A model generated the notes under the pieces. The model saw only the letters and a list, made by a program, of their open reading frames with translations. It ran no database searches and had not been told where the DNA came from. This document shows, in pieces, positions 1 through 52,383 of a stretch of DNA of 52,383 nt. The stretch is taken from assembly GCA_021817985.1 (NCBI GenBank), contig JAKAFK010000017.1:1-52383 (forward strand), read 5' to 3'. The position numbers and the translations under genes are program-made. This DNA is from Pseudomonadota bacterium (lineage in GTDB: Bacteria; Pseudomonadota; Gammaproteobacteria; Burkholderiales; JAKAFK01). Within the stretch, counting starts at the first letter, position 1; every line of letters starts with the position of its first letter.

Positions 1-1890
1 GAATTCCGCCACCGTCTTCATGCCCATCACCTGCGCGATGCGGCTGATCGCTTCGACCGTCGCGAAATCGACGGGATCACGCGCCATGCCGCGCACGAAG
101 CAGCCGTCGATCTTGATGCAGTCGACCTCCAGATGCTTCAGATAGCCGAATGACGACATGCCGCTGCCGAAATCGTCCAAGGCGAAGCGGCATCCCAGGC
201 CCTTCAACGCCTGGATGAAGGCCGTTGCCCGGCTGAGATTCGCGATGGCGGCGGTCTCCGTGATTTCGAAGCACAGCGACTGCGGCCGGACGCCGGTGCG
301 CTGCATCTCGCCCACCAGGAATTCCAGCAGGGCTTTGTCCCCCAGCGATTGTCCGGACAAATTGATGGAACAAATCGACGACGCGTCACTGGGGCGCGAG
401 GCCATGTGCTCAAATGCGGCCTGCGCGACCCATCGGTCGATGGCCGGCATCATGTTGTAACGCTCGGCGGCCGGAATGAACGCCATAGGCGAAATCAGGG
501 CGCTCGACGCATCCTTCATGCGCAGCAGGAGCTCGAAGTGCCGCTCCTGCGAAGCGCTCGGCACCAGCGGTTCAATTTTCTGGTAGTACAGGCACAGGCG
601 ATTTTCTTCGAGGGCCTGCGCGACGCGCTGCACCCATTGCATCTCCCCCTGTCGCCGCCCGCCCTCGGCCTCCCCGGCGTACACATAAACCTGGTTCCTG
701 CCCTCGTCCTTGGCAATATAGCAGGCGGCATCGGCCGCCGAAAGCACGGTTGCCAGCTCGCTGTCCGGGGTGATCAGCGCCACCCCGATGCTCGCACGCA
801 CCACAAAAATCTTCCCGTGCCACACGAAGCGATGAGCCATCACCGCAGAACGAAGGGACTCGGCAATCTGGCGCGCCGCCTCCAGCGTACACCCCTCCAG
901 CAAAACGCCGAACTCATCGCCGCCCAACCGGGCCAGCAGGTCGCTCGCCCGGAGCCTCGCGTCCAGAATGGACGACAACTGGCGCAGCAGTTCGTCGCCA
1001 GCGGCATGGCCACAGGTGTCGTTGACCACCTTGAACTGGTCAAGGTCCAGATACAGCAAGGCGTGCTGCTTCTTGAGCGTGTGCGCATTGGCGATGAGTT
1101 CGGCCACCCGGTGCTCGAATTCCCGCCGGTTGGCAAGTCCGGTCAGCACGTCATGGGCCGCCGCCCACGAAAGCTGCTCGGCCGCATGCTCCGCGCGCTC
1201 CTTTTCCTTCAGCAGATCGCTTTGCGCACGCATCGCATGCCGCACGACCACAATGGCGATCACGACGCCGACGAGCAAGGCGAAGCCGCCGATCCAGGCC
1301 AGATAAATGTAGGTCTTCCGGTACGCGGCATCGGCCTGTGCCAGCGCGGCCTGCGTCTGCGCGCGCTGCAGCCTGAGCAGCGCACTCATTTGTCCGAGCA
1401 ACACGTGCTCACGCGGTCGAAGGCCTTGCAGCAGCGCGCCCGCCGCCACCTTCATCTGCCCGGCCGTGGCCGCGCCGACCACTTGGCGGTAATAACGCTG
1501 ATCGTTCAGGATGAGCCGACGGATGCGATCCCACTGGTCGCGCTCGGGACGGCTCAAGCCCATCGCCATGAGGCGCTCGCGCAGCGCCACGAAGTGGGAT
1601 GCGAGTCTTTGCATACGCACGAATTCATCGTCGCGCTCGAAGGGATCCGGCAGAAGAACGATGTGGGATAAGGCCACGTAGCGCTCGCGGGTCACGAACC
1701 GCATGCTCGAGAGGATGGCCGCCCGCGTCTCGTCGCGCTCGAGCATCTTCTCCGTGCGGCCATGCAGCCCGACCATCCGCGACAGGCCCACGCCGGCGAC
1801 GACGGCCAACAAGGCGAGGACAGCCACGAATCCGGCCAGAATGACGCGATCCGTGCGCGGACCGGACGTTTCGTTATTTATGGTCAGCAT
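1..1890 (-). CDS. GGDEF-EAL c-di-GMP turnover protein, C-terminus cut off by the window edge
   Basis: A membrane-anchored bifunctional-type c-di-GMP protein whose C-terminus runs off the left edge. I chose the ATG at 1890, giving MLTINNETSG. A transmembrane segment lies at about residues 15-35, a periplasmic-type helical region of about 160 residues follows, and a second transmembrane segment leads into a GGDEF domain with an intact GGDEF motif. The sequence RASD lies five residues before it, which matches the inhibitory I-site RxxD. The EAL domain follows. The EAL signature itself reads ELL but keeps the catalytic Glu, and the downstream INLS, EITE and DDFGSG motifs are present up to the edge. 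Family knowledge: such proteins synthesise and/or hydrolyse c-di-GMP. Which activity dominates cannot be read from sequence. It is divergent from mlaA. Confidence 0.9.
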   Translation of the reverse strand, partial: MLTINNETSGPRTDRVILAGFVAVLALLAVVAGVGLSRMVGLHGRTEKMLERDETRAAILSSMRFVTRERYVALSHIVLLPDPFERDDEFVRMQRLASHFVALRERLMAMGLSRPERDQWDRIRRLILNDQRYYRQVVGAATAGQMKVAAGALLQGLRPREHVLLGQMSALLRLQRAQTQAALAQADAAYRKTYIYLAWIGGFALLVGVVIAIVVVRHAMRAQSDLLKEKERAEHAAEQLSWAAAHDVLTGLANRREFEHRVAELIANAHTLKKQHALLYLDLDQFKVVNDTCGHAAGDELLRQLSSILDARLRASDLLARLGGDEFGVLLEGCTLEAARQIAESLRSAVMAHRFVWHGKIFVVRASIGVALITPDSELATVLSAADAACYIAKDEGRNQVYVYAGEAEGGRRQGEMQWVQRVAQALEENRLCLYYQKIEPLVPSASQERHFELLLRMKDASSALISPMAFIPAAERYNMMPAIDRWVAQAAFEHMASRPSDASSICSINLSGQSLGDKALLEFLVGEMQRTGVRPQSLCFEITETAAIANLSRATAFIQALKGLGCRFALDDFGSGMSSFGYLKHLEVDCIKIDGCFVRGMARDPVDFATVEAISRIAQVMGMKTVAEF

Positions 1891-2084
1891 CGTCAGCCAA
1901 TCCATCCCCCCTTGCGCGCGCCTGCCGGCGTGCCCTGCCCACCGCCGTGTCCACCGTGCAGGCCCGCTTCGTATCCTGCCGGCGAATTCGTTCTTCATTA
2001 TGCGCCGATTGCCATTGCGGGTCATTATGGATGGCCGCGAACCGCCGTCGCGCGGCGCACCAAATCGCCTCCGCGGCATCCTGT

Positions 2085-2093
2085 TGGTATAAT
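2085..2093 (+). promoter_or_regulatory. Extended -10 promoter for mlaA
   Basis: TGGTATAAT is a perfect extended -10 (TGn plus TATAAT), 30 bases before the mlaA ATG. The -35 region is poor, as expected for extended -10 promoters. A start near 2100 would give a leader of roughly 24 nt. Confidence 0.6.
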
Positions 2094-2123
2094 GAAGGCA
2101 TCCCAACTCAACAACTGCCGGAT

Positions 2124-2891
2124 ATGCCATCCATTTCGTTCAGCCGAGCGGGCCTCGCATTTGCCATGCTCCTTCTCGCGGGGTGCTCAACTTCCCGGAC
2201 CGATCCATTGGAACCCTACAACCGGTTCATGTATAGCTTCAACAACAAGTTGGACAAGGTCGCCGTCAAGCCCGCCGCCAAGGTCTACAAGGCCGTCATC
2301 CCCACCCCGGTGCGAACGGGGGTGGGCAATTTTTTCTCCAATCTCGGCGACGTCGTGGTGACGGCCAATGACCTCCTCCAGCTCAACTTCGTGCGGGCCG
2401 GACAAGACACCTCACGGTTCATCGCCAATTCGACCTTTGGTGTGCTGGGTATTTTCGATGTCGCAAGCCACTGGGATCTCCCCAAGCACGCCGGCGATTT
2501 CGGCCTGACGCTGGGCCGTTGGGGCGTGGGCCCGGGCCCCTACCTGGTGCTGCCTTTCTTCGGTCCGAGCGATTTCCGAGACGCGCTCGGCCTATATGTC
2601 GACGGCGCGTACTTTGACCCGGTCTGGATGGATCCCAATGTGCCAGAGCGCAACAGCGCCGTCGTCCTGCGCGCGGTCGACGAGCGTGCACGGCTGCTGG
2701 GCGTTGAGACTCTGATCGAGCAGGCCGCCATCGATCCGTATGCCTATACGCGCGATGCCTACCTGCAAAGACGGCAGAGCCTCCTTCCGGGCGGGGCACG
2801 CCGGCTGCAGCAGGAGGAAGAAGAGGATCAAGAAGGGGGAGTGCCGCCTTCGCCTGCCACCCGCGCAGCCCCTCCGGACTCGGCCCAGTAG
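2124..2891 (+). CDS. mlaA: MlaA/VacJ outer-membrane lipoprotein
   Basis: Outer-membrane component of the Mla pathway, which removes phospholipids from the outer leaflet and passes them to the periplasmic MlaC. The reading frame is open further upstream, but the ATG at 2124 is preferred because it gives a clean lipoprotein signal with lipobox LLAG before Cys21. The start of the mature protein, DPLEPYNR with FMYSFN after it, is the family hallmark. The whole MlaA domain follows, including the GRWG and GPYLVLP blocks. The tail from about residue 225 is rich in Glu and Pro and looks unstructured. At 255 residues it matches the family. No other mla gene is adjacent, so this is a solitary copy, convergent with rhlE. 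Confidence 0.95.
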   Translation: MPSISFSRAGLAFAMLLLAGCSTSRTDPLEPYNRFMYSFNNKLDKVAVKPAAKVYKAVIPTPVRTGVGNFFSNLGDVVVTANDLLQLNFVRAGQDTSRFIANSTFGVLGIFDVASHWDLPKHAGDFGLTLGRWGVGPGPYLVLPFFGPSDFRDALGLYVDGAYFDPVWMDPNVPERNSAVVLRAVDERARLLGVETLIEQAAIDPYAYTRDAYLQRRQSLLPGGARRLQQEEEEDQEGGVPPSPATRAAPPDSAQ

Positions 2892-2996
2892 GGCAGGCCC
2901 TCCGGCTGCCTCGCTCGCCCGCAGGATGGGGAGGTCAGGAACACGCACACCCGCGCAACAGCCGAGGCCGTCGGCGCGACGGCGTGCGGATGTGCC

Positions 2997-4316
2997 TCAG
3001 GTCAGCTCGGATTCGGTCCGGCGCGGGGGCAGGAAGAGCGCGGCCACCTGCCGCTCGCGTGGGGCCGGCGCCCCGCCTGCGGGAGTCCGCGTTCGGGAAG
3101 GCCGGGCCTCACTGACGCGAGCCTCACTGACGCGGGCAGTATGCGCGGGGGACCTGGCGGGCAGCGGCGGCTCATCCGTGCCCATCCCGCGAAACGTCTC
3201 CAGAGGAATTTCCAGCTTGATGAGACGGCTGATGTCCGCAAGCATCTTGCGCTCTTCGGGAGACACCAGGGACACGGCGTGCCCGCTGGCGCCAGCACGG
3301 CCTGTCCGGCCGATCCGATGCACATAATCCTCAGGCACGTTGGGCAATTCGTAGTTGACGACATAAGGCAGCTGATCGATGTCCAGTCCTCGTGCCGCAA
3401 TATCCGTGGCGACCAGCACCCTGATCGTGCCTGTCTTGAATTCTTCCAGCGCCTGCGTGCGAGCGCTCTGCAGCTTGTCCCCATGGATGGCCGAAGACGC
3501 GATGCCCTCGCGGGCGAGTTGTTGCGCCAGCCGATTGGCCCCCTGCTTGGTGCGCGTGAACACGAGCACCTGCTGCCAATCGCCTTCCCGTACAAGGGAA
3601 GCCAGCAACGCCCGCTTGCGGTCCTGGTCGACCGCGTAGGCGACCTGGGTCACCGTTTCAGAGGCGGTATTGGGGCGCGCCACCTGGACCACGGCGGGCA
3701 GGCGAAGGAGCGTAGCCGCGAGCTTCTTGATCTCTTCCGGAAATGTTGCCGAGAACAAGAGGTTCTGCCTCTGGGCGGGAAGCAGCGCCAGGATGCGCCG
3801 GATGTCGGGCATGAATCCCATGTCCAGCATCCGATCAGCCTCGTCGAGCACCAGGACCTCGACGCCGGACAGGTTGACGTTCCGGCTTTGCACGTGATCG
3901 AGAAGCCGTCCCGGCGTCGCGACCAGGATCTCGACGCCGTCCCGCAACGCCTTGATCTGCATGTTGATGCTCACGCCCCCAAAAACCACCGTCGAGCGCA
4001 GGGCACTGTGCCGAGCGAACGCGCGCACCTCTTCCTCTATTTGCGCGGCCAGTTCCCGCGTCGGCGCCAGGATCAACGCCCGCGTCGGATGGCGCGCGGG
4101 CGATACGCTGGTGTTCGCATGGGGGCTCAAACGTTCGAGGATGGGCAGCACGAAGCTCGCGGTCTTCCCGGTGCCGGTCTGGGCGCCCGCCATCATATCC
4201 CGCCCCTCGAGCACGACAGGGATCGCCTGCGCCTGGATGGGCGTGGGTTCGCAATATCCGCGGTCGGAAATCGCACGTTGAAGTTCGGCCGATAGGCCAA
4301 GTGTTGCAAAGGACAT
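2997..4316 (-). CDS. rhlE: DEAD-box RNA helicase RhlE
   Basis: ATP-dependent RNA helicase of the RhlE group, acting in ribosome maturation and RNA turnover. All core motifs are visible: Q motif near residues 20-32 with Gln28, Walker A AQTGTGKT at 45-52, PTREL at 85-89, DEAD at 158-161, SAT at 189-191, and HRIGRTGR at 333-340. The C-terminal tail after about residue 380 is basic, Ala/Arg/Pro-rich and low in complexity. It contains a near-duplicated stretch ([12 protein letters not shown]), typical of RNA-binding extensions of this group. At 439 residues it has normal size. A leader of about 100 nt precedes the start. That would fit post-transcriptional or cold-dependent control, which is inference. 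Confidence 0.95.
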
Positions 4317-4426
4317 AGACTCGTTACCTTAGGGCGACGCCGTTACCACAATAGGACTCGCCAAACGATGGATGGTTGCGCTGCATGGACGGGTATACCG
4401 TAGGACACCGCTCGATCTGTGCCGGC

Positions 4427-4432
4427 ATTATA
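4427..4432 (-). promoter_or_regulatory. Candidate -10 box for rhlE
   Basis: A perfect TATAAT on the minus strand lies about 110 bases upstream of the rhlE start. No convincing -35 is present 16-18 bases upstream, so this is only a candidate. It would give an unusually long untranslated leader. Confidence 0.4.
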
Positions 4433-4529
4433 CGCCGACCTTGCATGTATGTGCGAGATGTGCTTAGCCTCAAAAGGCTTTCCCGGCACTCTCGAACCTT
4501 GCGCGCGCCCGCCGATTCCCTCGCGGCGC

Positions 4530-5291
4530 TTACTCGGGCCGCCTGCGGGCCGGATCCTGGCGGTAGAAAAGCGAGAGCTGGCCATACACGGCTGGAAACG
4601 CCGCTCGCAGGGCGTGCGGCCGGCTGAAGAACGCCTCGCTGGCGACGGCAAAGAATTCCGCGGGATTCTGGGCGCCGTAGGGGTCGATCGCAGGTTCCTC
4701 GCCCCGCGAAATCTGCGCATCGAGCGCGCCATACGCCTGAGAAAACGCATGTGCCCATTGTTCGATGGCCATGCCCGGATGAAGTGGCGGCACGCCATCG
4801 ATGCGCCCGTTCCGCAGGTCGAGCTTGTGCGCAAACTCATGGATGACCACGCTGCCGCGCCCCTCGCGCGAACGCTCGACGGCATCCCAGGACAGGATCA
4901 GCGGACCGCGCGTCCAGGATTCGCCGGCCAGCGGCGTCTCCACTTCGTGAACGACGCCGGCCTCATCGCGATATTCCCGTCGCGGGATGAAATCGCCCGG
5001 ATAGACGATCACCTCCACGAAGTCGCCGTAGTAGCCGAGGTCGAGCGCAAGGATGGGCAGGCACGCCTGTGCCGCGATGACGAGGCGCTGCGCCTCCGAG
5101 AGTTCCATGCCCGCCGCGGGTGAGATCTGTTTATCGTGCAGGAAGAGGACGACCCACTCGCGCAACCGCGCATGCTCCGGGTGAGACAGACCCGCAAACA
5201 GCGGAAAATCCGTGGCCCCCGCCCAGGCGCTCGGGGAAAGACTCGCGCGCCGCAGGATCGAGCGGCGGCGCAAGGAGGTCAAAAGGCCCAC
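4530..5291 (-). CDS. mtfA: MtfA-type zinc peptidase
   Basis: Cytosolic zinc metallopeptidase related to E. coli MtfA (YeeI), which binds the repressor Mlc and so affects glucose PTS expression. That regulatory role is known for E. coli only. The sequence shows the gluzincin site HEFAH at residues 151-155 within VIHEFAHKLD, and the distal Glu ligand in NPAEFFAV (Glu212). The domain runs through the whole protein, and its 253 residues are close to the family length. It lies 13 bases downstream of rmuC in the same direction, so the two are probably co-transcribed. No mlc gene is visible in the window. Confidence 0.9.
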   Translation of the reverse strand: MGLLTSLRRRSILRRASLSPSAWAGATDFPLFAGLSHPEHARLREWVVLFLHDKQISPAAGMELSEAQRLVIAAQACLPILALDLGYYGDFVEVIVYPGDFIPRREYRDEAGVVHEVETPLAGESWTRGPLILSWDAVERSREGRGSVVIHEFAHKLDLRNGRIDGVPPLHPGMAIEQWAHAFSQAYGALDAQISRGEEPAIDPYGAQNPAEFFAVASEAFFSRPHALRAAFPAVYGQLSLFYRQDPARRRPE

Positions 5292-5304
5292 GGCCGCGCC
5301 CCGA

Positions 5305-6687
5305 TCAGTCGTCGGGGCCTGCGACAGCCAGGAATCCTTCCTCCGGCCGCTCGAGCTCGACGGATTCGATTTGGGCGAAGCGGCGTGTGATCTTCTGGCT
5401 CGTCACTTGCACGTCCTCCGCGTCCTGGTGTGCCATGCGGATGTGATCGGCGAGCTTCTTCATGCGCACATCGAAGCGCGCGAACTCCTGTCCCAGCTTC
5501 GCCAAGGATTCCTTGATGATATGCACCTGGCGCCGTGTCTCCACGTCCTTGAGCACCGCTCGCGCCGTATTGAGCACCGCCATCATGGTCGTCGGCGAGA
5601 CGATCCAGACGCGCCGCTGCATGGCGTAATCGACCACTTCGGGATGGTGCCCGTGAATCTCCGCAAAGATCGCCTCGGCAGGCACGAACATCACGGCGCC
5701 GTCTGAGGTTTCGTGGGCAATGATGTACTTCTGGGCGATGTCGTCGACGTGTTTCTTGACATCCAGCTTGAACTGCCTCTCGGCCTTGGCCCGGTCCCCC
5801 GCATCCGAACCGAACATCCGGTGATAGTTCTCGAGCGGAAACTTCGAGTCCACGGCCACGAGTCCCGTCGGTTCCGGCAGGAAAAGCGCGCAGTCCGCGC
5901 GCGTGCCGTTCGACAGGGTATGCTGCAACGCGTACGCGGAAGGCGGCAGGATATTGCGCACCAGGGATTCGAGCTGCACTTCCCCAAACGCGCCGCGAGA
6001 GCGCTTGTCCCCCAGCAGTTCCTGCAGGCTGACGACATTCGACGTCAGCCCGTCGATCTTCTTCTGCGCCTCGTCGATGGTGGCAAGCCGCGCCATGACG
6101 TTCGCGAAGGTCTCGTTGGTCTTCTTGAATCCTTCGTCAAGGCGCTCGTTCACGCGTCCGGCGATCTGCTCGAGACGGCCGTCCACGGCCTTGGTGGTCT
6201 GCTCCAGGGAGGCGCCGAGCACCTGCGCCATGTTGCGCAACGTGGTCCCGATGAGCTCCTGGTTCGCCCGCCCCTGGGCGGCCAAGCTTTCCAGGACGGT
6301 CGCCAGCATCTCGGTTCGCAGCGCATCTTGCTTGGCCTGCAGGGTCGCCGACAGTTCCGCGATCTTCTGGGACATCGATTCCCGGGCTGCGCTCAATCCC
6401 TGACCCTGGGAGACTTCCAGCGCGTGAAGGCTCGCCCGCATCTGCGCGGTCTCGCTCACGAGTCCGGCGCGCAGGCGCTCGTGGCTGTCGGCCAGGGCCA
6501 CCCCGGTACGTTCGGATTGCCGCGCCAGCGCCTCGTGCAGCCCGGACAGCATCTCGCGGTGCTGGGCCTCCAGCGGCTTCGCCACCAAGTCGGGCAGCGC
6601 GTGCCGCATCCGAGACAGAAACCACAGCACGCCACCGCCCAAAGCCGCAGCCAGCACGCTGAAAAACGCCGCCACGACAAGAACCAT
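5305..6687 (-). CDS. rmuC: RmuC family DNA recombination protein
   Basis: RmuC proteins limit rearrangements at inverted repeats and carry a predicted PD-(D/E)XK-type nuclease core. The N-terminus has one transmembrane segment at about residues 2-24. A long coiled-coil region rich in Ala, Gln and Glu follows to about residue 215, then the RmuC domain with the conserved block RADCALFLP and AVDSKFP, where the acidic/Lys residues of the nuclease fold lie. The length of 460 residues is typical. A strong ribosome-binding site (AAGGAG) lies eight bases before the ATG, and a perfect TATAAT lies 30 bases upstream. mtfA follows closely. Confidence 0.93.
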   Translation of the reverse strand: MVLVVAAFFSVLAAALGGGVLWFLSRMRHALPDLVAKPLEAQHREMLSGLHEALARQSERTGVALADSHERLRAGLVSETAQMRASLHALEVSQGQGLSAARESMSQKIAELSATLQAKQDALRTEMLATVLESLAAQGRANQELIGTTLRNMAQVLGASLEQTTKAVDGRLEQIAGRVNERLDEGFKKTNETFANVMARLATIDEAQKKIDGLTSNVVSLQELLGDKRSRGAFGEVQLESLVRNILPPSAYALQHTLSNGTRADCALFLPEPTGLVAVDSKFPLENYHRMFGSDAGDRAKAERQFKLDVKKHVDDIAQKYIIAHETSDGAVMFVPAEAIFAEIHGHHPEVVDYAMQRRVWIVSPTTMMAVLNTARAVLKDVETRRQVHIIKESLAKLGQEFARFDVRMKKLADHIRMAHQDAEDVQVTSQKITRRFAQIESVELERPEEGFLAVAGPDD

Positions 6688-6716
6688 CTGGGGGCTCCTT
6701 CCTTTTTGGGAAGCCC

Positions 6717-6722
6717 ATTATA
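6717..6722 (-). promoter_or_regulatory. Candidate -10 box for rmuC-mtfA
   Basis: Perfect TATAAT on the minus strand, 30 bases before the rmuC ATG. It is a position typical for a short leader. The -35 region is weak. Confidence 0.5.
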
Positions 6723-6806
6723 ACGCGCTTCGCCCGGATCTTTTGAGGCCGCCTCGCCGACGGCGGTCCGGTGTCGGTGGTCGTGGGGTGCGGAATCTCG
6801 CCGCCG

Positions 6807-8636
6807 TCAGGCGGAGGCGAGCAGGGGTTCGGCCCGCGCGAAGCGCTTGCTCTCATTCTCCGTCAGGTAGCGCTTGCGGATCCGGATGCACTTCGGGGTG
6901 ATCTCCACCAGTTCGTCGTCATCGATGAATTCGATGGCCGATTCCAGCGTCAGCTGGATGGGGGGCGTCAAGACGATGGCCTCGTCCGTTCCGGAGGCGC
7001 GGATATTGGTGAGCTGCTTGGTCTTGATCGGGTTCACCACGAGATCGTTGTCGCGGCTGTGGATCCCGATCACCATGCCTTCATAGAGCCGGTCGCCCGG
7101 ACTGACGAACATGCGTCCGCGCTCCTGAAGCTTCCATAGGGCATAGGCCACCGCTTCGCCCTGCTCCGCGGAAATCAGGACGCCGTTGCGGCGCGCAGGG
7201 ATTTCGGGTTTCAGCGGCCCGTATTCGTCGAACACATGGCTCATCACCCCCGTCCCCCGGGTCAACGTCATGAATTCGGACTGGAATCCGATGAGCCCGC
7301 GCGCCGGAATGCGATAATCGAGCCGCACGCGTCCTTGCCCGTCCGGCACCATGTCCATCAGTTCGCCGCGGCGGCGCCCCAGCTCTTCCATCACCGCCCC
7401 CTGGTTCGCTTCCTCGACGTCGGCCGTGAGGAGTTCGTAGGGCTCGAGCTTTTCTCCGCCGTCCTCCTTGAGCAAGACGCGGGGACGGGACACCGCCAGC
7501 TCGTAACCTTCCCGCCGCATGTTCTCGAGCAGAATGGTCAGATGCAGCTCGCCGCGCCCGGAAACCCGGAAGATGTCGGAATCCTGCGTGTCCTCGACCC
7601 GCAGCGCGACGTTGGTGAGCAGTTCCTTCTCGAGCCGCTCGCGCAACTGCCGGCTGGTGACGAATTTGCCTTCCTGGCCGGCGAAAGGTGACGTGTTCAC
7701 CTGGAAATTCATGGTCAGGGTAGGCTCATCGACCGCCAGCATGGGCAGCCCCTCGGGCGCCTCGGGGTCGGAGAGCGTCACGCCGATGCCGATCTCCTCG
7801 ACACCGGTGACCAGCACGATGTCCCCGGCGCACGCCTCATCGAGCGGAATACGCTCCAGGCCGCGGAAGCCGAAGATCTGATTGATGCGCGCCTTCTTCC
7901 CTTTCTCCGTCCCCCGCAAGGTCACAATCTCCTGCCCCGGCCGGATCCGCCCCCGGGCGATGCGTCCGACACCGATGCGCCCCACGAAACTGGAATAATC
8001 GAGCGCGCTGATCTGCAGCTGCAAGGGACGCTCGGGGTCCCCGACAGGCGCCGGAACGTGGCTGACGATGGTGTCGAACAGCGCCCGCATGTCGGAACGT
8101 GGCTCGCTCAAGTCGAGCGTGGCGTAGCCATTGAGCGCCGACGCATAGACCACGGGAAAATCCAGCTGCGCCTCGGAGGCGCCGAGCTTGTCGAAAAGAT
8201 CGAAGGTCTGGTTCACCACCCAGTCGGGCCGTGCACCCGGGCGGTCGACCTTGTTGACCACCACGATGGGCTTGAGCCCGAGGGCAAGCGACTTCTTGGT
8301 CACGAAGCGGGTTTGCGGCATCGGCCCGTCGACGGCGTCAACCAGCAGCAGCACGCCGTCCACCATGGACAGCACCCGCTCCACTTCCCCCCCGAAGTCG
8401 GCGTGCCCGGGCGTGTCGACGATGTTGATATGGATCCCTTCGTAGTCCACCGCGGTGTTCTTGGCGAGAATGGTGATCCCGCGCTCGCGCTCGAGATCGT
8501 TGCTGTCCATCACGCGCTCGGCGACATGCTGGTGAGCGGCGAAGGTGCCGGCCTGGTGCAGCAGCTTGTCAACCAGGGTGGTCTTCCCATGGTCGACATG
8601 GGCAATGATCGCAATGTTTCGTAGGGCGCGGGACAT
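6807..8636 (-). CDS. typA: Ribosome-associated GTPase TypA/BipA
   Basis: Translational GTPase that binds the ribosome and helps 50S assembly and stress adaptation. The frame is open 30 codons upstream, but the ATG at 8636 starts the conserved [10 protein letters not shown], so I use it. The G1 loop AHVDHGKT lies at residues 12-19, followed by switch I RGITI, the G3 motif DTPGH, and NKVD for guanine recognition. The EF-G-like domains III and V and the BipA-specific C-terminal domain follow. At 609 residues it is the usual length. The gene stands alone between rmuC and the truncated haemoglobin gene. Confidence 0.97.
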
Positions 8637-8808
8637 GGTGGGGATCCAAAACGGGGTTAAAAAGTGCGCAATTGTATCACAACGAGTCGCCCAAATTCGG
8701 CCGGCCTGCAGGCATGGGCACGCCAAGCCCGCTTTGGGCCCGAAGAGGGGCTGCGCTCAAGATGGGGGCGCGCGCCGCCAATGCAAGCGCCCCGAAGAAC
8801 TGATCCGC

Positions 8809-9189
8809 TCAGCCTTCGCGGTTGCGCATGAAATCGGCCGTCTTGAAGAACGCCCGCGTCAGTTCCTCGCGCAGCGCCGGCTCCACGCCAAGTTCGTCCA
8901 TCGCCCGGTTCATGCAGGCCATCCATTGATCCCGTTCCACCTCGCCAATGGGGAAAGGCAGGTGGCGGCGGCGCAGCATCGGATGGCCGAACTTGTCGGT
9001 GTACAGGGGCGGCCCTCCCGTCCAGCCGGACAGGAACAGGAAGAGTTTCTCGCGCGAGGACCCCAAGTCGCCCGGGTGCAATTTGCGCACCGCGTAATAG
9101 TCGGGGTCGCTGTCCATCAGGTCGTAGAACCGGTCGACCAGTCGGCGCACGCCGGCTTCGCCGCCCAGGCGTGCATAATGCGCGCTCAT
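8809..9189 (-). CDS. Group II truncated haemoglobin
   Basis: A 126-residue truncated (2/2) globin of group II (HbO/GlbO type). The proximal haem-binding His is His76 in RRRHLPF, and the group II marker Trp G8 is Trp89 in ERDQWMACM. Tyr22 is at the B10 position. The proteins bind O2 and react with NO or peroxide; the physiological role varies. The start codon overlaps the purT stop (ATGA), so translation is probably coupled to purT, which is an unusual pairing. No cysteine-based or flavin domain is fused to it. Confidence 0.92.
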
Positions 9190-10385
9190 GGCGCGACCGG
9201 CCTCACGCGGCTTGCGGCCGCCGCCGCGCGGCTTCGCGCCTGTTCGATGGTTTCCCCGGTGGCCAGCGCCACGCCCATCCGGCGGCGCGCATAGGACACC
9301 GGCTTGCCGAACAGCCGGATCTCGCTCTCCGGTACCGCCAAGGCGGCATCCACGCCCTCAAACCCAATGCCTTCGGCATCGATGCCGCCGTAGATGACCG
9401 CGCTCGCACCCGGCGATCGCAGCCGCACGTCGACCGGCAACCCCAGGATCGCGCGCGCATGAAGCTCGAATTCGCTCTGCCTCTGGCTGACCATCGTCAC
9501 CATGCCGGTGTCGTGAGGGCGCGGGCTCACCTCCGAAAACCAGACGTCGTCGCCTTTCACGAAGCACTCGACGCCAAAAATGCCGCGTCCGCCCAGATTG
9601 TCCGTGACGGCTTTGGCCATGGCCCGGGCGCGCTCCAGTGCCCGCTCGCTCATCGGCTGGGGCTGCCAGCTTTCGACATAGTCCCCCTTCACCTGCACAT
9701 GCCCGATCGGCTCGCAATAGAACGTCTCGACCGCCCCGCTCTCCCCTTTCGCACGCACGGTCAGCAAGGTGATCTCGTAATCGAAGCGCACGAAGCCTTC
9801 GACGATCACCCGGCCCTGCCCCACGCGCGCGCCCCGCATGGCATAGTCCCAGGCCGGACCCACGTCTTCCGGGCCATCGAGTTTGGATTGTCCCTTGCCG
9901 GAGGACGACATCACGGGTTTCACCACGCACGGATAGCCGATCCTTGCATCGATGGCCGCCTGCAAGGCCTCGCGCGAGTCCGCGAACGCATAGGGAGACG
10001 TCGGCAGTCTGAGCGTCTCTGCGGCCAAACGCCGGATGCCCTCGCGATTCATCGTAAGCTGGGCGGCCCGCGCGGTAGGAATCACTTCTGCGAGCCCCGC
10101 CTGTTCGATGTCCGCCAGCGCCTGCGTCGCAATGGCTTCGATTTCGGGGACGATGAGGTGCGGCCGCTCGGCATCGACCAATTGGCGCAGCGCCTGGGCA
10201 TCCGCCATGTTGATGACGCGCGCGTGATGCGCGACCTGCTGACCGGGGGCATGGGCATAGCGGTCGACCGCGATGACCTCGACGCCCAGGCGCTGCAAGG
10301 CGATGATCACTTCCTTGCCCAGTTCACCGCTGCCGAGAAGCATCACACGGGTGGCTCCGGCGCTCAAAGGTGTTCCTATTCGCAT
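9186..10385 (-). CDS. purT: Formate-dependent phosphoribosylglycinamide formyltransferase PurT
   Basis: ATP-grasp enzyme that converts GAR, formate and ATP to formyl-GAR, the folate-independent route for step three of purine synthesis. The N-terminal dinucleotide-like fold begins [11 protein letters not shown]. The ATP-grasp core includes [14 protein letters not shown], and the metal-binding ECFV and SPRPHDTGM segments are in place. At 399 residues it is full length (E. coli 392). The stop codon overlaps the start of the truncated haemoglobin gene. An extended -10 promoter lies just upstream. No other pur gene is in the window. Confidence 0.96.
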
Positions 10386-10412
10386 TTCGTTCCCCGATCA
10401 CAACGTCGAGGG

Positions 10413-10441
10413 ATTCTAGCACACGACACAGGGGACATCAG
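10413..10441 (-). promoter_or_regulatory. Candidate extended -10 promoter for purT-globin
   Basis: On the minus strand TGC-TAGAAT forms an extended -10 (10413-10421). A weak -35 CTGATG lies 17 bases upstream. The expected leader is about 20 nt before the purT ATG at 10385. Confidence 0.5.
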
Positions 10442-10469
10442 CGGCGGCGCCCCGCCCATCGGCGCACGC

Positions 10470-12962
10470 TCATCCGCCTTCGTGCAGGGTCGGCATCGGG
10501 GGCCGCGCCAATACGCGGGCCATGGGCACGAGCGCCGCCGCGCATACCCCCAGTCCGCCTGCGAGAACGCCCGCAACCCACACCCAGAGGCTCACCGCAT
10601 AGGGAATGTCCAGCACGTGCCGGCTGAGCTCATAGCCGACGATGCTCGCTCCCAAAGCCGCAAGAAGGCCCGCAAAGCTCCCGATCAGCAGGAATTCAGC
10701 CAGTTGCCCCGCCAGAATCTGACGCCGCGTGGCGCCCAGCACCCGCAAGACCGCGGCCTCGTATATCCGCTCGTCCAGAGTCGCGCCGATACCGCCATAA
10801 AGGACCGCGATCCCTGCGGCGAGCGTAAAGGCAAAAATGAACTCCATCGCGCCGGCCACACGCGTCATGATGTCCCGCACTTGGCGAATGAGCGCATCGA
10901 CATTCACGACCGTGAGCCCCGGAAATTGGGTGACCATGCGATCCATCAGCCCGGCGCGCGCCGGCGGGACATGGAGCGCGCTAATGTAGCTCGTCGGAAA
11001 ACCCTGGAGCGCGGCGGGCGCGGCGACGACAAAGAAATTGACCTGAAAGCTGTTCCACTGCACGTGGCGCAAACTCGCGACCTGCGCCGTAAAGTCCGAT
11101 CCCGCGATCCGGAAGGTGAGGCGATCGCCCAGGCGAATGCCCAGCGTGGCGGCAATGCCATCTTCCACGGAGACCAATGGTTTGCCTGTGTCCTCCAGGG
11201 TCCACCAATGCCCCGCGACGACGTGGTTTCCGGTCCGCAGGGTCGCTCCCGACGACAGGCCGAATTCGCGCTCGACGAGCCGCCGCGCCCTCTCGGTCTT
11301 GTAGGACGCGGGCACCACCGTCCGCCCGTCGATGGCGATCAGACGCCCCAGGACCATGGGGTAGAGGCGTGGCTCCGGAAAACGGCTCGCCGCGAAGAAT
11401 GCCTGCAGGGCATCGCGTTCATCGGGTTGAATGCCTATGATGAAGCGGTTGGGGGCATCCGGCGGCACGCGCTCGAGCCAGTTGCGCTCCAGATCGCCGC
11501 GCACGAGCGTGAGCAGCAGGATGGCCATCAGGCCCAACGCAAACGCCACGGTCTGGAGCGTGCTCGTCGCGACACGCCGTCGCAAGCTGGCGAGGCCGTA
11601 CAGAAACGAAGGGCCGGCATGGCCGCGCCGCACCGATGCCAGCCGGATCAGGCCCACGGCCCCGAGCGCCGCCACGGCCACCGTACCGGCGAAGCCCGCC
11701 GCCACATAGGCCCCTGCACGCCAGGTATTCGCACGGGACACCAGCAGAAGGCCGACCAGCGCGAAGCCCAAGACGTAGGCCCCGAACTGGAGCGGCGTGG
11801 CATTGCGCCGTTCTCTGCGCAACACGCGCAGCGGGCGCGTGCGGGCGAGCTGAAGCACGGCGGGCAAGCCAAAACTCAAGGCGAGCGCCAAGCCGATGAG
11901 CCATGCCCCCAGCCCCGTCGACGCAGACGGCGCAGGCAGGCGCCCGACCACGAAGCGATGGAGCCATGCCGCGAGAAACGCCTGCCCGGCATAGCCCACG
12001 GCCACGCCGACGATCCCTGCGGCCGCCGCAAGCCACAAATACTGGTAGCCATACAGTCGGAAAACGCCGGCACGCGTTGCGCCCAAGCAGCGCGCAATCG
12101 CGACCCCATCGCGGGCGCGAAGCAGGAATTGCCGGGACGCGATCGCCACCGCCACTGCCGCCAATGCCACGCTCACCATCGCAGACAGCGCCAAATAGGC
12201 CCGCGCCTGGGCGAGCGCCGAGCGCACCTGCCGTTCGGCGTCGTGGGGCACCTCAAGGCGCTCCCCGATGCCCATCCGGCTCCCGGCCCAGCGACGAAAC
12301 GCTAAGAGGCTCTTCGTTGGGCCCGCAAGGAGCAGCCGATAGCTCACGCGGCTCCCGGGTTCGATGAGCCCCGTCCTGGCCAGGTCGGAGACATTGATCA
12401 GCACATGCGGCGCAATGGAAAAGAATCCCCCCTGTGCATGCGGCCAATCGAGGAGGACGGCTGCGATCTTGAACCGGGCGTCACCCAAACCGACCCGATC
12501 GCCCACCTTCGCCCCCAGTTCCGCCAGCAGCCGCGGCTCGACCCAAATCGTGCCGGGCGCGGGGATGCCCGTCGCGGCGACCCCCGGACGCGCCGGCGCC
12601 GACGCGATCTTGACCGTCCCCCGCAGGGGGTAGCCCGCACCCACCGCCCGAATCTGCGCGAGATGGTTCACCCGCGCGCCGCGCACCATGCTTGGAAACG
12701 AGAGGCTGCGGGCCATCGCAAGGCCCAGGCGGCGCGCCTCCTGTGAAAACGGCGCGGGCAGGGGCTCATCCGAAACCACGACCAGGTCGGCGCCCAGCAT
12801 CTGCACAGCCTGCCGGGCAAGGCTCGCCTCGACGCGCCCCGCGAAGAACCCCACGGTGCTGACCGCCGCCACGGCCACCAAAATGGCCAGCGCCAGGACG
12901 CGCAGCTCGCCGGCCCGCAAGCTGCGGGCGAGCATGCGAAGCGAGAGAAGGAAGATCGCCAT
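10470..12962 (-). CDS. ybbP: FtsX-family ABC transporter permease (YbbP)
   Basis: Large permease of the YbbAP/FtsX type, 830 residues with an N-terminal membrane segment at about 20-40. A large MacB-like periplasmic domain, a central block of membrane helices (about 260-480), a second periplasmic domain and three C-terminal helices follow. Two FtsX domains are visible, each with the conserved RRRDGVAIARCLGA-like or ILRVLGATRRQI-like coupling region. Partner ATPase ybbA lies 12 bases upstream in the same direction. YbbAP is thought to move hydrophobic compounds or lipoprotein-like substrates; the substrate here is unknown. The ybbA-ybbP pair beside divergent tesA matches E. coli. Confidence 0.92.
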   Translation of the reverse strand: MAIFLLSLRMLARSLRAGELRVLALAILVAVAAVSTVGFFAGRVEASLARQAVQMLGADLVVVSDEPLPAPFSQEARRLGLAMARSLSFPSMVRGARVNHLAQIRAVGAGYPLRGTVKIASAPARPGVAATGIPAPGTIWVEPRLLAELGAKVGDRVGLGDARFKIAAVLLDWPHAQGGFFSIAPHVLINVSDLARTGLIEPGSRVSYRLLLAGPTKSLLAFRRWAGSRMGIGERLEVPHDAERQVRSALAQARAYLALSAMVSVALAAVAVAIASRQFLLRARDGVAIARCLGATRAGVFRLYGYQYLWLAAAAGIVGVAVGYAGQAFLAAWLHRFVVGRLPAPSASTGLGAWLIGLALALSFGLPAVLQLARTRPLRVLRRERRNATPLQFGAYVLGFALVGLLLVSRANTWRAGAYVAAGFAGTVAVAALGAVGLIRLASVRRGHAGPSFLYGLASLRRRVATSTLQTVAFALGLMAILLLTLVRGDLERNWLERVPPDAPNRFIIGIQPDERDALQAFFAASRFPEPRLYPMVLGRLIAIDGRTVVPASYKTERARRLVEREFGLSSGATLRTGNHVVAGHWWTLEDTGKPLVSVEDGIAATLGIRLGDRLTFRIAGSDFTAQVASLRHVQWNSFQVNFFVVAAPAALQGFPTSYISALHVPPARAGLMDRMVTQFPGLTVVNVDALIRQVRDIMTRVAGAMEFIFAFTLAAGIAVLYGGIGATLDERIYEAAVLRVLGATRRQILAGQLAEFLLIGSFAGLLAALGASIVGYELSRHVLDIPYAVSLWVWVAGVLAGGLGVCAAALVPMARVLARPPMPTLHEGG

Positions 12963-12974
12963 GAGCGCGGGGCC

Positions 12975-13679
12975 TCAGGCGTCTTCGGGCTGCGGGAGCG
13001 CCTGCAAGGCGCCCTCGTGCAATTGCAGCCGGTGCGCACAGCGCGCGGCCAGCGACTCGTCATGGGTGACGAGCACGAGCGTGGTCCCCTGCTCGCGGTT
13101 GAGCGCAAACAGGAGGTCGATGATCCGGGCGCCGGTCGCCGTATCGAGATTGCCCGTCGGCTCGTCGGCGAAAAGCAGCCGCGGGCGCGCGACGAACGCG
13201 CGAGCGATGGCAACCCTTTGCTGTTCGCCGCCGGAGAGCTGGCTCGGATAGTGTCTTGCCCGCTCCTTCAAGCCCACGCGCGCCATGATTTCCAGGGCGC
13301 GGGCGCGCGCACCGCGCACGCCGGCCAATTCCAGGGGCAACATGATGTTCTCCAGCGTATTCAAGGCGGGCAACAGATGGAAAGACTGGAAGACGAAGCC
13401 GATCATGCGGCCGCGCAATTTCGCCCGGGCATCCTCGTCTAGACTGAAGAGGTCGGCCCCGTCGAGATGGACCCGGCCGCCGCTCGGCACGTCGAGTCCG
13501 GCCAGAAGACCCAGCAGTGTGGTCTTTCCGGATCCGGATGCGCCGAGGATGGCGACGGAGTCCCCGGCCCTTACGGCCAAATCGACCGAGCGCAGGATGA
13601 CCAGGCGCTCGCCGTCGACCGCGACTTGCTTCGACAGGCCGGTCGCCTGCACAATCCAATTTTTGGGGTCGTCTGCCAT
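12975..13679 (-). CDS. ybbA: ABC transporter ATP-binding protein YbbA
   Basis: ATPase of the YbbAP exporter, LolD/MacB-like subfamily. The start ATG at 13679 gives MADDPKNW. An upstream in-frame ATG exists but would lie inside tesA and is not needed. Walker A GASGSGKT at residues 46-53, the ABC signature LSGGEQQR at 148-155, and Walker B LLFADEPTGNLD at 168-179 are all intact, as is the switch His in VTHD. The protein has 234 residues. Its start codon shares two bases with the divergent tesA start, so each promoter must lie inside the other gene. Confidence 0.95.
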   Translation of the reverse strand: MADDPKNWIVQATGLSKQVAVDGERLVILRSVDLAVRAGDSVAILGASGSGKTTLLGLLAGLDVPSGGRVHLDGADLFSLDEDARAKLRGRMIGFVFQSFHLLPALNTLENIMLPLELAGVRGARARALEIMARVGLKERARHYPSQLSGGEQQRVAIARAFVARPRLLFADEPTGNLDTATGARIIDLLFALNREQGTTLVLVTHDESLAARCAHRLQLHEGALQALPQPEDA

Positions 13680-14316
13680 GTGGGCTCGCCTCTTGCTGCT
13701 CGTTGCGTTGATAGGGGCGCCCGCCTGGGCGGCCGGTCCTCCCATCATTATGGTCTACGGCGACAGCCTGTCGGCGGGCTACGGGCTGGCCACGCAGACC
13801 GACTGGGTGAATCTGCTGCGCCATCGGCTGGCGCAGGCGGGCTACCCGGACGAAGTGGTCAATGAAAGCATCAGCGGCGAGACGACGGCCGGGGGGCGCT
13901 CCCGGATCCGGGGCGCCTTGAGCGCCTACCACCCCGCGATCGTGATCCTCGAACTCGGTGCCAATGACGGCCTGCGGGGCCTGCCGATCACGAGCGCCCA
14001 GGGCAACCTGGCCGCGATCATCGCGGCCTGCCAAGCCGCGCATGCCCAGGTTCTGTTGGTCGGGATGCGCCTGCCCCCCAACTATGGCCCCCCCTACACG
14101 CAAGACTTTCAGGACATGTACGCGGATCTCGCCAGGCGTTATCGGCTGCCGCTCGTGCCCTTCATGATGGCGGGCTTCGCCGCCGATCGCAGCCTGTTTC
14201 AGGCGGACAACCTCCACCCCAACGCGCGCGCGCAGCCCTTGATGCTCGCCAACATCTGGAAAGCACTCGCGCCGCTGCTCAAGCGCCCGCGAGATGCGGC
14301 GCCGGCAAGACGATAA
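13678..14316 (+). CDS. tesA: Periplasmic SGNH esterase/thioesterase TesA
   Basis: Multifunctional acyl-CoA thioesterase I / protease I / lysophospholipase L1 of the SGNH family, exported to the periplasm. A signal peptide covers residues 1-19 (cleavage near AWAA). The four blocks are GDSL with nucleophile Ser30, Gly68 in SGETT, Asn96 in GAND, and Asp177/His180 in DNLH. At 212 residues it matches E. coli TesA. The ATG at 13678 overlaps the ybbA ATG on the other strand by two bases, a linkage also known in enterobacteria. The 3' end overlaps the convergent histidine kinase gene by 38 bases. Confidence 0.95.
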   Translation: MWARLLLLVALIGAPAWAAGPPIIMVYGDSLSAGYGLATQTDWVNLLRHRLAQAGYPDEVVNESISGETTAGGRSRIRGALSAYHPAIVILELGANDGLRGLPITSAQGNLAAIIAACQAAHAQVLLVGMRLPPNYGPPYTQDFQDMYADLARRYRLPLVPFMMAGFAADRSLFQADNLHPNARAQPLMLANIWKALAPLLKRPRDAAPARR

Positions 14317-15646
14317 CGAAAGCGGCGCCTCCCAGAACGCTGTCGCCGACGGTGACCGAGCCCCCGTGGAGCTCGGTGAACGCACGCACCAAGGCGAGTC
14401 CCAGCCCCGTTCCCGACAAGGTGCGGGAGGGGTCGACCCGGGTGAAACGGTCGAAGATCTTCTCGCGCATGTCCGGCGGGATGCCGGGACCGTTGTCTTC
14501 CAGCACGAGTTCGACGCTATGCAGCCGGCGCCCGGCGGACAGCCGCACGCGGCCGCCGTTGGGGACATACTTGAGCGCATTGTCGAACAGATTCGACAAC
14601 ACTTGCGCCATCAGTTGGCGATCGCCGCCGATGGTCAGCCCTTCCTCGATGTTGCTTTCCAGCGCGAGGCCGCGCTCTTCCGCGCTATAGGCATAAAGCT
14701 CCACCATCTCCGCCAGGAAGGCCGACAGGTCCAGCATGGTCCTTTTGATCCGCATGCCGCCGGCCTCGGCCTGCCCCAGCGAGAGCAGCGAATTGAAGGT
14801 CATCTGCATCCCCGACAGCTCGTCCAGGACACGCTCGAGCGTCGCACGCGCGGTGGCCGGATCGTCTTGCTGCAAGGCAACCTCGACGTCGGCGCGAAGC
14901 CGGGTGAGCGGACTGCGCAAGTCATGGGCGATATTGTCGCTCACCTGCCGCACCCCTTGCATCAGCCGATCGATGCGATCGAGCATGGCATTCACGTTGA
15001 GCGCCAGCGTCGCAAACTCGTCCGCCCCTTGCACCGGCATGCGGCTCGACAAGTCACCCGATTTGACGATCTTCCGCGCGAGGCGATTGAACGCTTCGAT
15101 GCGCGCGTGGAAACGGTGGGCGACCAGAATGCTCATGGTCACGCCGAGCAGGACGACGAGCCCCTCGACTCGCACGAACACGCGAAAGAAACTGTCTTTG
15201 AGCGCCTGCGCGTCCAGCGAGCTCCGTGCCGCAAAAACGGTCATGCCGCCCAGCCGGAAATCCAGCACCCGCGCATCGAGCGCTGTTCCTTGGGGAGACA
15301 CGACGCTCAGGGCTTGAATCGCGCCCCTGGCCTTCAAGCCGGGAGGCAGCTTGAGATCCCCATCCTCGAACACCACGCGGCCCGTGCCGTCGAGCACGCG
15401 GTAACCGAGGTCGGCCCGTCCGTCGGCGGCGAGTTCATCCTCGATCGACCGGCGCAGCCCGGCAAGCCCCGTGCGGTCCTGCTGAAGGATGAACAGGTTC
15501 TCCTGGCTGCGCAGACTTTGGTCGATCTGGCGCCGCGACATGTCGGACAACTGCAGGCCCAGGTAGCCGAAGATCAGAAGGGAGCCAATCGTGTAGAAAA
15601 GCAGCAGCCCCAGCATGAGCCGGCCGGGAGCGGTGAGCCAGGTCAT
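14279..15646 (-). CDS. OmpR-partner sensor histidine kinase
   Basis: Membrane sensor kinase of 455 residues. Transmembrane segments lie at about 10-31 and 158-177, enclosing a periplasmic region of about 125 residues with no recognisable fold. A HAMP linker follows, then the H-box with phospho-acceptor His241 in IAHDLRSPLT. The catalytic domain has N-box NLFDNALKY, G1 EDNGPGIP and G2 GTGLGLALV. It overlaps the regulator gene by four bases (ATGA), so the pair is co-translated. The stimulus is not deducible. The C-terminal end overlaps the convergent tesA 3' end. Confidence 0.93.
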   Translation of the reverse strand: MTWLTAPGRLMLGLLLFYTIGSLLIFGYLGLQLSDMSRRQIDQSLRSQENLFILQQDRTGLAGLRRSIEDELAADGRADLGYRVLDGTGRVVFEDGDLKLPPGLKARGAIQALSVVSPQGTALDARVLDFRLGGMTVFAARSSLDAQALKDSFFRVFVRVEGLVVLLGVTMSILVAHRFHARIEAFNRLARKIVKSGDLSSRMPVQGADEFATLALNVNAMLDRIDRLMQGVRQVSDNIAHDLRSPLTRLRADVEVALQQDDPATARATLERVLDELSGMQMTFNSLLSLGQAEAGGMRIKRTMLDLSAFLAEMVELYAYSAEERGLALESNIEEGLTIGGDRQLMAQVLSNLFDNALKYVPNGGRVRLSAGRRLHSVELVLEDNGPGIPPDMREKIFDRFTRVDPSRTLSGTGLGLALVRAFTELHGGSVTVGDSVLGGAAFVIVLPAPHLAGA

Positions 15647-16326
15647 CCAGTCGTCCGCAGGACGTATCCGGAGCCTCGCACAGTGTGGAGCAGCGGGGTC
15701 GCGAACTGCTTGTCGATCTTGAAACGCAGCCGGCTGATATGCACGTCAACGACGTTGGTCTGGGGATCGAAGTAAAGATCCCACACGTTTTCCAGGAGCA
15801 TCGTACGGGTCACGACCTGATCCGCATGGCGCACCAGGTATTCCAGGAGCCGGAACTCCCTGGGTTTCAGGGTGATTTCTTGCCCTCCCCGCGAGACGGA
15901 GCGCTTGAGCAAGTCGAGCCTGAGATCCGCCGCCTCCAGCGTCGTGAGCGCCGCCACATCGCTGCCTTGAGCGCGGCGGAGCAGGGCCTCGATACGTGCC
16001 TGCAGCTCGGAAAACGCATAGGGCTTGACCAGATAGTCGTCGCCCCCGGACCGCAGTCCCGCGACCCGGTCATCCACCTCGCCGCGCGCGCTCAGAATCA
16101 GCGCCGGCGTGTGGTAATCGTCCTGACGCAGGCGTTTGAGCAGCGAAAGGCCGTCGAGCTCGGGGAGCATGACGTCGATCAGCCACAGCGCATAGTCGTG
16201 CTCTTGCGCCATCACGAGGCCTTGGCGCCCGTTGAAGGCGATGTCCACCTCGTAGCCGAAACTGCTCAAACCTTTGCGCAGCAGGTCGGCTGCCGTCGCA
16301 TCATCTTCGACAACCAGAACTTTCAT
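15643..16326 (-). CDS. OmpR/PhoB-family response regulator
   Basis: DNA-binding response regulator, 227 residues from the ATG at 16326 (MKVLVVEDD). An in-frame ATG further upstream would add 17 residues that do not belong to the receiver fold. The receiver has Asp8/Asp9, phospho-acceptor Asp51 in LIDVMLPELDG, Ser79 and Lys100. The C-terminal winged helix runs through the usual LKPREFRLLEYL and RLRFKID blocks. It is co-translated with the histidine kinase downstream. The target genes cannot be identified from this window. A palindromic extended -10 (TGCTAGCAT) lies at 16368-16376. Confidence 0.94.
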   Translation of the reverse strand: MKVLVVEDDATAADLLRKGLSSFGYEVDIAFNGRQGLVMAQEHDYALWLIDVMLPELDGLSLLKRLRQDDYHTPALILSARGEVDDRVAGLRSGGDDYLVKPYAFSELQARIEALLRRAQGSDVAALTTLEAADLRLDLLKRSVSRGGQEITLKPREFRLLEYLVRHADQVVTRTMLLENVWDLYFDPQTNVVDVHISRLRFKIDKQFATPLLHTVRGSGYVLRTTG

Positions 16327-16367
16327 GGTCCATAGTCCGTTGAGCGGCGCATTCGCCACACGGCCCG

Positions 16368-16377
16368 ATGCTAGCAT
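16368..16377 (-). promoter_or_regulatory. Possible extended -10 for the two-component operon
   Basis: ATGCTAGCAT is a 10-bp palindrome about 40 bases before the regulator start. On the minus strand it contains TGC-TAGCAT, an extended -10 with 4/6 matches. It could equally be an operator. Evidence is weak. Confidence 0.3.
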
Positions 16378-16419
16378 GCAGCCCTTCTACCTCGATATTA
16401 CAGAACGTTCATCAGGCAC

Positions 16420-17460
16420 TTACAGCACCTTGACCTTGCATTCCCCTTCCACCATGCGGCCAATCACCGCGGCTCGCGAGAACCCTTGCGCGGCGAAGAG
16501 TGACAGCACGGCGGGCGCGCTCGCCGCATCGCACGAGACGAGAAGTCCTCCGCTCGTTTGCGGATCGCACAGCAGCTTTTGCTGCCAGGAAGGCAGGTCC
16601 GCGGGCAGCACGACGTCCTGCCCATAACTCGCCCAGTTCCGCTCGATGGCGCCCGGCCCGAATCCCTCGCGCGCCAAGTCCGCGGCGATGGGCAGCAGGG
16701 GCAAGCCGGCAAACTCGATTTCCGCGCCGAGCCGCGAACCGCGGCAGAGCTCGAGCAAATGGCCGAGCAGCCCGAATCCGGTGACGTCGGTCATCCCATG
16801 AACGCCGCTCATGCCGGCCAAGTCCCCTCCAGGCGTGTTGAGCTGTGTGGTGCTCGCCAACATCTCGCTATAACCCGCCGGTGTCAGGGCACCTTTCTTG
16901 AGGGCGGCACTCAGGATGCCGACGCCTAATCCCTTGCCCAGGATGAGAACATCCCCGGCGCGCGCCTGGTCGTTGCGCTTGACCCGATCCGGATGCACCA
17001 CGCCCAGGGCGACGAGCCCATAGATCGGCTCGGGGGCATCGATGGAATGCCCGCCCGCCAGCGGAATGCCCGCTTGCTCGCATACCGCTTCGCCGCCCGC
17101 GAGAATCGAACGGATCGTCGCAACAGGCAGCTTGTCGACCGGCATGCCGACGATAGCCAAAGCCAGGATGGGACGCCCGCCCATCGCATAGACATCCGAA
17201 AGGGCATTCGTCGCGGCGATACGTCCGAAATCGAACGGATCATCGACGATCGGCATGAAGAAGTCGGTGGTCGCAACGACGGCTTGGCTTTCGTTCAGGC
17301 GATAAACGGCCGCATCGTCGCTGGTTTCGGTGCCGACCAGCAGGTCGGGATGGGCAAATCGGGCGGCCGAGTTGGCCAGGATCTCTTTGAGGACGCCCGG
17401 GGCAATTTTGCACCCGCAGCCTCCGCCGTGAGAAAATTGGGTTAGTTTGACTTCGTTCAT
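16420..17460 (-). CDS. selD: Selenide, water dikinase SelD
   Basis: Makes selenophosphate from selenide and ATP, the selenium donor for tRNA 2-selenouridine and selenocysteine. The N-terminal catalytic loop is GGGCGCK with Cys15/Cys17 and Lys18. The active-site residue is Cys, so no selenocysteine readthrough is needed. The TTDFFMPIVDDP, GGHSIDAPEP and CDPQTSGGL blocks are all present, and the 346 residues are full length. It is divergent from the selenouridine synthase gene, with 25 bases between the starts. No selA or selB is in the window. The functional link visible here is to tRNA selenation. Confidence 0.97.
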   Translation of the reverse strand: MNEVKLTQFSHGGGCGCKIAPGVLKEILANSAARFAHPDLLVGTETSDDAAVYRLNESQAVVATTDFFMPIVDDPFDFGRIAATNALSDVYAMGGRPILALAIVGMPVDKLPVATIRSILAGGEAVCEQAGIPLAGGHSIDAPEPIYGLVALGVVHPDRVKRNDQARAGDVLILGKGLGVGILSAALKKGALTPAGYSEMLASTTQLNTPGGDLAGMSGVHGMTDVTGFGLLGHLLELCRGSRLGAEIEFAGLPLLPIAADLAREGFGPGAIERNWASYGQDVVLPADLPSWQQKLLCDPQTSGGLLVSCDAASAPAVLSLFAAQGFSRAAVIGRMVEGECKVKVL

Positions 17461-17485
17461 GGAATTTTAGGGATCGATCAGCCAC

Positions 17486-18529
17486 GTGGATAGCGCTACC
17501 GTAGCACAGTTGCACGACTTTGACGAGGTTATCGACGCCCGGAGCCCCTCGGAATTCCTGGACGATCACGTCCCGGGCGCCCGGAGCCTCCCCGTCCTGG
17601 ACGACGCGGAGCGCGCCTCGATCGGAACCCTGTACAAGCAGAGCTCGCCCTTCGAAGCCAAGAGACAGGGGGCGGCGCTCGTCGCGCGCAACATCGCGCG
17701 CCACCTCGAGCAGCATTTCAGCGACAAGCCCAAGGGCTGGCGACCCCTCGTCTATTGCTGGCGGGGCGGCAAACGCAGCGGCTCGCTGACGCACGTTCTG
17801 AAGGAAGTCGGCTTCGACGCGCGGCAGCTCGAAGGCGGCTACAAAGCCTATCGGCGAGCCGTCATGGCGGATCTCGACCGGCTTCCGTGCGCGCTGCAAT
17901 TTCATGTCGTCTGCGGACTGACCGGCACCGGGAAAAGCCGGCTCCTTCAAGCGCTTCAGCTGGAAGGCGCACAGGTTCTCGATCTCGAAGCCTTGGCCTG
18001 CCATCGCGGCTCGGTGCTCGGAGGCCTGCCCCTCGACCGCCAGCCGCCGCAGAAACTGTTCGAAAGCATGGTGTGGGACACGCTCACGCGCATGGATCCG
18101 TCGCGGCCTGTTTATGTCGAATCCGAGAGCCAGCGCATCGGCAATCTCCGAGTGCCCGACCCCCTGATTCAGTCCATGCGGCAAGGCCGGTGCCTGCGCG
18201 TCGAAGCGGACCGGGCCGTCCGGCTCCGGCTTCTCAAGGAAGAATACGCGCATTTCCTGGAAGACCCCGACACCCTTTGCCGCCAGCTCGACTATCTGGT
18301 GAACCGGCACGGGCACGACATGGTCCACGCGTGGAAGAGGCTCGCCGCCCAAGGGGAGTGGGATGCGTTGGTCGCCGACCTGCTGGAGAAACACTATGAC
18401 CCGGCCTACCGCCAATCCATCACCCGGCATTTTCCCCAGTTTCCCCATGCGCGCCTGGTGCAAGTCACCGATTCGAGCGACGAAAGCCTGCGGCAAAGCG
18501 CGCGGCAGGCCTTGTCCACCCCCGATTGA
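17486..18529 (+). CDS. mnmH: tRNA 2-selenouridine synthase MnmH (SelU)
   Basis: Converts 2-thiouridine at the tRNA wobble position to 2-selenouridine through a geranylated intermediate, using selenophosphate. It has an N-terminal rhodanese domain with catalytic Cys91 in VYCWRGGKRSGS. A P-loop domain with Walker A GLTGTGKS at residues 144-151 follows. The length of 347 residues is close to E. coli YbbB. The start is GTG at 17486; no ATG lies nearby upstream. It is divergent from selD, its substrate supplier, and the short gap means the pair shares one regulatory region. Confidence 0.95.
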   Translation: MDSATVAQLHDFDEVIDARSPSEFLDDHVPGARSLPVLDDAERASIGTLYKQSSPFEAKRQGAALVARNIARHLEQHFSDKPKGWRPLVYCWRGGKRSGSLTHVLKEVGFDARQLEGGYKAYRRAVMADLDRLPCALQFHVVCGLTGTGKSRLLQALQLEGAQVLDLEALACHRGSVLGGLPLDRQPPQKLFESMVWDTLTRMDPSRPVYVESESQRIGNLRVPDPLIQSMRQGRCLRVEADRAVRLRLLKEEYAHFLEDPDTLCRQLDYLVNRHGHDMVHAWKRLAAQGEWDALVADLLEKHYDPAYRQSITRHFPQFPHARLVQVTDSSDESLRQSARQALSTPD

Positions 18530-18569
18530 GCGCAACGCGCGCCCTGGCTTGGCGTGCGCGCAGACCCGG

Positions 18570-18597
18570 TTGACGCGCGATGGGCAGATGCTATCTT
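18570..18597 (+). promoter_or_regulatory. Sigma70-type promoter for the host-attachment gene
   Basis: TTGACG, a 16-base spacer, and TATCTT. The -35 matches 5/6 and the -10 matches 4/6. The predicted transcript start is about 60 bases before the ATG at 18663. Confidence 0.5.
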
Positions 18598-18662
18598 AAA
18601 GACAGGGAACTCTTAAATTTGTTGCGTCGAATCGCCCCCTTACCGACCGTCGAGCGCATTCT

Positions 18663-19100
18663 ATGGCCACCTGGATCCTGACTGCCAACGCAAGTACCGC
18701 CCGTTTGTACAGCAATCTTGGGCCGAACAAGGGCCTGCAACTCGTCCGGGAATTCGACCATCCGGAAAGCCGAGAAAAGGCCTTGAATCTCGTATCGGAC
18801 CGCCCCGGCCACAATCAAGGGCACGGCAACGGACATGGCTCCTATGTGCCCGCCACGGATCCCAAATCCAACGAAGCGGACCGCTTCGCCCAAGAATTGG
18901 CGAGAGAGCTCGAGCAAGGACGTGCGACGAACAGCTACGACCGCGTGATCCTTCTCGCCTCGACCCCGTTCATCGGAATCCTCAACAGCCGGCTGACCGA
19001 GCGCGTGCGTACGCTGGTGACCGAACGCATCGAGAAGGATTACACGCGGGCCACCGAAAAGGAACTCGCGTCGTATCTCGAACCGTACATTTTCCTATAG
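18663..19100 (+). CDS. Host-attachment family protein (PF10116-like)
   Basis: A 145-residue protein resembling the 'protein required for attachment to host cells' family, named after an Agrobacterium attachment locus. Its biochemical function is unknown, and it is common in free-living proteobacteria. It begins WILTANASTARLY and ends with the VRTLVTERIEKDYT...SYLEPYIFL region characteristic of the family. A Gly/His-rich loop (GHNQGHGNGHGS) lies at about residues 55-67. No signal peptide or membrane segment is present, so it should be cytosolic. It is monocistronic, with its own promoter and a hairpin after the stop. Confidence 0.82.
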   Translation: MATWILTANASTARLYSNLGPNKGLQLVREFDHPESREKALNLVSDRPGHNQGHGNGHGSYVPATDPKSNEADRFAQELARELEQGRATNSYDRVILLASTPFIGILNSRLTERVRTLVTERIEKDYTRATEKELASYLEPYIFL

Positions 19101-19123
19101 GCGGCGCTCGGACGCCGCTGTTT
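19100..19123 (+). terminator. Terminator-like hairpin after the host-attachment gene
   Basis: GCGGCG, a six-base loop and CGCCGC start immediately after the stop codon, followed by TGTTT. The stem is strong, but the U tract is short. Confidence 0.45.
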
Positions 19124-19271
19124 CGCACCCTGCCCTCGCGCCCCGAGCCGGGGACACGCGACCGTTCCATTGGTGATTCCCGTCTGCACGGCCCCGGGAT
19201 CAAGTCCCCATCCGTGCACTTTTCGCCGCGCATCCTCGCCGATGGACTGGTGCCTTCTCGCGCAGAAGCGA

Positions 19272-19277
19272 TAAAAT
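19272..19277 (+). promoter_or_regulatory. Candidate -10 for the TPR/ATP-grasp gene
   Basis: TAAAAT (5/6) lies 38 bases before the start codon. No good -35 is seen. Low confidence. Confidence 0.3.
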
Positions 19278-19314
19278 CATTCAACGCAGTGCCTTCCCCG
19301 ACAACGCCAAGCCA

Positions 19315-21219
19315 ATGATGGAAAACGACGCCACTCCGGGCCATGCGCTCGCCCGCTTGCTCGCCGAAGGCAAGCTGCAGCCCGCCCTGGACGGTGCCCT
19401 GGACGCCCTGAAGGCGGCCCCTGAGGATGCGGAGCTCCATAATCTGGCCGGCATTTGCGCCAGCCGGCTGGGCCACCCGGACTTGGCGCAGACGTGTTGG
19501 GAGCGCGCCATTTCCCTGAATCCGGCCGCCTCGCAGCCCCATTTCAATTTGGGCGTGCTGCGGGCGCGCCAGGGCCGCCGAGAAGAGGCCGAAGCCTGTC
19601 AGCGCCAGGCGGTTGCACTCGACCCCGGGAACCTCGAAGCCCTCATTCATCTGGGCGTCTTGCTGCTGTGCCGCAGCACCCGGCACGAAGCGGAGGACTG
19701 CTTCCGGCGCGCGATGGGGCTCGCGCCGGGGGATGCGCGGGCCTATGCGAACCTGGCCCTCCTCATGGAAGGCGCCGGACGCCTGGAGGAGGCGGCCGCC
19801 TTCCACGCGCAGGCCGTGGTATTGGCCCCAACCTCGGTCGAGGTGCGCTTCAACGCCGCCAACTTTTGGACCCGTTCCGGCACGGACACGGATCTCGTCA
19901 AGGCCCGCTCGGCGTTCATGGAGGTGATCCGGCTCGCGCCCGGACACTTCGGCGCCTGGAACAATCTCGGCAACCTGCTGTTCGACAGCGGATTCACCTC
20001 CGGTGCAAAGACCGCTTACACCGCCGCGGCCGTCCACCATCCGACGCAAATCGCCCCTCACGTCAACTTGGGCAACCTCATGCTCTACGAGGACGATCCC
20101 CTATCCGCGCGGACGCACTTCGCCAAAGCCTTGGCGCTCGATCCCGACCTTCCGTCGGCACACCAGGGGCTCGCCTCGGCGTGTCACCGGCAAGGCGATC
20201 TCGCTGCCGCGCGCGAGCACCGAGAGCGCGGCTTCCGCAAGAACCCCGTCTCCCGCCTTCCCTTCGGGGGGCACGGAAAACCGCTGGCCCTGCTGCTCAT
20301 CGCCTCCGCCCTCGAAGGCAACGTGCCATGGCGCTTCATCATCGACCGGAGCGTCTTCGACACCACCATCGTGGCCGCCGAATACCTCGATTTGGCGCAC
20401 CCGCTTCCCGCGCACGACCTGGTCTTCAACGCCATCGGGGACGTCGATCTGTGCGCGGAAGGCCTCGAGACGGCCGGCGAACTCCTCAAGCGCACAGACG
20501 CGCCCGTGATCAACCGGCCGCAGGCCGTCGCGCGGACCGGGCGACTCGCCAATAGTGTCCATTTGGGCCGTTTGCCGGGCGTCGTTGCCCCGCGCATGCG
20601 CGCCCTGGCCCGGGCGCAGATCGCCGACATGGCCGAGGCCATCGCGAGCCTCGGCTGGCCCTGCCTCTTGCGGGCGCCCGGTTTCCATGGCGGCCGCCAC
20701 TTCGTCCGCGTGGCCCACCCCGATGATGTGGGTGCCGCGCTCGGCGCGCTGCCGGGCGATGAATGGCTCGCCGCCGAATTCCTCGATCCAAAGACGCCGG
20801 ACGGCCTGTTCCGGAAATACCGCGTCATGGCCATCGACGGCGCGCTGTATCCATTGCATTTGGCGATCTCACGCCACTGGAAGGTCCACTACTTCAGCTC
20901 GGATATGGCGCAAGACCCCCGGCACAGGCAGGAGGAAGCCGCATTCCTGGGCGATTTTGAAGCGCACCTGGGCGCCGATGCCGTGAGGACTCTGCGCGCC
21001 ATCGCGCGGGCGCTCGAACTCGATTACTGCGGCATCGATTTCTGCGTCGACCACGAAGGCCGCGTGATGCTGTTCGAAGCCAATGCCACGATGACCATCG
21101 TGCCGCCGACGCATGAAACGCAATGGGACTATAAGCGAAAGGCGGTGCAAGACGCCCTGCACGCGGCGCGGACGATGTTCAGGGAAAGGGCGAGGCAGAC
21201 ACGTCAGCAGGGTAGGTGA
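19315..21219 (+). CDS. TPR protein with ATP-grasp-like C-terminal domain
   Basis: A 634-residue protein. Residues about 5-300 are tandem TPR repeats (for instance LNPAASQPHFNLGVLRARQG and the WNNLGNLLFDSG region). The C-terminal 330 residues resemble an ATP-grasp fold, ending in GIDFCVDHEGRVMLFEANA with the acidic/Asn metal site typical of that superfamily. There is no signal peptide. The organisation is known from other proteobacteria, but I know of no defined substrate. ATP-grasp enzymes join carboxylates to amines or thiols, so a ligase acting on a protein held by the TPRs is possible (inference). It starts at tandem ATG codons (19315/19318). Its 3' side meets decayed DNA. Confidence 0.75.
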   Translation: MMENDATPGHALARLLAEGKLQPALDGALDALKAAPEDAELHNLAGICASRLGHPDLAQTCWERAISLNPAASQPHFNLGVLRARQGRREEAEACQRQAVALDPGNLEALIHLGVLLLCRSTRHEAEDCFRRAMGLAPGDARAYANLALLMEGAGRLEEAAAFHAQAVVLAPTSVEVRFNAANFWTRSGTDTDLVKARSAFMEVIRLAPGHFGAWNNLGNLLFDSGFTSGAKTAYTAAAVHHPTQIAPHVNLGNLMLYEDDPLSARTHFAKALALDPDLPSAHQGLASACHRQGDLAAAREHRERGFRKNPVSRLPFGGHGKPLALLLIASALEGNVPWRFIIDRSVFDTTIVAAEYLDLAHPLPAHDLVFNAIGDVDLCAEGLETAGELLKRTDAPVINRPQAVARTGRLANSVHLGRLPGVVAPRMRALARAQIADMAEAIASLGWPCLLRAPGFHGGRHFVRVAHPDDVGAALGALPGDEWLAAEFLDPKTPDGLFRKYRVMAIDGALYPLHLAISRHWKVHYFSSDMAQDPRHRQEEAAFLGDFEAHLGADAVRTLRAIARALELDYCGIDFCVDHEGRVMLFEANATMTIVPPTHETQWDYKRKAVQDALHAARTMFRERARQTRQQGR

Positions 21220-21249
21220 AAACGCCACGATCGGCACCCGCATCCGTCC

Positions 21250-21520
21250 TTGGCAAACCTGCGCCGAGAACTCGGCCCGCGCGCCATATGCACGATCGCC
21301 TGAACGATGGCCGCATCGTTCGGGTCGTCGGCCCTGTCGCGGATGAGCGATTGGTCGATCTTCAGCTTGTCGACGGCGAAGCGCTTGAGATACGACAGGC
21401 TCGAATAACCGGTGCCGAAGTCGTCGATCGACAGCTTCACCCTAGGCACCTTGAGCCTTCTTGCCGTCACCCGCACCTGCTCCACGTCCTGGATCAGAAT
21501 CGATTTGCACAGCGCCCGGA
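21250..21520 (-). pseudogene. EAL-domain remnant
   Basis: The minus strand encodes a clear piece of an EAL c-di-GMP phosphodiesterase: SILIQDVEQV, then KLSIDDFGTGYSSLSYLKRF, then DKLKIDQSLIRD and DPNDAAIVQAIVHMAR. The sequence loses similarity after HMAR. Before SILIQDVEQ the upstream frame no longer resembles an EAL domain. The GGDEF part, the EAL motif itself and the C-terminal third of the domain are absent. It is a decayed fragment between the TPR gene and the frameshifted ynfA, and cannot form an active site. The edges are approximate. Confidence 0.75.
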
Positions 21521-21608
21521 GCACAGGCGACATGCGGAAAGCGCGCACGGAACACCCGGACAGGCACCGCGCCGCAGGCCGCTCCCGGTGTCGGCGCGTG
21601 AGCGGCTG

Positions 21609-21961
21609 TCAGCCGCGAGGCTGAACCACGATGATGGCCATTCCGAGAAGGGCCACTCCGGCCCCGAGCAGATCCCACCGGGTCAGCGTCACGCGTTCGA
21701 CCAGAGCGAGCCAGCCCAGGGCCACAGCGATGTATACCCCCCATAGGCCGCGTAGGTCCGCCCTGCCGCCGCCGGATGCAGGGTCAGGAGCCAGGCGAAC
21801 AGGCCAAGCGACGCAAAAGCCGGCAACCAGAGCCACACTGGGCGTTCCTGGCGGATCACGAGCCAAGGCAGATAGCACCCGAGGATCTCGGCGATTGCCG
21901 TGAATACGAACAGCGCGCCGACGCGGACCAGCCCAATACGGTTGCCGGACGGGAAAGCCAT
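21609..21961 (-). pseudogene. ynfA: Frameshifted ynfA (UPF0060, SMR-like small membrane protein)
   Basis: YnfA-family four-helix membrane protein related to small multidrug resistance transporters. The first frame (ATG at 21961) gives [19 protein letters not shown] and [18 protein letters not shown]. The family pattern then continues in another frame as [19 protein letters not shown] and ends GMAIIVVQP. The break sits in a run of six G (21733-21738). A seventh G would restore [13 protein letters not shown] exactly. As read, the first frame continues with unrelated residues. It may be a true null mutation, a slippage-prone switch or a sequence error. The stop falls within a GCGGCT/AGCCGC hairpin. 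Confidence 0.85.
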
Positions 21962-21983
21962 CAGCGGGTCCGCCGCCGGATAC

Positions 21984-23255
21984 TCAGGACGGGCACAGGT
22001 GCTTGACCTCAACCGTCACATGCGAGAGGTCGGCGAAGCGGGCGAGCAGGCGTTGGTAATGGGCGCTGTCTCTCGCATTGTCCTGGCTTTGCACCGAGAC
22101 GATGGCCCCCAGATGCCCCGGTCCGAGGCGCCAGAGGTGCAGGTCGGAGACGCTGTCGCCTTGCGACTTCACCAGGGTTGCGATTTCGTGGCTCAGCCTG
22201 TGGTCGGGGTTCATGTCGAGCAGGATCGCTCCCGTGCCTTGAATCAGCCCAAGGGACCAATTGGCGATGACCAGTGCGCCGACGATGCCCATCACCGGAT
22301 CCATGAAGTTGAGGCCAAAGAATTTTCCGGCGGACAGGCCCAGGATCGCCAGTACCGAGACGGCCGCATCTGCCGCCACGTGCACGAACGCAGCGCGCAT
22401 GTTGTGGTCGCGGTGATGCTCGCCATGGGCATGGTGCGCGGATTCCTCGTAGTGCAGCGTCGCGCCGAATGCGTCGGATCGAGACCCGAGGCCCACGTTG
22501 AGGTCGAACTCGTGCGGTTCCGGAATCTCGTCGATAGACTCCCAGTATTCGCCGACGTCCCGCAGAGCAAAACGCTGCTGTTGGCCATCGGGGCGCACCG
22601 TGGTCAGCATGAGGTCGGAGGCCTGCAGGGCGTGCGCCGCCCCGGGCACTTGCAGATACCGAACCTGAAAGCGCGGTGGCGCACCATCCTCGAAAATGGA
22701 CAAGCGCAACCGCCCGGCAGGCGTATCGATCACGCGCGGCCTGTCCTCATGGGCATGGTGCGCGTGGGCATGGCCGTGAGGGTGTCCATGACCCTGGTCG
22801 CCACTGAGCATCCAGGCGCTGATGACGTTGACCGCAAGGCCAAGGAAGGCGATCGCAATGGCTTGGTCGAAATCGATCCGCACCGGATGAAGCATGCGGT
22901 TCACCGCCTCGTAGCCGATCAGAAGCGCGATCATCGCCAGAATGATCGCGCTGGAGAACCCCGCGAGGTCGCCCAACTTGCCCGTCCCGAAGCTGAAGCG
23001 CCCATCATGCGCGTGGCGTCGGGCATACGTATAGGCCAACGTCGCGATCAGCATCGCCGCGGCATGGGTACTCATGTGCAAACCATCGGCGACCAGGGCG
23101 AGGGACCCGAAGTGCATGCCGCCAACGATCTCGACGACCATAACGGCAGTGCACAAGATGATCACCCAAAGGGTCCTTCGCGCATTGCGATCATGCCCCT
23201 CCCCGAGGAACACATGGTCGTGGTCGGGTCGTGCAAGCGTAGAGACGGCGTTCAT
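21984..23255 (-). CDS. dmeF: CDF-family cobalt/nickel efflux protein (DmeF-like)
   Basis: Cation diffusion facilitator that exports divalent metal from the cytosol by proton antiport. It has six transmembrane helices. The first metal-site motif ADGLHMSTH in helix 2 contains Asp57 and His60/64, and the second, HVAADAAVS, is in helix 5. Between helices 4 and 5 sit a His-rich loop ([16 protein letters not shown]) and an extra domain of about 100 residues, as in DmeF proteins. Its 423 residues are long for a CDF but usual for DmeF. The preceding RcnR/DmeR-type regulator gene overlaps it by four bases, which suggests cobalt and/or nickel as substrate (inference). Confidence 0.88.
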
Positions 23256-23530
23256 TTGAAGTAGCCTCGAAATACGTCGACCAGCGCCTCTGCCGCATCG
23301 GCGGCCACGGAATCATGGTCTTTCAACGGCTCGATGAGGTGGCTCTGGATGTGTTCCTCGATGACTTCGCCCAGCAGGCCGTTGAGGGCGCCGCGGCACC
23401 CCGCGATGACATGCATCACCTCTTCGCAGCGGGCTTCGGTCTCGAGGGCACGCTCGATGGCATCAACCTGGCCCCGGATGCGGCGCACTCGATTGAGCAG
23501 TTTGGCCTTCTGGCGGGTGGTATGGCTCAT
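23252..23530 (-). CDS. dmeR: RcnR/DmeR-type metal-sensing repressor
   Basis: A 92-residue all-helical regulator of the CsoR/RcnR/FrmR superfamily. The ligand set is His3, Cys35, His60 and His64, exactly the Ni/Co pattern of RcnR. CsoR-type copper sensors use Cys-His-Cys and FrmR lacks this full set, so a Co/Ni sensor is the best call. The family represses when metal-free and leaves DNA on metal binding. The gene overlaps dmeF by ATGA, making a two-gene autoregulated unit. A C-tract flanked by AT-rich arms lies directly upstream as the probable operator. Confidence 0.9.
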   Translation of the reverse strand: MSHTTRQKAKLLNRVRRIRGQVDAIERALETEARCEEVMHVIAGCRGALNGLLGEVIEEHIQSHLIEPLKDHDSVAADAAEALVDVFRGYFK

Positions 23531-23543
23531 GGGCGCATAATAG

Positions 23544-23560
23544 CCTACCCCCCTATACTA
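23544..23560. promoter_or_regulatory. Probable DmeR operator overlapping its promoter
   Basis: A run of six C (23548-23553) flanked by CCTA and TATACTA, 18 bases upstream of the dmeR start. RcnR-family operators are G/C tracts with AT-rich flanks. On the minus strand TAGTAT (23555-23560) is a possible -10, so bound repressor would block the promoter. Confidence 0.6.
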
Positions 23561-23620
23561 CGCAATAGCGGGCATCGCCATGCTGCGCGAACCGCAATCG
23601 CAGCGTCGACCGGAACGGGC

Positions 23621-24211
23621 CTATCCTGGCGCGTGCGCGCTCAGCGGCCAGCGGCCGATGATCTGATACGCGGCCCCGTCGGGGTCCAGCGTGGAGCGCA
23701 CCAACACGAATTCCGATACCGGCCAGACCACGGGACGGATCGCCTGGTGCTCGGGCAGCCGGCATCGGGCATGGCGCATGAGCGTGACGTGCGGCGCGAA
23801 TGCGCGCTCTTCCGGAACGAATCCGGCCCCGCGGAGCATGGTTCGGAGCCTGGTCACAAGGTCGGTGATCGCATTGGGCACCTCATCCATGCCCAGCCAC
23901 GCGATCCCCTTGCGATCCCAGCAGCTGAGCCTGCCGAGAACCAGCTCGCACGATGGCGACAGGATCCCGCCGGAAAGCCCGCGCAGGGCCTCGAGTTGGG
24001 CACGATCCGCGAGACCGAGAAAAGCCAGGGTCATATGCAGCTTGTCCCTGGGAATCAGGCGGCCTTTGCAGAACGACGCCACCTCCTTGCCGACGGCCGC
24101 CAGGGCCGCCTGCACCGCGCGATCCGGCCAAAGCGCGAAAAAGAGACGCCAACGCTCTTCCCCGGCCGCGCGCTGTTCCCGGCTATTTGCGGCGGGCGCC
24201 GCGCCGCTCAC
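23621..24211 (-). CDS. thpR: RNA 2',3'-cyclic phosphodiesterase ThpR (LigT)
   Basis: 2H-phosphoesterase that hydrolyses RNA 2',3'-cyclic phosphates to 2'-phosphates. The two hallmark motifs are HMTL (His59) and HVTL (His141). The frame is open well into ispF, but I start it at the GTG at 24211, which overlaps the ispF stop (GTGA) and gives 196 residues. The core begins [10 protein letters not shown], so a start a few codons later is possible. It forms the last gene of an ispD-ispF-thpR operon. Confidence 0.88.
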
Positions 24212-24708
24212 TCCGATGCCTCGCTCCGGACCGCCTGCAGGAGACACACGGCCTCTGCCGCAATCCCCTCGCCCCGCCCGGTGAAGCCGAGCTTCTCGGT
24301 CGTGGTCGCCTTGATGTTGATGCACTCGCTCGGGCAATCGAGGTCCTCTGCAACGTGGGCGCGCATGGCCTCGATGTAGGGCGCCATACGGGGCGCCTGC
24401 GCAATGATCGTCGCGTCCAGATTCGCCACCCGATACCCCTTCGCCCGCGCGAGCCCGGCCACCTTGCGCAGCAGCAGGCGGCTGTCTATGCCCTTATACG
24501 CCGGATCCGAGTCGGGAAAGTGCCGGCCGATGTCGCCCAGCGCACAGGCGCCCAGAATGGCATCGCACAGGGCATGCAAGAGCACATCCGCATCGGAATG
24601 CCCGGCAAGGCCCAAGGGATAGGGGATCACTTCCCCGCCAATAACGAGTTTGCGCTCCGGGGCGAACGCATGGACGTCGAATCCGTGTCCGATCCTGACC
24701 TCACTCAT
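24208..24708 (-). CDS. ispF: 2-C-methyl-D-erythritol 2,4-cyclodiphosphate synthase IspF
   Basis: Fifth step of the MEP isoprenoid pathway. It cyclises CDP-methylerythritol 2-phosphate with release of CMP. The zinc ligands Asp11 and His13 sit in GHGFDVHAF, the third His is in [12 protein letters not shown], and the C-terminal [16 protein letters not shown] matches the family. The protein has 166 residues, full length. It overlaps ispD by eight bases and thpR by four, so the three are co-translated. Confidence 0.97.
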
Positions 24709-25396
24709 GGCCGTCCTCCAGAATAAGCCGCGCGAGCTCCAGGTCGCGCGGATAGGTCACCTTGAGATTGCGGATATCGCCGGGTATCAGCCTGGGGCGG
24801 AATCCCAGCCGCTCAACGGCCGCCGACTCATCGGTCGGTGCTTGGCCCTCCATGCTCTCCAGCGCCCGGATCAGCACGCCCAGTCGAAACATCTGGGGCG
24901 TCTGCGCGGCCCACAGATGTTCGCGGGGCACGGTGGCCGCCACCCGCTCATCCGGGTCCGCGCGTTTCAGGGTATCCGCCACCGGAACCGCCAATAGCCC
25001 CCCCACGTCGTCTTCGCCCGCTTCGCGCAGCAACGTCGCGAGCAGGCGCGAACTCAGGCAAGGCCTGGCCGCATCATGCACCAACACCCAGTCCTGCCCC
25101 TGCGCCACATGGTTCAAGTGCCTGAGCCCGTTTAAGACGGTACCGGCGCGGGTGCTCCCGCCGCAGCGCAGCACCTCGAGCTTCGAACCATAGTCCCCCA
25201 ACGCGTCCTCCGGCCAATGCGCGTCCTCGGGCGAGAGCACGACGAAAACGCGGTCAATCGCATCGTTGCGGCACAGGCACTCGATGGCATATCCGATCAT
25301 CGGGCGGCCCAGGAGGTCGAGATACTGCTTGGGCGCCTCGCTCCCCATGCGCGCCCCGATGCCCGCAGCGGGAATCAACCCGAAATATCGCGGCAT
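24701..25396 (-). CDS. ispD: 2-C-methyl-D-erythritol 4-phosphate cytidylyltransferase IspD
   Basis: Third step of the MEP pathway. It couples methylerythritol phosphate to CTP. The nucleotide-binding loop [17 protein letters not shown] lies at residues 9-25, and [10 protein letters not shown] holds the conserved Asp. TPQMFR and the C-terminal [13 protein letters not shown] are also standard. The length is 231 residues. It is the first gene of the ispDF-thpR unit; ftsB, often upstream in gammaproteobacteria, is not present here. Confidence 0.97.
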
Positions 25397-25913
25397 GCAA
25401 AAGTCCTGTCACGTTCATCGATGCGGGTCCGGCCCGATGCCCGACCTCGATCCACTGTCTTGAAAACCGCCTTCCTCCCGCCTCGCGCGCAATCGCTGCG
25501 GGCCCCGACCCTTCAACCCGGATGCGATCGTCGATGGTGGCGCATTCTGAGGTCACTTTTCGAGCACCGACCCACTGCTGCCCAGGAACGGGGCTTTTCA
25601 ACATCATCGGCCATTATCGGCTGTCGCCTATTCCTCCGCAAGGCAACGGATGGGCGGCGATGGCCAGACCGGCGCAGGGTGGCGTCGCCCGTACCCTCTT
25701 TTCAGGGGCTCCACGACGCTCCTGAAGGTCTATCTAGTGCAGGGCCTGCGCGCGAGGCGCCGCAGGCCACCCTAACGCCTCGCCCGATAGACAGTCGCCC
25801 CATCGGAACGCTCGGCACGCCCCACCAAAACCCTATCCCCCACCTAAAACGAGATAGACAATCGGAGTGCGTCCGGGCAAACTATAGGGAAAATATCAAC
25901 AGGAGGCTTTTGC
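25397..25913. other. Intergenic region between ispD and the mshA-like pilin
   Basis: No recognisable gene or gene fragment in 517 bases. It contains one clear stem-loop, GGCCTGCG (25743-25750) and CGCAGGCC (25761-25768), without a following U tract. The AT-richer last 70 bases before the pilin (TAGACA, TATAGG) could hold its promoter, but the spacing of 22 bases is too long for sigma70. Confidence 0.5.
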
Positions 25914-26381
25914 ATGCGCTCATCCGGGCAGTCAGGGTTCACGCTCATCGAACTCATCGTTGTCATTGTGATCCTGGGCATCTTGGCGAGTGTGGCCTTG
26001 CCCCGCTTTGTCGACCTGCAAGGCGAAGCACGCCGCTCCGTCGTCAATTCCACGTCCGGCTCCATTCAAGCGGCGAGTGCCATGATCTACGGCAAGGCAC
26101 TGGTCGATGGCGTCGCATCGCTCCCCGCGTCGAGCGTCGACATTGGCGGGGGCGTCAAGGTGGCCACCGCCTACGGCTATCCCGATGCCACCACGAACGG
26201 CATTGGCTCCGCACTGGAAAGTGCCGCCGGCTTGTCTGCGCTCTATAGCCTGAATCCGGACGGCACTGCGGCGTTCTATGTCAGCGGCGCACGCCGGCCG
26301 CACCAGTGCCAAGTCGATTACACGCCGCCAACAAGGGCATCGGGACGGCCTTCCGTGAAACCCGATACCGCCGGCTGTTGA
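25914..26381 (+). CDS. mshA: MSHA-type type IV prepilin
   Basis: Type IV prepilin of the MSHA family, 155 residues. An eight-residue leader MRSSGQSG precedes the cleavage site G/FTLIE, and the mature N-terminal helix FTLIELIVVIVILGILASVA follows. The mid region (IYGKALVDGVAS, YGYPDATTNG) resembles MshA pilins. Two Cys residues near the end (CQVDY and the terminal Cys) could form the D-loop disulfide. AGGAGG lies nine bases before the ATG. It stands alone, 15 kb from the msh assembly genes, with the tad operon in between. It is probably the major pilin of that system (inference). MshB-like minor pilin is the alternative. Confidence 0.82.
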   Translation: MRSSGQSGFTLIELIVVIVILGILASVALPRFVDLQGEARRSVVNSTSGSIQAASAMIYGKALVDGVASLPASSVDIGGGVKVATAYGYPDATTNGIGSALESAAGLSALYSLNPDGTAAFYVSGARRPHQCQVDYTPPTRASGRPSVKPDTAGC

Positions 26382-26833
26382 TCCGCACCCCCCGTCCTGC
26401 CCAGGCACACACGAGACGGCGGTCAGTCCGCCTGAATGCCGTGTCGTAAAGGTTGTCCCTGGCGTGCCCGGGGGACGGTACTCGACACCACGGGCCACAC
26501 CGCAGGGATCAGCATCCGCCACGGGGCGGGAAAGCAACGGGGCAAAAGGCCGCAGCCCCCAGGAATCCTGGGGATCCCGGCCCCCCCAGGCCCACGGACT
26601 TCTTGACGGTAAAGCAAGCCGCCATGGACTCCCGTGCGACGCAAACGCCCGCACGGATCCCTCGCTCAACTTAAGCCTTGGGGCTCGCGCCACCACCGCC
26701 CCTCGATCGGAATCCCCCTAACTCGTCCCAAGGTTTCTCGAACACGTCCACTCCAGCCGCCCTATCGGCCCCCTCCTGTTCACGGGTGTTGGGCGGCTAT
26801 TCATTTGGAGCGGACGGAACCCGTATTTTATTC
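26382..26833. other. GC-rich structured non-coding stretch between pilin and flp
   Basis: No gene recognised in about 450 bases. Several stable hairpins are visible: GTCCC/GGGAC (26455-26476), CCGCC-ACGG-GGCGG (26516-26529), and CCCCAGG-AAT-CCTGGGG (26557-26573). Between the second and third lies AAAGCAACGGGGCAAAAGG, which loosely recalls the c-di-GMP-I aptamer core. The GNRA loop and the GACGCAAAGCC block are missing. It could also be the 3' structure of the pilin mRNA. Confidence 0.45.
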
Positions 26834-26855
26834 CACTTAACGGACACTTAACGGA
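26834..26855 (+). repeat. Tandem 11-bp direct repeat upstream of flp
   Basis: CACTTAACGGA occurs twice head to tail with no mismatch. The 11-bp period puts both copies on the same face of the helix, as expected for an activator that binds direct repeats. The second copy ends eight bases before a candidate -10. Confidence 0.9.
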
Positions 26856-26869
26856 AGACCCTCTAAACT
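26841..26869 (+). promoter_or_regulatory. Candidate SARP-type promoter for the tad operon
   Basis: CGGACA (-35, 4/6) lies within the tandem repeat, then a 17-base spacer and TAAACT (-10, 4/6). A weak core promoter overlapped by 11-bp direct repeats ending 8 bp before the -10 is the classical layout of SARP-activated promoters. The leader would be about 80 nt. Confidence 0.5.
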
Positions 26870-26954
26870 GCTCGCCGATGGTGGTTCGGCATTTTTGTGC
26901 GGAACCTGTTTTGTGTGTTTTTTTAGACGCGTTATCCCCTGGGAGGAAGTCCAA

Positions 26955-27248
26955 ATGTTGAAGCGGAAATTGCAAGCCGTCCTGAAATCCAGTCGTCAAC
27001 AAGGCCAAGGCATGACCGAATACATCGTCATCGTGGCCCTCGTCGCCATCTCCGCCATCGCCGTCTACGCCATGTTTGGCCAGGACGTGCGCGGGCAGAT
27101 GGCCAGCATGTCGAGCCAGCTTGCGGGCTACGCGGGCACCACAGGCCAGACAGACGCGAAGAACGCAAGAACCGGAGCCAACACGGAAGGCGGTGCGAAG
27201 TACAACCTCGGCAACTATCCGACCAACGCCAAGAACGCGGGCCAGTAA
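26955..27248 (+). CDS. flp: Flp-type major pilin of the Tad system
   Basis: Type IVb/IVc Flp prepilin, 97 residues. The start ATG at 26955 is preceded by GGGAGGAAG. Leader residues 1-17 end in Gly17, and the cleavage site G/QGMTEY carries the required Glu at +5 and Tyr at +6. A hydrophobic helix (IVIVALVAISAIAVYAMFG) follows. The C-terminal 45 residues are Gly/Asn/Thr/Lys-rich, longer than in minimal Flp pilins. It is the first gene of the Tad operon and is likely the filament subunit. It needs a prepilin peptidase that is not encoded in the window. Confidence 0.92.
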   Translation: MLKRKLQAVLKSSRQQGQGMTEYIVIVALVAISAIAVYAMFGQDVRGQMASMSSQLAGYAGTTGQTDAKNARTGANTEGGAKYNLGNYPTNAKNAGQ

Positions 27249-27274
27249 GCGCGCTTAGCCCCCCGCTCGCGCAG

Positions 27275-28756
27275 ATGGAACCTGTCCGCTTGCCCCGCCG
27301 CCTCCTCGCCCCGACGCCTTCAGGCGCCTGGGGGCGCGAGGCCGGACAGGCATCCGTCTTCGTCGTCGCCACTTTCGGCATTGTGCTGCTCGCCGCGTTT
27401 CTCGTGTACAACACCGGCCGACAGGTGGTCACCAAGGTTCATATGCAGAACACGGCGGACTCCGCCGCCTACAGCGGCTCTGTGATGCTGGCGCGCGCTT
27501 ACAACTTCGCCGCCTATTCCAATCGCGCCATGGTCGCCAACCAGGTGGCCATAGCGCAGCTCGTCGGACTGACGTCCTGGTCGCGCTACTACTGCACCAT
27601 TTACAACGCAGAATGCGGCGATTACCCGTCCCCCCCCGGGTCTGAGGGCGCCTATGAAGAAATCACGGCCGAATTCGATGCCTACTTCAACGGCGACGCG
27701 CAGCCGGCCACGGATGTCATAAATGGATATGCGGAACCCACCCAGACGCTATTCGATACGATCAATAATGGCGCCGGCCCGATCATCACCGTGCTGGACG
27801 GCATCAACAAGGCTTTGAGCGATGCCTCCCTGGCCTACTACGACGCGACGCTCGCCGATCTTGGGCTTGGCCTCGCCAACGCAGGCCCGCTCGCAACGAT
27901 CGTGCGGGCCAACGACCCGAACGCGCAGATCAGTCAATTCGGATTGGGCGTACTCACCGCCGATATCGCACAAATCAAAAGCTTTGTGACGCGATACACA
28001 CCGCTCGACAACCAGAACGATCCCAACAACCGTTTTCATCAGGTGGTCGTCAACAGCCTGGACCCGTTTTCCAGCGGCCGATCAAGCACGGAAACACCGC
28101 CATTTCCGCTCTTTGCGGCAGGCTCATGCCTGGGCGATGGCGACGGCTTCTTCACGATGGGGGCCATCTACAACGGCTCCACAACCCTCTCCAACGACAA
28201 TACGACCTGGAGCGCGAAGGACGCCGCCAACTTCATCGGAGGCGGCGTGTGCATCATCCAGGTCCCCACGCCAGTCGGCGACATTCCGGTGCCCATTCCT
28301 CTCGTGGGCTACGCCTACGACAGCAACCAAGCCTATGCCGGGTCGTCAACCTCCGCCAATACCCTATATAAAGTTCCCGATAGCACCTACAGCGGTTTGC
28401 AGCCCTATTACGACGTCTCCAACCTGAAGGGAAACGACTGGGTCTCTCCCACGCTCACCCTCTTCATCTCGCGCGCGACCAGCACCATCGCCACCACCCA
28501 ATATGCGAAGAGCGCGATCGGGGCACCGCAGGGCACAGCTCAGAATGGCAGCTTGCCCGTGCTCAACATGACCGACGCCGACAAGGGGAACGTGATGGTC
28601 TCCTCAGCCTCGTCGGAGGCTTACTTCGCACGTCCGCTATCGGCGTGGCAGCTCGGCGGACAAACGGTGTATGGCAATCTGTTCAACCCCTACTGGGAAG
28701 CGCGCCTCGTTCCCACCTCGGCGGCCTTGCAGGCGGCTGCGGCGGCGGCGCAATAG
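27275..28756 (+). CDS. TadG-like protein of the Tad locus
   Basis: A 493-residue protein with an N-terminal Tad-like segment: GQASVFVVATFGIVLLAAF (residues 24-42), then VYNTGRQVVTKVHMQNTADSAAYSGS, typical of TadG/TadE-like membrane proteins. There is no Glu at +5 after Gly24, so it is probably not a cleaved prepilin. The long remainder is Asn/Thr/Ser/Gly-rich, presumably extracytoplasmic. It could be a tip or surface component of the filament (inference). It lies 26 bases after flp in the same operon. No von Willebrand domain is evident, unlike many TadG proteins. Confidence 0.75.
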   Translation: MEPVRLPRRLLAPTPSGAWGREAGQASVFVVATFGIVLLAAFLVYNTGRQVVTKVHMQNTADSAAYSGSVMLARAYNFAAYSNRAMVANQVAIAQLVGLTSWSRYYCTIYNAECGDYPSPPGSEGAYEEITAEFDAYFNGDAQPATDVINGYAEPTQTLFDTINNGAGPIITVLDGINKALSDASLAYYDATLADLGLGLANAGPLATIVRANDPNAQISQFGLGVLTADIAQIKSFVTRYTPLDNQNDPNNRFHQVVVNSLDPFSSGRSSTETPPFPLFAAGSCLGDGDGFFTMGAIYNGSTTLSNDNTTWSAKDAANFIGGGVCIIQVPTPVGDIPVPIPLVGYAYDSNQAYAGSSTSANTLYKVPDSTYSGLQPYYDVSNLKGNDWVSPTLTLFISRATSTIATTQYAKSAIGAPQGTAQNGSLPVLNMTDADKGNVMVSSASSEAYFARPLSAWQLGGQTVYGNLFNPYWEARLVPTSAALQAAAAAAQ

Positions 28757-28765
28757 GGGCGAGCC

Positions 28766-30091
28766 ATGAACAACGCACCGACGCCGCTCGCCACCGGCCC
28801 CAGTTCGCCCTCACGCACGCCGTCCAGATTGCGCCGGGCGAGAGTCTCCGGCCCCGCCACTCAGCGCGGCCAGTCGACGACGGAGATGGCGATTGCCGGG
28901 CTCTTGCTGCTTGTCCCCGCCTTCCTGCTCATACCCCTCATCGGCAAGCTGATCGACTTCAAGACCACCAGTCTGCAGGCCGCCCGCTATGCGGCCTTCG
29001 AGCGCACGGTGACGAGCGACGCCGCGTCCGTGCGCGGCGCAAACTTCGCACAACTGACGAACACCGACCTGCAAAACGGGACCTTGATGCGCTTCTTCAG
29101 CGCAAACGGCGGGACCCTGAGCGCCACCCAGAATAGCTCTACCAGCGCCTTCGCACCCCGTTATTTGTGGGTCGACCAATCGCTCAAGCCTTTCATGCCG
29201 AGCGCGAGCGACGGCAGCGTCAGCACTGCCCAATCCGGGAGCCCGGCGATCGCCGACCAGACCCTCGGGACGATCCTTCAAGCGCTGAACGATCTTTCGG
29301 TGGGCTTCGACTGGAATGCCAACGGCTATTACACCGCTGCCGTGAGCGCCACCGCGCAACTGCCGGCGAACGTCGGATCATGGGGCGGGAAGGCGCTCAC
29401 CCTCCCCTACGACGCCAACCCGCTCAAGTTTGCGTCCTCCGATACCCTGCTCACGGATTCGAATAGCGCCACCGGCTCGGATTACGTCAAGAGCCAGGTG
29501 TCGAAAGCCGTGCCCACCAGTCTCGCAAGTTTTCTTACTGGCGCGTTGAGCTTGGTCAGCATAGTGGTACCCGACTTGAGCGGGCTCAAGCCCGGGTATG
29601 TCCTGGTCAACAGCCCCCAGGAAATCCCCTGCGACCGCCTGAGCGGAGGCTGCAGCGGCGGCACCACCGGACCCGGAACCAGCACGGTCCCCCAGAGCAC
29701 GATCGACAGCGTCGAGACGCAAATGCAAACACAGGGATACACATTGCAATCGCAAACAACCAACTCGGATGGCAGCGTCACGCTGACTTTTGTGGACGGC
29801 GCCAGCACCGTGCCCGTCACGCTGGAGCCGAGCGGCGGGGCTGCGGGAGGCAGCTCGACGACGACCCAGCAAAGCACCGAAAACGTCTACAGCACCGCGG
29901 TGACCTATTACAACAGCCTCACCAGCGCGGCCCAGGGCTGGAGCGGGGGTCCCCTCCCCGCGTTGACGGACACCGGCGTCACGAGCTGGCAGATGACGTT
30001 CACGAAAACGATTTCAAACGCCACCGAAACCATGAATGTGGGCATTGCCGCCACCTCTGGCGGCAGCACCGTGACCATCACAACGAGCTGA
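28766..30091 (+). CDS. Large TadE-like pseudopilin
   Basis: A 441-residue protein with a 35-residue basic leader, a G/QSTTEM cleavage-like site (Glu at +5, Met instead of Tyr at +6), and a hydrophobic helix (MAIAGLLLLVPAFLLIPLIG). KTTSLQAARYAAFER follows, which matches the TadE pattern. The exported part is low in charge and rich in Ser/Thr/Gly/Gln. It has one Cys pair (CDRLSGGC) around residues 286-293. It is much larger than normal TadE (about 200 residues). It is probably a processed minor pilin. It lies nine bases after the TadG-like gene. Confidence 0.72.
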   Translation: MNNAPTPLATGPSSPSRTPSRLRRARVSGPATQRGQSTTEMAIAGLLLLVPAFLLIPLIGKLIDFKTTSLQAARYAAFERTVTSDAASVRGANFAQLTNTDLQNGTLMRFFSANGGTLSATQNSSTSAFAPRYLWVDQSLKPFMPSASDGSVSTAQSGSPAIADQTLGTILQALNDLSVGFDWNANGYYTAAVSATAQLPANVGSWGGKALTLPYDANPLKFASSDTLLTDSNSATGSDYVKSQVSKAVPTSLASFLTGALSLVSIVVPDLSGLKPGYVLVNSPQEIPCDRLSGGCSGGTTGPGTSTVPQSTIDSVETQMQTQGYTLQSQTTNSDGSVTLTFVDGASTVPVTLEPSGGAAGGSSTTTQQSTENVYSTAVTYYNSLTSAAQGWSGGPLPALTDTGVTSWQMTFTKTISNATETMNVGIAATSGGSTVTITTS

Positions 30092-30098
30092 TTCCGCC

Positions 30099-30857
30099 AT
30101 GCCCCCCTGCCCTCAAACGCCATGCCTGGCCACTCGCCTGATCCGTCCAGTGCGCCTGCGCGCATGCGCCAGCGCGGTTGTCCTCGCATTGGGCCTGGGC
30201 GCCACGCACGCGCGCGCCGATGCCCCGCCCGCCGTGGAATGCCCAGCCGCCCCCATGCCCGCGGGCATGACGCAAAGCCTCGTGGCCCCGCAGGCCGCCA
30301 TCAACGGCATGCCCATGCGCATCGCCCAGATCGACGACAAGAGCCCGCCCTCGGACGTCCTCGCGTGGTACCAGCGCCGCTGGACCCTCGCAGGCGGGCG
30401 GCCCGATTACGTGCAATACCCGCTCGGCGCATGGCAGGTCATCGCCCGGAAAATGGGGTCCTGTTTCTACACGGTACAGGTGCAGTCCTCCTCTACAGGC
30501 ACCACCGGCTTCATCGGCGTGAGCGTTCCCACTCAGGGTGCGGCCCTGGCGGCACGACCTGGCTTTCCGGCTCTCGGCGGAAGCCACACGCTTCTTGATC
30601 TTGAAAGCAAGGACACGGGGAAGGGCGCACACACCTGGCTTTTTGTGAATGACTCCAGCATGAACGAGAACGCGCACTTTTACCTTCAGACGCTGCGCGG
30701 TCTGGGCTGGCGTGAGCAGATGGCACAGACGCTCCAAACCAGCCGGGGGATTGCAGCCACCCTGACCTTCCAAAAGGGCAACCGGACCGCACAGATCGTC
30801 GTGCGTCCCGCCGTGCGCGGAACGGTCGTGCTCGCCACAGAGGTGACCCATGGCTAA
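30099..30857 (+). CDS. Secreted protein of unknown function in the tad operon
   Basis: I do not recognise a family. The protein has 252 residues, a basic N-terminus and a signal-peptide-like hydrophobic stretch (about residues 23-37, ACASAVVLALGLGATHA) with cleavage near ARA. The mature region contains SPPSDVLAWYQRRWTLAGGRP and GSCFYTVQVQSS; the pattern suggests a globular periplasmic or surface protein. It overlaps the second Flp-like gene by eight bases, so it is part of the Tad operon. The position between pilin genes and cpaB suggests a role in filament assembly or export. Confidence 0.65.
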   Translation: MPPCPQTPCLATRLIRPVRLRACASAVVLALGLGATHARADAPPAVECPAAPMPAGMTQSLVAPQAAINGMPMRIAQIDDKSPPSDVLAWYQRRWTLAGGRPDYVQYPLGAWQVIARKMGSCFYTVQVQSSSTGTTGFIGVSVPTQGAALAARPGFPALGGSHTLLDLESKDTGKGAHTWLFVNDSSMNENAHFYLQTLRGLGWREQMAQTLQTSRGIAATLTFQKGNRTAQIVVRPAVRGTVVLATEVTHG

Positions 30858-31065
30858 ACCCCCAATGAGACACGAGAGATCGCGCACACGCCGACGTCAC
30901 GGCGGGCAAGGCATGGCGGAATATCTCGTCGTGGTGATGTTTGCCGTCATCGCCCTCGTCGCGCTGAACACGCCGCTCGGGAGCAACCCGTCGGCGGTGA
31001 GCCAACTGGCGAACGGCATCAAGAGCTTCTGGAGCAACTACTCCTATATCCTGTCGTTACCTTGA
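30850..31065 (+). CDS. Second Flp-like prepilin
   Basis: A 71-residue prepilin-like protein. The basic leader (residues 1-19) ends in Gly19, with cleavage site G/QGMAEY (Glu at +5, Tyr at +6) and helix LVVVMFAVIALVAL. The ribosome-binding site GAGGTGA lies directly before the ATG at 30850. The mature form would be about 52 residues, close to classic Flp size, so it could be either the real major pilin or a minor one. Its start overlaps the preceding secreted-protein gene. Confidence 0.83.
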   Translation: MAKPPMRHERSRTRRRHGGQGMAEYLVVVMFAVIALVALNTPLGSNPSAVSQLANGIKSFWSNYSYILSLP

Positions 31066-31081
31066 GAAAAAAGGGCATGTT

Positions 31082-32095
31082 ATGGCGTTAAAGCTGCCGA
31101 AACCAAATCGTTTCACCGTCATGCTGGGGGTCGCGATAGTCCTCGCGGGTGTTGCGTCGATCCTCACCGTTCGCTACCTGCAAAAGCGCGAGGGGCAATT
31201 CAAGGCGGAAATCACCCGCAAGCTGCAAAAAAATCTGGTCTCCGTGGTCGTGCCGCTCTCGGCGCTGCCCGCCGGTACGGAAGCCACCGCGGACAACATG
31301 GCCGTTCGCCAGGTGCCGGAGGATCTGATCTACCCCGGGGCCATCACCACCGCCCGCTGGTCATCGTACGCCGGCAAGCAGGTCACGCGCTCGGTACCCG
31401 CCGGGCTCCCACTGCTGGCGCGCGACTTCGCGAAGCCCTACGGCGACAATTTCGCGGCCACCATGCCCCCCGACACCCGTGCCATCACCGTCGACGTCGG
31501 TGGCCAGAATCGCGTCGCCGGGTTGATCCGGCCCGGTGACCATGTCGACATCCTCCTCGTGATCAATGGCGGCGGCAGCAGCGGCGGGCAGCTGGTGCCC
31601 ATCATTCGCGGCGCGTTGGTCGTGGCCACGGGCAAGCACATCAAGTTCCTGCCCGTCGAAACCCAAGGCCAGGAGGCGCGCGACGTCGACCGGGCCATGC
31701 GCGAGTATTCCAATCTCACCCTGGAGCTCACGCCCGCGCAGACGGCACGGATCGCCATGGCGCAACAAATCGGCCAGTTGCGGGTCGTGCTCCTGCCGAA
31801 GAAGGCTTTGACCGGGTCATTGGTCCCCGCGGTGGCCGCCGACCAGATCCTGGGCGGTGGGACCGGCACGGGCCCCGGGGCCGCGGTTCAGTACATCGTC
31901 GGCAGTGGGACCGCGAGTCTTTCGAGCCACATGCAAGCCGTCCAGGCAACCGCGGGGGCGGTTCGGGCGAGCGCGAGCGAACCGGGCCCACGGGTGCAAC
32001 AGACCCCGCAAGAGAAAGCAATGAGCGCACTCAAGCAGTTCGTGCAAGACCAGAATTTGGCCACGCAGCAAGCAGAAAAGGGAATGTCACAATGA
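31082..32095 (+). CDS. cpaB: Flp pilus assembly protein CpaB (RcpC)
   Basis: Periplasmic/inner-membrane assembly factor of the Tad system, 337 residues. One N-terminal transmembrane helix (about 13-29) is followed by a SAF-type domain (SVVVPLSALPAGTEATADN, then AITVDVGGQNRVAGLIRPGDHVDILLV), the core of RcpC/CpaB. The C-terminal third is Gly/Ala-rich and ends in a polar helix. The stop overlaps the cpaC start by four bases. CpaB proteins modify or stabilise the pilus near the secretin. Confidence 0.9.
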   Translation: MALKLPKPNRFTVMLGVAIVLAGVASILTVRYLQKREGQFKAEITRKLQKNLVSVVVPLSALPAGTEATADNMAVRQVPEDLIYPGAITTARWSSYAGKQVTRSVPAGLPLLARDFAKPYGDNFAATMPPDTRAITVDVGGQNRVAGLIRPGDHVDILLVINGGGSSGGQLVPIIRGALVVATGKHIKFLPVETQGQEARDVDRAMREYSNLTLELTPAQTARIAMAQQIGQLRVVLLPKKALTGSLVPAVAADQILGGGTGTGPGAAVQYIVGSGTASLSSHMQAVQATAGAVRASASEPGPRVQQTPQEKAMSALKQFVQDQNLATQQAEKGMSQ

Positions 32096-33945
32096 AGGAA
32101 AATAGGCAGACGTTGGGAAGCGCGATCCTGCGCCGCTCGTTGACCGTTGCTCTGGCCCTTCTGATGGGCGCCGGATCCGCGATCGCACAGGCTTCGCCGC
32201 CCGCGGCATCGGCCATCCGCGAGCACTCGCTGACGATGTACGACGGCCAGGTCCTGGTCCTGCCTGTCGCCGGCGCGCATCGAATTGCGATCGGCAACGG
32301 CAAGATCCTGGGGGCGACGGCACTCAAGCACCATCTGCTCCTCATGGGCACCGGCACGGGGACAACAGATCTTTATGTGTGGACCAAACATGGCGGCGTG
32401 ATGGCCTGGCACGTCTTCCTCGACGACCACGACAACAGCCAGACCTACCAACAGCTCAAGGCCGTGCTGGGCAGCGTGCCCGGCCTCGAAGTGCAAGACG
32501 CGGGCGGCCGCGTGGTGCTCGCCGGCAATCTCAATCCTGCCGATGCCAAGCTGGTCGCGCGCGTTGCGAAGACCTTCCCGGGCACGGTGGACATGGCGAG
32601 GGCCAGCGACGTCAGGATGAAGCGCATGGTCTACCTGGATGTCCAGGTCGTCGACTTCAAGAAGTCCGCGCTCAGCAGTCTCGGCGTCCAATGGCAGACG
32701 AGCATGGCCGGCCCGTCCCTTGGGTTGGTGGGTGACTTCTATGCCAACAACAACATCTACCGCATGGGCAACGTGTCCCAGGGCGGCGGCGGAAACACGT
32801 TGAACGGCGTGGTCTCCGGCCAACCGGGGCCCCTCAACGGCTTGCCCTTGCACATCAATCCGATGGCGACCTATTTCGGCTTGGTGACGACGCTCACCTC
32901 CCAGATCAATCTGGCGGAGCAAAACGGCGGTGCGTACGTCCTTGCGAACCCCCAACTGAGCACCCGCAGCGGCGAGACCGCGCGCTTCCTCGCCGGCGGC
33001 GAAGTCCCGATCCCCATCTCCAGCGCACTGGGACAGACTTCTGTCATTTACAAGAAATACGGGGTGATGCTGAACATCCAGCCGACCGCCGATCGCCACG
33101 GCAACATTTTGGCCAGCATCAACACGGAAGTCAGCCAAATCGACCCCTCCGTGAACATCAACGGCTATCCAGGCTTCATGACGCGCAAGACGCAGTCGGT
33201 GGTCAACGTGCACAGCGGCCAGACCATCGTGCTCTCCGGCCTCATGCACTCCGTGGGCTCCGATACGATCAACAAGTTCCCCTGGCTGGGCGACATCCCG
33301 GTGCTCGGGTGGCTGTTCAAATCCAAGGATTTCCAGGCCTCGCGCAGTGAACTCGTCATCTTCGTGACGCCGGTGGTGTTCAACCCGGAATCGGCGGTCA
33401 ACCAGGAGGCGGTCGGACGGGCGAGGACGATCATCCACGGCTTCAACGACATGGCAGGCAAAGGGCTGTACATGCCGGGGTTCGGGGTCGGTCCCGGGTC
33501 GCACCCGCAACCGCCTGTCGCCAAGACGACGACGCCGTCTGCAGGCATGCCCCAGCCGATGGCCGCCGGCGCGCCGACGCAGGTTCCGGCGCATCCCCGG
33601 CCGGCTCCCGCCCAAACGTCCGCGGCCGTCGCGCCCGTGACAGCGCCGGCCAAGGCGGCGCAACAGCCTCCCGCACCTGCGGCGGTGCCCGCCGTGAAGA
33701 CCTCCTCGGCCGCCTCCGCGCCCGCAGGCGCCCCCAAGCAGGCGCCGACCGCCGACGCCCTGCCGAAGACGCCCGCCCCGGGGCTGCCCGCGACCCCGGC
33801 CTCCGCGGCCGCCGGTCCCTCGGCGGCCCAGCGGCCGCAGTCGGTGACACTGGCAGCCGATGTGGCCGCGACGATTCCCTCGCCGAATGCCACGCAGGCC
33901 ACGAAACCGTCCTCGGCCGCCGCGACAGCGGCCGCGCAGCCATAG
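32092..33945 (+). CDS. cpaC: Tad secretin CpaC (RcpA) with long Ala/Pro tail
   Basis: Outer-membrane secretin of the Tad system, 617 residues, with a signal peptide ending near AIAQA. The N-terminal T2SS-like N domain (residues about 45-105) is followed by BON/N1-like repeats and the secretin domain with VYLDVQVVDFKKSALSSLG, GGEVPIPI and SGLMHSVGSD. These match RcpA/CpaC. After about residue 455 the protein continues for some 160 residues of Ala/Pro/Thr-rich low-complexity sequence, which is unusual for a secretin and may be a flexible extension. It overlaps cpaB and lies 12 bases before cpaF. Confidence 0.93.
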   Translation: MKENRQTLGSAILRRSLTVALALLMGAGSAIAQASPPAASAIREHSLTMYDGQVLVLPVAGAHRIAIGNGKILGATALKHHLLLMGTGTGTTDLYVWTKHGGVMAWHVFLDDHDNSQTYQQLKAVLGSVPGLEVQDAGGRVVLAGNLNPADAKLVARVAKTFPGTVDMARASDVRMKRMVYLDVQVVDFKKSALSSLGVQWQTSMAGPSLGLVGDFYANNNIYRMGNVSQGGGGNTLNGVVSGQPGPLNGLPLHINPMATYFGLVTTLTSQINLAEQNGGAYVLANPQLSTRSGETARFLAGGEVPIPISSALGQTSVIYKKYGVMLNIQPTADRHGNILASINTEVSQIDPSVNINGYPGFMTRKTQSVVNVHSGQTIVLSGLMHSVGSDTINKFPWLGDIPVLGWLFKSKDFQASRSELVIFVTPVVFNPESAVNQEAVGRARTIIHGFNDMAGKGLYMPGFGVGPGSHPQPPVAKTTTPSAGMPQPMAAGAPTQVPAHPRPAPAQTSAAVAPVTAPAKAAQQPPAPAAVPAVKTSSAASAPAGAPKQAPTADALPKTPAPGLPATPASAAAGPSAAQRPQSVTLAADVAATIPSPNATQATKPSSAAATAAAQP

Positions 33946-33957
33946 AGGGAGGAGGCC

Positions 33958-35643
33958 ATGTTTCGCATTAATGTGACGAATCCGCGCGGCAAGATGGAGA
34001 CCACCGACTGCGCGGCGAGCGCATCGGTGGGCAAATCGGATGAGAACCTCGTTCTTTTGCAGGGCTGGCAGGTGGCCAAGAAGCATGCAACCCTATATCA
34101 GAACGACCAGTCGATGTTTGTCAAGGACGAGGGCAGTTCGCACGGGACGCGGGTCAACGGCAAAAAGATCGCCGGCGTCTACGGCCCCTTGCGCGCCAGC
34201 GACATGATCGAGATCGGCGCCTACACGATCACCGTCGAAATTCTCAACCAAGGGGCCGCTGAAGCGCCCGGCGCCCACGCCGAGATGCCCGCCCCCGCCG
34301 CCGTGCGGGTCGAGGCGCCGACGCCCGCGCCCGCGCCGCAAGCCGCACAGTCCGGGGACTCGCAGCGCTTCGCCACCTTGCGCCTCATTCAGGAACGCCT
34401 GATCTCGCGCATGGACTTTCGGCGAATCGACACGAGCCAGATGGGCGAGACGGAGCTGCGCCAGCGCACGCGCGAACTCATTGAGGAGATCATCGCCGAG
34501 GATCCCGCGATGTCCGTCGACCCCGACCGCGACGGGCTCGTGCAGTCCGCCTTGCACGAGGCGGTCGGCCTGGGTCCCCTCGAAGTGCTCCTGGCCGACG
34601 ACAGCGTCAGCGAGGTCATGGTCAACCGCCACGATCAAGTCTTCGTCGAGCGCGGAGGACGGCTCATGCCATCCGACATCGTCTTCTCGAGCGACAAGGC
34701 GGTGCTCTCGGCCATCGAGCGGATCATTGCGCCGCTGGGGCGGCGAATCGACGAATCGTCGCCCATGGTGGACGGGCGCCTCAAGGACGGTTCGCGCGTC
34801 AACGCCATCATCCCGCCCCTCGCGCTGAAAGGCCCGTGCATCACCATCCGCAAATTCTCGAAGCGCCGCCTGAACGACGACGACATGGTGGGCTTCAACT
34901 CCGCAAACAGGCCCATGATGGCGTTCTTGCGCCTTGCCGTGGAGCAGCGCCGCAACATCCTGATCTCCGGCGGCACGGGGTCGGGCAAGACCACGCTCCT
35001 CAACATCCTCTCGAACTTCATTCCCGATGGGCAGCGTGTCGTGACCATCGAGGATGCGGCCGAATTGCGCCTCTACCAGCCCAATCTGGTTTCCATGGAA
35101 GCGCGTCCCGCCAATATCGAGGGACAGGGCGCAGTCACGATCCGCGACCTTGTCCGCAACAGCCTGCGCATGCGGCCGGACCGAATCGTGGTCGGCGAAT
35201 GCCGCGGCGGCGAAGCCCTCGACATGCTGCAGGCGATGAACACCGGCCACGACGGCTCGCTCACCACGGTACATGCCAACACGCCGCGCGACACGCTGTC
35301 CCGGCTGGAGGTGATGGTCTTGATGGCCGGCATGGATCTGCCGATACAGGCCATCCGCCAGCAGATTGCCTCCGCGGTGAATATCATCGTCCAGCAGACC
35401 CGCTTCTCCTGCGGCAGCCGCAAGATCACCTATGTCACCGAAGTGACGGGCATGGAAAACGGCGTGATCCAGCTTCAGGATCTTTTCCTTTTCCAGCAGC
35501 AAGGCTACGGGCCAGACGGAAAGATTCAGGGCAAGTTCGTCGCCACCGGACGAATTCCCGAATTTTACGAGGACCTGCAGCGCCGCGGCATCGAAGTCGA
35601 TCGCAACATCTTCTTTCAGGACAAGGACGGAGGTCGGTTGTGA
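33958..35643 (+). CDS. cpaF: Tad ATPase CpaF (TadA) with N-terminal FHA domain
   Basis: Secretion ATPase driving pilus assembly and retraction in Tad systems, 561 residues. Residues 1-95 form a forkhead-associated-like domain (VGKSDEN, AKKHATL, SSHGTRVNG). Residues that normally contact phosphothreonine are changed: Arg to Lys26, Ser to Ala40, Asn to His62. His43 and Asn67 remain. A Pro/Ala linker follows. The CpaF domain has GPLEVLLADDSVSEVMVN, Walker A GGTGSGKT, the Asp box VTIEDAAELRL and Walker B RIVVGECRGGEA. A GGGAGG-like ribosome-binding site precedes the ATG. tadB overlaps the stop codon. Confidence 0.94.
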   Translation: MFRINVTNPRGKMETTDCAASASVGKSDENLVLLQGWQVAKKHATLYQNDQSMFVKDEGSSHGTRVNGKKIAGVYGPLRASDMIEIGAYTITVEILNQGAAEAPGAHAEMPAPAAVRVEAPTPAPAPQAAQSGDSQRFATLRLIQERLISRMDFRRIDTSQMGETELRQRTRELIEEIIAEDPAMSVDPDRDGLVQSALHEAVGLGPLEVLLADDSVSEVMVNRHDQVFVERGGRLMPSDIVFSSDKAVLSAIERIIAPLGRRIDESSPMVDGRLKDGSRVNAIIPPLALKGPCITIRKFSKRRLNDDDMVGFNSANRPMMAFLRLAVEQRRNILISGGTGSGKTTLLNILSNFIPDGQRVVTIEDAAELRLYQPNLVSMEARPANIEGQGAVTIRDLVRNSLRMRPDRIVVGECRGGEALDMLQAMNTGHDGSLTTVHANTPRDTLSRLEVMVLMAGMDLPIQAIRQQIASAVNIIVQQTRFSCGSRKITYVTEVTGMENGVIQLQDLFLFQQQGYGPDGKIQGKFVATGRIPEFYEDLQRRGIEVDRNIFFQDKDGGRL

Positions 35644-36500
35644 ACGGCTCGACTACCTTGTGGGTCATCGGCGGCGTGGCCTTCGCGGCGATCGTCATGT
35701 TGTTCGTCGTGCTGTATCAGGCCCTGGGGCTCGGCGCGCGCTGGCAGAAGGAGCGGTTGCAGGAGACGGCGCAGCGCGATCTTGCCGACCTTTTCGTCTT
35801 CGTCGACTTCAACCGGCTCGCCTACGTGCAGTTCGCCGCCTACCTGCTGGTACCCGTGGCCGTCTGGGTGATCACCCAGAACCCGGTGTTCACCGCAGCC
35901 GCCATACCTCTGCCATTCTTCGCGCCGAAGTTCGTGGTGGGCCTCATGCGCAAGCGGCGGCTCAAGGCGTTCGTCAACCAGTTCCCGGACGCCTTGATGA
36001 TGCTCTCCGCCTCCTTGCGCGCGGGCGTGAGCCTCGCCGTGGCTCTGGAGAATCTGGTCAACGAGACCAAGCCGCCACTCAGCCAGGAATTCGCCCTCAT
36101 GCTGCGCGCCCAGCGCCTGGGCGCGAGCTTCGAGGACTCGCTGAAGGACATGGAGAAACGCCTGCCCGTTCAGGAATTTTTGCTGTTTTCCGCCGGCCTG
36201 CGCATCGCGCGTGAAACCGGTGGCAACCTTGCGGAAATGCTGGAATCGCTCGCGGACACCATGTATCGCAAGCTGCAGGTCGAAGGCAAGATCGACAGCC
36301 TGACGTCGCAAGGCAAGATCCAGGGCCTGGTCATGGCGGCCCTTCCGCTGCTTCTCATGTTCGTGCTTGATCTCATGCAGCCTCAATCCATGTATCCGCT
36401 CTTCCACAGCATGACCGGCTGGATCACGCTTGCCGGCGTCGCCTTCATGGAAGTCATGGGCTGGCTGGGCATTCGGCGCATTACGGATATCGACGTATGA
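35640..36500 (+). CDS. tadB: Tad inner-membrane protein TadB
   Basis: Polytopic GspF-type platform protein, 286 residues. The start is GTG at 35640, overlapping the cpaF stop, with GGAGG seven bases before it. No ATG gives the first membrane helix (TLWVIGGVAFAAIVMLFVVLY). The T2SSF domain contains FPDALMMLSASLRAGVSLAVALE and FLLFSAGLRIARETGGNLAEML, typical of TadB. It works with TadC next to it. The arrangement cpaF-tadB-tadC with overlaps is standard. Confidence 0.92.
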   Translation: MNGSTTLWVIGGVAFAAIVMLFVVLYQALGLGARWQKERLQETAQRDLADLFVFVDFNRLAYVQFAAYLLVPVAVWVITQNPVFTAAAIPLPFFAPKFVVGLMRKRRLKAFVNQFPDALMMLSASLRAGVSLAVALENLVNETKPPLSQEFALMLRAQRLGASFEDSLKDMEKRLPVQEFLLFSAGLRIARETGGNLAEMLESLADTMYRKLQVEGKIDSLTSQGKIQGLVMAALPLLLMFVLDLMQPQSMYPLFHSMTGWITLAGVAFMEVMGWLGIRRITDIDV

Positions 36501-37375
36501 TCTGGTACATTGTCATCGGCATCGCCGTTGCGGCGGCCATCGTTCTCGTGGTGCTGGGCCTCGCGGAAATGCAATGGCAGATCCCCGAAGAGGAGCGCGA
36601 GTATCTCGACCCCCTCCCCTTCATCCTGCGCCTGTTCTGGCCGCTCATCCGCTTTGTCGCGCACTATGTCGGCGCGCGCATGCCCGCGCCGTGGCTGGAG
36701 GCGGTACACCGGCGACTCGCCCGTTCCGGGGCCAACTACATGATGAACGCCGAGGAGTTCTTCGCGGTCATGTTCATCGCGGCCGGCGCCGGCTACGCGT
36801 TCGCCTTCTTCGCCGTCCATTCCCTGGGCGGCCTGCTGGCCTCCGTGGTGCCCTTGCTGCTGGCCGCCATCGGCGCATGGTATCCGTTCCTGTGGCTCGG
36901 CAACCGTTATGCGACCCGCCAGAAGGACATTCTCAAGGCGCTGCCCATGTTCCTGGATTATCTGACCCTCGCCATGGAAGCCGGCCTCAACTTGGCCGGC
37001 GCACTCGCCCAGACCGTCGAGAAGGGGCCTGCCGGGGCGATGCGCCAAGAGCTCTTCCTTGTGCTGCGCGATCTGCGCGCCGGCCTCGGTCGGGCCGACG
37101 CCTTGCGCCGAATGGACAACCGCCTCAAGATCCCGGAGGTCAGCTCCGTGGTCTCCTCCATCATTCAAGCCGAACAGGTCGGGGCCAGCGTGGGCAAGGT
37201 ATTGCGCACGCAGGCGGAAAGGCGGCGCACGGAGCGGTTCCAGCGGGCCGAGAAACTCGCGATGGAGGCGCCGGTGAAACTCATTCTGCCGCTCGTGCTG
37301 TTCATCTTTCCGACGACCTTCATCATCCTTGCCTTCCCCATCATCATGATGATCAAGCAGCAGGGGGTTCTGTGA
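36497..37375 (+). CDS. tadC: Tad inner-membrane protein TadC
   Basis: Second GspF-type platform protein, 292 residues. It starts with a membrane helix (residues about 3-22), has a central pair of helices near 90-140, the T2SSF domain (LPMFLDYLTLAMEAGLNLAGAL and SIIQAEQVGASVGKVLRTQA), and a C-terminal helix IFPTTFIILAFPIIMM. It overlaps tadB by four bases, and DUF192 overlaps it by four. TadB and TadC form the inner-membrane platform. Confidence 0.92.
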   Translation: MIWYIVIGIAVAAAIVLVVLGLAEMQWQIPEEEREYLDPLPFILRLFWPLIRFVAHYVGARMPAPWLEAVHRRLARSGANYMMNAEEFFAVMFIAAGAGYAFAFFAVHSLGGLLASVVPLLLAAIGAWYPFLWLGNRYATRQKDILKALPMFLDYLTLAMEAGLNLAGALAQTVEKGPAGAMRQELFLVLRDLRAGLGRADALRRMDNRLKIPEVSSVVSSIIQAEQVGASVGKVLRTQAERRRTERFQRAEKLAMEAPVKLILPLVLFIFPTTFIILAFPIIMMIKQQGVL

Positions 37376-37722
37376 GGGACGGGGACGTATGCGACGGACA
37401 AGGGCGCGTTCTGGCCGCCGCATACCGGACGGAAAACGCATGGGAGCGCGCGCGCGGGTTGCTCGGGCGCCCGCCCCTGGGCCCCTCGCGAGGATTATGG
37501 ATCGCGCCCTGTGGCTCTGTGCACACCTTCGGCATGGGGTATCCCCTGGATGTCGTCTTCTTGAATCGTGCCGGAACCGTATTGAAGATCGCGGCCGCGG
37601 TGCGTCCGCTCCGCATGGCGTATGCCTCGGGGGCATCCACGGCCCTGGAGTTCGCCGCGGGACAAGCCGCTGCGCTCGGACTGCGCACAGGAATGCAGTT
37701 GACATGGCACGCACGCAATTGA
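37372..37722 (+). CDS. DUF192 protein within the tad operon
   Basis: A 116-residue protein of the DUF192 family, characterised by the block SVHTFGMGYPLDVVFLN and RMAYASGASTALEFAAGQA. The start is GTG at 37372, overlapping the tadC stop (GTGA). Function is unknown; DUF192 genes occur beside tad clusters in other proteobacteria. The 3' end overlaps tadD by 19 bases, which argues that it belongs to the Tad operon. There is no signal peptide in this form, although some family members are lipoproteins or exported. Confidence 0.82.
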   Translation: MRDGDVCDGQGRVLAAAYRTENAWERARGLLGRPPLGPSRGLWIAPCGSVHTFGMGYPLDVVFLNRAGTVLKIAAAVRPLRMAYASGASTALEFAAGQAAALGLRTGMQLTWHARN

Positions 37723-38210
37723 ACCGTTGGGTGGCCGCTCTTGCCGGCTTGGCGCTTGCCGGATGCGCGGCGCAGCCCCCCCTTCTGTCCTTGAGCGCGC
37801 AGGCACAAGCCGCATACAGCCAAGGCGACATCCGGCGCGCCCTGCCGGACTACCAGAAGCTCACGGCGGCCGATCCCGACAATCCCGTCCTGTGGACCCG
37901 GCTCGGCAACCTGTACGCGCACGAGGGCCGGCCCAAGGACGCGCTTCACGCCTACCGCCGTGCCATTCGCCTCGATCCCCAAGACGGCGAAGCCTGGTAC
38001 AACCTGGGGCTCGTCCACCTCAAGCAATCCCAGGCGATATTCGTTCAGGCCTACGCGCTACTGCCGGCAAACGACCCCGCCCGGGCGAGAATCGAGTCCT
38101 TGCTGGCCGCGACCGCATCCCTGTCCGCAGGCACCCGGCGCCATCCCCCGGGCACGCAGGGCGGGATGGTCGCCGCCAAACAGCATACCGACCATGGGAG
38201 ACTGCCGTGA
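37704..38210 (+). CDS. tadD: TPR lipoprotein TadD
   Basis: Outer-membrane pilotin-like lipoprotein of Tad systems, 168 residues. The ATG at 37704 gives a lipoprotein signal with LALAG before Cys21. TPR repeats follow from about residue 34 to 130 (ALPDYQKLTAADPDNPVLW, DALHAYRRAIRLDPQDGEA). The family is thought to assist secretin localisation. It overlaps DUF192 upstream and tadE downstream. The frame is open further upstream inside DUF192, but the lipobox fixes the start. Confidence 0.88.
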   Translation: MARTQLNRWVAALAGLALAGCAAQPPLLSLSAQAQAAYSQGDIRRALPDYQKLTAADPDNPVLWTRLGNLYAHEGRPKDALHAYRRAIRLDPQDGEAWYNLGLVHLKQSQAIFVQAYALLPANDPARARIESLLAATASLSAGTRRHPPGTQGGMVAAKQHTDHGRLP

Positions 38211-38968
38211 AGCCCCCCACCATGGCATCCCTTCGCCGCTTCCCGTTCGGAAGAGGCGAAGCCGGGCAGGCGATGGCCGAGTATCTCATTGTCTTGCCCT
38301 CGCTACTCTTGCTGGTACTGGGCGCCATCCAGTTCGCCCTCGTCTTCATGGCCAAATCCACGCTGGACCTTGCGGCCTTCGACGGTGCCCGCAATGGGAC
38401 GCTCAACAATGCGTCCACGACCTCTATCCGCGAGGGCGTGGCACGCGGCCTGGCGCCGCTCTATCAGAGCGGAATGCCAGTCTCCGGACCCAGCCTGGCA
38501 GGCGTTGCAACGGCCGAGGCAGATGCCCTGTTGGCCGTCGAAGATCCGGTCAAGGTCGATATCGAGCAACTCAATCCATCACCGGCTGCGTTTCAGGATT
38601 TTGCCACGACCATGTCCTTTGCCGATGACAGCGGCAACCTCCAGACGACGAAGGCCATTCCGAACAGCGGCCTACTGTATCAACCGACCACCCCGGGCGC
38701 CCAGTCCAACGAAAGCATCCAGGACGCAAACCTCCTGAAAATTCGTGTGCACTATTGCTACCCGCTCATCGTACCCTTCGTGAACACCACGATCCGCATC
38801 ATCATGTCGGTGGCCGGCGCGCCATCGACATCGTCGTGGGCGCTCTCCCATGCCACCTATATCGGATCCGATACCGGCACGTGGGATCAGGCCTGCTACG
38901 CGAGCGGCGGCATGCCTTTGGCCGCCGACGGAACCGCGCTGATGCAATCCCCGGCCATCCAGAACTAG
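38207..38968 (+). CDS. tadE: TadE pseudopilin
   Basis: TadE-type minor pilin, 253 residues from GTG at 38207 (overlapping the tadD stop); an alternative ATG is at 38222. The cleavage site G/QAMAEY carries Glu +5 and Tyr +6, followed by helix LIVLPSLLLLVLGAIQFALVF and KSTLDLAAFDGAR. This is classical TadE. The exported part has Cys residues near positions 185 and 227. It is the last gene of the Tad operon. It makes four proteins in this operon with class IVb-type cleavage sites. Confidence 0.88.
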   Translation: MKPPTMASLRRFPFGRGEAGQAMAEYLIVLPSLLLLVLGAIQFALVFMAKSTLDLAAFDGARNGTLNNASTTSIREGVARGLAPLYQSGMPVSGPSLAGVATAEADALLAVEDPVKVDIEQLNPSPAAFQDFATTMSFADDSGNLQTTKAIPNSGLLYQPTTPGAQSNESIQDANLLKIRVHYCYPLIVPFVNTTIRIIMSVAGAPSTSSWALSHATYIGSDTGTWDQACYASGGMPLAADGTALMQSPAIQN

Positions 38969-39530
38969 TCGCTTTTTGGGGGGGTGCGAACGGTGCAAGG
39001 GCGCGAGGAAAAGGGACCTGGAAGGGGAGCCACATGCGAAGCCTGTCCGCCCGCGCCCCTGAAAATCTTGACGCCACCGCGCGGCGGGCGCCAAGCGGGG
39101 TGTATGGTGCAAGCCATGCCCCACGAGGGGCATCGCCCTGGCGGCCGGTGTCGGGACGGTATCGTGATAGACTGCGAAACTTTTCCGGCTCCCGTGCGGA
39201 CCGGCAAGGCCCCAATTCCCCCGGGGTCGGGCGCGAACGTTGCATGGGCGTCAACTGTTGTTTCGCATCTGCGCGAGGATAGCCCGGTCTGGAATGAACG
39301 GGCGGATGAGGAGGACATGCGGCGGCATGCAAAGTGACGGGGCATCCGCCCCGGCGCGCAAGCCCCGCCAGTCCCTCGTCAACCGGTTTTGAGAACCATG
39401 AAACGGAGCTGTGCGACCGGCCGCGTGCGATGCGCACGCAAGTGGCGGAATGGTCGCCATGCGCGTTTCCGACCGAGCGATCCACGTCAGACGTGCGATC
39501 ACCCGCTCCCCTTTCTGGGTTTGGAGGAAA
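38969..39530. other. Non-coding stretch after the tad operon
   Basis: No recognisable gene in 562 bases. Visible elements are a stem-loop CGGGGC-ATCC-GCCCCG (39338-39353) and a hairpin GCGTGC/GCACGC (39423-39439). These may end the tad transcript or form the leader of the downstream gene. No convincing promoter with correct spacing was found. Confidence 0.45.
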
Positions 39531-41039
39531 ATGAAGACATCACGCAAGACGCTGCTTGCGGCGTCGGTTCTGGCCGTTTGTGGGCTTGGGTTCTCGGGCG
39601 CCGCCGCAGCCGCTCCGGCCAATGCGCGCGGCGCCGCGAACAATGACATCGTCGCGCCTGTCGGGCAAGGCGGCACGTATACCCTCTTCCTGCCGGCCCC
39701 TCACGGTCCCCTTCCCTATACGCTCGCGATCGGCGGAGGGCCGGGCGGCATCACGGGCACTGTGATCCTGCAGCCAAGCGGCCTGGCCAAGGCCCGCATC
39801 GAGATTCCGGCCGCAACGCCCATCGGGGCTTGGCGGCTACGCCTCACGGTCACCGCCGCCAACGACCACACGGCCTCGAGCACGGCCTGGCTGCTCGTCG
39901 ACGGGATCCTGGTGGCGACGGAAGGGCGTTCTCCCGGCGTGCATGCGTATGATCCGTCGGGCCGGCCGGTGCCGATGCCCGGCGCGTTCGCCGGTCTCGT
40001 TCGCCCCCGCGCGCTGGCCTACCGGGCAACCGACAATACGATCTACGTGGCCGACGGCGGGCACCCGAACGCAACAGACGGTGCCATCCGGATCTTTAGC
40101 AATGCAGGCACCGCAGCCATCAGTGGGGGATTTGCCGGCATCTTCAACCCGACCGCCATGAGCTATGCCGATGGCCAGTTCGTGGTGCGCCAGAACATTA
40201 GCCCGAGGTGGTGGATCCTGGACGACGCCTACCAGCCCATCGCCCGATCCGGCAACGCATCGCCGACGTTCGCCCAATTCACCGGCGATTCGGTCGGGGG
40301 CATCTGTGTCGCGGGATCGCAAGGGCGCATCTACGTGGCCTGGGGCAGCGGCGCGCCATCGGGCGTACGCACCTACGATCTCGAGGGCAATCGGCTTGAC
40401 TTGCCGGGCGCCTTCCCAGACACAGGCGGCACGAACACGCATCTTGAAACGCCCATGGAGGCGCCTCACGGCATGGGATGGAGCACGACGCGTCAGCGGC
40501 TATATGTCATGTTCACCAACGTCTACGCCCACGGGGGCACGACCTCCCGCCTGGTCATCCGCGCCTACCGTCCGGGTGGGCAACCGATCCGGCTGCCCGG
40601 CGCCTTCCGCGGGCTCGGGGGAACGCCATCGAGCCACTACTTGTCGCATACGGCCAATCAGCTGGCGGTCAGCAGCGTGACCGGCGATGTCTATGCCATC
40701 ACGGGCCACCACTCGGTCGCCATCTACTCCCCCGACGGCCGGCGGTTGGGCCGTTTTGCCATTCCCGGCGCCGCGAGCGCGATCCTCGCGGTCCCCTACG
40801 GGTGGCTCCAACGCCCCAGCCGCATGCCCCAAGGGCCGAGCGCCGCATCCGCGGCATCCGGGGCTCCAGCATGCGCCGGAGGCCCGTGCGTGCAAGGCCC
40901 CGCGCCCAGGGCGGCCGCGGAGAATGTGGTGAAGAGCGTGGGGCACGCGGTTGACAGCGCCACCAATGAAATCAACAAGGCAAGCGGCTTCCTGGAGTCC
41001 CTATCCAATCTCTCCGGCCTCACCCACAACCTGCCTTGA
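39531..41039 (+). CDS. Secreted repeat protein with beta-propeller-like blades
   Basis: A 502-residue exported protein of unknown function. GGAGGAAA precedes the ATG at 39531; a signal peptide ends near AAAAA/PANA. Residues 40-125 look like a small beta-sandwich. A degenerate repeat follows at about 140-175, 189-220, 282-328, 346-390 and 399-425: Y-x-x-x-G followed by LPGAF-x-GL, then a hydrophobic strand with YVA. Examples are GRPVPMPGAF, GNRLDLPGAF and GQPIRLPGAF. This pattern suggests a beta-propeller. The tail has a CAGGPC pair and a C-terminal helix. It sits between tad and msh genes, so adhesion is a fair guess only. Confidence 0.68.
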   Translation: MKTSRKTLLAASVLAVCGLGFSGAAAAAPANARGAANNDIVAPVGQGGTYTLFLPAPHGPLPYTLAIGGGPGGITGTVILQPSGLAKARIEIPAATPIGAWRLRLTVTAANDHTASSTAWLLVDGILVATEGRSPGVHAYDPSGRPVPMPGAFAGLVRPRALAYRATDNTIYVADGGHPNATDGAIRIFSNAGTAAISGGFAGIFNPTAMSYADGQFVVRQNISPRWWILDDAYQPIARSGNASPTFAQFTGDSVGGICVAGSQGRIYVAWGSGAPSGVRTYDLEGNRLDLPGAFPDTGGTNTHLETPMEAPHGMGWSTTRQRLYVMFTNVYAHGGTTSRLVIRAYRPGGQPIRLPGAFRGLGGTPSSHYLSHTANQLAVSSVTGDVYAITGHHSVAIYSPDGRRLGRFAIPGAASAILAVPYGWLQRPSRMPQGPSAASAASGAPACAGGPCVQGPAPRAAAENVVKSVGHAVDSATNEINKASGFLESLSNLSGLTHNLP

Positions 41040-41217
41040 TCGACCGGATGCATTGGCTGCCAAGCCCCGAGGAGGCGAGGGGCGATCGGCCGAACGCCGC
41101 CAGCGTGCTCGGCTGGGGCAGACCGGACAGCATACCGCTTGGCGAGCGCCGCAGCCTCGTGACGGCGCGGGCAGAAACCACGCCAGCGCAGGGGACGGCG
41201 GCGGGACAGAGACGCCT

Positions 41218-41229
41218 CGTTTTGAAACG
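41218..41229. promoter_or_regulatory. Inverted repeat upstream of the lipoprotein-msh operon
   Basis: CGTTT-TG-AAACG is a perfect palindrome 44 bases before the lipoprotein ATG. A second CGTTTTG copy lies 21 bases later (two helical turns). It may be an operator for the msh operon. TTGAAA overlapping it is a weak -35 candidate. Confidence 0.35.
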
Positions 41230-41272
41230 GACTCGCGCCGTTTTGCAATATCTTGTTCGCAAAGGAACCGCA

Positions 41273-41998
41273 ATGCCCACACCCTTCATACCCCCGCACA
41301 GGAGGCGAAAGCCAAGTCTCGCCCTGCTGCTCGCCGGCCTTTCCCTGGTCGGCTGCAGCCGCACGCAGGCGGATTGGAATCTCGCGCGACTTTCCTCGTT
41401 GAGCAATTATTCATGGTCCCACAGCATCGACAACGGCGTTTCGCCCATTACCCTGACCGGCGTCTTCGTAAATTCCTCCAACTATGAGTTCCGCATGAAC
41501 GCGGGGGCACAAACGCGCGTGATCGGATCGCAGGTCTTTGAGCATCTCGGGGTGGCCCCCCTGGGCAATTTCGGCTGGATGCTCCTTCGCGGACAACGTC
41601 TGCCCAGCGAAGGCGAAGTCCCTGTGGCGCGCCACTTCTTTGATATCGTCACGAATACGGCCGCATATCGCACCAAGGCCTCCGGGCCGTGCCGCGTCGC
41701 CGGAGAGGTGGGCACGCAATACCTCATCCAATCCAGAAATGGCGGGCCCTATGCGCAGCGCGGACAGGCGTGCGTCGCAAGCCGAGGCGGCGCGTTGCTG
41801 AGCTTCAGCTTCTTTGCCTCGGGAAGCGGGCCTGCGCGGATGGGGGAACGGTTCGTCGTCACCCGCATCGGTGGATTCCGGTCGTTTCCTGTCCCCAGCA
41901 CGGCCAGCCCCTTCGCCGGGATGGGGTGCCGTTTTGCCGTCACCCATGCGGCGAACATGGCGCAGGCGTTGAAGGCCTGCGCCAAGAACACGCCATGA
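41273..41998 (+). CDS. Lipoprotein upstream of and coupled to mshE
   Basis: A 241-residue predicted lipoprotein. The start ATG at 41273 gives a positively charged N-region and lipobox LVG before Cys28. I do not recognise the domain. The mature part has YSWSHSIDNGVSPITLTG, an NFGWMLLRG block and four further Cys. A later FAVTHAANMAQALKACAK end is helical. The stop overlaps the mshE ATG (ATGA), so it is translated together with the MSHA ATPase. That makes a filament-related role likely, perhaps as a pilotin or outer-membrane anchor (inference). Confidence 0.7.
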   Translation: MPTPFIPPHRRRKPSLALLLAGLSLVGCSRTQADWNLARLSSLSNYSWSHSIDNGVSPITLTGVFVNSSNYEFRMNAGAQTRVIGSQVFEHLGVAPLGNFGWMLLRGQRLPSEGEVPVARHFFDIVTNTAAYRTKASGPCRVAGEVGTQYLIQSRNGGPYAQRGQACVASRGGALLSFSFFASGSGPARMGERFVVTRIGGFRSFPVPSTASPFAGMGCRFAVTHAANMAQALKACAKNTP

Positions 41999-43695
41999 AC
42001 CGACCGGAAAAAACCCGCCTGGGCGACATCATTGTCGAGCAGAAGCTCCTCTTGCCGGAGCAGCTCGCCGCCGCCCTGAAGGAGCAGGAGCGCACCGGAC
42101 AGAAGCTCGGGCGTCTGCTCGTGGAAAGCGGCCTCATCACGGAAAGCGAGATTTCCCACGCCCTCTCGCGTCAGCTCGGCATCCCCTATATCGATCTCGC
42201 CCGCTATCCGGTCAAGCCCGATCTCGTGCGCCTGTTGCCCGAGATCGCGGCAAGGCGTTATCGCGCCATCGTGCTCGACGAGGAGGGGGGCTTTCTGCTC
42301 GTGGGCATGTCCGACCCCACGGATCTGTTCGCCTTCGACGAACTGACGCGCCAATTGGGCCGCGAGATCCATTTGGCCGTGGTCGCCCAGACCACGCTGC
42401 TCACGGTCATCGACAAGACCTATCGACAGACGGACCAAATCAGCGATCTCGCCAGAGCGCTTGGCGAGGAACTGGGCGAAGTCACCTTCGATTTCGGGAC
42501 AGACGGCATTTCCGACACGGCCGAGCAGGCACCCATCGTCAGGCTGCTGCAGACGGTGTTCGAGGACGCCCTCAAGATGGGTGCCTCCGACATCCATATC
42601 GAGCCGCAACAAGAGGCGCTGTCCATACGACTGCGCATCGATGGGGCCCTGCACCCGCAGACGGTCGCCGATCTGCGTATCGCGCCGGCCGTCGCGCTTC
42701 GCCTGAAGCTGATGGCTGGCCTCGACATCTCGGAGAAGCGCATGCCGCAGGACGGACGCTTCGCGATCAAGGTGAACCACGCACAGATCGACGTGCGCAT
42801 CTCCTGTATACCGACCCAATATGGTGAATCGGTCGTCCTGCGGCTGCTTAACCAAAGCGGCGGAATCTTGAGCCTCGAGCGCCTGGGCATGCCCCCCGAT
42901 ACGCTCGGGCGATTCCGCCGCACCATCTCGCGACCGAGCGGCATGGTGCTGGTGACAGGCCCCACGGGCAGCGGCAAGACCACCACGCTCTATGCCGCCG
43001 TGGCGGAACTCAACAAGCCGCACATCAAGATTCTCACCGTCGAGGATCCCGTCGAATATCGCATCGCAGGCATCAACCAGGTTCAGGTCAACGAGAAGAT
43101 TGACCTCAACTTTGCCCGTGTGCTGCGCGCCTTCCTGCGTCAGGATCCGGACATCATCCTGCTGGGCGAAATACGTGATGCGGAAACGGCGCAGACCGGG
43201 CTGCGCGCCGCCATGACGGGACATCTGGTGCTGTCCACCCTGCATACCAACGACAGCGTCAGCACCCCTTTGCGCCTGCTGGACATGGGAATCCCCCGGT
43301 ATCTGCTCGCAGCGTCCCTGCGCGCCGTGGTCGCGCAGCGCCTGCTGCGCGCGATCTGCCCAAACTGTACGGAAGAGCATGCCTTGACCCCCGCCGAACA
43401 CGAATGGCTGACGGCCGAGCTCGCCCACCCCGCCGGCCACGCCTATCGCCATGGCCGCGGCTGCAGCCACTGCAACCATACCGGCTACCGGGGCCGGGTC
43501 GGCGTCTATGAACTCCTGGAGATGACGGCACCGCTGGTCGAAGCCGCCAATCATGCCGACCCCACCCGCTTCCTGGAAGCGGCCAACAGCCAACTGGCTG
43601 GCCGGACACTCCGTCGGCGCGCTGTCGACGTCGTGCTCGCCGGCAGGACCACGGTATCGGAAGCCATGCGTATCGACAACGAGCTTGAGGGCTAG
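41995..43695 (+). CDS. mshE: MSHA assembly ATPase MshE with MshEN c-di-GMP-binding domain
   Basis: PilB/GspE-type ATPase that powers MSHA pilus extension, 566 residues. Two MshEN repeats lie at residues 8-31 (RLGDIIVEQKLLL, then LKEQ) and 38-68 (KLGRLLVESGLITE, then LSRQ). In Vibrio MshE such 24-residue motifs bind c-di-GMP, so this enzyme is probably controlled by it. The ATPase core has Walker A GPTGSGKT at 322-329, Walker B LLGEIRD at 389-395, the His box STLHTND, and a tetracysteine zinc site CPNC (455/458) and CSHC (490/493). Start ATG at 41995 overlaps the lipoprotein gene. Confidence 0.93.
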   Translation: MNRPEKTRLGDIIVEQKLLLPEQLAAALKEQERTGQKLGRLLVESGLITESEISHALSRQLGIPYIDLARYPVKPDLVRLLPEIAARRYRAIVLDEEGGFLLVGMSDPTDLFAFDELTRQLGREIHLAVVAQTTLLTVIDKTYRQTDQISDLARALGEELGEVTFDFGTDGISDTAEQAPIVRLLQTVFEDALKMGASDIHIEPQQEALSIRLRIDGALHPQTVADLRIAPAVALRLKLMAGLDISEKRMPQDGRFAIKVNHAQIDVRISCIPTQYGESVVLRLLNQSGGILSLERLGMPPDTLGRFRRTISRPSGMVLVTGPTGSGKTTTLYAAVAELNKPHIKILTVEDPVEYRIAGINQVQVNEKIDLNFARVLRAFLRQDPDIILLGEIRDAETAQTGLRAAMTGHLVLSTLHTNDSVSTPLRLLDMGIPRYLLAASLRAVVAQRLLRAICPNCTEEHALTPAEHEWLTAELAHPAGHAYRHGRGCSHCNHTGYRGRVGVYELLEMTAPLVEAANHADPTRFLEAANSQLAGRTLRRRAVDVVLAGRTTVSEAMRIDNELEG

Positions 43696-43697
43696 GG

Positions 43698-44927
43698 ATG
43701 CCGCAATTCGCCTATAAAGCGCGCAATGGCGTCGGCGAACCGATTTCCGGGCGCCTGGAGGGCAATGACAGCGCCCAGGTGGCCGACATCCTGTTTTCCC
43801 AGGGCCTGACGCCCGTCGCGATCGTCGGCATTCCCGACAGGCCGTCCGTCCACCTCCCCGCTTTGTTGGCGCGCGTGTTCACACCCCAGGTGAGCGTCGT
43901 CGATCTCATGTTGTTTTCGCGCCAGATGCACACGCTGCTCAAGGCCGGGGTTCCCATCATGCAAGCGCTCGCCGGCCTTCAAAGATCCTCCCTCTCGCCC
44001 GCGCTCAAGGCGCTCCTGCAGGACGTCAGGGACAGTCTCGACATGGGCCGCGAGTTGAGCACGGCCATGCGCCGCCATCCGGACGTCTTCTCGCCGCTTT
44101 ACATCAGCATGATACGGGCGGGCGAACTGACAGGCACCCTGGATCGGATATTCCTGCAGTTATTCACCCATCTGCAGTTCGAGAAAGAGATGGGCGAGCG
44201 GATACGCCAGGCATTGCGTTATCCGAGCTTCGTCATCGCGGCCATGGCGGTGGCCCTCATCGTGATCAATGTGTTCGTCGTGCCCTCGTTCGCGAAAGCC
44301 TATCAGGCCTTTAATGCCAACCTGCCGGCCCCCACCCGTGCGCTGATCGCGTGCTCCCGCTTCTTCCTTCACGATGGGGTCTGGCTGGTTGCGGCAGCAG
44401 CCGCCCTTGCCGGCGCAGCGCACTTCTACCTAAGGACCCCGCAAGGCCACCGCCGTTGGGACCGCCTCAAGCTTCGGCTGCCGCTCGCCGGCAAGATCGT
44501 TCTAAAGGGGATTCTCGCCCGCTTCGCGCGCACATTCGCGCTCACCCTGCGAAGCGGCATCCCCGTCGTGCAGGGCTTGGCCGTTGCCGCACAGGTCGTC
44601 GACAACGCCTTCCTGACCCAGCGGGTTGAGCAGATGCGGGACGGCGTCGCCGGCGGCGAAAGCATCTCTCGCACCGCGCTCGCCGCAGATATCTTCACCC
44701 CCGTCGTTTTGCAGATGATGGCCGTGGGGGAGGAATCCGGCGACCTCGACGACCTGATGCAGGAGATCTCCGAGATGTACGAGCGCGAAGTCGATTACGA
44801 GGTGAGAACCTTGAGCACGCAGATCGAGCCCATTCTCGTCATCGGCTTGGGCGTGCTCGTGCTCGTACTCGCGCTGAGCGTGTTCCTTCCCATGTGGGAC
44901 CTTGGCCGAGCCGCCTTGCATCAGTGA
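43698..44927 (+). CDS. mshG: MSHA inner-membrane platform protein MshG
   Basis: PilC/GspF-type platform protein, 409 residues, with two T2SSF domains (about residues 69-190 and 272-395). Conserved parts are LMLFSRQMHTLLKAGVPIM, MIRAGELTGTLD, and the second-domain copy ARFARTFALTLRSGIPVVQGL. Three membrane helices lie near 172-195, 225-245 and 380-402. It begins two bases after the mshE stop. Partner of MshE in the cytoplasmic-membrane platform. Confidence 0.93.
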   Translation: MPQFAYKARNGVGEPISGRLEGNDSAQVADILFSQGLTPVAIVGIPDRPSVHLPALLARVFTPQVSVVDLMLFSRQMHTLLKAGVPIMQALAGLQRSSLSPALKALLQDVRDSLDMGRELSTAMRRHPDVFSPLYISMIRAGELTGTLDRIFLQLFTHLQFEKEMGERIRQALRYPSFVIAAMAVALIVINVFVVPSFAKAYQAFNANLPAPTRALIACSRFFLHDGVWLVAAAAALAGAAHFYLRTPQGHRRWDRLKLRLPLAGKIVLKGILARFARTFALTLRSGIPVVQGLAVAAQVVDNAFLTQRVEQMRDGVAGGESISRTALAADIFTPVVLQMMAVGEESGDLDDLMQEISEMYEREVDYEVRTLSTQIEPILVIGLGVLVLVLALSVFLPMWDLGRAALHQ

Positions 44928-45055
44928 ATGGCACCCATGGCAGCGCCGAAGCCGCCGTGTCGCGTGCGGCGCGGCGGGAACTGGCGGGTGCAAGGGGCGC
45001 CTTCGCGAGGATTGGATCCCTCCTTCGATGCTGCAGGCCGACAACGAGGAATGTC

Positions 45056-45706
45056 ATGATGCGATGCCCACAACGCCACCCGGCGCTCGGCGAGCGCGAC
45101 CCGGATTTCCGACAGGGGACCCGCCGTTTCGCGGCGTCCCGTCACGATCGGCAGCGGGCCGCGCGCCACCCTGCCCTTGGCATCCGTCGGCGAACGAGGG
45201 CCAGTGGCCCTGTGCGGCATCCTACCCAGCCAGGGGCGAATAGCGGGCGCGGCTTCACCCTCATCGAGCTGACGGCCGTCCTCGTGATCGCCGGAATACT
45301 GGCCGCCGTGGCGCTGCCGAGGCTCTTCGACGGGCAGTCCTTCGCGGCGCGCGGCTTCGCTGACCAAGCGGCGTCGACCCTTCGCTATGCGCAGAACGTC
45401 GCAATGACCCAACAGCGCAACGTGTTCGTGCACATCGCCCCCACCCGCCTGACGCTATGCTATGTCCCGGCTTCCCCGTGCCCCGAAGGCCTCGACGTGC
45501 GCGCCCCCTCCGGCGGCGGTGCGGGCATCCGCCCGCCGGATCCCATCCATCTGTCTTCCTCGCGTGCGACCTTTGGCTTTGACCATCAGGGCCGCCCGGT
45601 CGATGCAACGGGCGAGCCCTTGCGTGCGGGAGTGACCGTCGGGATCGAGGGCACGCCGATACGCCTCCTCCACATCGAACGAGAGACCGGCTATGTGCAC
45701 GGCTAG
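45056..45706 (+). CDS. GspH/MshC-like pseudopilin
   Basis: Prepilin-like minor subunit with cleavage site G/FTLIELTAVLVIAGILAAVALPRL and a GspH-type exported part (RYAQNVAMTQQRNVFVHI, CYVPASPCP). In MSHA clusters this position is occupied by MshC. Start is uncertain. ATG at 45056 follows GAGGA at seven bases but gives a leader of about 67 residues. GTG at 45212 gives a conventional 15-residue leader. I show the longer form; the shorter is equally plausible. It lies after a 128-base gap from mshG. The 3' end overlaps mshD by 14 bases. Confidence 0.78.
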   Translation: MMRCPQRHPALGERDPDFRQGTRRFAASRHDRQRAARHPALGIRRRTRASGPVRHPTQPGANSGRGFTLIELTAVLVIAGILAAVALPRLFDGQSFAARGFADQAASTLRYAQNVAMTQQRNVFVHIAPTRLTLCYVPASPCPEGLDVRAPSGGGAGIRPPDPIHLSSSRATFGFDHQGRPVDATGEPLRAGVTVGIEGTPIRLLHIERETGYVHG

Positions 45707-46202
45707 CCTTCGCGCGAAACCCGCGCGGGACACCCAAGCCGGAGCCACGCTCATTGAAGCGGTCATCTTTATCGCCATTGTCGGCATTGCGCTGCCGGCG
45801 ATCTTGCAGGTCATGGATTTCAACGTGCGCCACAGCGCGGATGGCCTGCTGCGCATCCAATCCGCGACACTGGCCGAATCCATGCTGAACGAAATCGAGT
45901 CCAAGGACTTCTGCGCGCCGAGGGGGGGCTTCGAAGGGCCTTATACCCCCGGAAACCGCCGTTTGTTCGACGCGGTCACCGACTACAGGCATTTTTCCAT
46001 GTACCCCGTCACGACGTTGGACGGCACCGTTGTCCCAGGACTCCAAGGCTACCGGGTCAGCGCAGCGGTGACGCCCTCGGCCCTGGGCGGCATTCCGAGC
46101 AGCGCGGCTTACCTCATCACCGTGACCGTCACCGATCCCGGCGGCGAACGGCTCGTGATGTCGGGGTACCGCGTCAATGATGAGGGACGACGGTGCGGAT
46201 GA
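45693..46202 (+). CDS. mshD: MSHA minor pilin MshD
   Basis: A 169-residue pseudopilin of the MshD type. The leader ends in Gly17, with cleavage G/ATLIEAVIFIAIVGIALPA; Ala at +1 replaces the usual Phe, but Glu at +5 is kept. FNVRHSADGLLRIQSATLAESMLNEI and the AYLITVTVTDPGGE ending match MshD. It overlaps the GspH-type gene upstream and mshO downstream. Minor pilins of this kind prime pilus assembly. Confidence 0.87.
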   Translation: MCTASLRAKPARDTQAGATLIEAVIFIAIVGIALPAILQVMDFNVRHSADGLLRIQSATLAESMLNEIESKDFCAPRGGFEGPYTPGNRRLFDAVTDYRHFSMYPVTTLDGTVVPGLQGYRVSAAVTPSALGGIPSSAAYLITVTVTDPGGERLVMSGYRVNDEGRRCG

Positions 46203-46894
46203 GCACATCCTCTTCATGCCGCCGCCGCGCGCTGCCCGAGTCAGGCGGCCCGCAAAGAGGCTTTACACTGGTCGAACTGATCATCGTCATGGTCATCACC
46301 GGCATCCTGGCGGGCATGGCGGCATCGTTCATCGAGAATCCGGTGCGGGCGTATGTCGAGGCCACCAACCGCGCCGAACTCACCGATATCCTTGCTCTGG
46401 CGACGACACGCATCCGCCGGGACCTCCAACGGGCACTCCCCGGCAGCGTGCGCGTCCGGCAGGCGGGCTCGATCCAGTATCTGGAATTTCAGGAGGAAGG
46501 AGGCCGCAACACGGCAGCATTGGGCCCGACACCCCGACATTTCACCGCCTTTGCCGACGGAACCGGCGATGCCGGCGCTCTCAGGAGGCCAAGCGCCTCC
46601 CGCCCTGAGCATACCGCCTACCGGGTCAGCTACGTCTGTGATCCGGTGGCGGGCACCCTCACGCGGTACTGGAAGGACGCCCCTTCGGCGTCCCAGCCCA
46701 CGCGACTTGCGGCGCCGATATCCCACGCACTGCTGGCCAGCAAAGTCAGCGGGTGCACATTCAAATACGCTCCCGGGTCACGCACCCAAGATGCCCTGGT
46801 CACCGTGCTTCTGCGCGTTTCAGACCGAGATGCCGGGGGCATCCCGCAGTCACTGACCCTATACTCGGAGGACAACATCGGCGATGCTCCCTAG
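46193..46894 (+). CDS. mshO: MSHA minor pilin MshO
   Basis: A 233-residue pseudopilin with cleavage at Gly23/FTLVELIIVMVITGILAGM. NRAELTDILALATTRIRRDLQRALPGSVRV follows, a classic MshO/PilW-like part. Two Cys (VCDP and VSGC) could pair. The start could be GTG at 46193 or ATG at 46199; the latter overlaps the mshD stop as ATGA. It overlaps mshP by 11 bases. It belongs to the minor-pilin tip complex with MshD, MshP and the GspH-type protein. Confidence 0.87.
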   Translation: MRMSTSSSCRRRALPESGGPQRGFTLVELIIVMVITGILAGMAASFIENPVRAYVEATNRAELTDILALATTRIRRDLQRALPGSVRVRQAGSIQYLEFQEEGGRNTAALGPTPRHFTAFADGTGDAGALRRPSASRPEHTAYRVSYVCDPVAGTLTRYWKDAPSASQPTRLAAPISHALLASKVSGCTFKYAPGSRTQDALVTVLLRVSDRDAGGIPQSLTLYSEDNIGDAP

Positions 46895-47441
46895 CGCCCC
46901 AACACGAGGCTTTCGCCGTGCCATGTGCCATCACCCGCACCAGGGCGGCTTCACGCTCGTCGCCGCGATCTTCCTGCTGGTCGTCCTGGCAGCGCTTGGA
47001 ACGTTCCTGGTGGCGGTCTCCACGAGAAGCCAAACAAGCGCCGACCAGTACCTCGAGCGCGGGCGCGCCTATCAAGCCGCCCGTGCAGGCCTGGAGTGGG
47101 AAATGTACGAACTTGCCACCCATGATGGGCGTTGTATTCCTCCCGCCGTCCTCAGCGCCAGCACGGCCACCCTTGCGGATTTCCGCATCCAAGTGGCCTG
47201 CGAGCCCCGTCCGGGCTCCGCCTTCCAGGGGCCGCCCAGCGCGAAAGGGATGCACGCCTGCCTCCTCACGTCGCGTGCAACCCGTTCACGACCCGGCGCC
47301 ATAGATTTCGTCGCCCGCGAACTTCATCTGACCGTCCCGGGGTGCGCCGTTCCTGCCGGGGAGACTGCAAGCGGAGCGTCTTTGTCGCGGATGTCGTCGG
47401 CGGGGCACGCGACGGGATACTTGCGCGCGCACCTCCCTTGA
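46884..47441 (+). CDS. mshP: MSHA biogenesis protein MshP
   Basis: A 185-residue PilX-like protein. Leader to Gly22, then G/FTLVAAIFLLVVLAALGTFLV. This helix has Ala instead of Glu at +5, as MshP normally does. AYQAARAGLEWEMYE and the CEPRPGS region follow; the domain appears to end at FVARELHLTVPG. About 30 further residues (Ser/Gly/Ala-rich) extend past that point, perhaps after loss of the ancestral stop. No MshQ follows. The next gene is the opposite-strand SARP-like regulator. Confidence 0.82.
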   Translation: MLPSAPTRGFRRAMCHHPHQGGFTLVAAIFLLVVLAALGTFLVAVSTRSQTSADQYLERGRAYQAARAGLEWEMYELATHDGRCIPPAVLSASTATLADFRIQVACEPRPGSAFQGPPSAKGMHACLLTSRATRSRPGAIDFVARELHLTVPGCAVPAGETASGASLSRMSSAGHATGYLRAHLP

Positions 47442-47541
47442 GGGGCGATCTTTGGGAGGTGGTCGGGTCGGCGCTCGCTTTCCCCCGACGGCGCTGGATC
47501 GCGCCCGTCGGCGCGTCCTTCCGATCGGCCGGGTTCGCCGA

Positions 47542-48993
47542 TCACGCCTGGGGAGTGGGCAGCGCGTGGGTTGTCGGAGCCGGGAGCCACCGAACAGGGA
47601 TCACAGTGCCACACACCGTGATGACGGTTGCCGGCTCGCCCCGCGCAGACGGGGGCGTCCTTAGAGCCAGGCGCGACACCGCCTCGGTCAGCACGACGCC
47701 ACTTCTTTGATCATTATGCCGTGCGGCGGTACGGGCGATCTGCGGCACGAGGCCCACCGCCAATTTCCCGGATGGATCCACCAGCATCTGCCCACAATCG
47801 ATCCCTAAGAAGATCGGCCGGTGCGGTGTGGCGCCACGACGAAGCGCAAAGGCTGCGGCGAGGCCACGCTCGACGGCATCCTCGGGCAGGGAATGCGCAT
47901 GAAAACGCATCTCGATCACCCCATCCGCCCCCACGTGGAGGAGCCCTCCGTATGCTGGTGCAACCGTTCTCGCAAGGTCCAGGTAATGGACAAGGTGCGC
48001 CTCGATCGCCGCGGCATCCATTTCATGCAGCGGCTTCGCCGGCGCCGCGGCGAGCACGGAGACGAACTGGGGGCGGGTACAGAACGCTTCCGCCTCCACG
48101 TTGGGCTCCATCCAGAAAACGGGCGCAGCCCGTGCACTCTCGCATCCCCGGATGAGCCTGTCGCGCAGGGCGATGATGGCGGACCGGGAGGTGCCCACAT
48201 CTTCCGCCAGTCGCCGGCTGTAGGAATCAAATGTCGCCAAGGCTTCGGCACCGCCGCCGCAAGCTTCGAACTGGCGCATGAGCGCAAGGTGTGCAGCCTC
48301 TCCGAGCGGGCGCGCAATCGCCCATTTCATGGCCCAAAGAAGCGCCTCACGTGCGCCCTTCGACCGGATCATCCCATCGAGAACGGCAGAAAACACGTGA
48401 TCCGCGTTTGCGTCCGCATGTCCGCGCTGACGTGCGACCCACGCGTCCCAATGGCGGCCGACCGACGATTCCGCGGCCAGAAAAGAGCCGCGGTACAGCA
48501 TGGCCACCTCGCCCGCATGCGCTGCCCGGCTCATCGTCGCCGCCCGCTCCATGGCGTCAACGTCAAGCCAGATCGGCGCGGACGGCTTCAGGGCGATCAC
48601 GTCGCGCGTCGCGTGAATATAGTCTGCCGCGGGCCCAAGCCATTTCTTGAGCTGGCATAACGCCTGACGCAGACAGCTGTTGGCGGCCTCTTGGCCGGCA
48701 TGGGGCCAAAGCAGGCGGACAAGCTCATCGCGTTTGACAGGCCGGCCCTCGACGGCCAAGTAGGCGAGCAGCAAACGGACATGCCGGTAGCGCAAGGTAC
48801 GGATTTCGCCATCGACGCTGGCCTGCATTTCGCCGAGCAGGCGAATGGCAAGGCCTTCTGCCGGTTCAGACCATGCGCTCGCCCCCCTTGCCACAACTTC
48901 GCGGTGCGGTAAGGAGCCGGCCGGCAACGGGCTCGCTGATACGGGGAGCACGCAGCACAAATCCCCGGAGCTATGCGGTTTTTGAACTCTCAT
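47542..48993 (-). CDS. SARP/BTAD-type regulator with degenerate cyclase-like domain
   Basis: A 483-residue transcription factor. Residues 48-140 form an OmpR-like winged helix (IRLLGEMQASVDGE, LLAYLAVEGRPVKRDELVRL). Residues 144-290 are a bacterial transcriptional activator (BTAD) domain of SARP/HilA type. Residues 308-445 resemble a class III nucleotidyl cyclase core (APAYGGLLHVGADGVIEM, FLGIDCGQMLV, ARTAARHNDQRSGVVLTEAV). The metal-binding Asp of the usual FADI stretch is replaced by LAAAP, so it should be inactive and may sense a nucleotide. The ATG at 48993 is preferred; an upstream start adds 44 residues. It interrupts the msh operon. Confidence 0.83.
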   Translation of the reverse strand: MRVQKPHSSGDLCCVLPVSASPLPAGSLPHREVVARGASAWSEPAEGLAIRLLGEMQASVDGEIRTLRYRHVRLLLAYLAVEGRPVKRDELVRLLWPHAGQEAANSCLRQALCQLKKWLGPAADYIHATRDVIALKPSAPIWLDVDAMERAATMSRAAHAGEVAMLYRGSFLAAESSVGRHWDAWVARQRGHADANADHVFSAVLDGMIRSKGAREALLWAMKWAIARPLGEAAHLALMRQFEACGGGAEALATFDSYSRRLAEDVGTSRSAIIALRDRLIRGCESARAAPVFWMEPNVEAEAFCTRPQFVSVLAAAPAKPLHEMDAAAIEAHLVHYLDLARTVAPAYGGLLHVGADGVIEMRFHAHSLPEDAVERGLAAAFALRRGATPHRPIFLGIDCGQMLVDPSGKLAVGLVPQIARTAARHNDQRSGVVLTEAVSRLALRTPPSARGEPATVITVCGTVIPVRWLPAPTTHALPTPQA

Positions 48994-49072
48994 CGCAATT
49001 TTTTCTTTGTTATCTTGGACGGAATCGCGTAGCGCGAATCTCTGACACCCTTGCGACACAACCTTAAGGGTC

Positions 49073-49094
49073 GATCGTAAGAAGATCGTAAGAA
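49073..49094. repeat. Tandem 11-bp direct repeat upstream of the SARP-like gene
   Basis: GATCGTAAGAA occurs twice head to tail, followed by a partial third GATC. On the minus strand it reads TTCTTACGATC, sharing CTTA..CG with the flp repeat CACTTAACGGA. It lies 80 bases upstream of the SARP-like start and 450 bases upstream of mshI. No -10 with 8-bp spacing was found on either side. Confidence 0.85.
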
Positions 49095-49098
49095 GATC

Positions 49099-49543
49099 CC
49101 GATCGGTTCCTGCCAATCGCGCCATCGACCTTTTCGTCCAACCGTTGCCATGTCAACACCCGAGGGACGGCGACGTGCCCAAGAATCGAGGCGCGGTCTA
49201 ACGGGACCGGTTCTAACACCAAGGCGAGATCACACTCCCGCAGGGATAAGGGAACGCCGCCGGGCGCCTCTTTTGGGTTGACCCATGCCCCTCTGGCGCG
49301 GCCACCGATAATGTGCTCTAATCCAAACTCGTGGTAGGGTCATGGGCAAGCGCCGTTGGCAGACGCGACAAGGACTTGAGGTTTTGTTGCCGGACGCTTG
49401 ACATTGCGGCGCCGTCCGCGCGGTGAGCGCAACCCATGGCCGTTGCCCGAAATGCGCGGCTTAGGGAACGGCCGCGGGGCGGGCGTGCACACAGGCCGCC
49501 TTCAAGATGGACTCAACAATAGGGAAAAGACATCATCGGCCAC
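49099..49543. other. Non-coding region between the SARP-like gene and mshI
   Basis: No recognisable gene in 445 bases. It presumably holds the promoter for mshI and its partner genes. TTGACC (near 49276) and TTGACA (near 49398) are -35-like, but no -10 lies at a 16-18 base spacing. Divergent control from here is possible. Confidence 0.4.
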
Positions 49544-50548
49544 ATGAACGACGTCACGCTGGAACTGAGCTCGCCACGGGGTGTTGCTGCTTTTCGCCGC
49601 CCGCGCGTCGACATGCCTTCCTTTTTTCGTCAGCGACCTCGGCATGAGCAAATGGTCGTCACGTTGTCCCCGGCCAGCGTGGGTTTTGTGCAAGTACGAC
49701 GAACGGGGGGGAAACCCGCCGTGACGCGATTCGAGCTCCACGAGATCGACGCCTCGAATGCAAGCCCGCTGCGAACGCTTGGGCGCAAGCTGCGGGTAGA
49801 CCGCTACCGCATGGCCACGCTCCTGAATGCGGGCGAATATCAAATGATATCCATCGAAGCGCCCAACGTGCCGCCGAACGAACTCAGGGATGCCGTGCGC
49901 TGGCGTGTCAAGGATCTTGTCAACCACCCCGTCGAGGACATCACCATCGATGTTCTGAAGGTTCCGGGCACCGGGGGCGCATCCTCCAGGAACCGCTGGA
50001 TGTATGCTGCCGTGGCCCACAACGACATCATCCGCGCGCGCATGAAGTTGTTTCAGGACGCCAAATACGACTTGTCGGTCATCGACATCCCGGAAATGGC
50101 ACAGCGAAACGTCGCAGCCCTTTTGGAAGCCCCGGGGCAATGCCTTGCACTTTTGTCTTTCGACGAGGCCAGCGCCCTCCTTACCATCACCTTGGAGGGC
50201 GAACTGTATTTTTCCCGCAGGCTGAGCATTGCCGGCCCCCAGTTCACCCAGGCCGACGAGGCGGAAAGGCAGCTCAATCGCCTCACGATTGAGCTGCAGC
50301 GTTCATTGGACCACTTCGATCGCCAGTTTGCTTTCCTTGCCATCACCCGACTGGTGCTCGCTCCTCTGCCAGACGCCCCTAAGGTCGCGCAGGCCATCGC
50401 CCGGGATATCTCCCTCCCCGTCGACGCGCTTGATCTCGGTGATATCTTCGACCTGTCCCAGGCTCCCGAACTCAAGAAGCCGCACCAGCAATCCCGCTTC
50501 TTTCTTGCGCTAGGCGCCGGTCTGCGCCTGGAGGAACCAGCAACTTGA
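49544..50548 (+). CDS. mshI: MSHA biogenesis protein MshI (PilM-like)
   Basis: A 334-residue cytosolic actin-like-fold protein of the PilM/MshI type. Its core begins HEQMVVTLSPASVGFVQVRR and continues with APNVPPNELRDAVRWRVKDL. LDHFDRQFAFLAITRLVLAPL and the C-terminal QSRFFLALGAGLRLEE match MshI. The first 22 residues are not conserved, so ATG at 49613 is an alternative start. The stop overlaps the TTG start of the next gene. PilM-like proteins couple the cytoplasmic machinery to PilN/PilO-like proteins. Confidence 0.85.
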   Translation: MNDVTLELSSPRGVAAFRRPRVDMPSFFRQRPRHEQMVVTLSPASVGFVQVRRTGGKPAVTRFELHEIDASNASPLRTLGRKLRVDRYRMATLLNAGEYQMISIEAPNVPPNELRDAVRWRVKDLVNHPVEDITIDVLKVPGTGGASSRNRWMYAAVAHNDIIRARMKLFQDAKYDLSVIDIPEMAQRNVAALLEAPGQCLALLSFDEASALLTITLEGELYFSRRLSIAGPQFTQADEAERQLNRLTIELQRSLDHFDRQFAFLAITRLVLAPLPDAPKVAQAIARDISLPVDALDLGDIFDLSQAPELKKPHQQSRFFLALGAGLRLEEPAT

Positions 50549-51132
50549 GCAGCCAGATCAACCTCTTCGACCCGCGGCTGCGTCCGCCTAGGCAATTGTT
50601 TTCAGCCGCTGTCATGGCGGCAGCGCTGAGCATCCTCTTCCTGGCGCTTGTCATTGTCTATGGGGCCGCGCAGTACAAGACGTCTCAGCTGCAAAAGGAG
50701 ATGGCCCACTCCACAGGCGAGTTGGCGAGCGCGCAGACAAGCCTTGCCCAGTTGGCGGCGAGACTGCCCGTCGGCCCACAAGGGCAGCCCGATCGCCCAC
50801 GCGCGGTGCGCGCGGCCGCGGCCCTAGACGCCGCCCGAGACGGGTATGCATCCTACCTGGAGATGTTCGCTCGTCATCGACTCCCGGGCGTGTCAATCAC
50901 AAGCATCGCCATTGCAGGCGCAGACCACGAAATGATCATTCGGGGCAAGGCGGCCTCGGCCGCGCTGGTGCCGCGCTATCTTCGCGAGCTCGCCAAGGAG
51001 AAATTGATGCACGGCGCGAGCTTTGCCGTGCTCGATTTGCATCGCCCGCAAACCGATCCGGCGCCACCGGCCATGCGAGCGCCTCATGTGGTTTTCGAAC
51101 TGCGCACAACAACCGGGGCGAGAACGCAATGA
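50545..51132 (+). CDS. PilN-like MSHA protein (MshI2)
   Basis: A 195-residue bitopic inner-membrane protein. It begins SSQINLFDPRLRP, the PilM-binding motif of PilN proteins, followed by one transmembrane helix (about residues 22-42) and a periplasmic coiled-coil plus small domain. The start is TTG at 50545, overlapping the mshI stop as TTGA, with GGAGG about nine bases upstream. In other msh loci this position holds a second MshI-type PilN protein. Confidence 0.83.
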   Translation: MSSQINLFDPRLRPPRQLFSAAVMAAALSILFLALVIVYGAAQYKTSQLQKEMAHSTGELASAQTSLAQLAARLPVGPQGQPDRPRAVRAAAALDAARDGYASYLEMFARHRLPGVSITSIAIAGADHEMIIRGKAASAALVPRYLRELAKEKLMHGASFAVLDLHRPQTDPAPPAMRAPHVVFELRTTTGARTQ

Positions 51133-51809
51133 GACAACGGATTGCCTCTTGGGCCGGTCGTGTGGATGCGTTGAGCCTGCGCGAACGCGTCCTGATCTTC
51201 GCGGGTGCCGCCGCCCTCCTCATCGCGTCGTTCAACGCCCTCTTCCTAAGCCCGCTTCTCGCCCACAAAGAAGCGCTCTCCGCGGCGTTGACACAACGCC
51301 GGACCGCCGCGTCCCAGGCAAATGCAGAAATTTCCGCCGTCGACCGGCAACTGGCGGCCGCGGCGCACTCGCACGGAGGCCTTACCGGCCATCGTCCGCA
51401 AGGAAACCTTGTCGCCGTGTCCCCCATGCCGGCCTCACGCCAGAACGGGCTGATGTCTCCGCAACAAATGCCCGCCTTCTTGCAAGCTCTCTTGACACAT
51501 GGGCCGGCCGTCACGGTGATTTCCCTCACCACACAGGCCCCGCTTCCTCTCAAGGAACCCGGCCAGGTAGCGACCGAGAGCGTAGCGGACGGCATGGGAG
51601 CGCAGAACGTCGCCTTCTACGGACACAAACTGGAACTCAAACTGTCCGGCTCCGACTCGGACTTGCGCGCCTACCTGGAAGCCTTGCAACGCCAGCCTTG
51701 GCCCATTTACTGGGCGGGTATCAGAATCGACGCCTCACGCTCTCACAACGCAACGCTCACGTTGACCATATACACGTTAAGCCCGGACAAGACGTGGCTT
51801 ACGCTTTAA
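51129..51809 (+). CDS. mshJ: MSHA biogenesis protein MshJ (GspM/PilO-like)
   Basis: A 226-residue bitopic inner-membrane protein. A transmembrane helix lies at about residues 23-44 after RERVLIFAGAAALLIASFNAL. A coiled-coil (QANAEISAVDRQLAAAA) and a ferredoxin-like domain follow, ending VTLTIYTLSPDKTW-like (LTLTIYTLSPDKTWLTL), as MshJ does. It overlaps the previous gene by four bases. In complete clusters mshK, mshL (secretin), mshM and mshN follow; here the operon stops and mobile DNA begins. Confidence 0.83.
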   Translation: MRQRIASWAGRVDALSLRERVLIFAGAAALLIASFNALFLSPLLAHKEALSAALTQRRTAASQANAEISAVDRQLAAAAHSHGGLTGHRPQGNLVAVSPMPASRQNGLMSPQQMPAFLQALLTHGPAVTVISLTTQAPLPLKEPGQVATESVADGMGAQNVAFYGHKLELKLSGSDSDLRAYLEALQRQPWPIYWAGIRIDASRSHNATLTLTIYTLSPDKTWLTL

Positions 51810-52109
51810 TACGGAAACGAGCGCGAGGATTCGCGATCCGACTTCGCGACCTCGCCCTTTACCCTCAAGGCGCCTGCGCCGACCGCCGGATCCGCGCACC
51901 GATGGCGGCTCCTCATGTGCATCGACGAGTTTCCGCAGCTGGGGAAACTCAATTTCTTTCAGGACCAGCTGGCATTCGTGCGTGGCTACCGTAATTCCAG
52001 CATGGATGCCGGGATAGTAACCCCCATAAACCCTTGTCGACAGCAGTTCTTCGCAAAACCATTGTCTCACAAGGGTTCCGGGCCGTCTGCTATCCCAAAT
52101 TCACCGTAG
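51810..52109 (+). pseudogene. Remnant of a TraG/VirD4-type coupling protein
   Basis: The frame directly after the mshJ stop encodes HRWRLLMCIDEFPQLGKLNF and then FQDQLAFVRGY (51897-51989). This is the Walker B region of TraG/VirD4 coupling ATPases of conjugation systems (family pattern RLLLMIDEFPALGRL, then GY). Nothing similar precedes or follows beyond a short SDF segment, and no start, Walker A or C-terminus is present. It is a decayed fragment from an integrative or conjugative element. Confidence 0.6.
52029..52077. repeat. Nine-base inverted repeat near the relic
   Basis: AACCCTTGT (52029-52037) and ACAAGGGTT (52069-52077) are perfect inverted repeats with 31 bases between them. They could be a hairpin or ends of a deleted small element. 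No tyrosine recombinase gene is in the window. Confidence 0.45.
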
Positions 52110-52262
52110 TCATCCAACGAAGAGCCTAGAATTAATTGCATAGCGTTTGCCATTTCTTAATGGCACGACGGATGGCGCGATGGGCTCGGCAGCTTGCCGC
52201 CATGCGCAGCATTCCAACCATTGTCCCTTATGCTTTCTTCTTTCCAAGATAAAAGACCCCGA

Positions 52263-52383
52263 TGGCCACCTCAAATTCCCCCACCTGTGGCCGGGTCAAA
52301 TTCCCCCAGGCAGGACGGGTGGATTGTCAGGCATTTGATGCTTCGATGGCAAGGCGTGCAGCGGCTTCCTTGAGCCGGTAGCT
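52263..52383. mobile_element. End of an IS21-family insertion sequence
   Basis: From TGGCCACC on, the sequence has two copies of TCAAATTCCCCCA (52271-52283 and 52296-52308), separated by 12 bases. Multiple terminal repeats with 5'-TG ends are typical of IS21 family elements. The C-terminus of istB follows on the minus strand and runs off the window, so this is the istB-side end. The target duplication cannot be assessed. Confidence 0.75.
52327..52383 (-). CDS. istB: IS21 helper ATPase IstB, C-terminal tail only
   Basis: Only the last 18 codons plus the stop are in the window (SYRLKEAAARLAIEASNA). SYRLK with an Ala/Arg-rich end resembles the last residues of IstB helper ATPases. The call rests mostly on its position next to the terminal repeats. 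The rest of istB and istA should lie beyond the right edge. Confidence 0.6.
   Translation of the reverse strand, partial: SYRLKEAAARLAIEASNA

Follow-up and report, generated by a model that had tools for sequence, protein, structure and literature searches.

Introduction

SARP proteins have been studied almost solely as activators of antibiotic genes in actinobacteria. The promoters they control follow a rule in which 11-bp direct repeats are arranged so that 8 bp separate the 3′ repeat from the -10 and the upstream repeat covers the -35 (PMC10936776). The period of the repeats in SARP-type promoters is 11 bp or 22 bp. In the AfsR/afsS system of Streptomyces coelicolor (PDB 8hvr, 8k60; PMC10936776), a poor core promoter carries two such repeats, the upstream one over the -35, and AfsR, which combines an OmpR-type DNA-binding domain with a BTAD, touches bases 1-8 of every 11-bp unit and none of the remaining three. 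The DNA-backbone contacts of the SARP HTH given as conserved are Q48, W74, P79, T88, R94 and K95 (PMC10936776). In PimR of Streptomyces natalensis, a SARP domain is followed by a cyclase-related region, and heptamer repeats with 4-bp spacers lie close to its own gene (PMC3367932). Outside the SARP proteins, the enterobacterial PmrA box has CTTAAT/G halves, head to tail and 5 bp apart (PMC3973317), and CtrA of Caulobacter drives the Tad-type pilin gene pilA from a TTAA-N7-TTAA site over the -35 (PMC11264516).

The locus described here lies in a 52-kb stretch of DNA, which was analyzed as a whole (the window). It resembles AfsR/afsS in having two 11-bp direct repeats, with the upstream copy covering the -35 in a poor core promoter, and a regulator with an OmpR-type DNA-binding domain and a BTAD. 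It differs in its proteobacterial host, in a pilin gene as the predicted target, in its half-site and the residues expected to read it, and in a cyclase-like domain where AfsR has NOD and TPR domains. With PimR it shares the order of SARP domain and cyclase-related region; PimR differs in its AAA domain and in its repeats, three copies of CGGCAAG that lie off the -35, compared with two repeats over the -35 here. Both the host and the predicted target are unusual for a SARP.

Results

Genomes compared and features of the locus

The window belongs to a proteobacterial MAG of 3.97 Mb, 96% complete (the host genome, G000), and was compared with a single congeneric genome, the 3.1-Mb MAG DBS2-1.bin34 (the relative, G001). 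Genome-wide tests were pattern searches. The features are listed in Table 1.

Table 1. Positions in the window of the promoter elements, genes and repeats discussed in the text.
Feature	Position	Strand	Basis and remarks
Upstream 11-bp direct repeat CACTTAACGGA, flp operator (predicted)	26834..26844	+	Letters read directly; conserved in the relative
Downstream 11-bp direct repeat CACTTAACGGA, flp operator (predicted)	26845..26855	+	Letters read directly
Poor -35 hexamer CGGACA	26841..26846	+	Straddles the junction of both repeat copies; CGGAAA in the relative
-10 hexamer TAAACT	26864..26869	+	8 bp past the repeat in both genomes; TAGAAT in the relative
flp 5′ leader with hairpin and T-rich tract	26883..26931	+	RNA fold
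flp pilin gene, first behind the promoter	26955..27248	+	Read directly
tad cluster: TadG-like, RcpC, secretin, FHA-T2SSE ATPase, two T2SSF proteins, TPR protein, TadE	27275..38968	+	
SARP-type regulator, 483 aa: OmpR-type DNA-binding domain, BTAD, cyclase-like C-terminus	47542..48993	-	
Candidate -10 TAAGGT of the regulator gene	49061..49066	-	Alignment; weak consensus; TACGAT in the relative
11-bp direct repeat, TTCTTACGATC twice on the minus strand, before the regulator gene	49073..49098	-	Blind repeat scan and alignment

A conserved direct repeat over a poor -35 in front of flp

An earlier note on this DNA had described a perfect tandem 11-bp repeat containing a weak -35, followed after 17 bases by TAAACT. 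Read from the letters, the repeat is exact and the positions of both hexamers were confirmed, with CGGACA lying across the junction of the two copies. CGGACA agrees with TTGACA in 4/6 positions and TAAACT also scores 4/6. A sigma-70 consensus scan accepted no promoter at the flp box, which marks the -35 as poor. From the end of the 22-bp box to the flp start codon (26955) there are 100 bp. A blind scan of the window returned two perfect 11-bp tandem repeats, at 26834-26855 and 49073-49098, and none with a unit of 8-10 or 12-15 bp; any perfect 11-bp tandem duplication was present in 2.3% of simulated 52-kb windows. TTAACGG occurs only at the two flp-box positions of the window, and in the 33-kb contig of the relative only at the two syntenic positions.

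In the relative, the flp box reads CACTTAACGGA AAGTTAACGGA and ends 8 bp before TAGAAT; the downstream copy keeps its core TTAACGGA, and the first three bases of the copy are changed. The box is 91% identical between the two genomes, compared with 58% for the preceding 60 bp. The -10 has other letters at the same position, and the -35 is worse than in the host. Since box and offset are conserved and the -35 is degraded, selection seems to act on the repeat and on its distance from the -10 rather than on the -35. The earlier note had looked to relatives carrying the regulator for the same repeat before flp, and to its loss as an argument against the idea; in G001, the sole such relative compared, regulator, tad and repeat are all present.

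The gap of 8 bp between the second repeat and the -10, as measured in the earlier note, holds in both genomes, and the core TTAACGGA likewise ends 8 bp before the -10. Together with the 11-bp period and the overlap with the -35, this layout agrees with the published SARP rule, as had been claimed, the match in spacing being only approximate because the frame of the core differs from the contact frame of AfsR. Tandem repeats carry no frame of their own, and the exact spacing should not be pressed. The 8-bp spacing was consequently rejected as proof of SARP over OmpR-type control, the repeat frame being arbitrary and OmpR-type boxes occupying the same place.

Between promoter and gene, the leader can fold into a hairpin, GGUUCGGCAUUUUUGUGCGGAACC, followed by a T-rich tract, which resembles an attenuator or a stabilizing 5′ hairpin. 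Its RNA fold has z = -4.2 in the host; in the relative the shape is similar, not significant, and the outer stem of the hairpin is kept. The first gene behind the promoter had no Pfam match and was named flp from its position before TadG and its pilin-like stretch GQGMTEYIVIVALVAI. Judged by TadG, the closest relatives of the host are proteobacterial MAGs, with Acidithiobacillus and Acidiferrobacter more remote.

The regulator has the domain order of a SARP

The start of the regulator was set at ATG 48993 by comparison with the relative, as the upstream extension has a stop there and the conserved protein opens MRVQKPHS/MKVQKPHS. In Pfam, BTAD scored above the cut-off and Trans_reg_C (the OmpR-type DNA-binding domain) just below it. 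A five-sequence profile matched AfsR in its cryo-EM initiation complex (1.8e-14, residues 39-282) and EmbR (2.1e-9), and residues 328-441 matched the class III cyclase Ma1120 (6e-4). By eye, some of the metal-binding signature usual for catalysis seems to be missing from the latter region. The AlphaFold model is good for approximately residues 45-200 and poor past 240; AfsR and EmbR were the top Foldseek hits, with adenylyl cyclases next, weakly. By its predicted architecture, a winged-helix domain followed directly by a BTAD, the regulator is a SARP. No AAA domain was found in it. The sequence of the cyclase-like region would suggest a non-catalytic sensor domain.

Compared with the HTH of AfsR, the backbone-contacting residues W74, R87, R94 (as K) and K95 are retained, and Q48, P79, T88 and R92 are changed. 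The base-reading pair T88/R92 has become Q/Q in the host and Q/H in the relative, which fits a half-site different from that of AfsR; as these residues differ, the specificity of the regulator is not predictable from AfsR. Near the regulator gene, a block of PilM-like and T2SSM-like genes (49527-51846) is inverted in the relative and adjoins the BTAD gene there.

A related repeat precedes the regulator gene

The second repeat of the blind scan precedes the regulator gene itself, and the aligned sequence of the relative reads TTCTAACGATC CTCTAACGGTA on the coding strand. The candidate -10 sits 8 bp past TTACGA; the distance from repeat to -10 is 7 or 8 bp, by the frame chosen, and the distance from core to -10 differs by 1 bp between the flp and regulator promoters. 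The period is exactly 11 bp at both promoters in both genomes, and T-W-A-C-G-R is common to all half-sites (8/8; two promoters, two genomes).

In the relative, the regulator promoter has TAACGA-N5-TAACGG, matching the flp core TAACGG-N5-TAACGG in 11/12 positions (P = 0.0009 for a simulated 150-bp promoter), and it is the second-best match to this core in the whole 33-kb contig, after flp itself. The host half-sites, TTACGA, reach 8/12, no better than chance for that core. The combined pattern TWACGR-N5-TWACGR was devised after both promoters were known, and only the 11/12 test is unaffected by this; the pattern is nearly unique in both genomes, with two matches in all 3.1 Mb of the relative (one each ahead of flp and the BTAD gene) and four in the host (flp, BTAD gene, and one site each on contigs C42 and C99). 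In the 2-3 kb surrounding the genes of OmpR-type regulators (10 in the relative, 9 in the host), the flp core scored at most 9/12, and in the 300-bp stretch of the window's own response regulator 8/12.

Further occurrences were inspected individually. In the host genome, copies of the BTAD gene's 5′ region (49014-49117) stand before two genes for HAF-repeat-like secreted proteins. The copy on C42 (L104, 4139-5566) keeps the 11-bp repeat and is split by a DDE_5 transposase, and the copy on C103 (L110) retains only the 52-bp right half; a third target or promoter capture is possible. A second BTAD gene on C42 was rejected, as the copy there consists of the split promoter region only, with a different gene downstream. 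On C99 (L105, 2111-2127, minus strand), TAACGG-N5-TAACGG precedes a MocR/GntR-like regulator gene; this site, which has no counterpart in the relative, is due to chance or a further target. A large regulon was dismissed: TTAACN6TTAAC occurs once in the whole 3.97-Mb host genome, TTAAN7TTAA sites have no common consensus, and TTAACGGANNNTTAACGGA with 3 mismatches gave scattered matches only, fewer than the reversed control. The msh operon was dismissed as a target as well, TWACGR-N5-TWACGR being found nowhere else in the window.

Occurrence across tad loci

Nine tad loci outside the genus were compared (L033-L041). TTAA-N7-TTAA before flp was found in 0/9, and a full TTGACA -35 lies there in L033, L036, L037 and L039. 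In eight of the nine genomes there was no BTAD match at E < 1e-3; the genome of L036 has a BTAD relative of 31% identity, which is larger and contains an AAA domain. Eight genomes with the same tad type have neither a detectable BTAD homolog nor the repeat, and three of these eight have TTGACA before flp. Among 399 genomes of the order, a close ortholog of the regulator was found only in the host and the relative, and the remoter BTAD proteins of the order have 29-30% identity. This distribution agrees with regulator and predicted operator occurring together, but with the pair in only two genomes, kinship confounds the co-occurrence.

Discussion

Several explanations of the flp box have to be weighed. 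OmpR-type regulators use the same repeat geometry at the same place in a promoter, and a response regulator of the OmpR/PhoB family might bind the box as a dimer, head to tail, over the -35, activating flp alone or in a cascade with the BTAD gene. The host encodes ten OmpR-type regulators, of which the QseB/PmrA-like one on contig C182 and the TctD/PmrA-like one on C68 are candidates; the two PmrA/QseB-like ones are 93-96% identical in the relative. At flp in the host, CTTAAC-N5-CTTAAC comes near the enterobacterial PmrA box, with CTTAA halves head to tail and a 5-bp spacer (PMC3973317), but the halves end in C, and one half in the relative is GTTAAC. At the regulator promoter CTTAA halves are absent, so that PmrA/QseB-like regulators explain the BTAD promoter less well; the core common to both promoters is TWACGR. 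Further, the repeat lies in none of the gene regions of the OmpR-type regulators, and the TTAA-N7-TTAA sites of the host form no regulon of like sequence. On balance, control by a response regulator appears rather unlikely, although its action on both promoters is the strongest of the rival explanations. The response regulator encoded 10 kb upstream of the box (15643-16377) was rejected; it is CusR/CopR/HprR-like, and this group uses inverted repeats.

The letters of the box also match TTAA-N7-TTAA exactly, the site from which CtrA drives pilA at its -35 (PMC11264516). Binding by a CtrA-like cell-cycle regulator is nevertheless hardly credible: no CtrA ortholog was detected in the 96% complete host, where 0 of the OmpR-type regulators reach the NCBIfam cut-off and other families score better, and TTAA is missing from the related site ahead of the regulator gene. 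Its overlap with the -35 could make the box the operator of a repressor, or the SARP protein could repress flp and itself by covering this hexamer. Against this, the -35 is already poor in both genomes, consistent with a requirement for activation, and SARP proteins are described as activators in the literature consulted; we give repression a slim chance. That the repeat is a functionless chance duplication agrees with one such repeat in roughly 2% of simulated windows, but there are two, both upstream of genes, and conservation in the relative is far above that of the flanks, with an unchanged offset to the -10, making mere chance very improbable.

We consider it probable, judging from sequence comparison, that the 22-bp box is the operator of the SARP-type product of 47542-48993, which would activate flp-tad and its own gene. 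The earlier note had proposed that the BTAD regulator switches on the Tad pilus, and this is supported by a protein with SARP domains, a promoter laid out by the SARP rule, and a related repeat ahead of the regulator gene itself. The last point, which goes beyond the earlier note, strengthens the interpretation independently: the related 11-bp repeat is found before regulator and flp and nowhere else in the relative.

We infer binding, activation, autoregulation and signal sensing by the regulator along the following lines. Two SARP monomers would occupy the 22-bp box as head-to-tail neighbors, comparable to AfsR on the afs box (PMC10936776). The winged-helix activator would cover the defective -35 and keep sigma-70 RNA polymerase at the weak -10, and such recruitment to a promoter without a usable -35 would start expression of flp and of the tad cluster. 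This regulator probably binds 49073-49098 too, resulting in positive autoregulation, and its cyclase-like C-terminal domain may act as a sensory or partner domain.

A SARP acting on pili was not found in the literature searched. We lean somewhat towards the view that a SARP-type activator with a cyclase-like domain, sustaining itself, forms a dedicated Tad-pilus switch and thus a mechanism of Streptomyces antibiotic genes in a Gram-negative bacterium. A pilin gene and its putative regulator with a common operator would provide a small, direct test of the SARP mechanism on proteobacterial RNA polymerase, and the operator pair suggests what controls attachment in this lineage.
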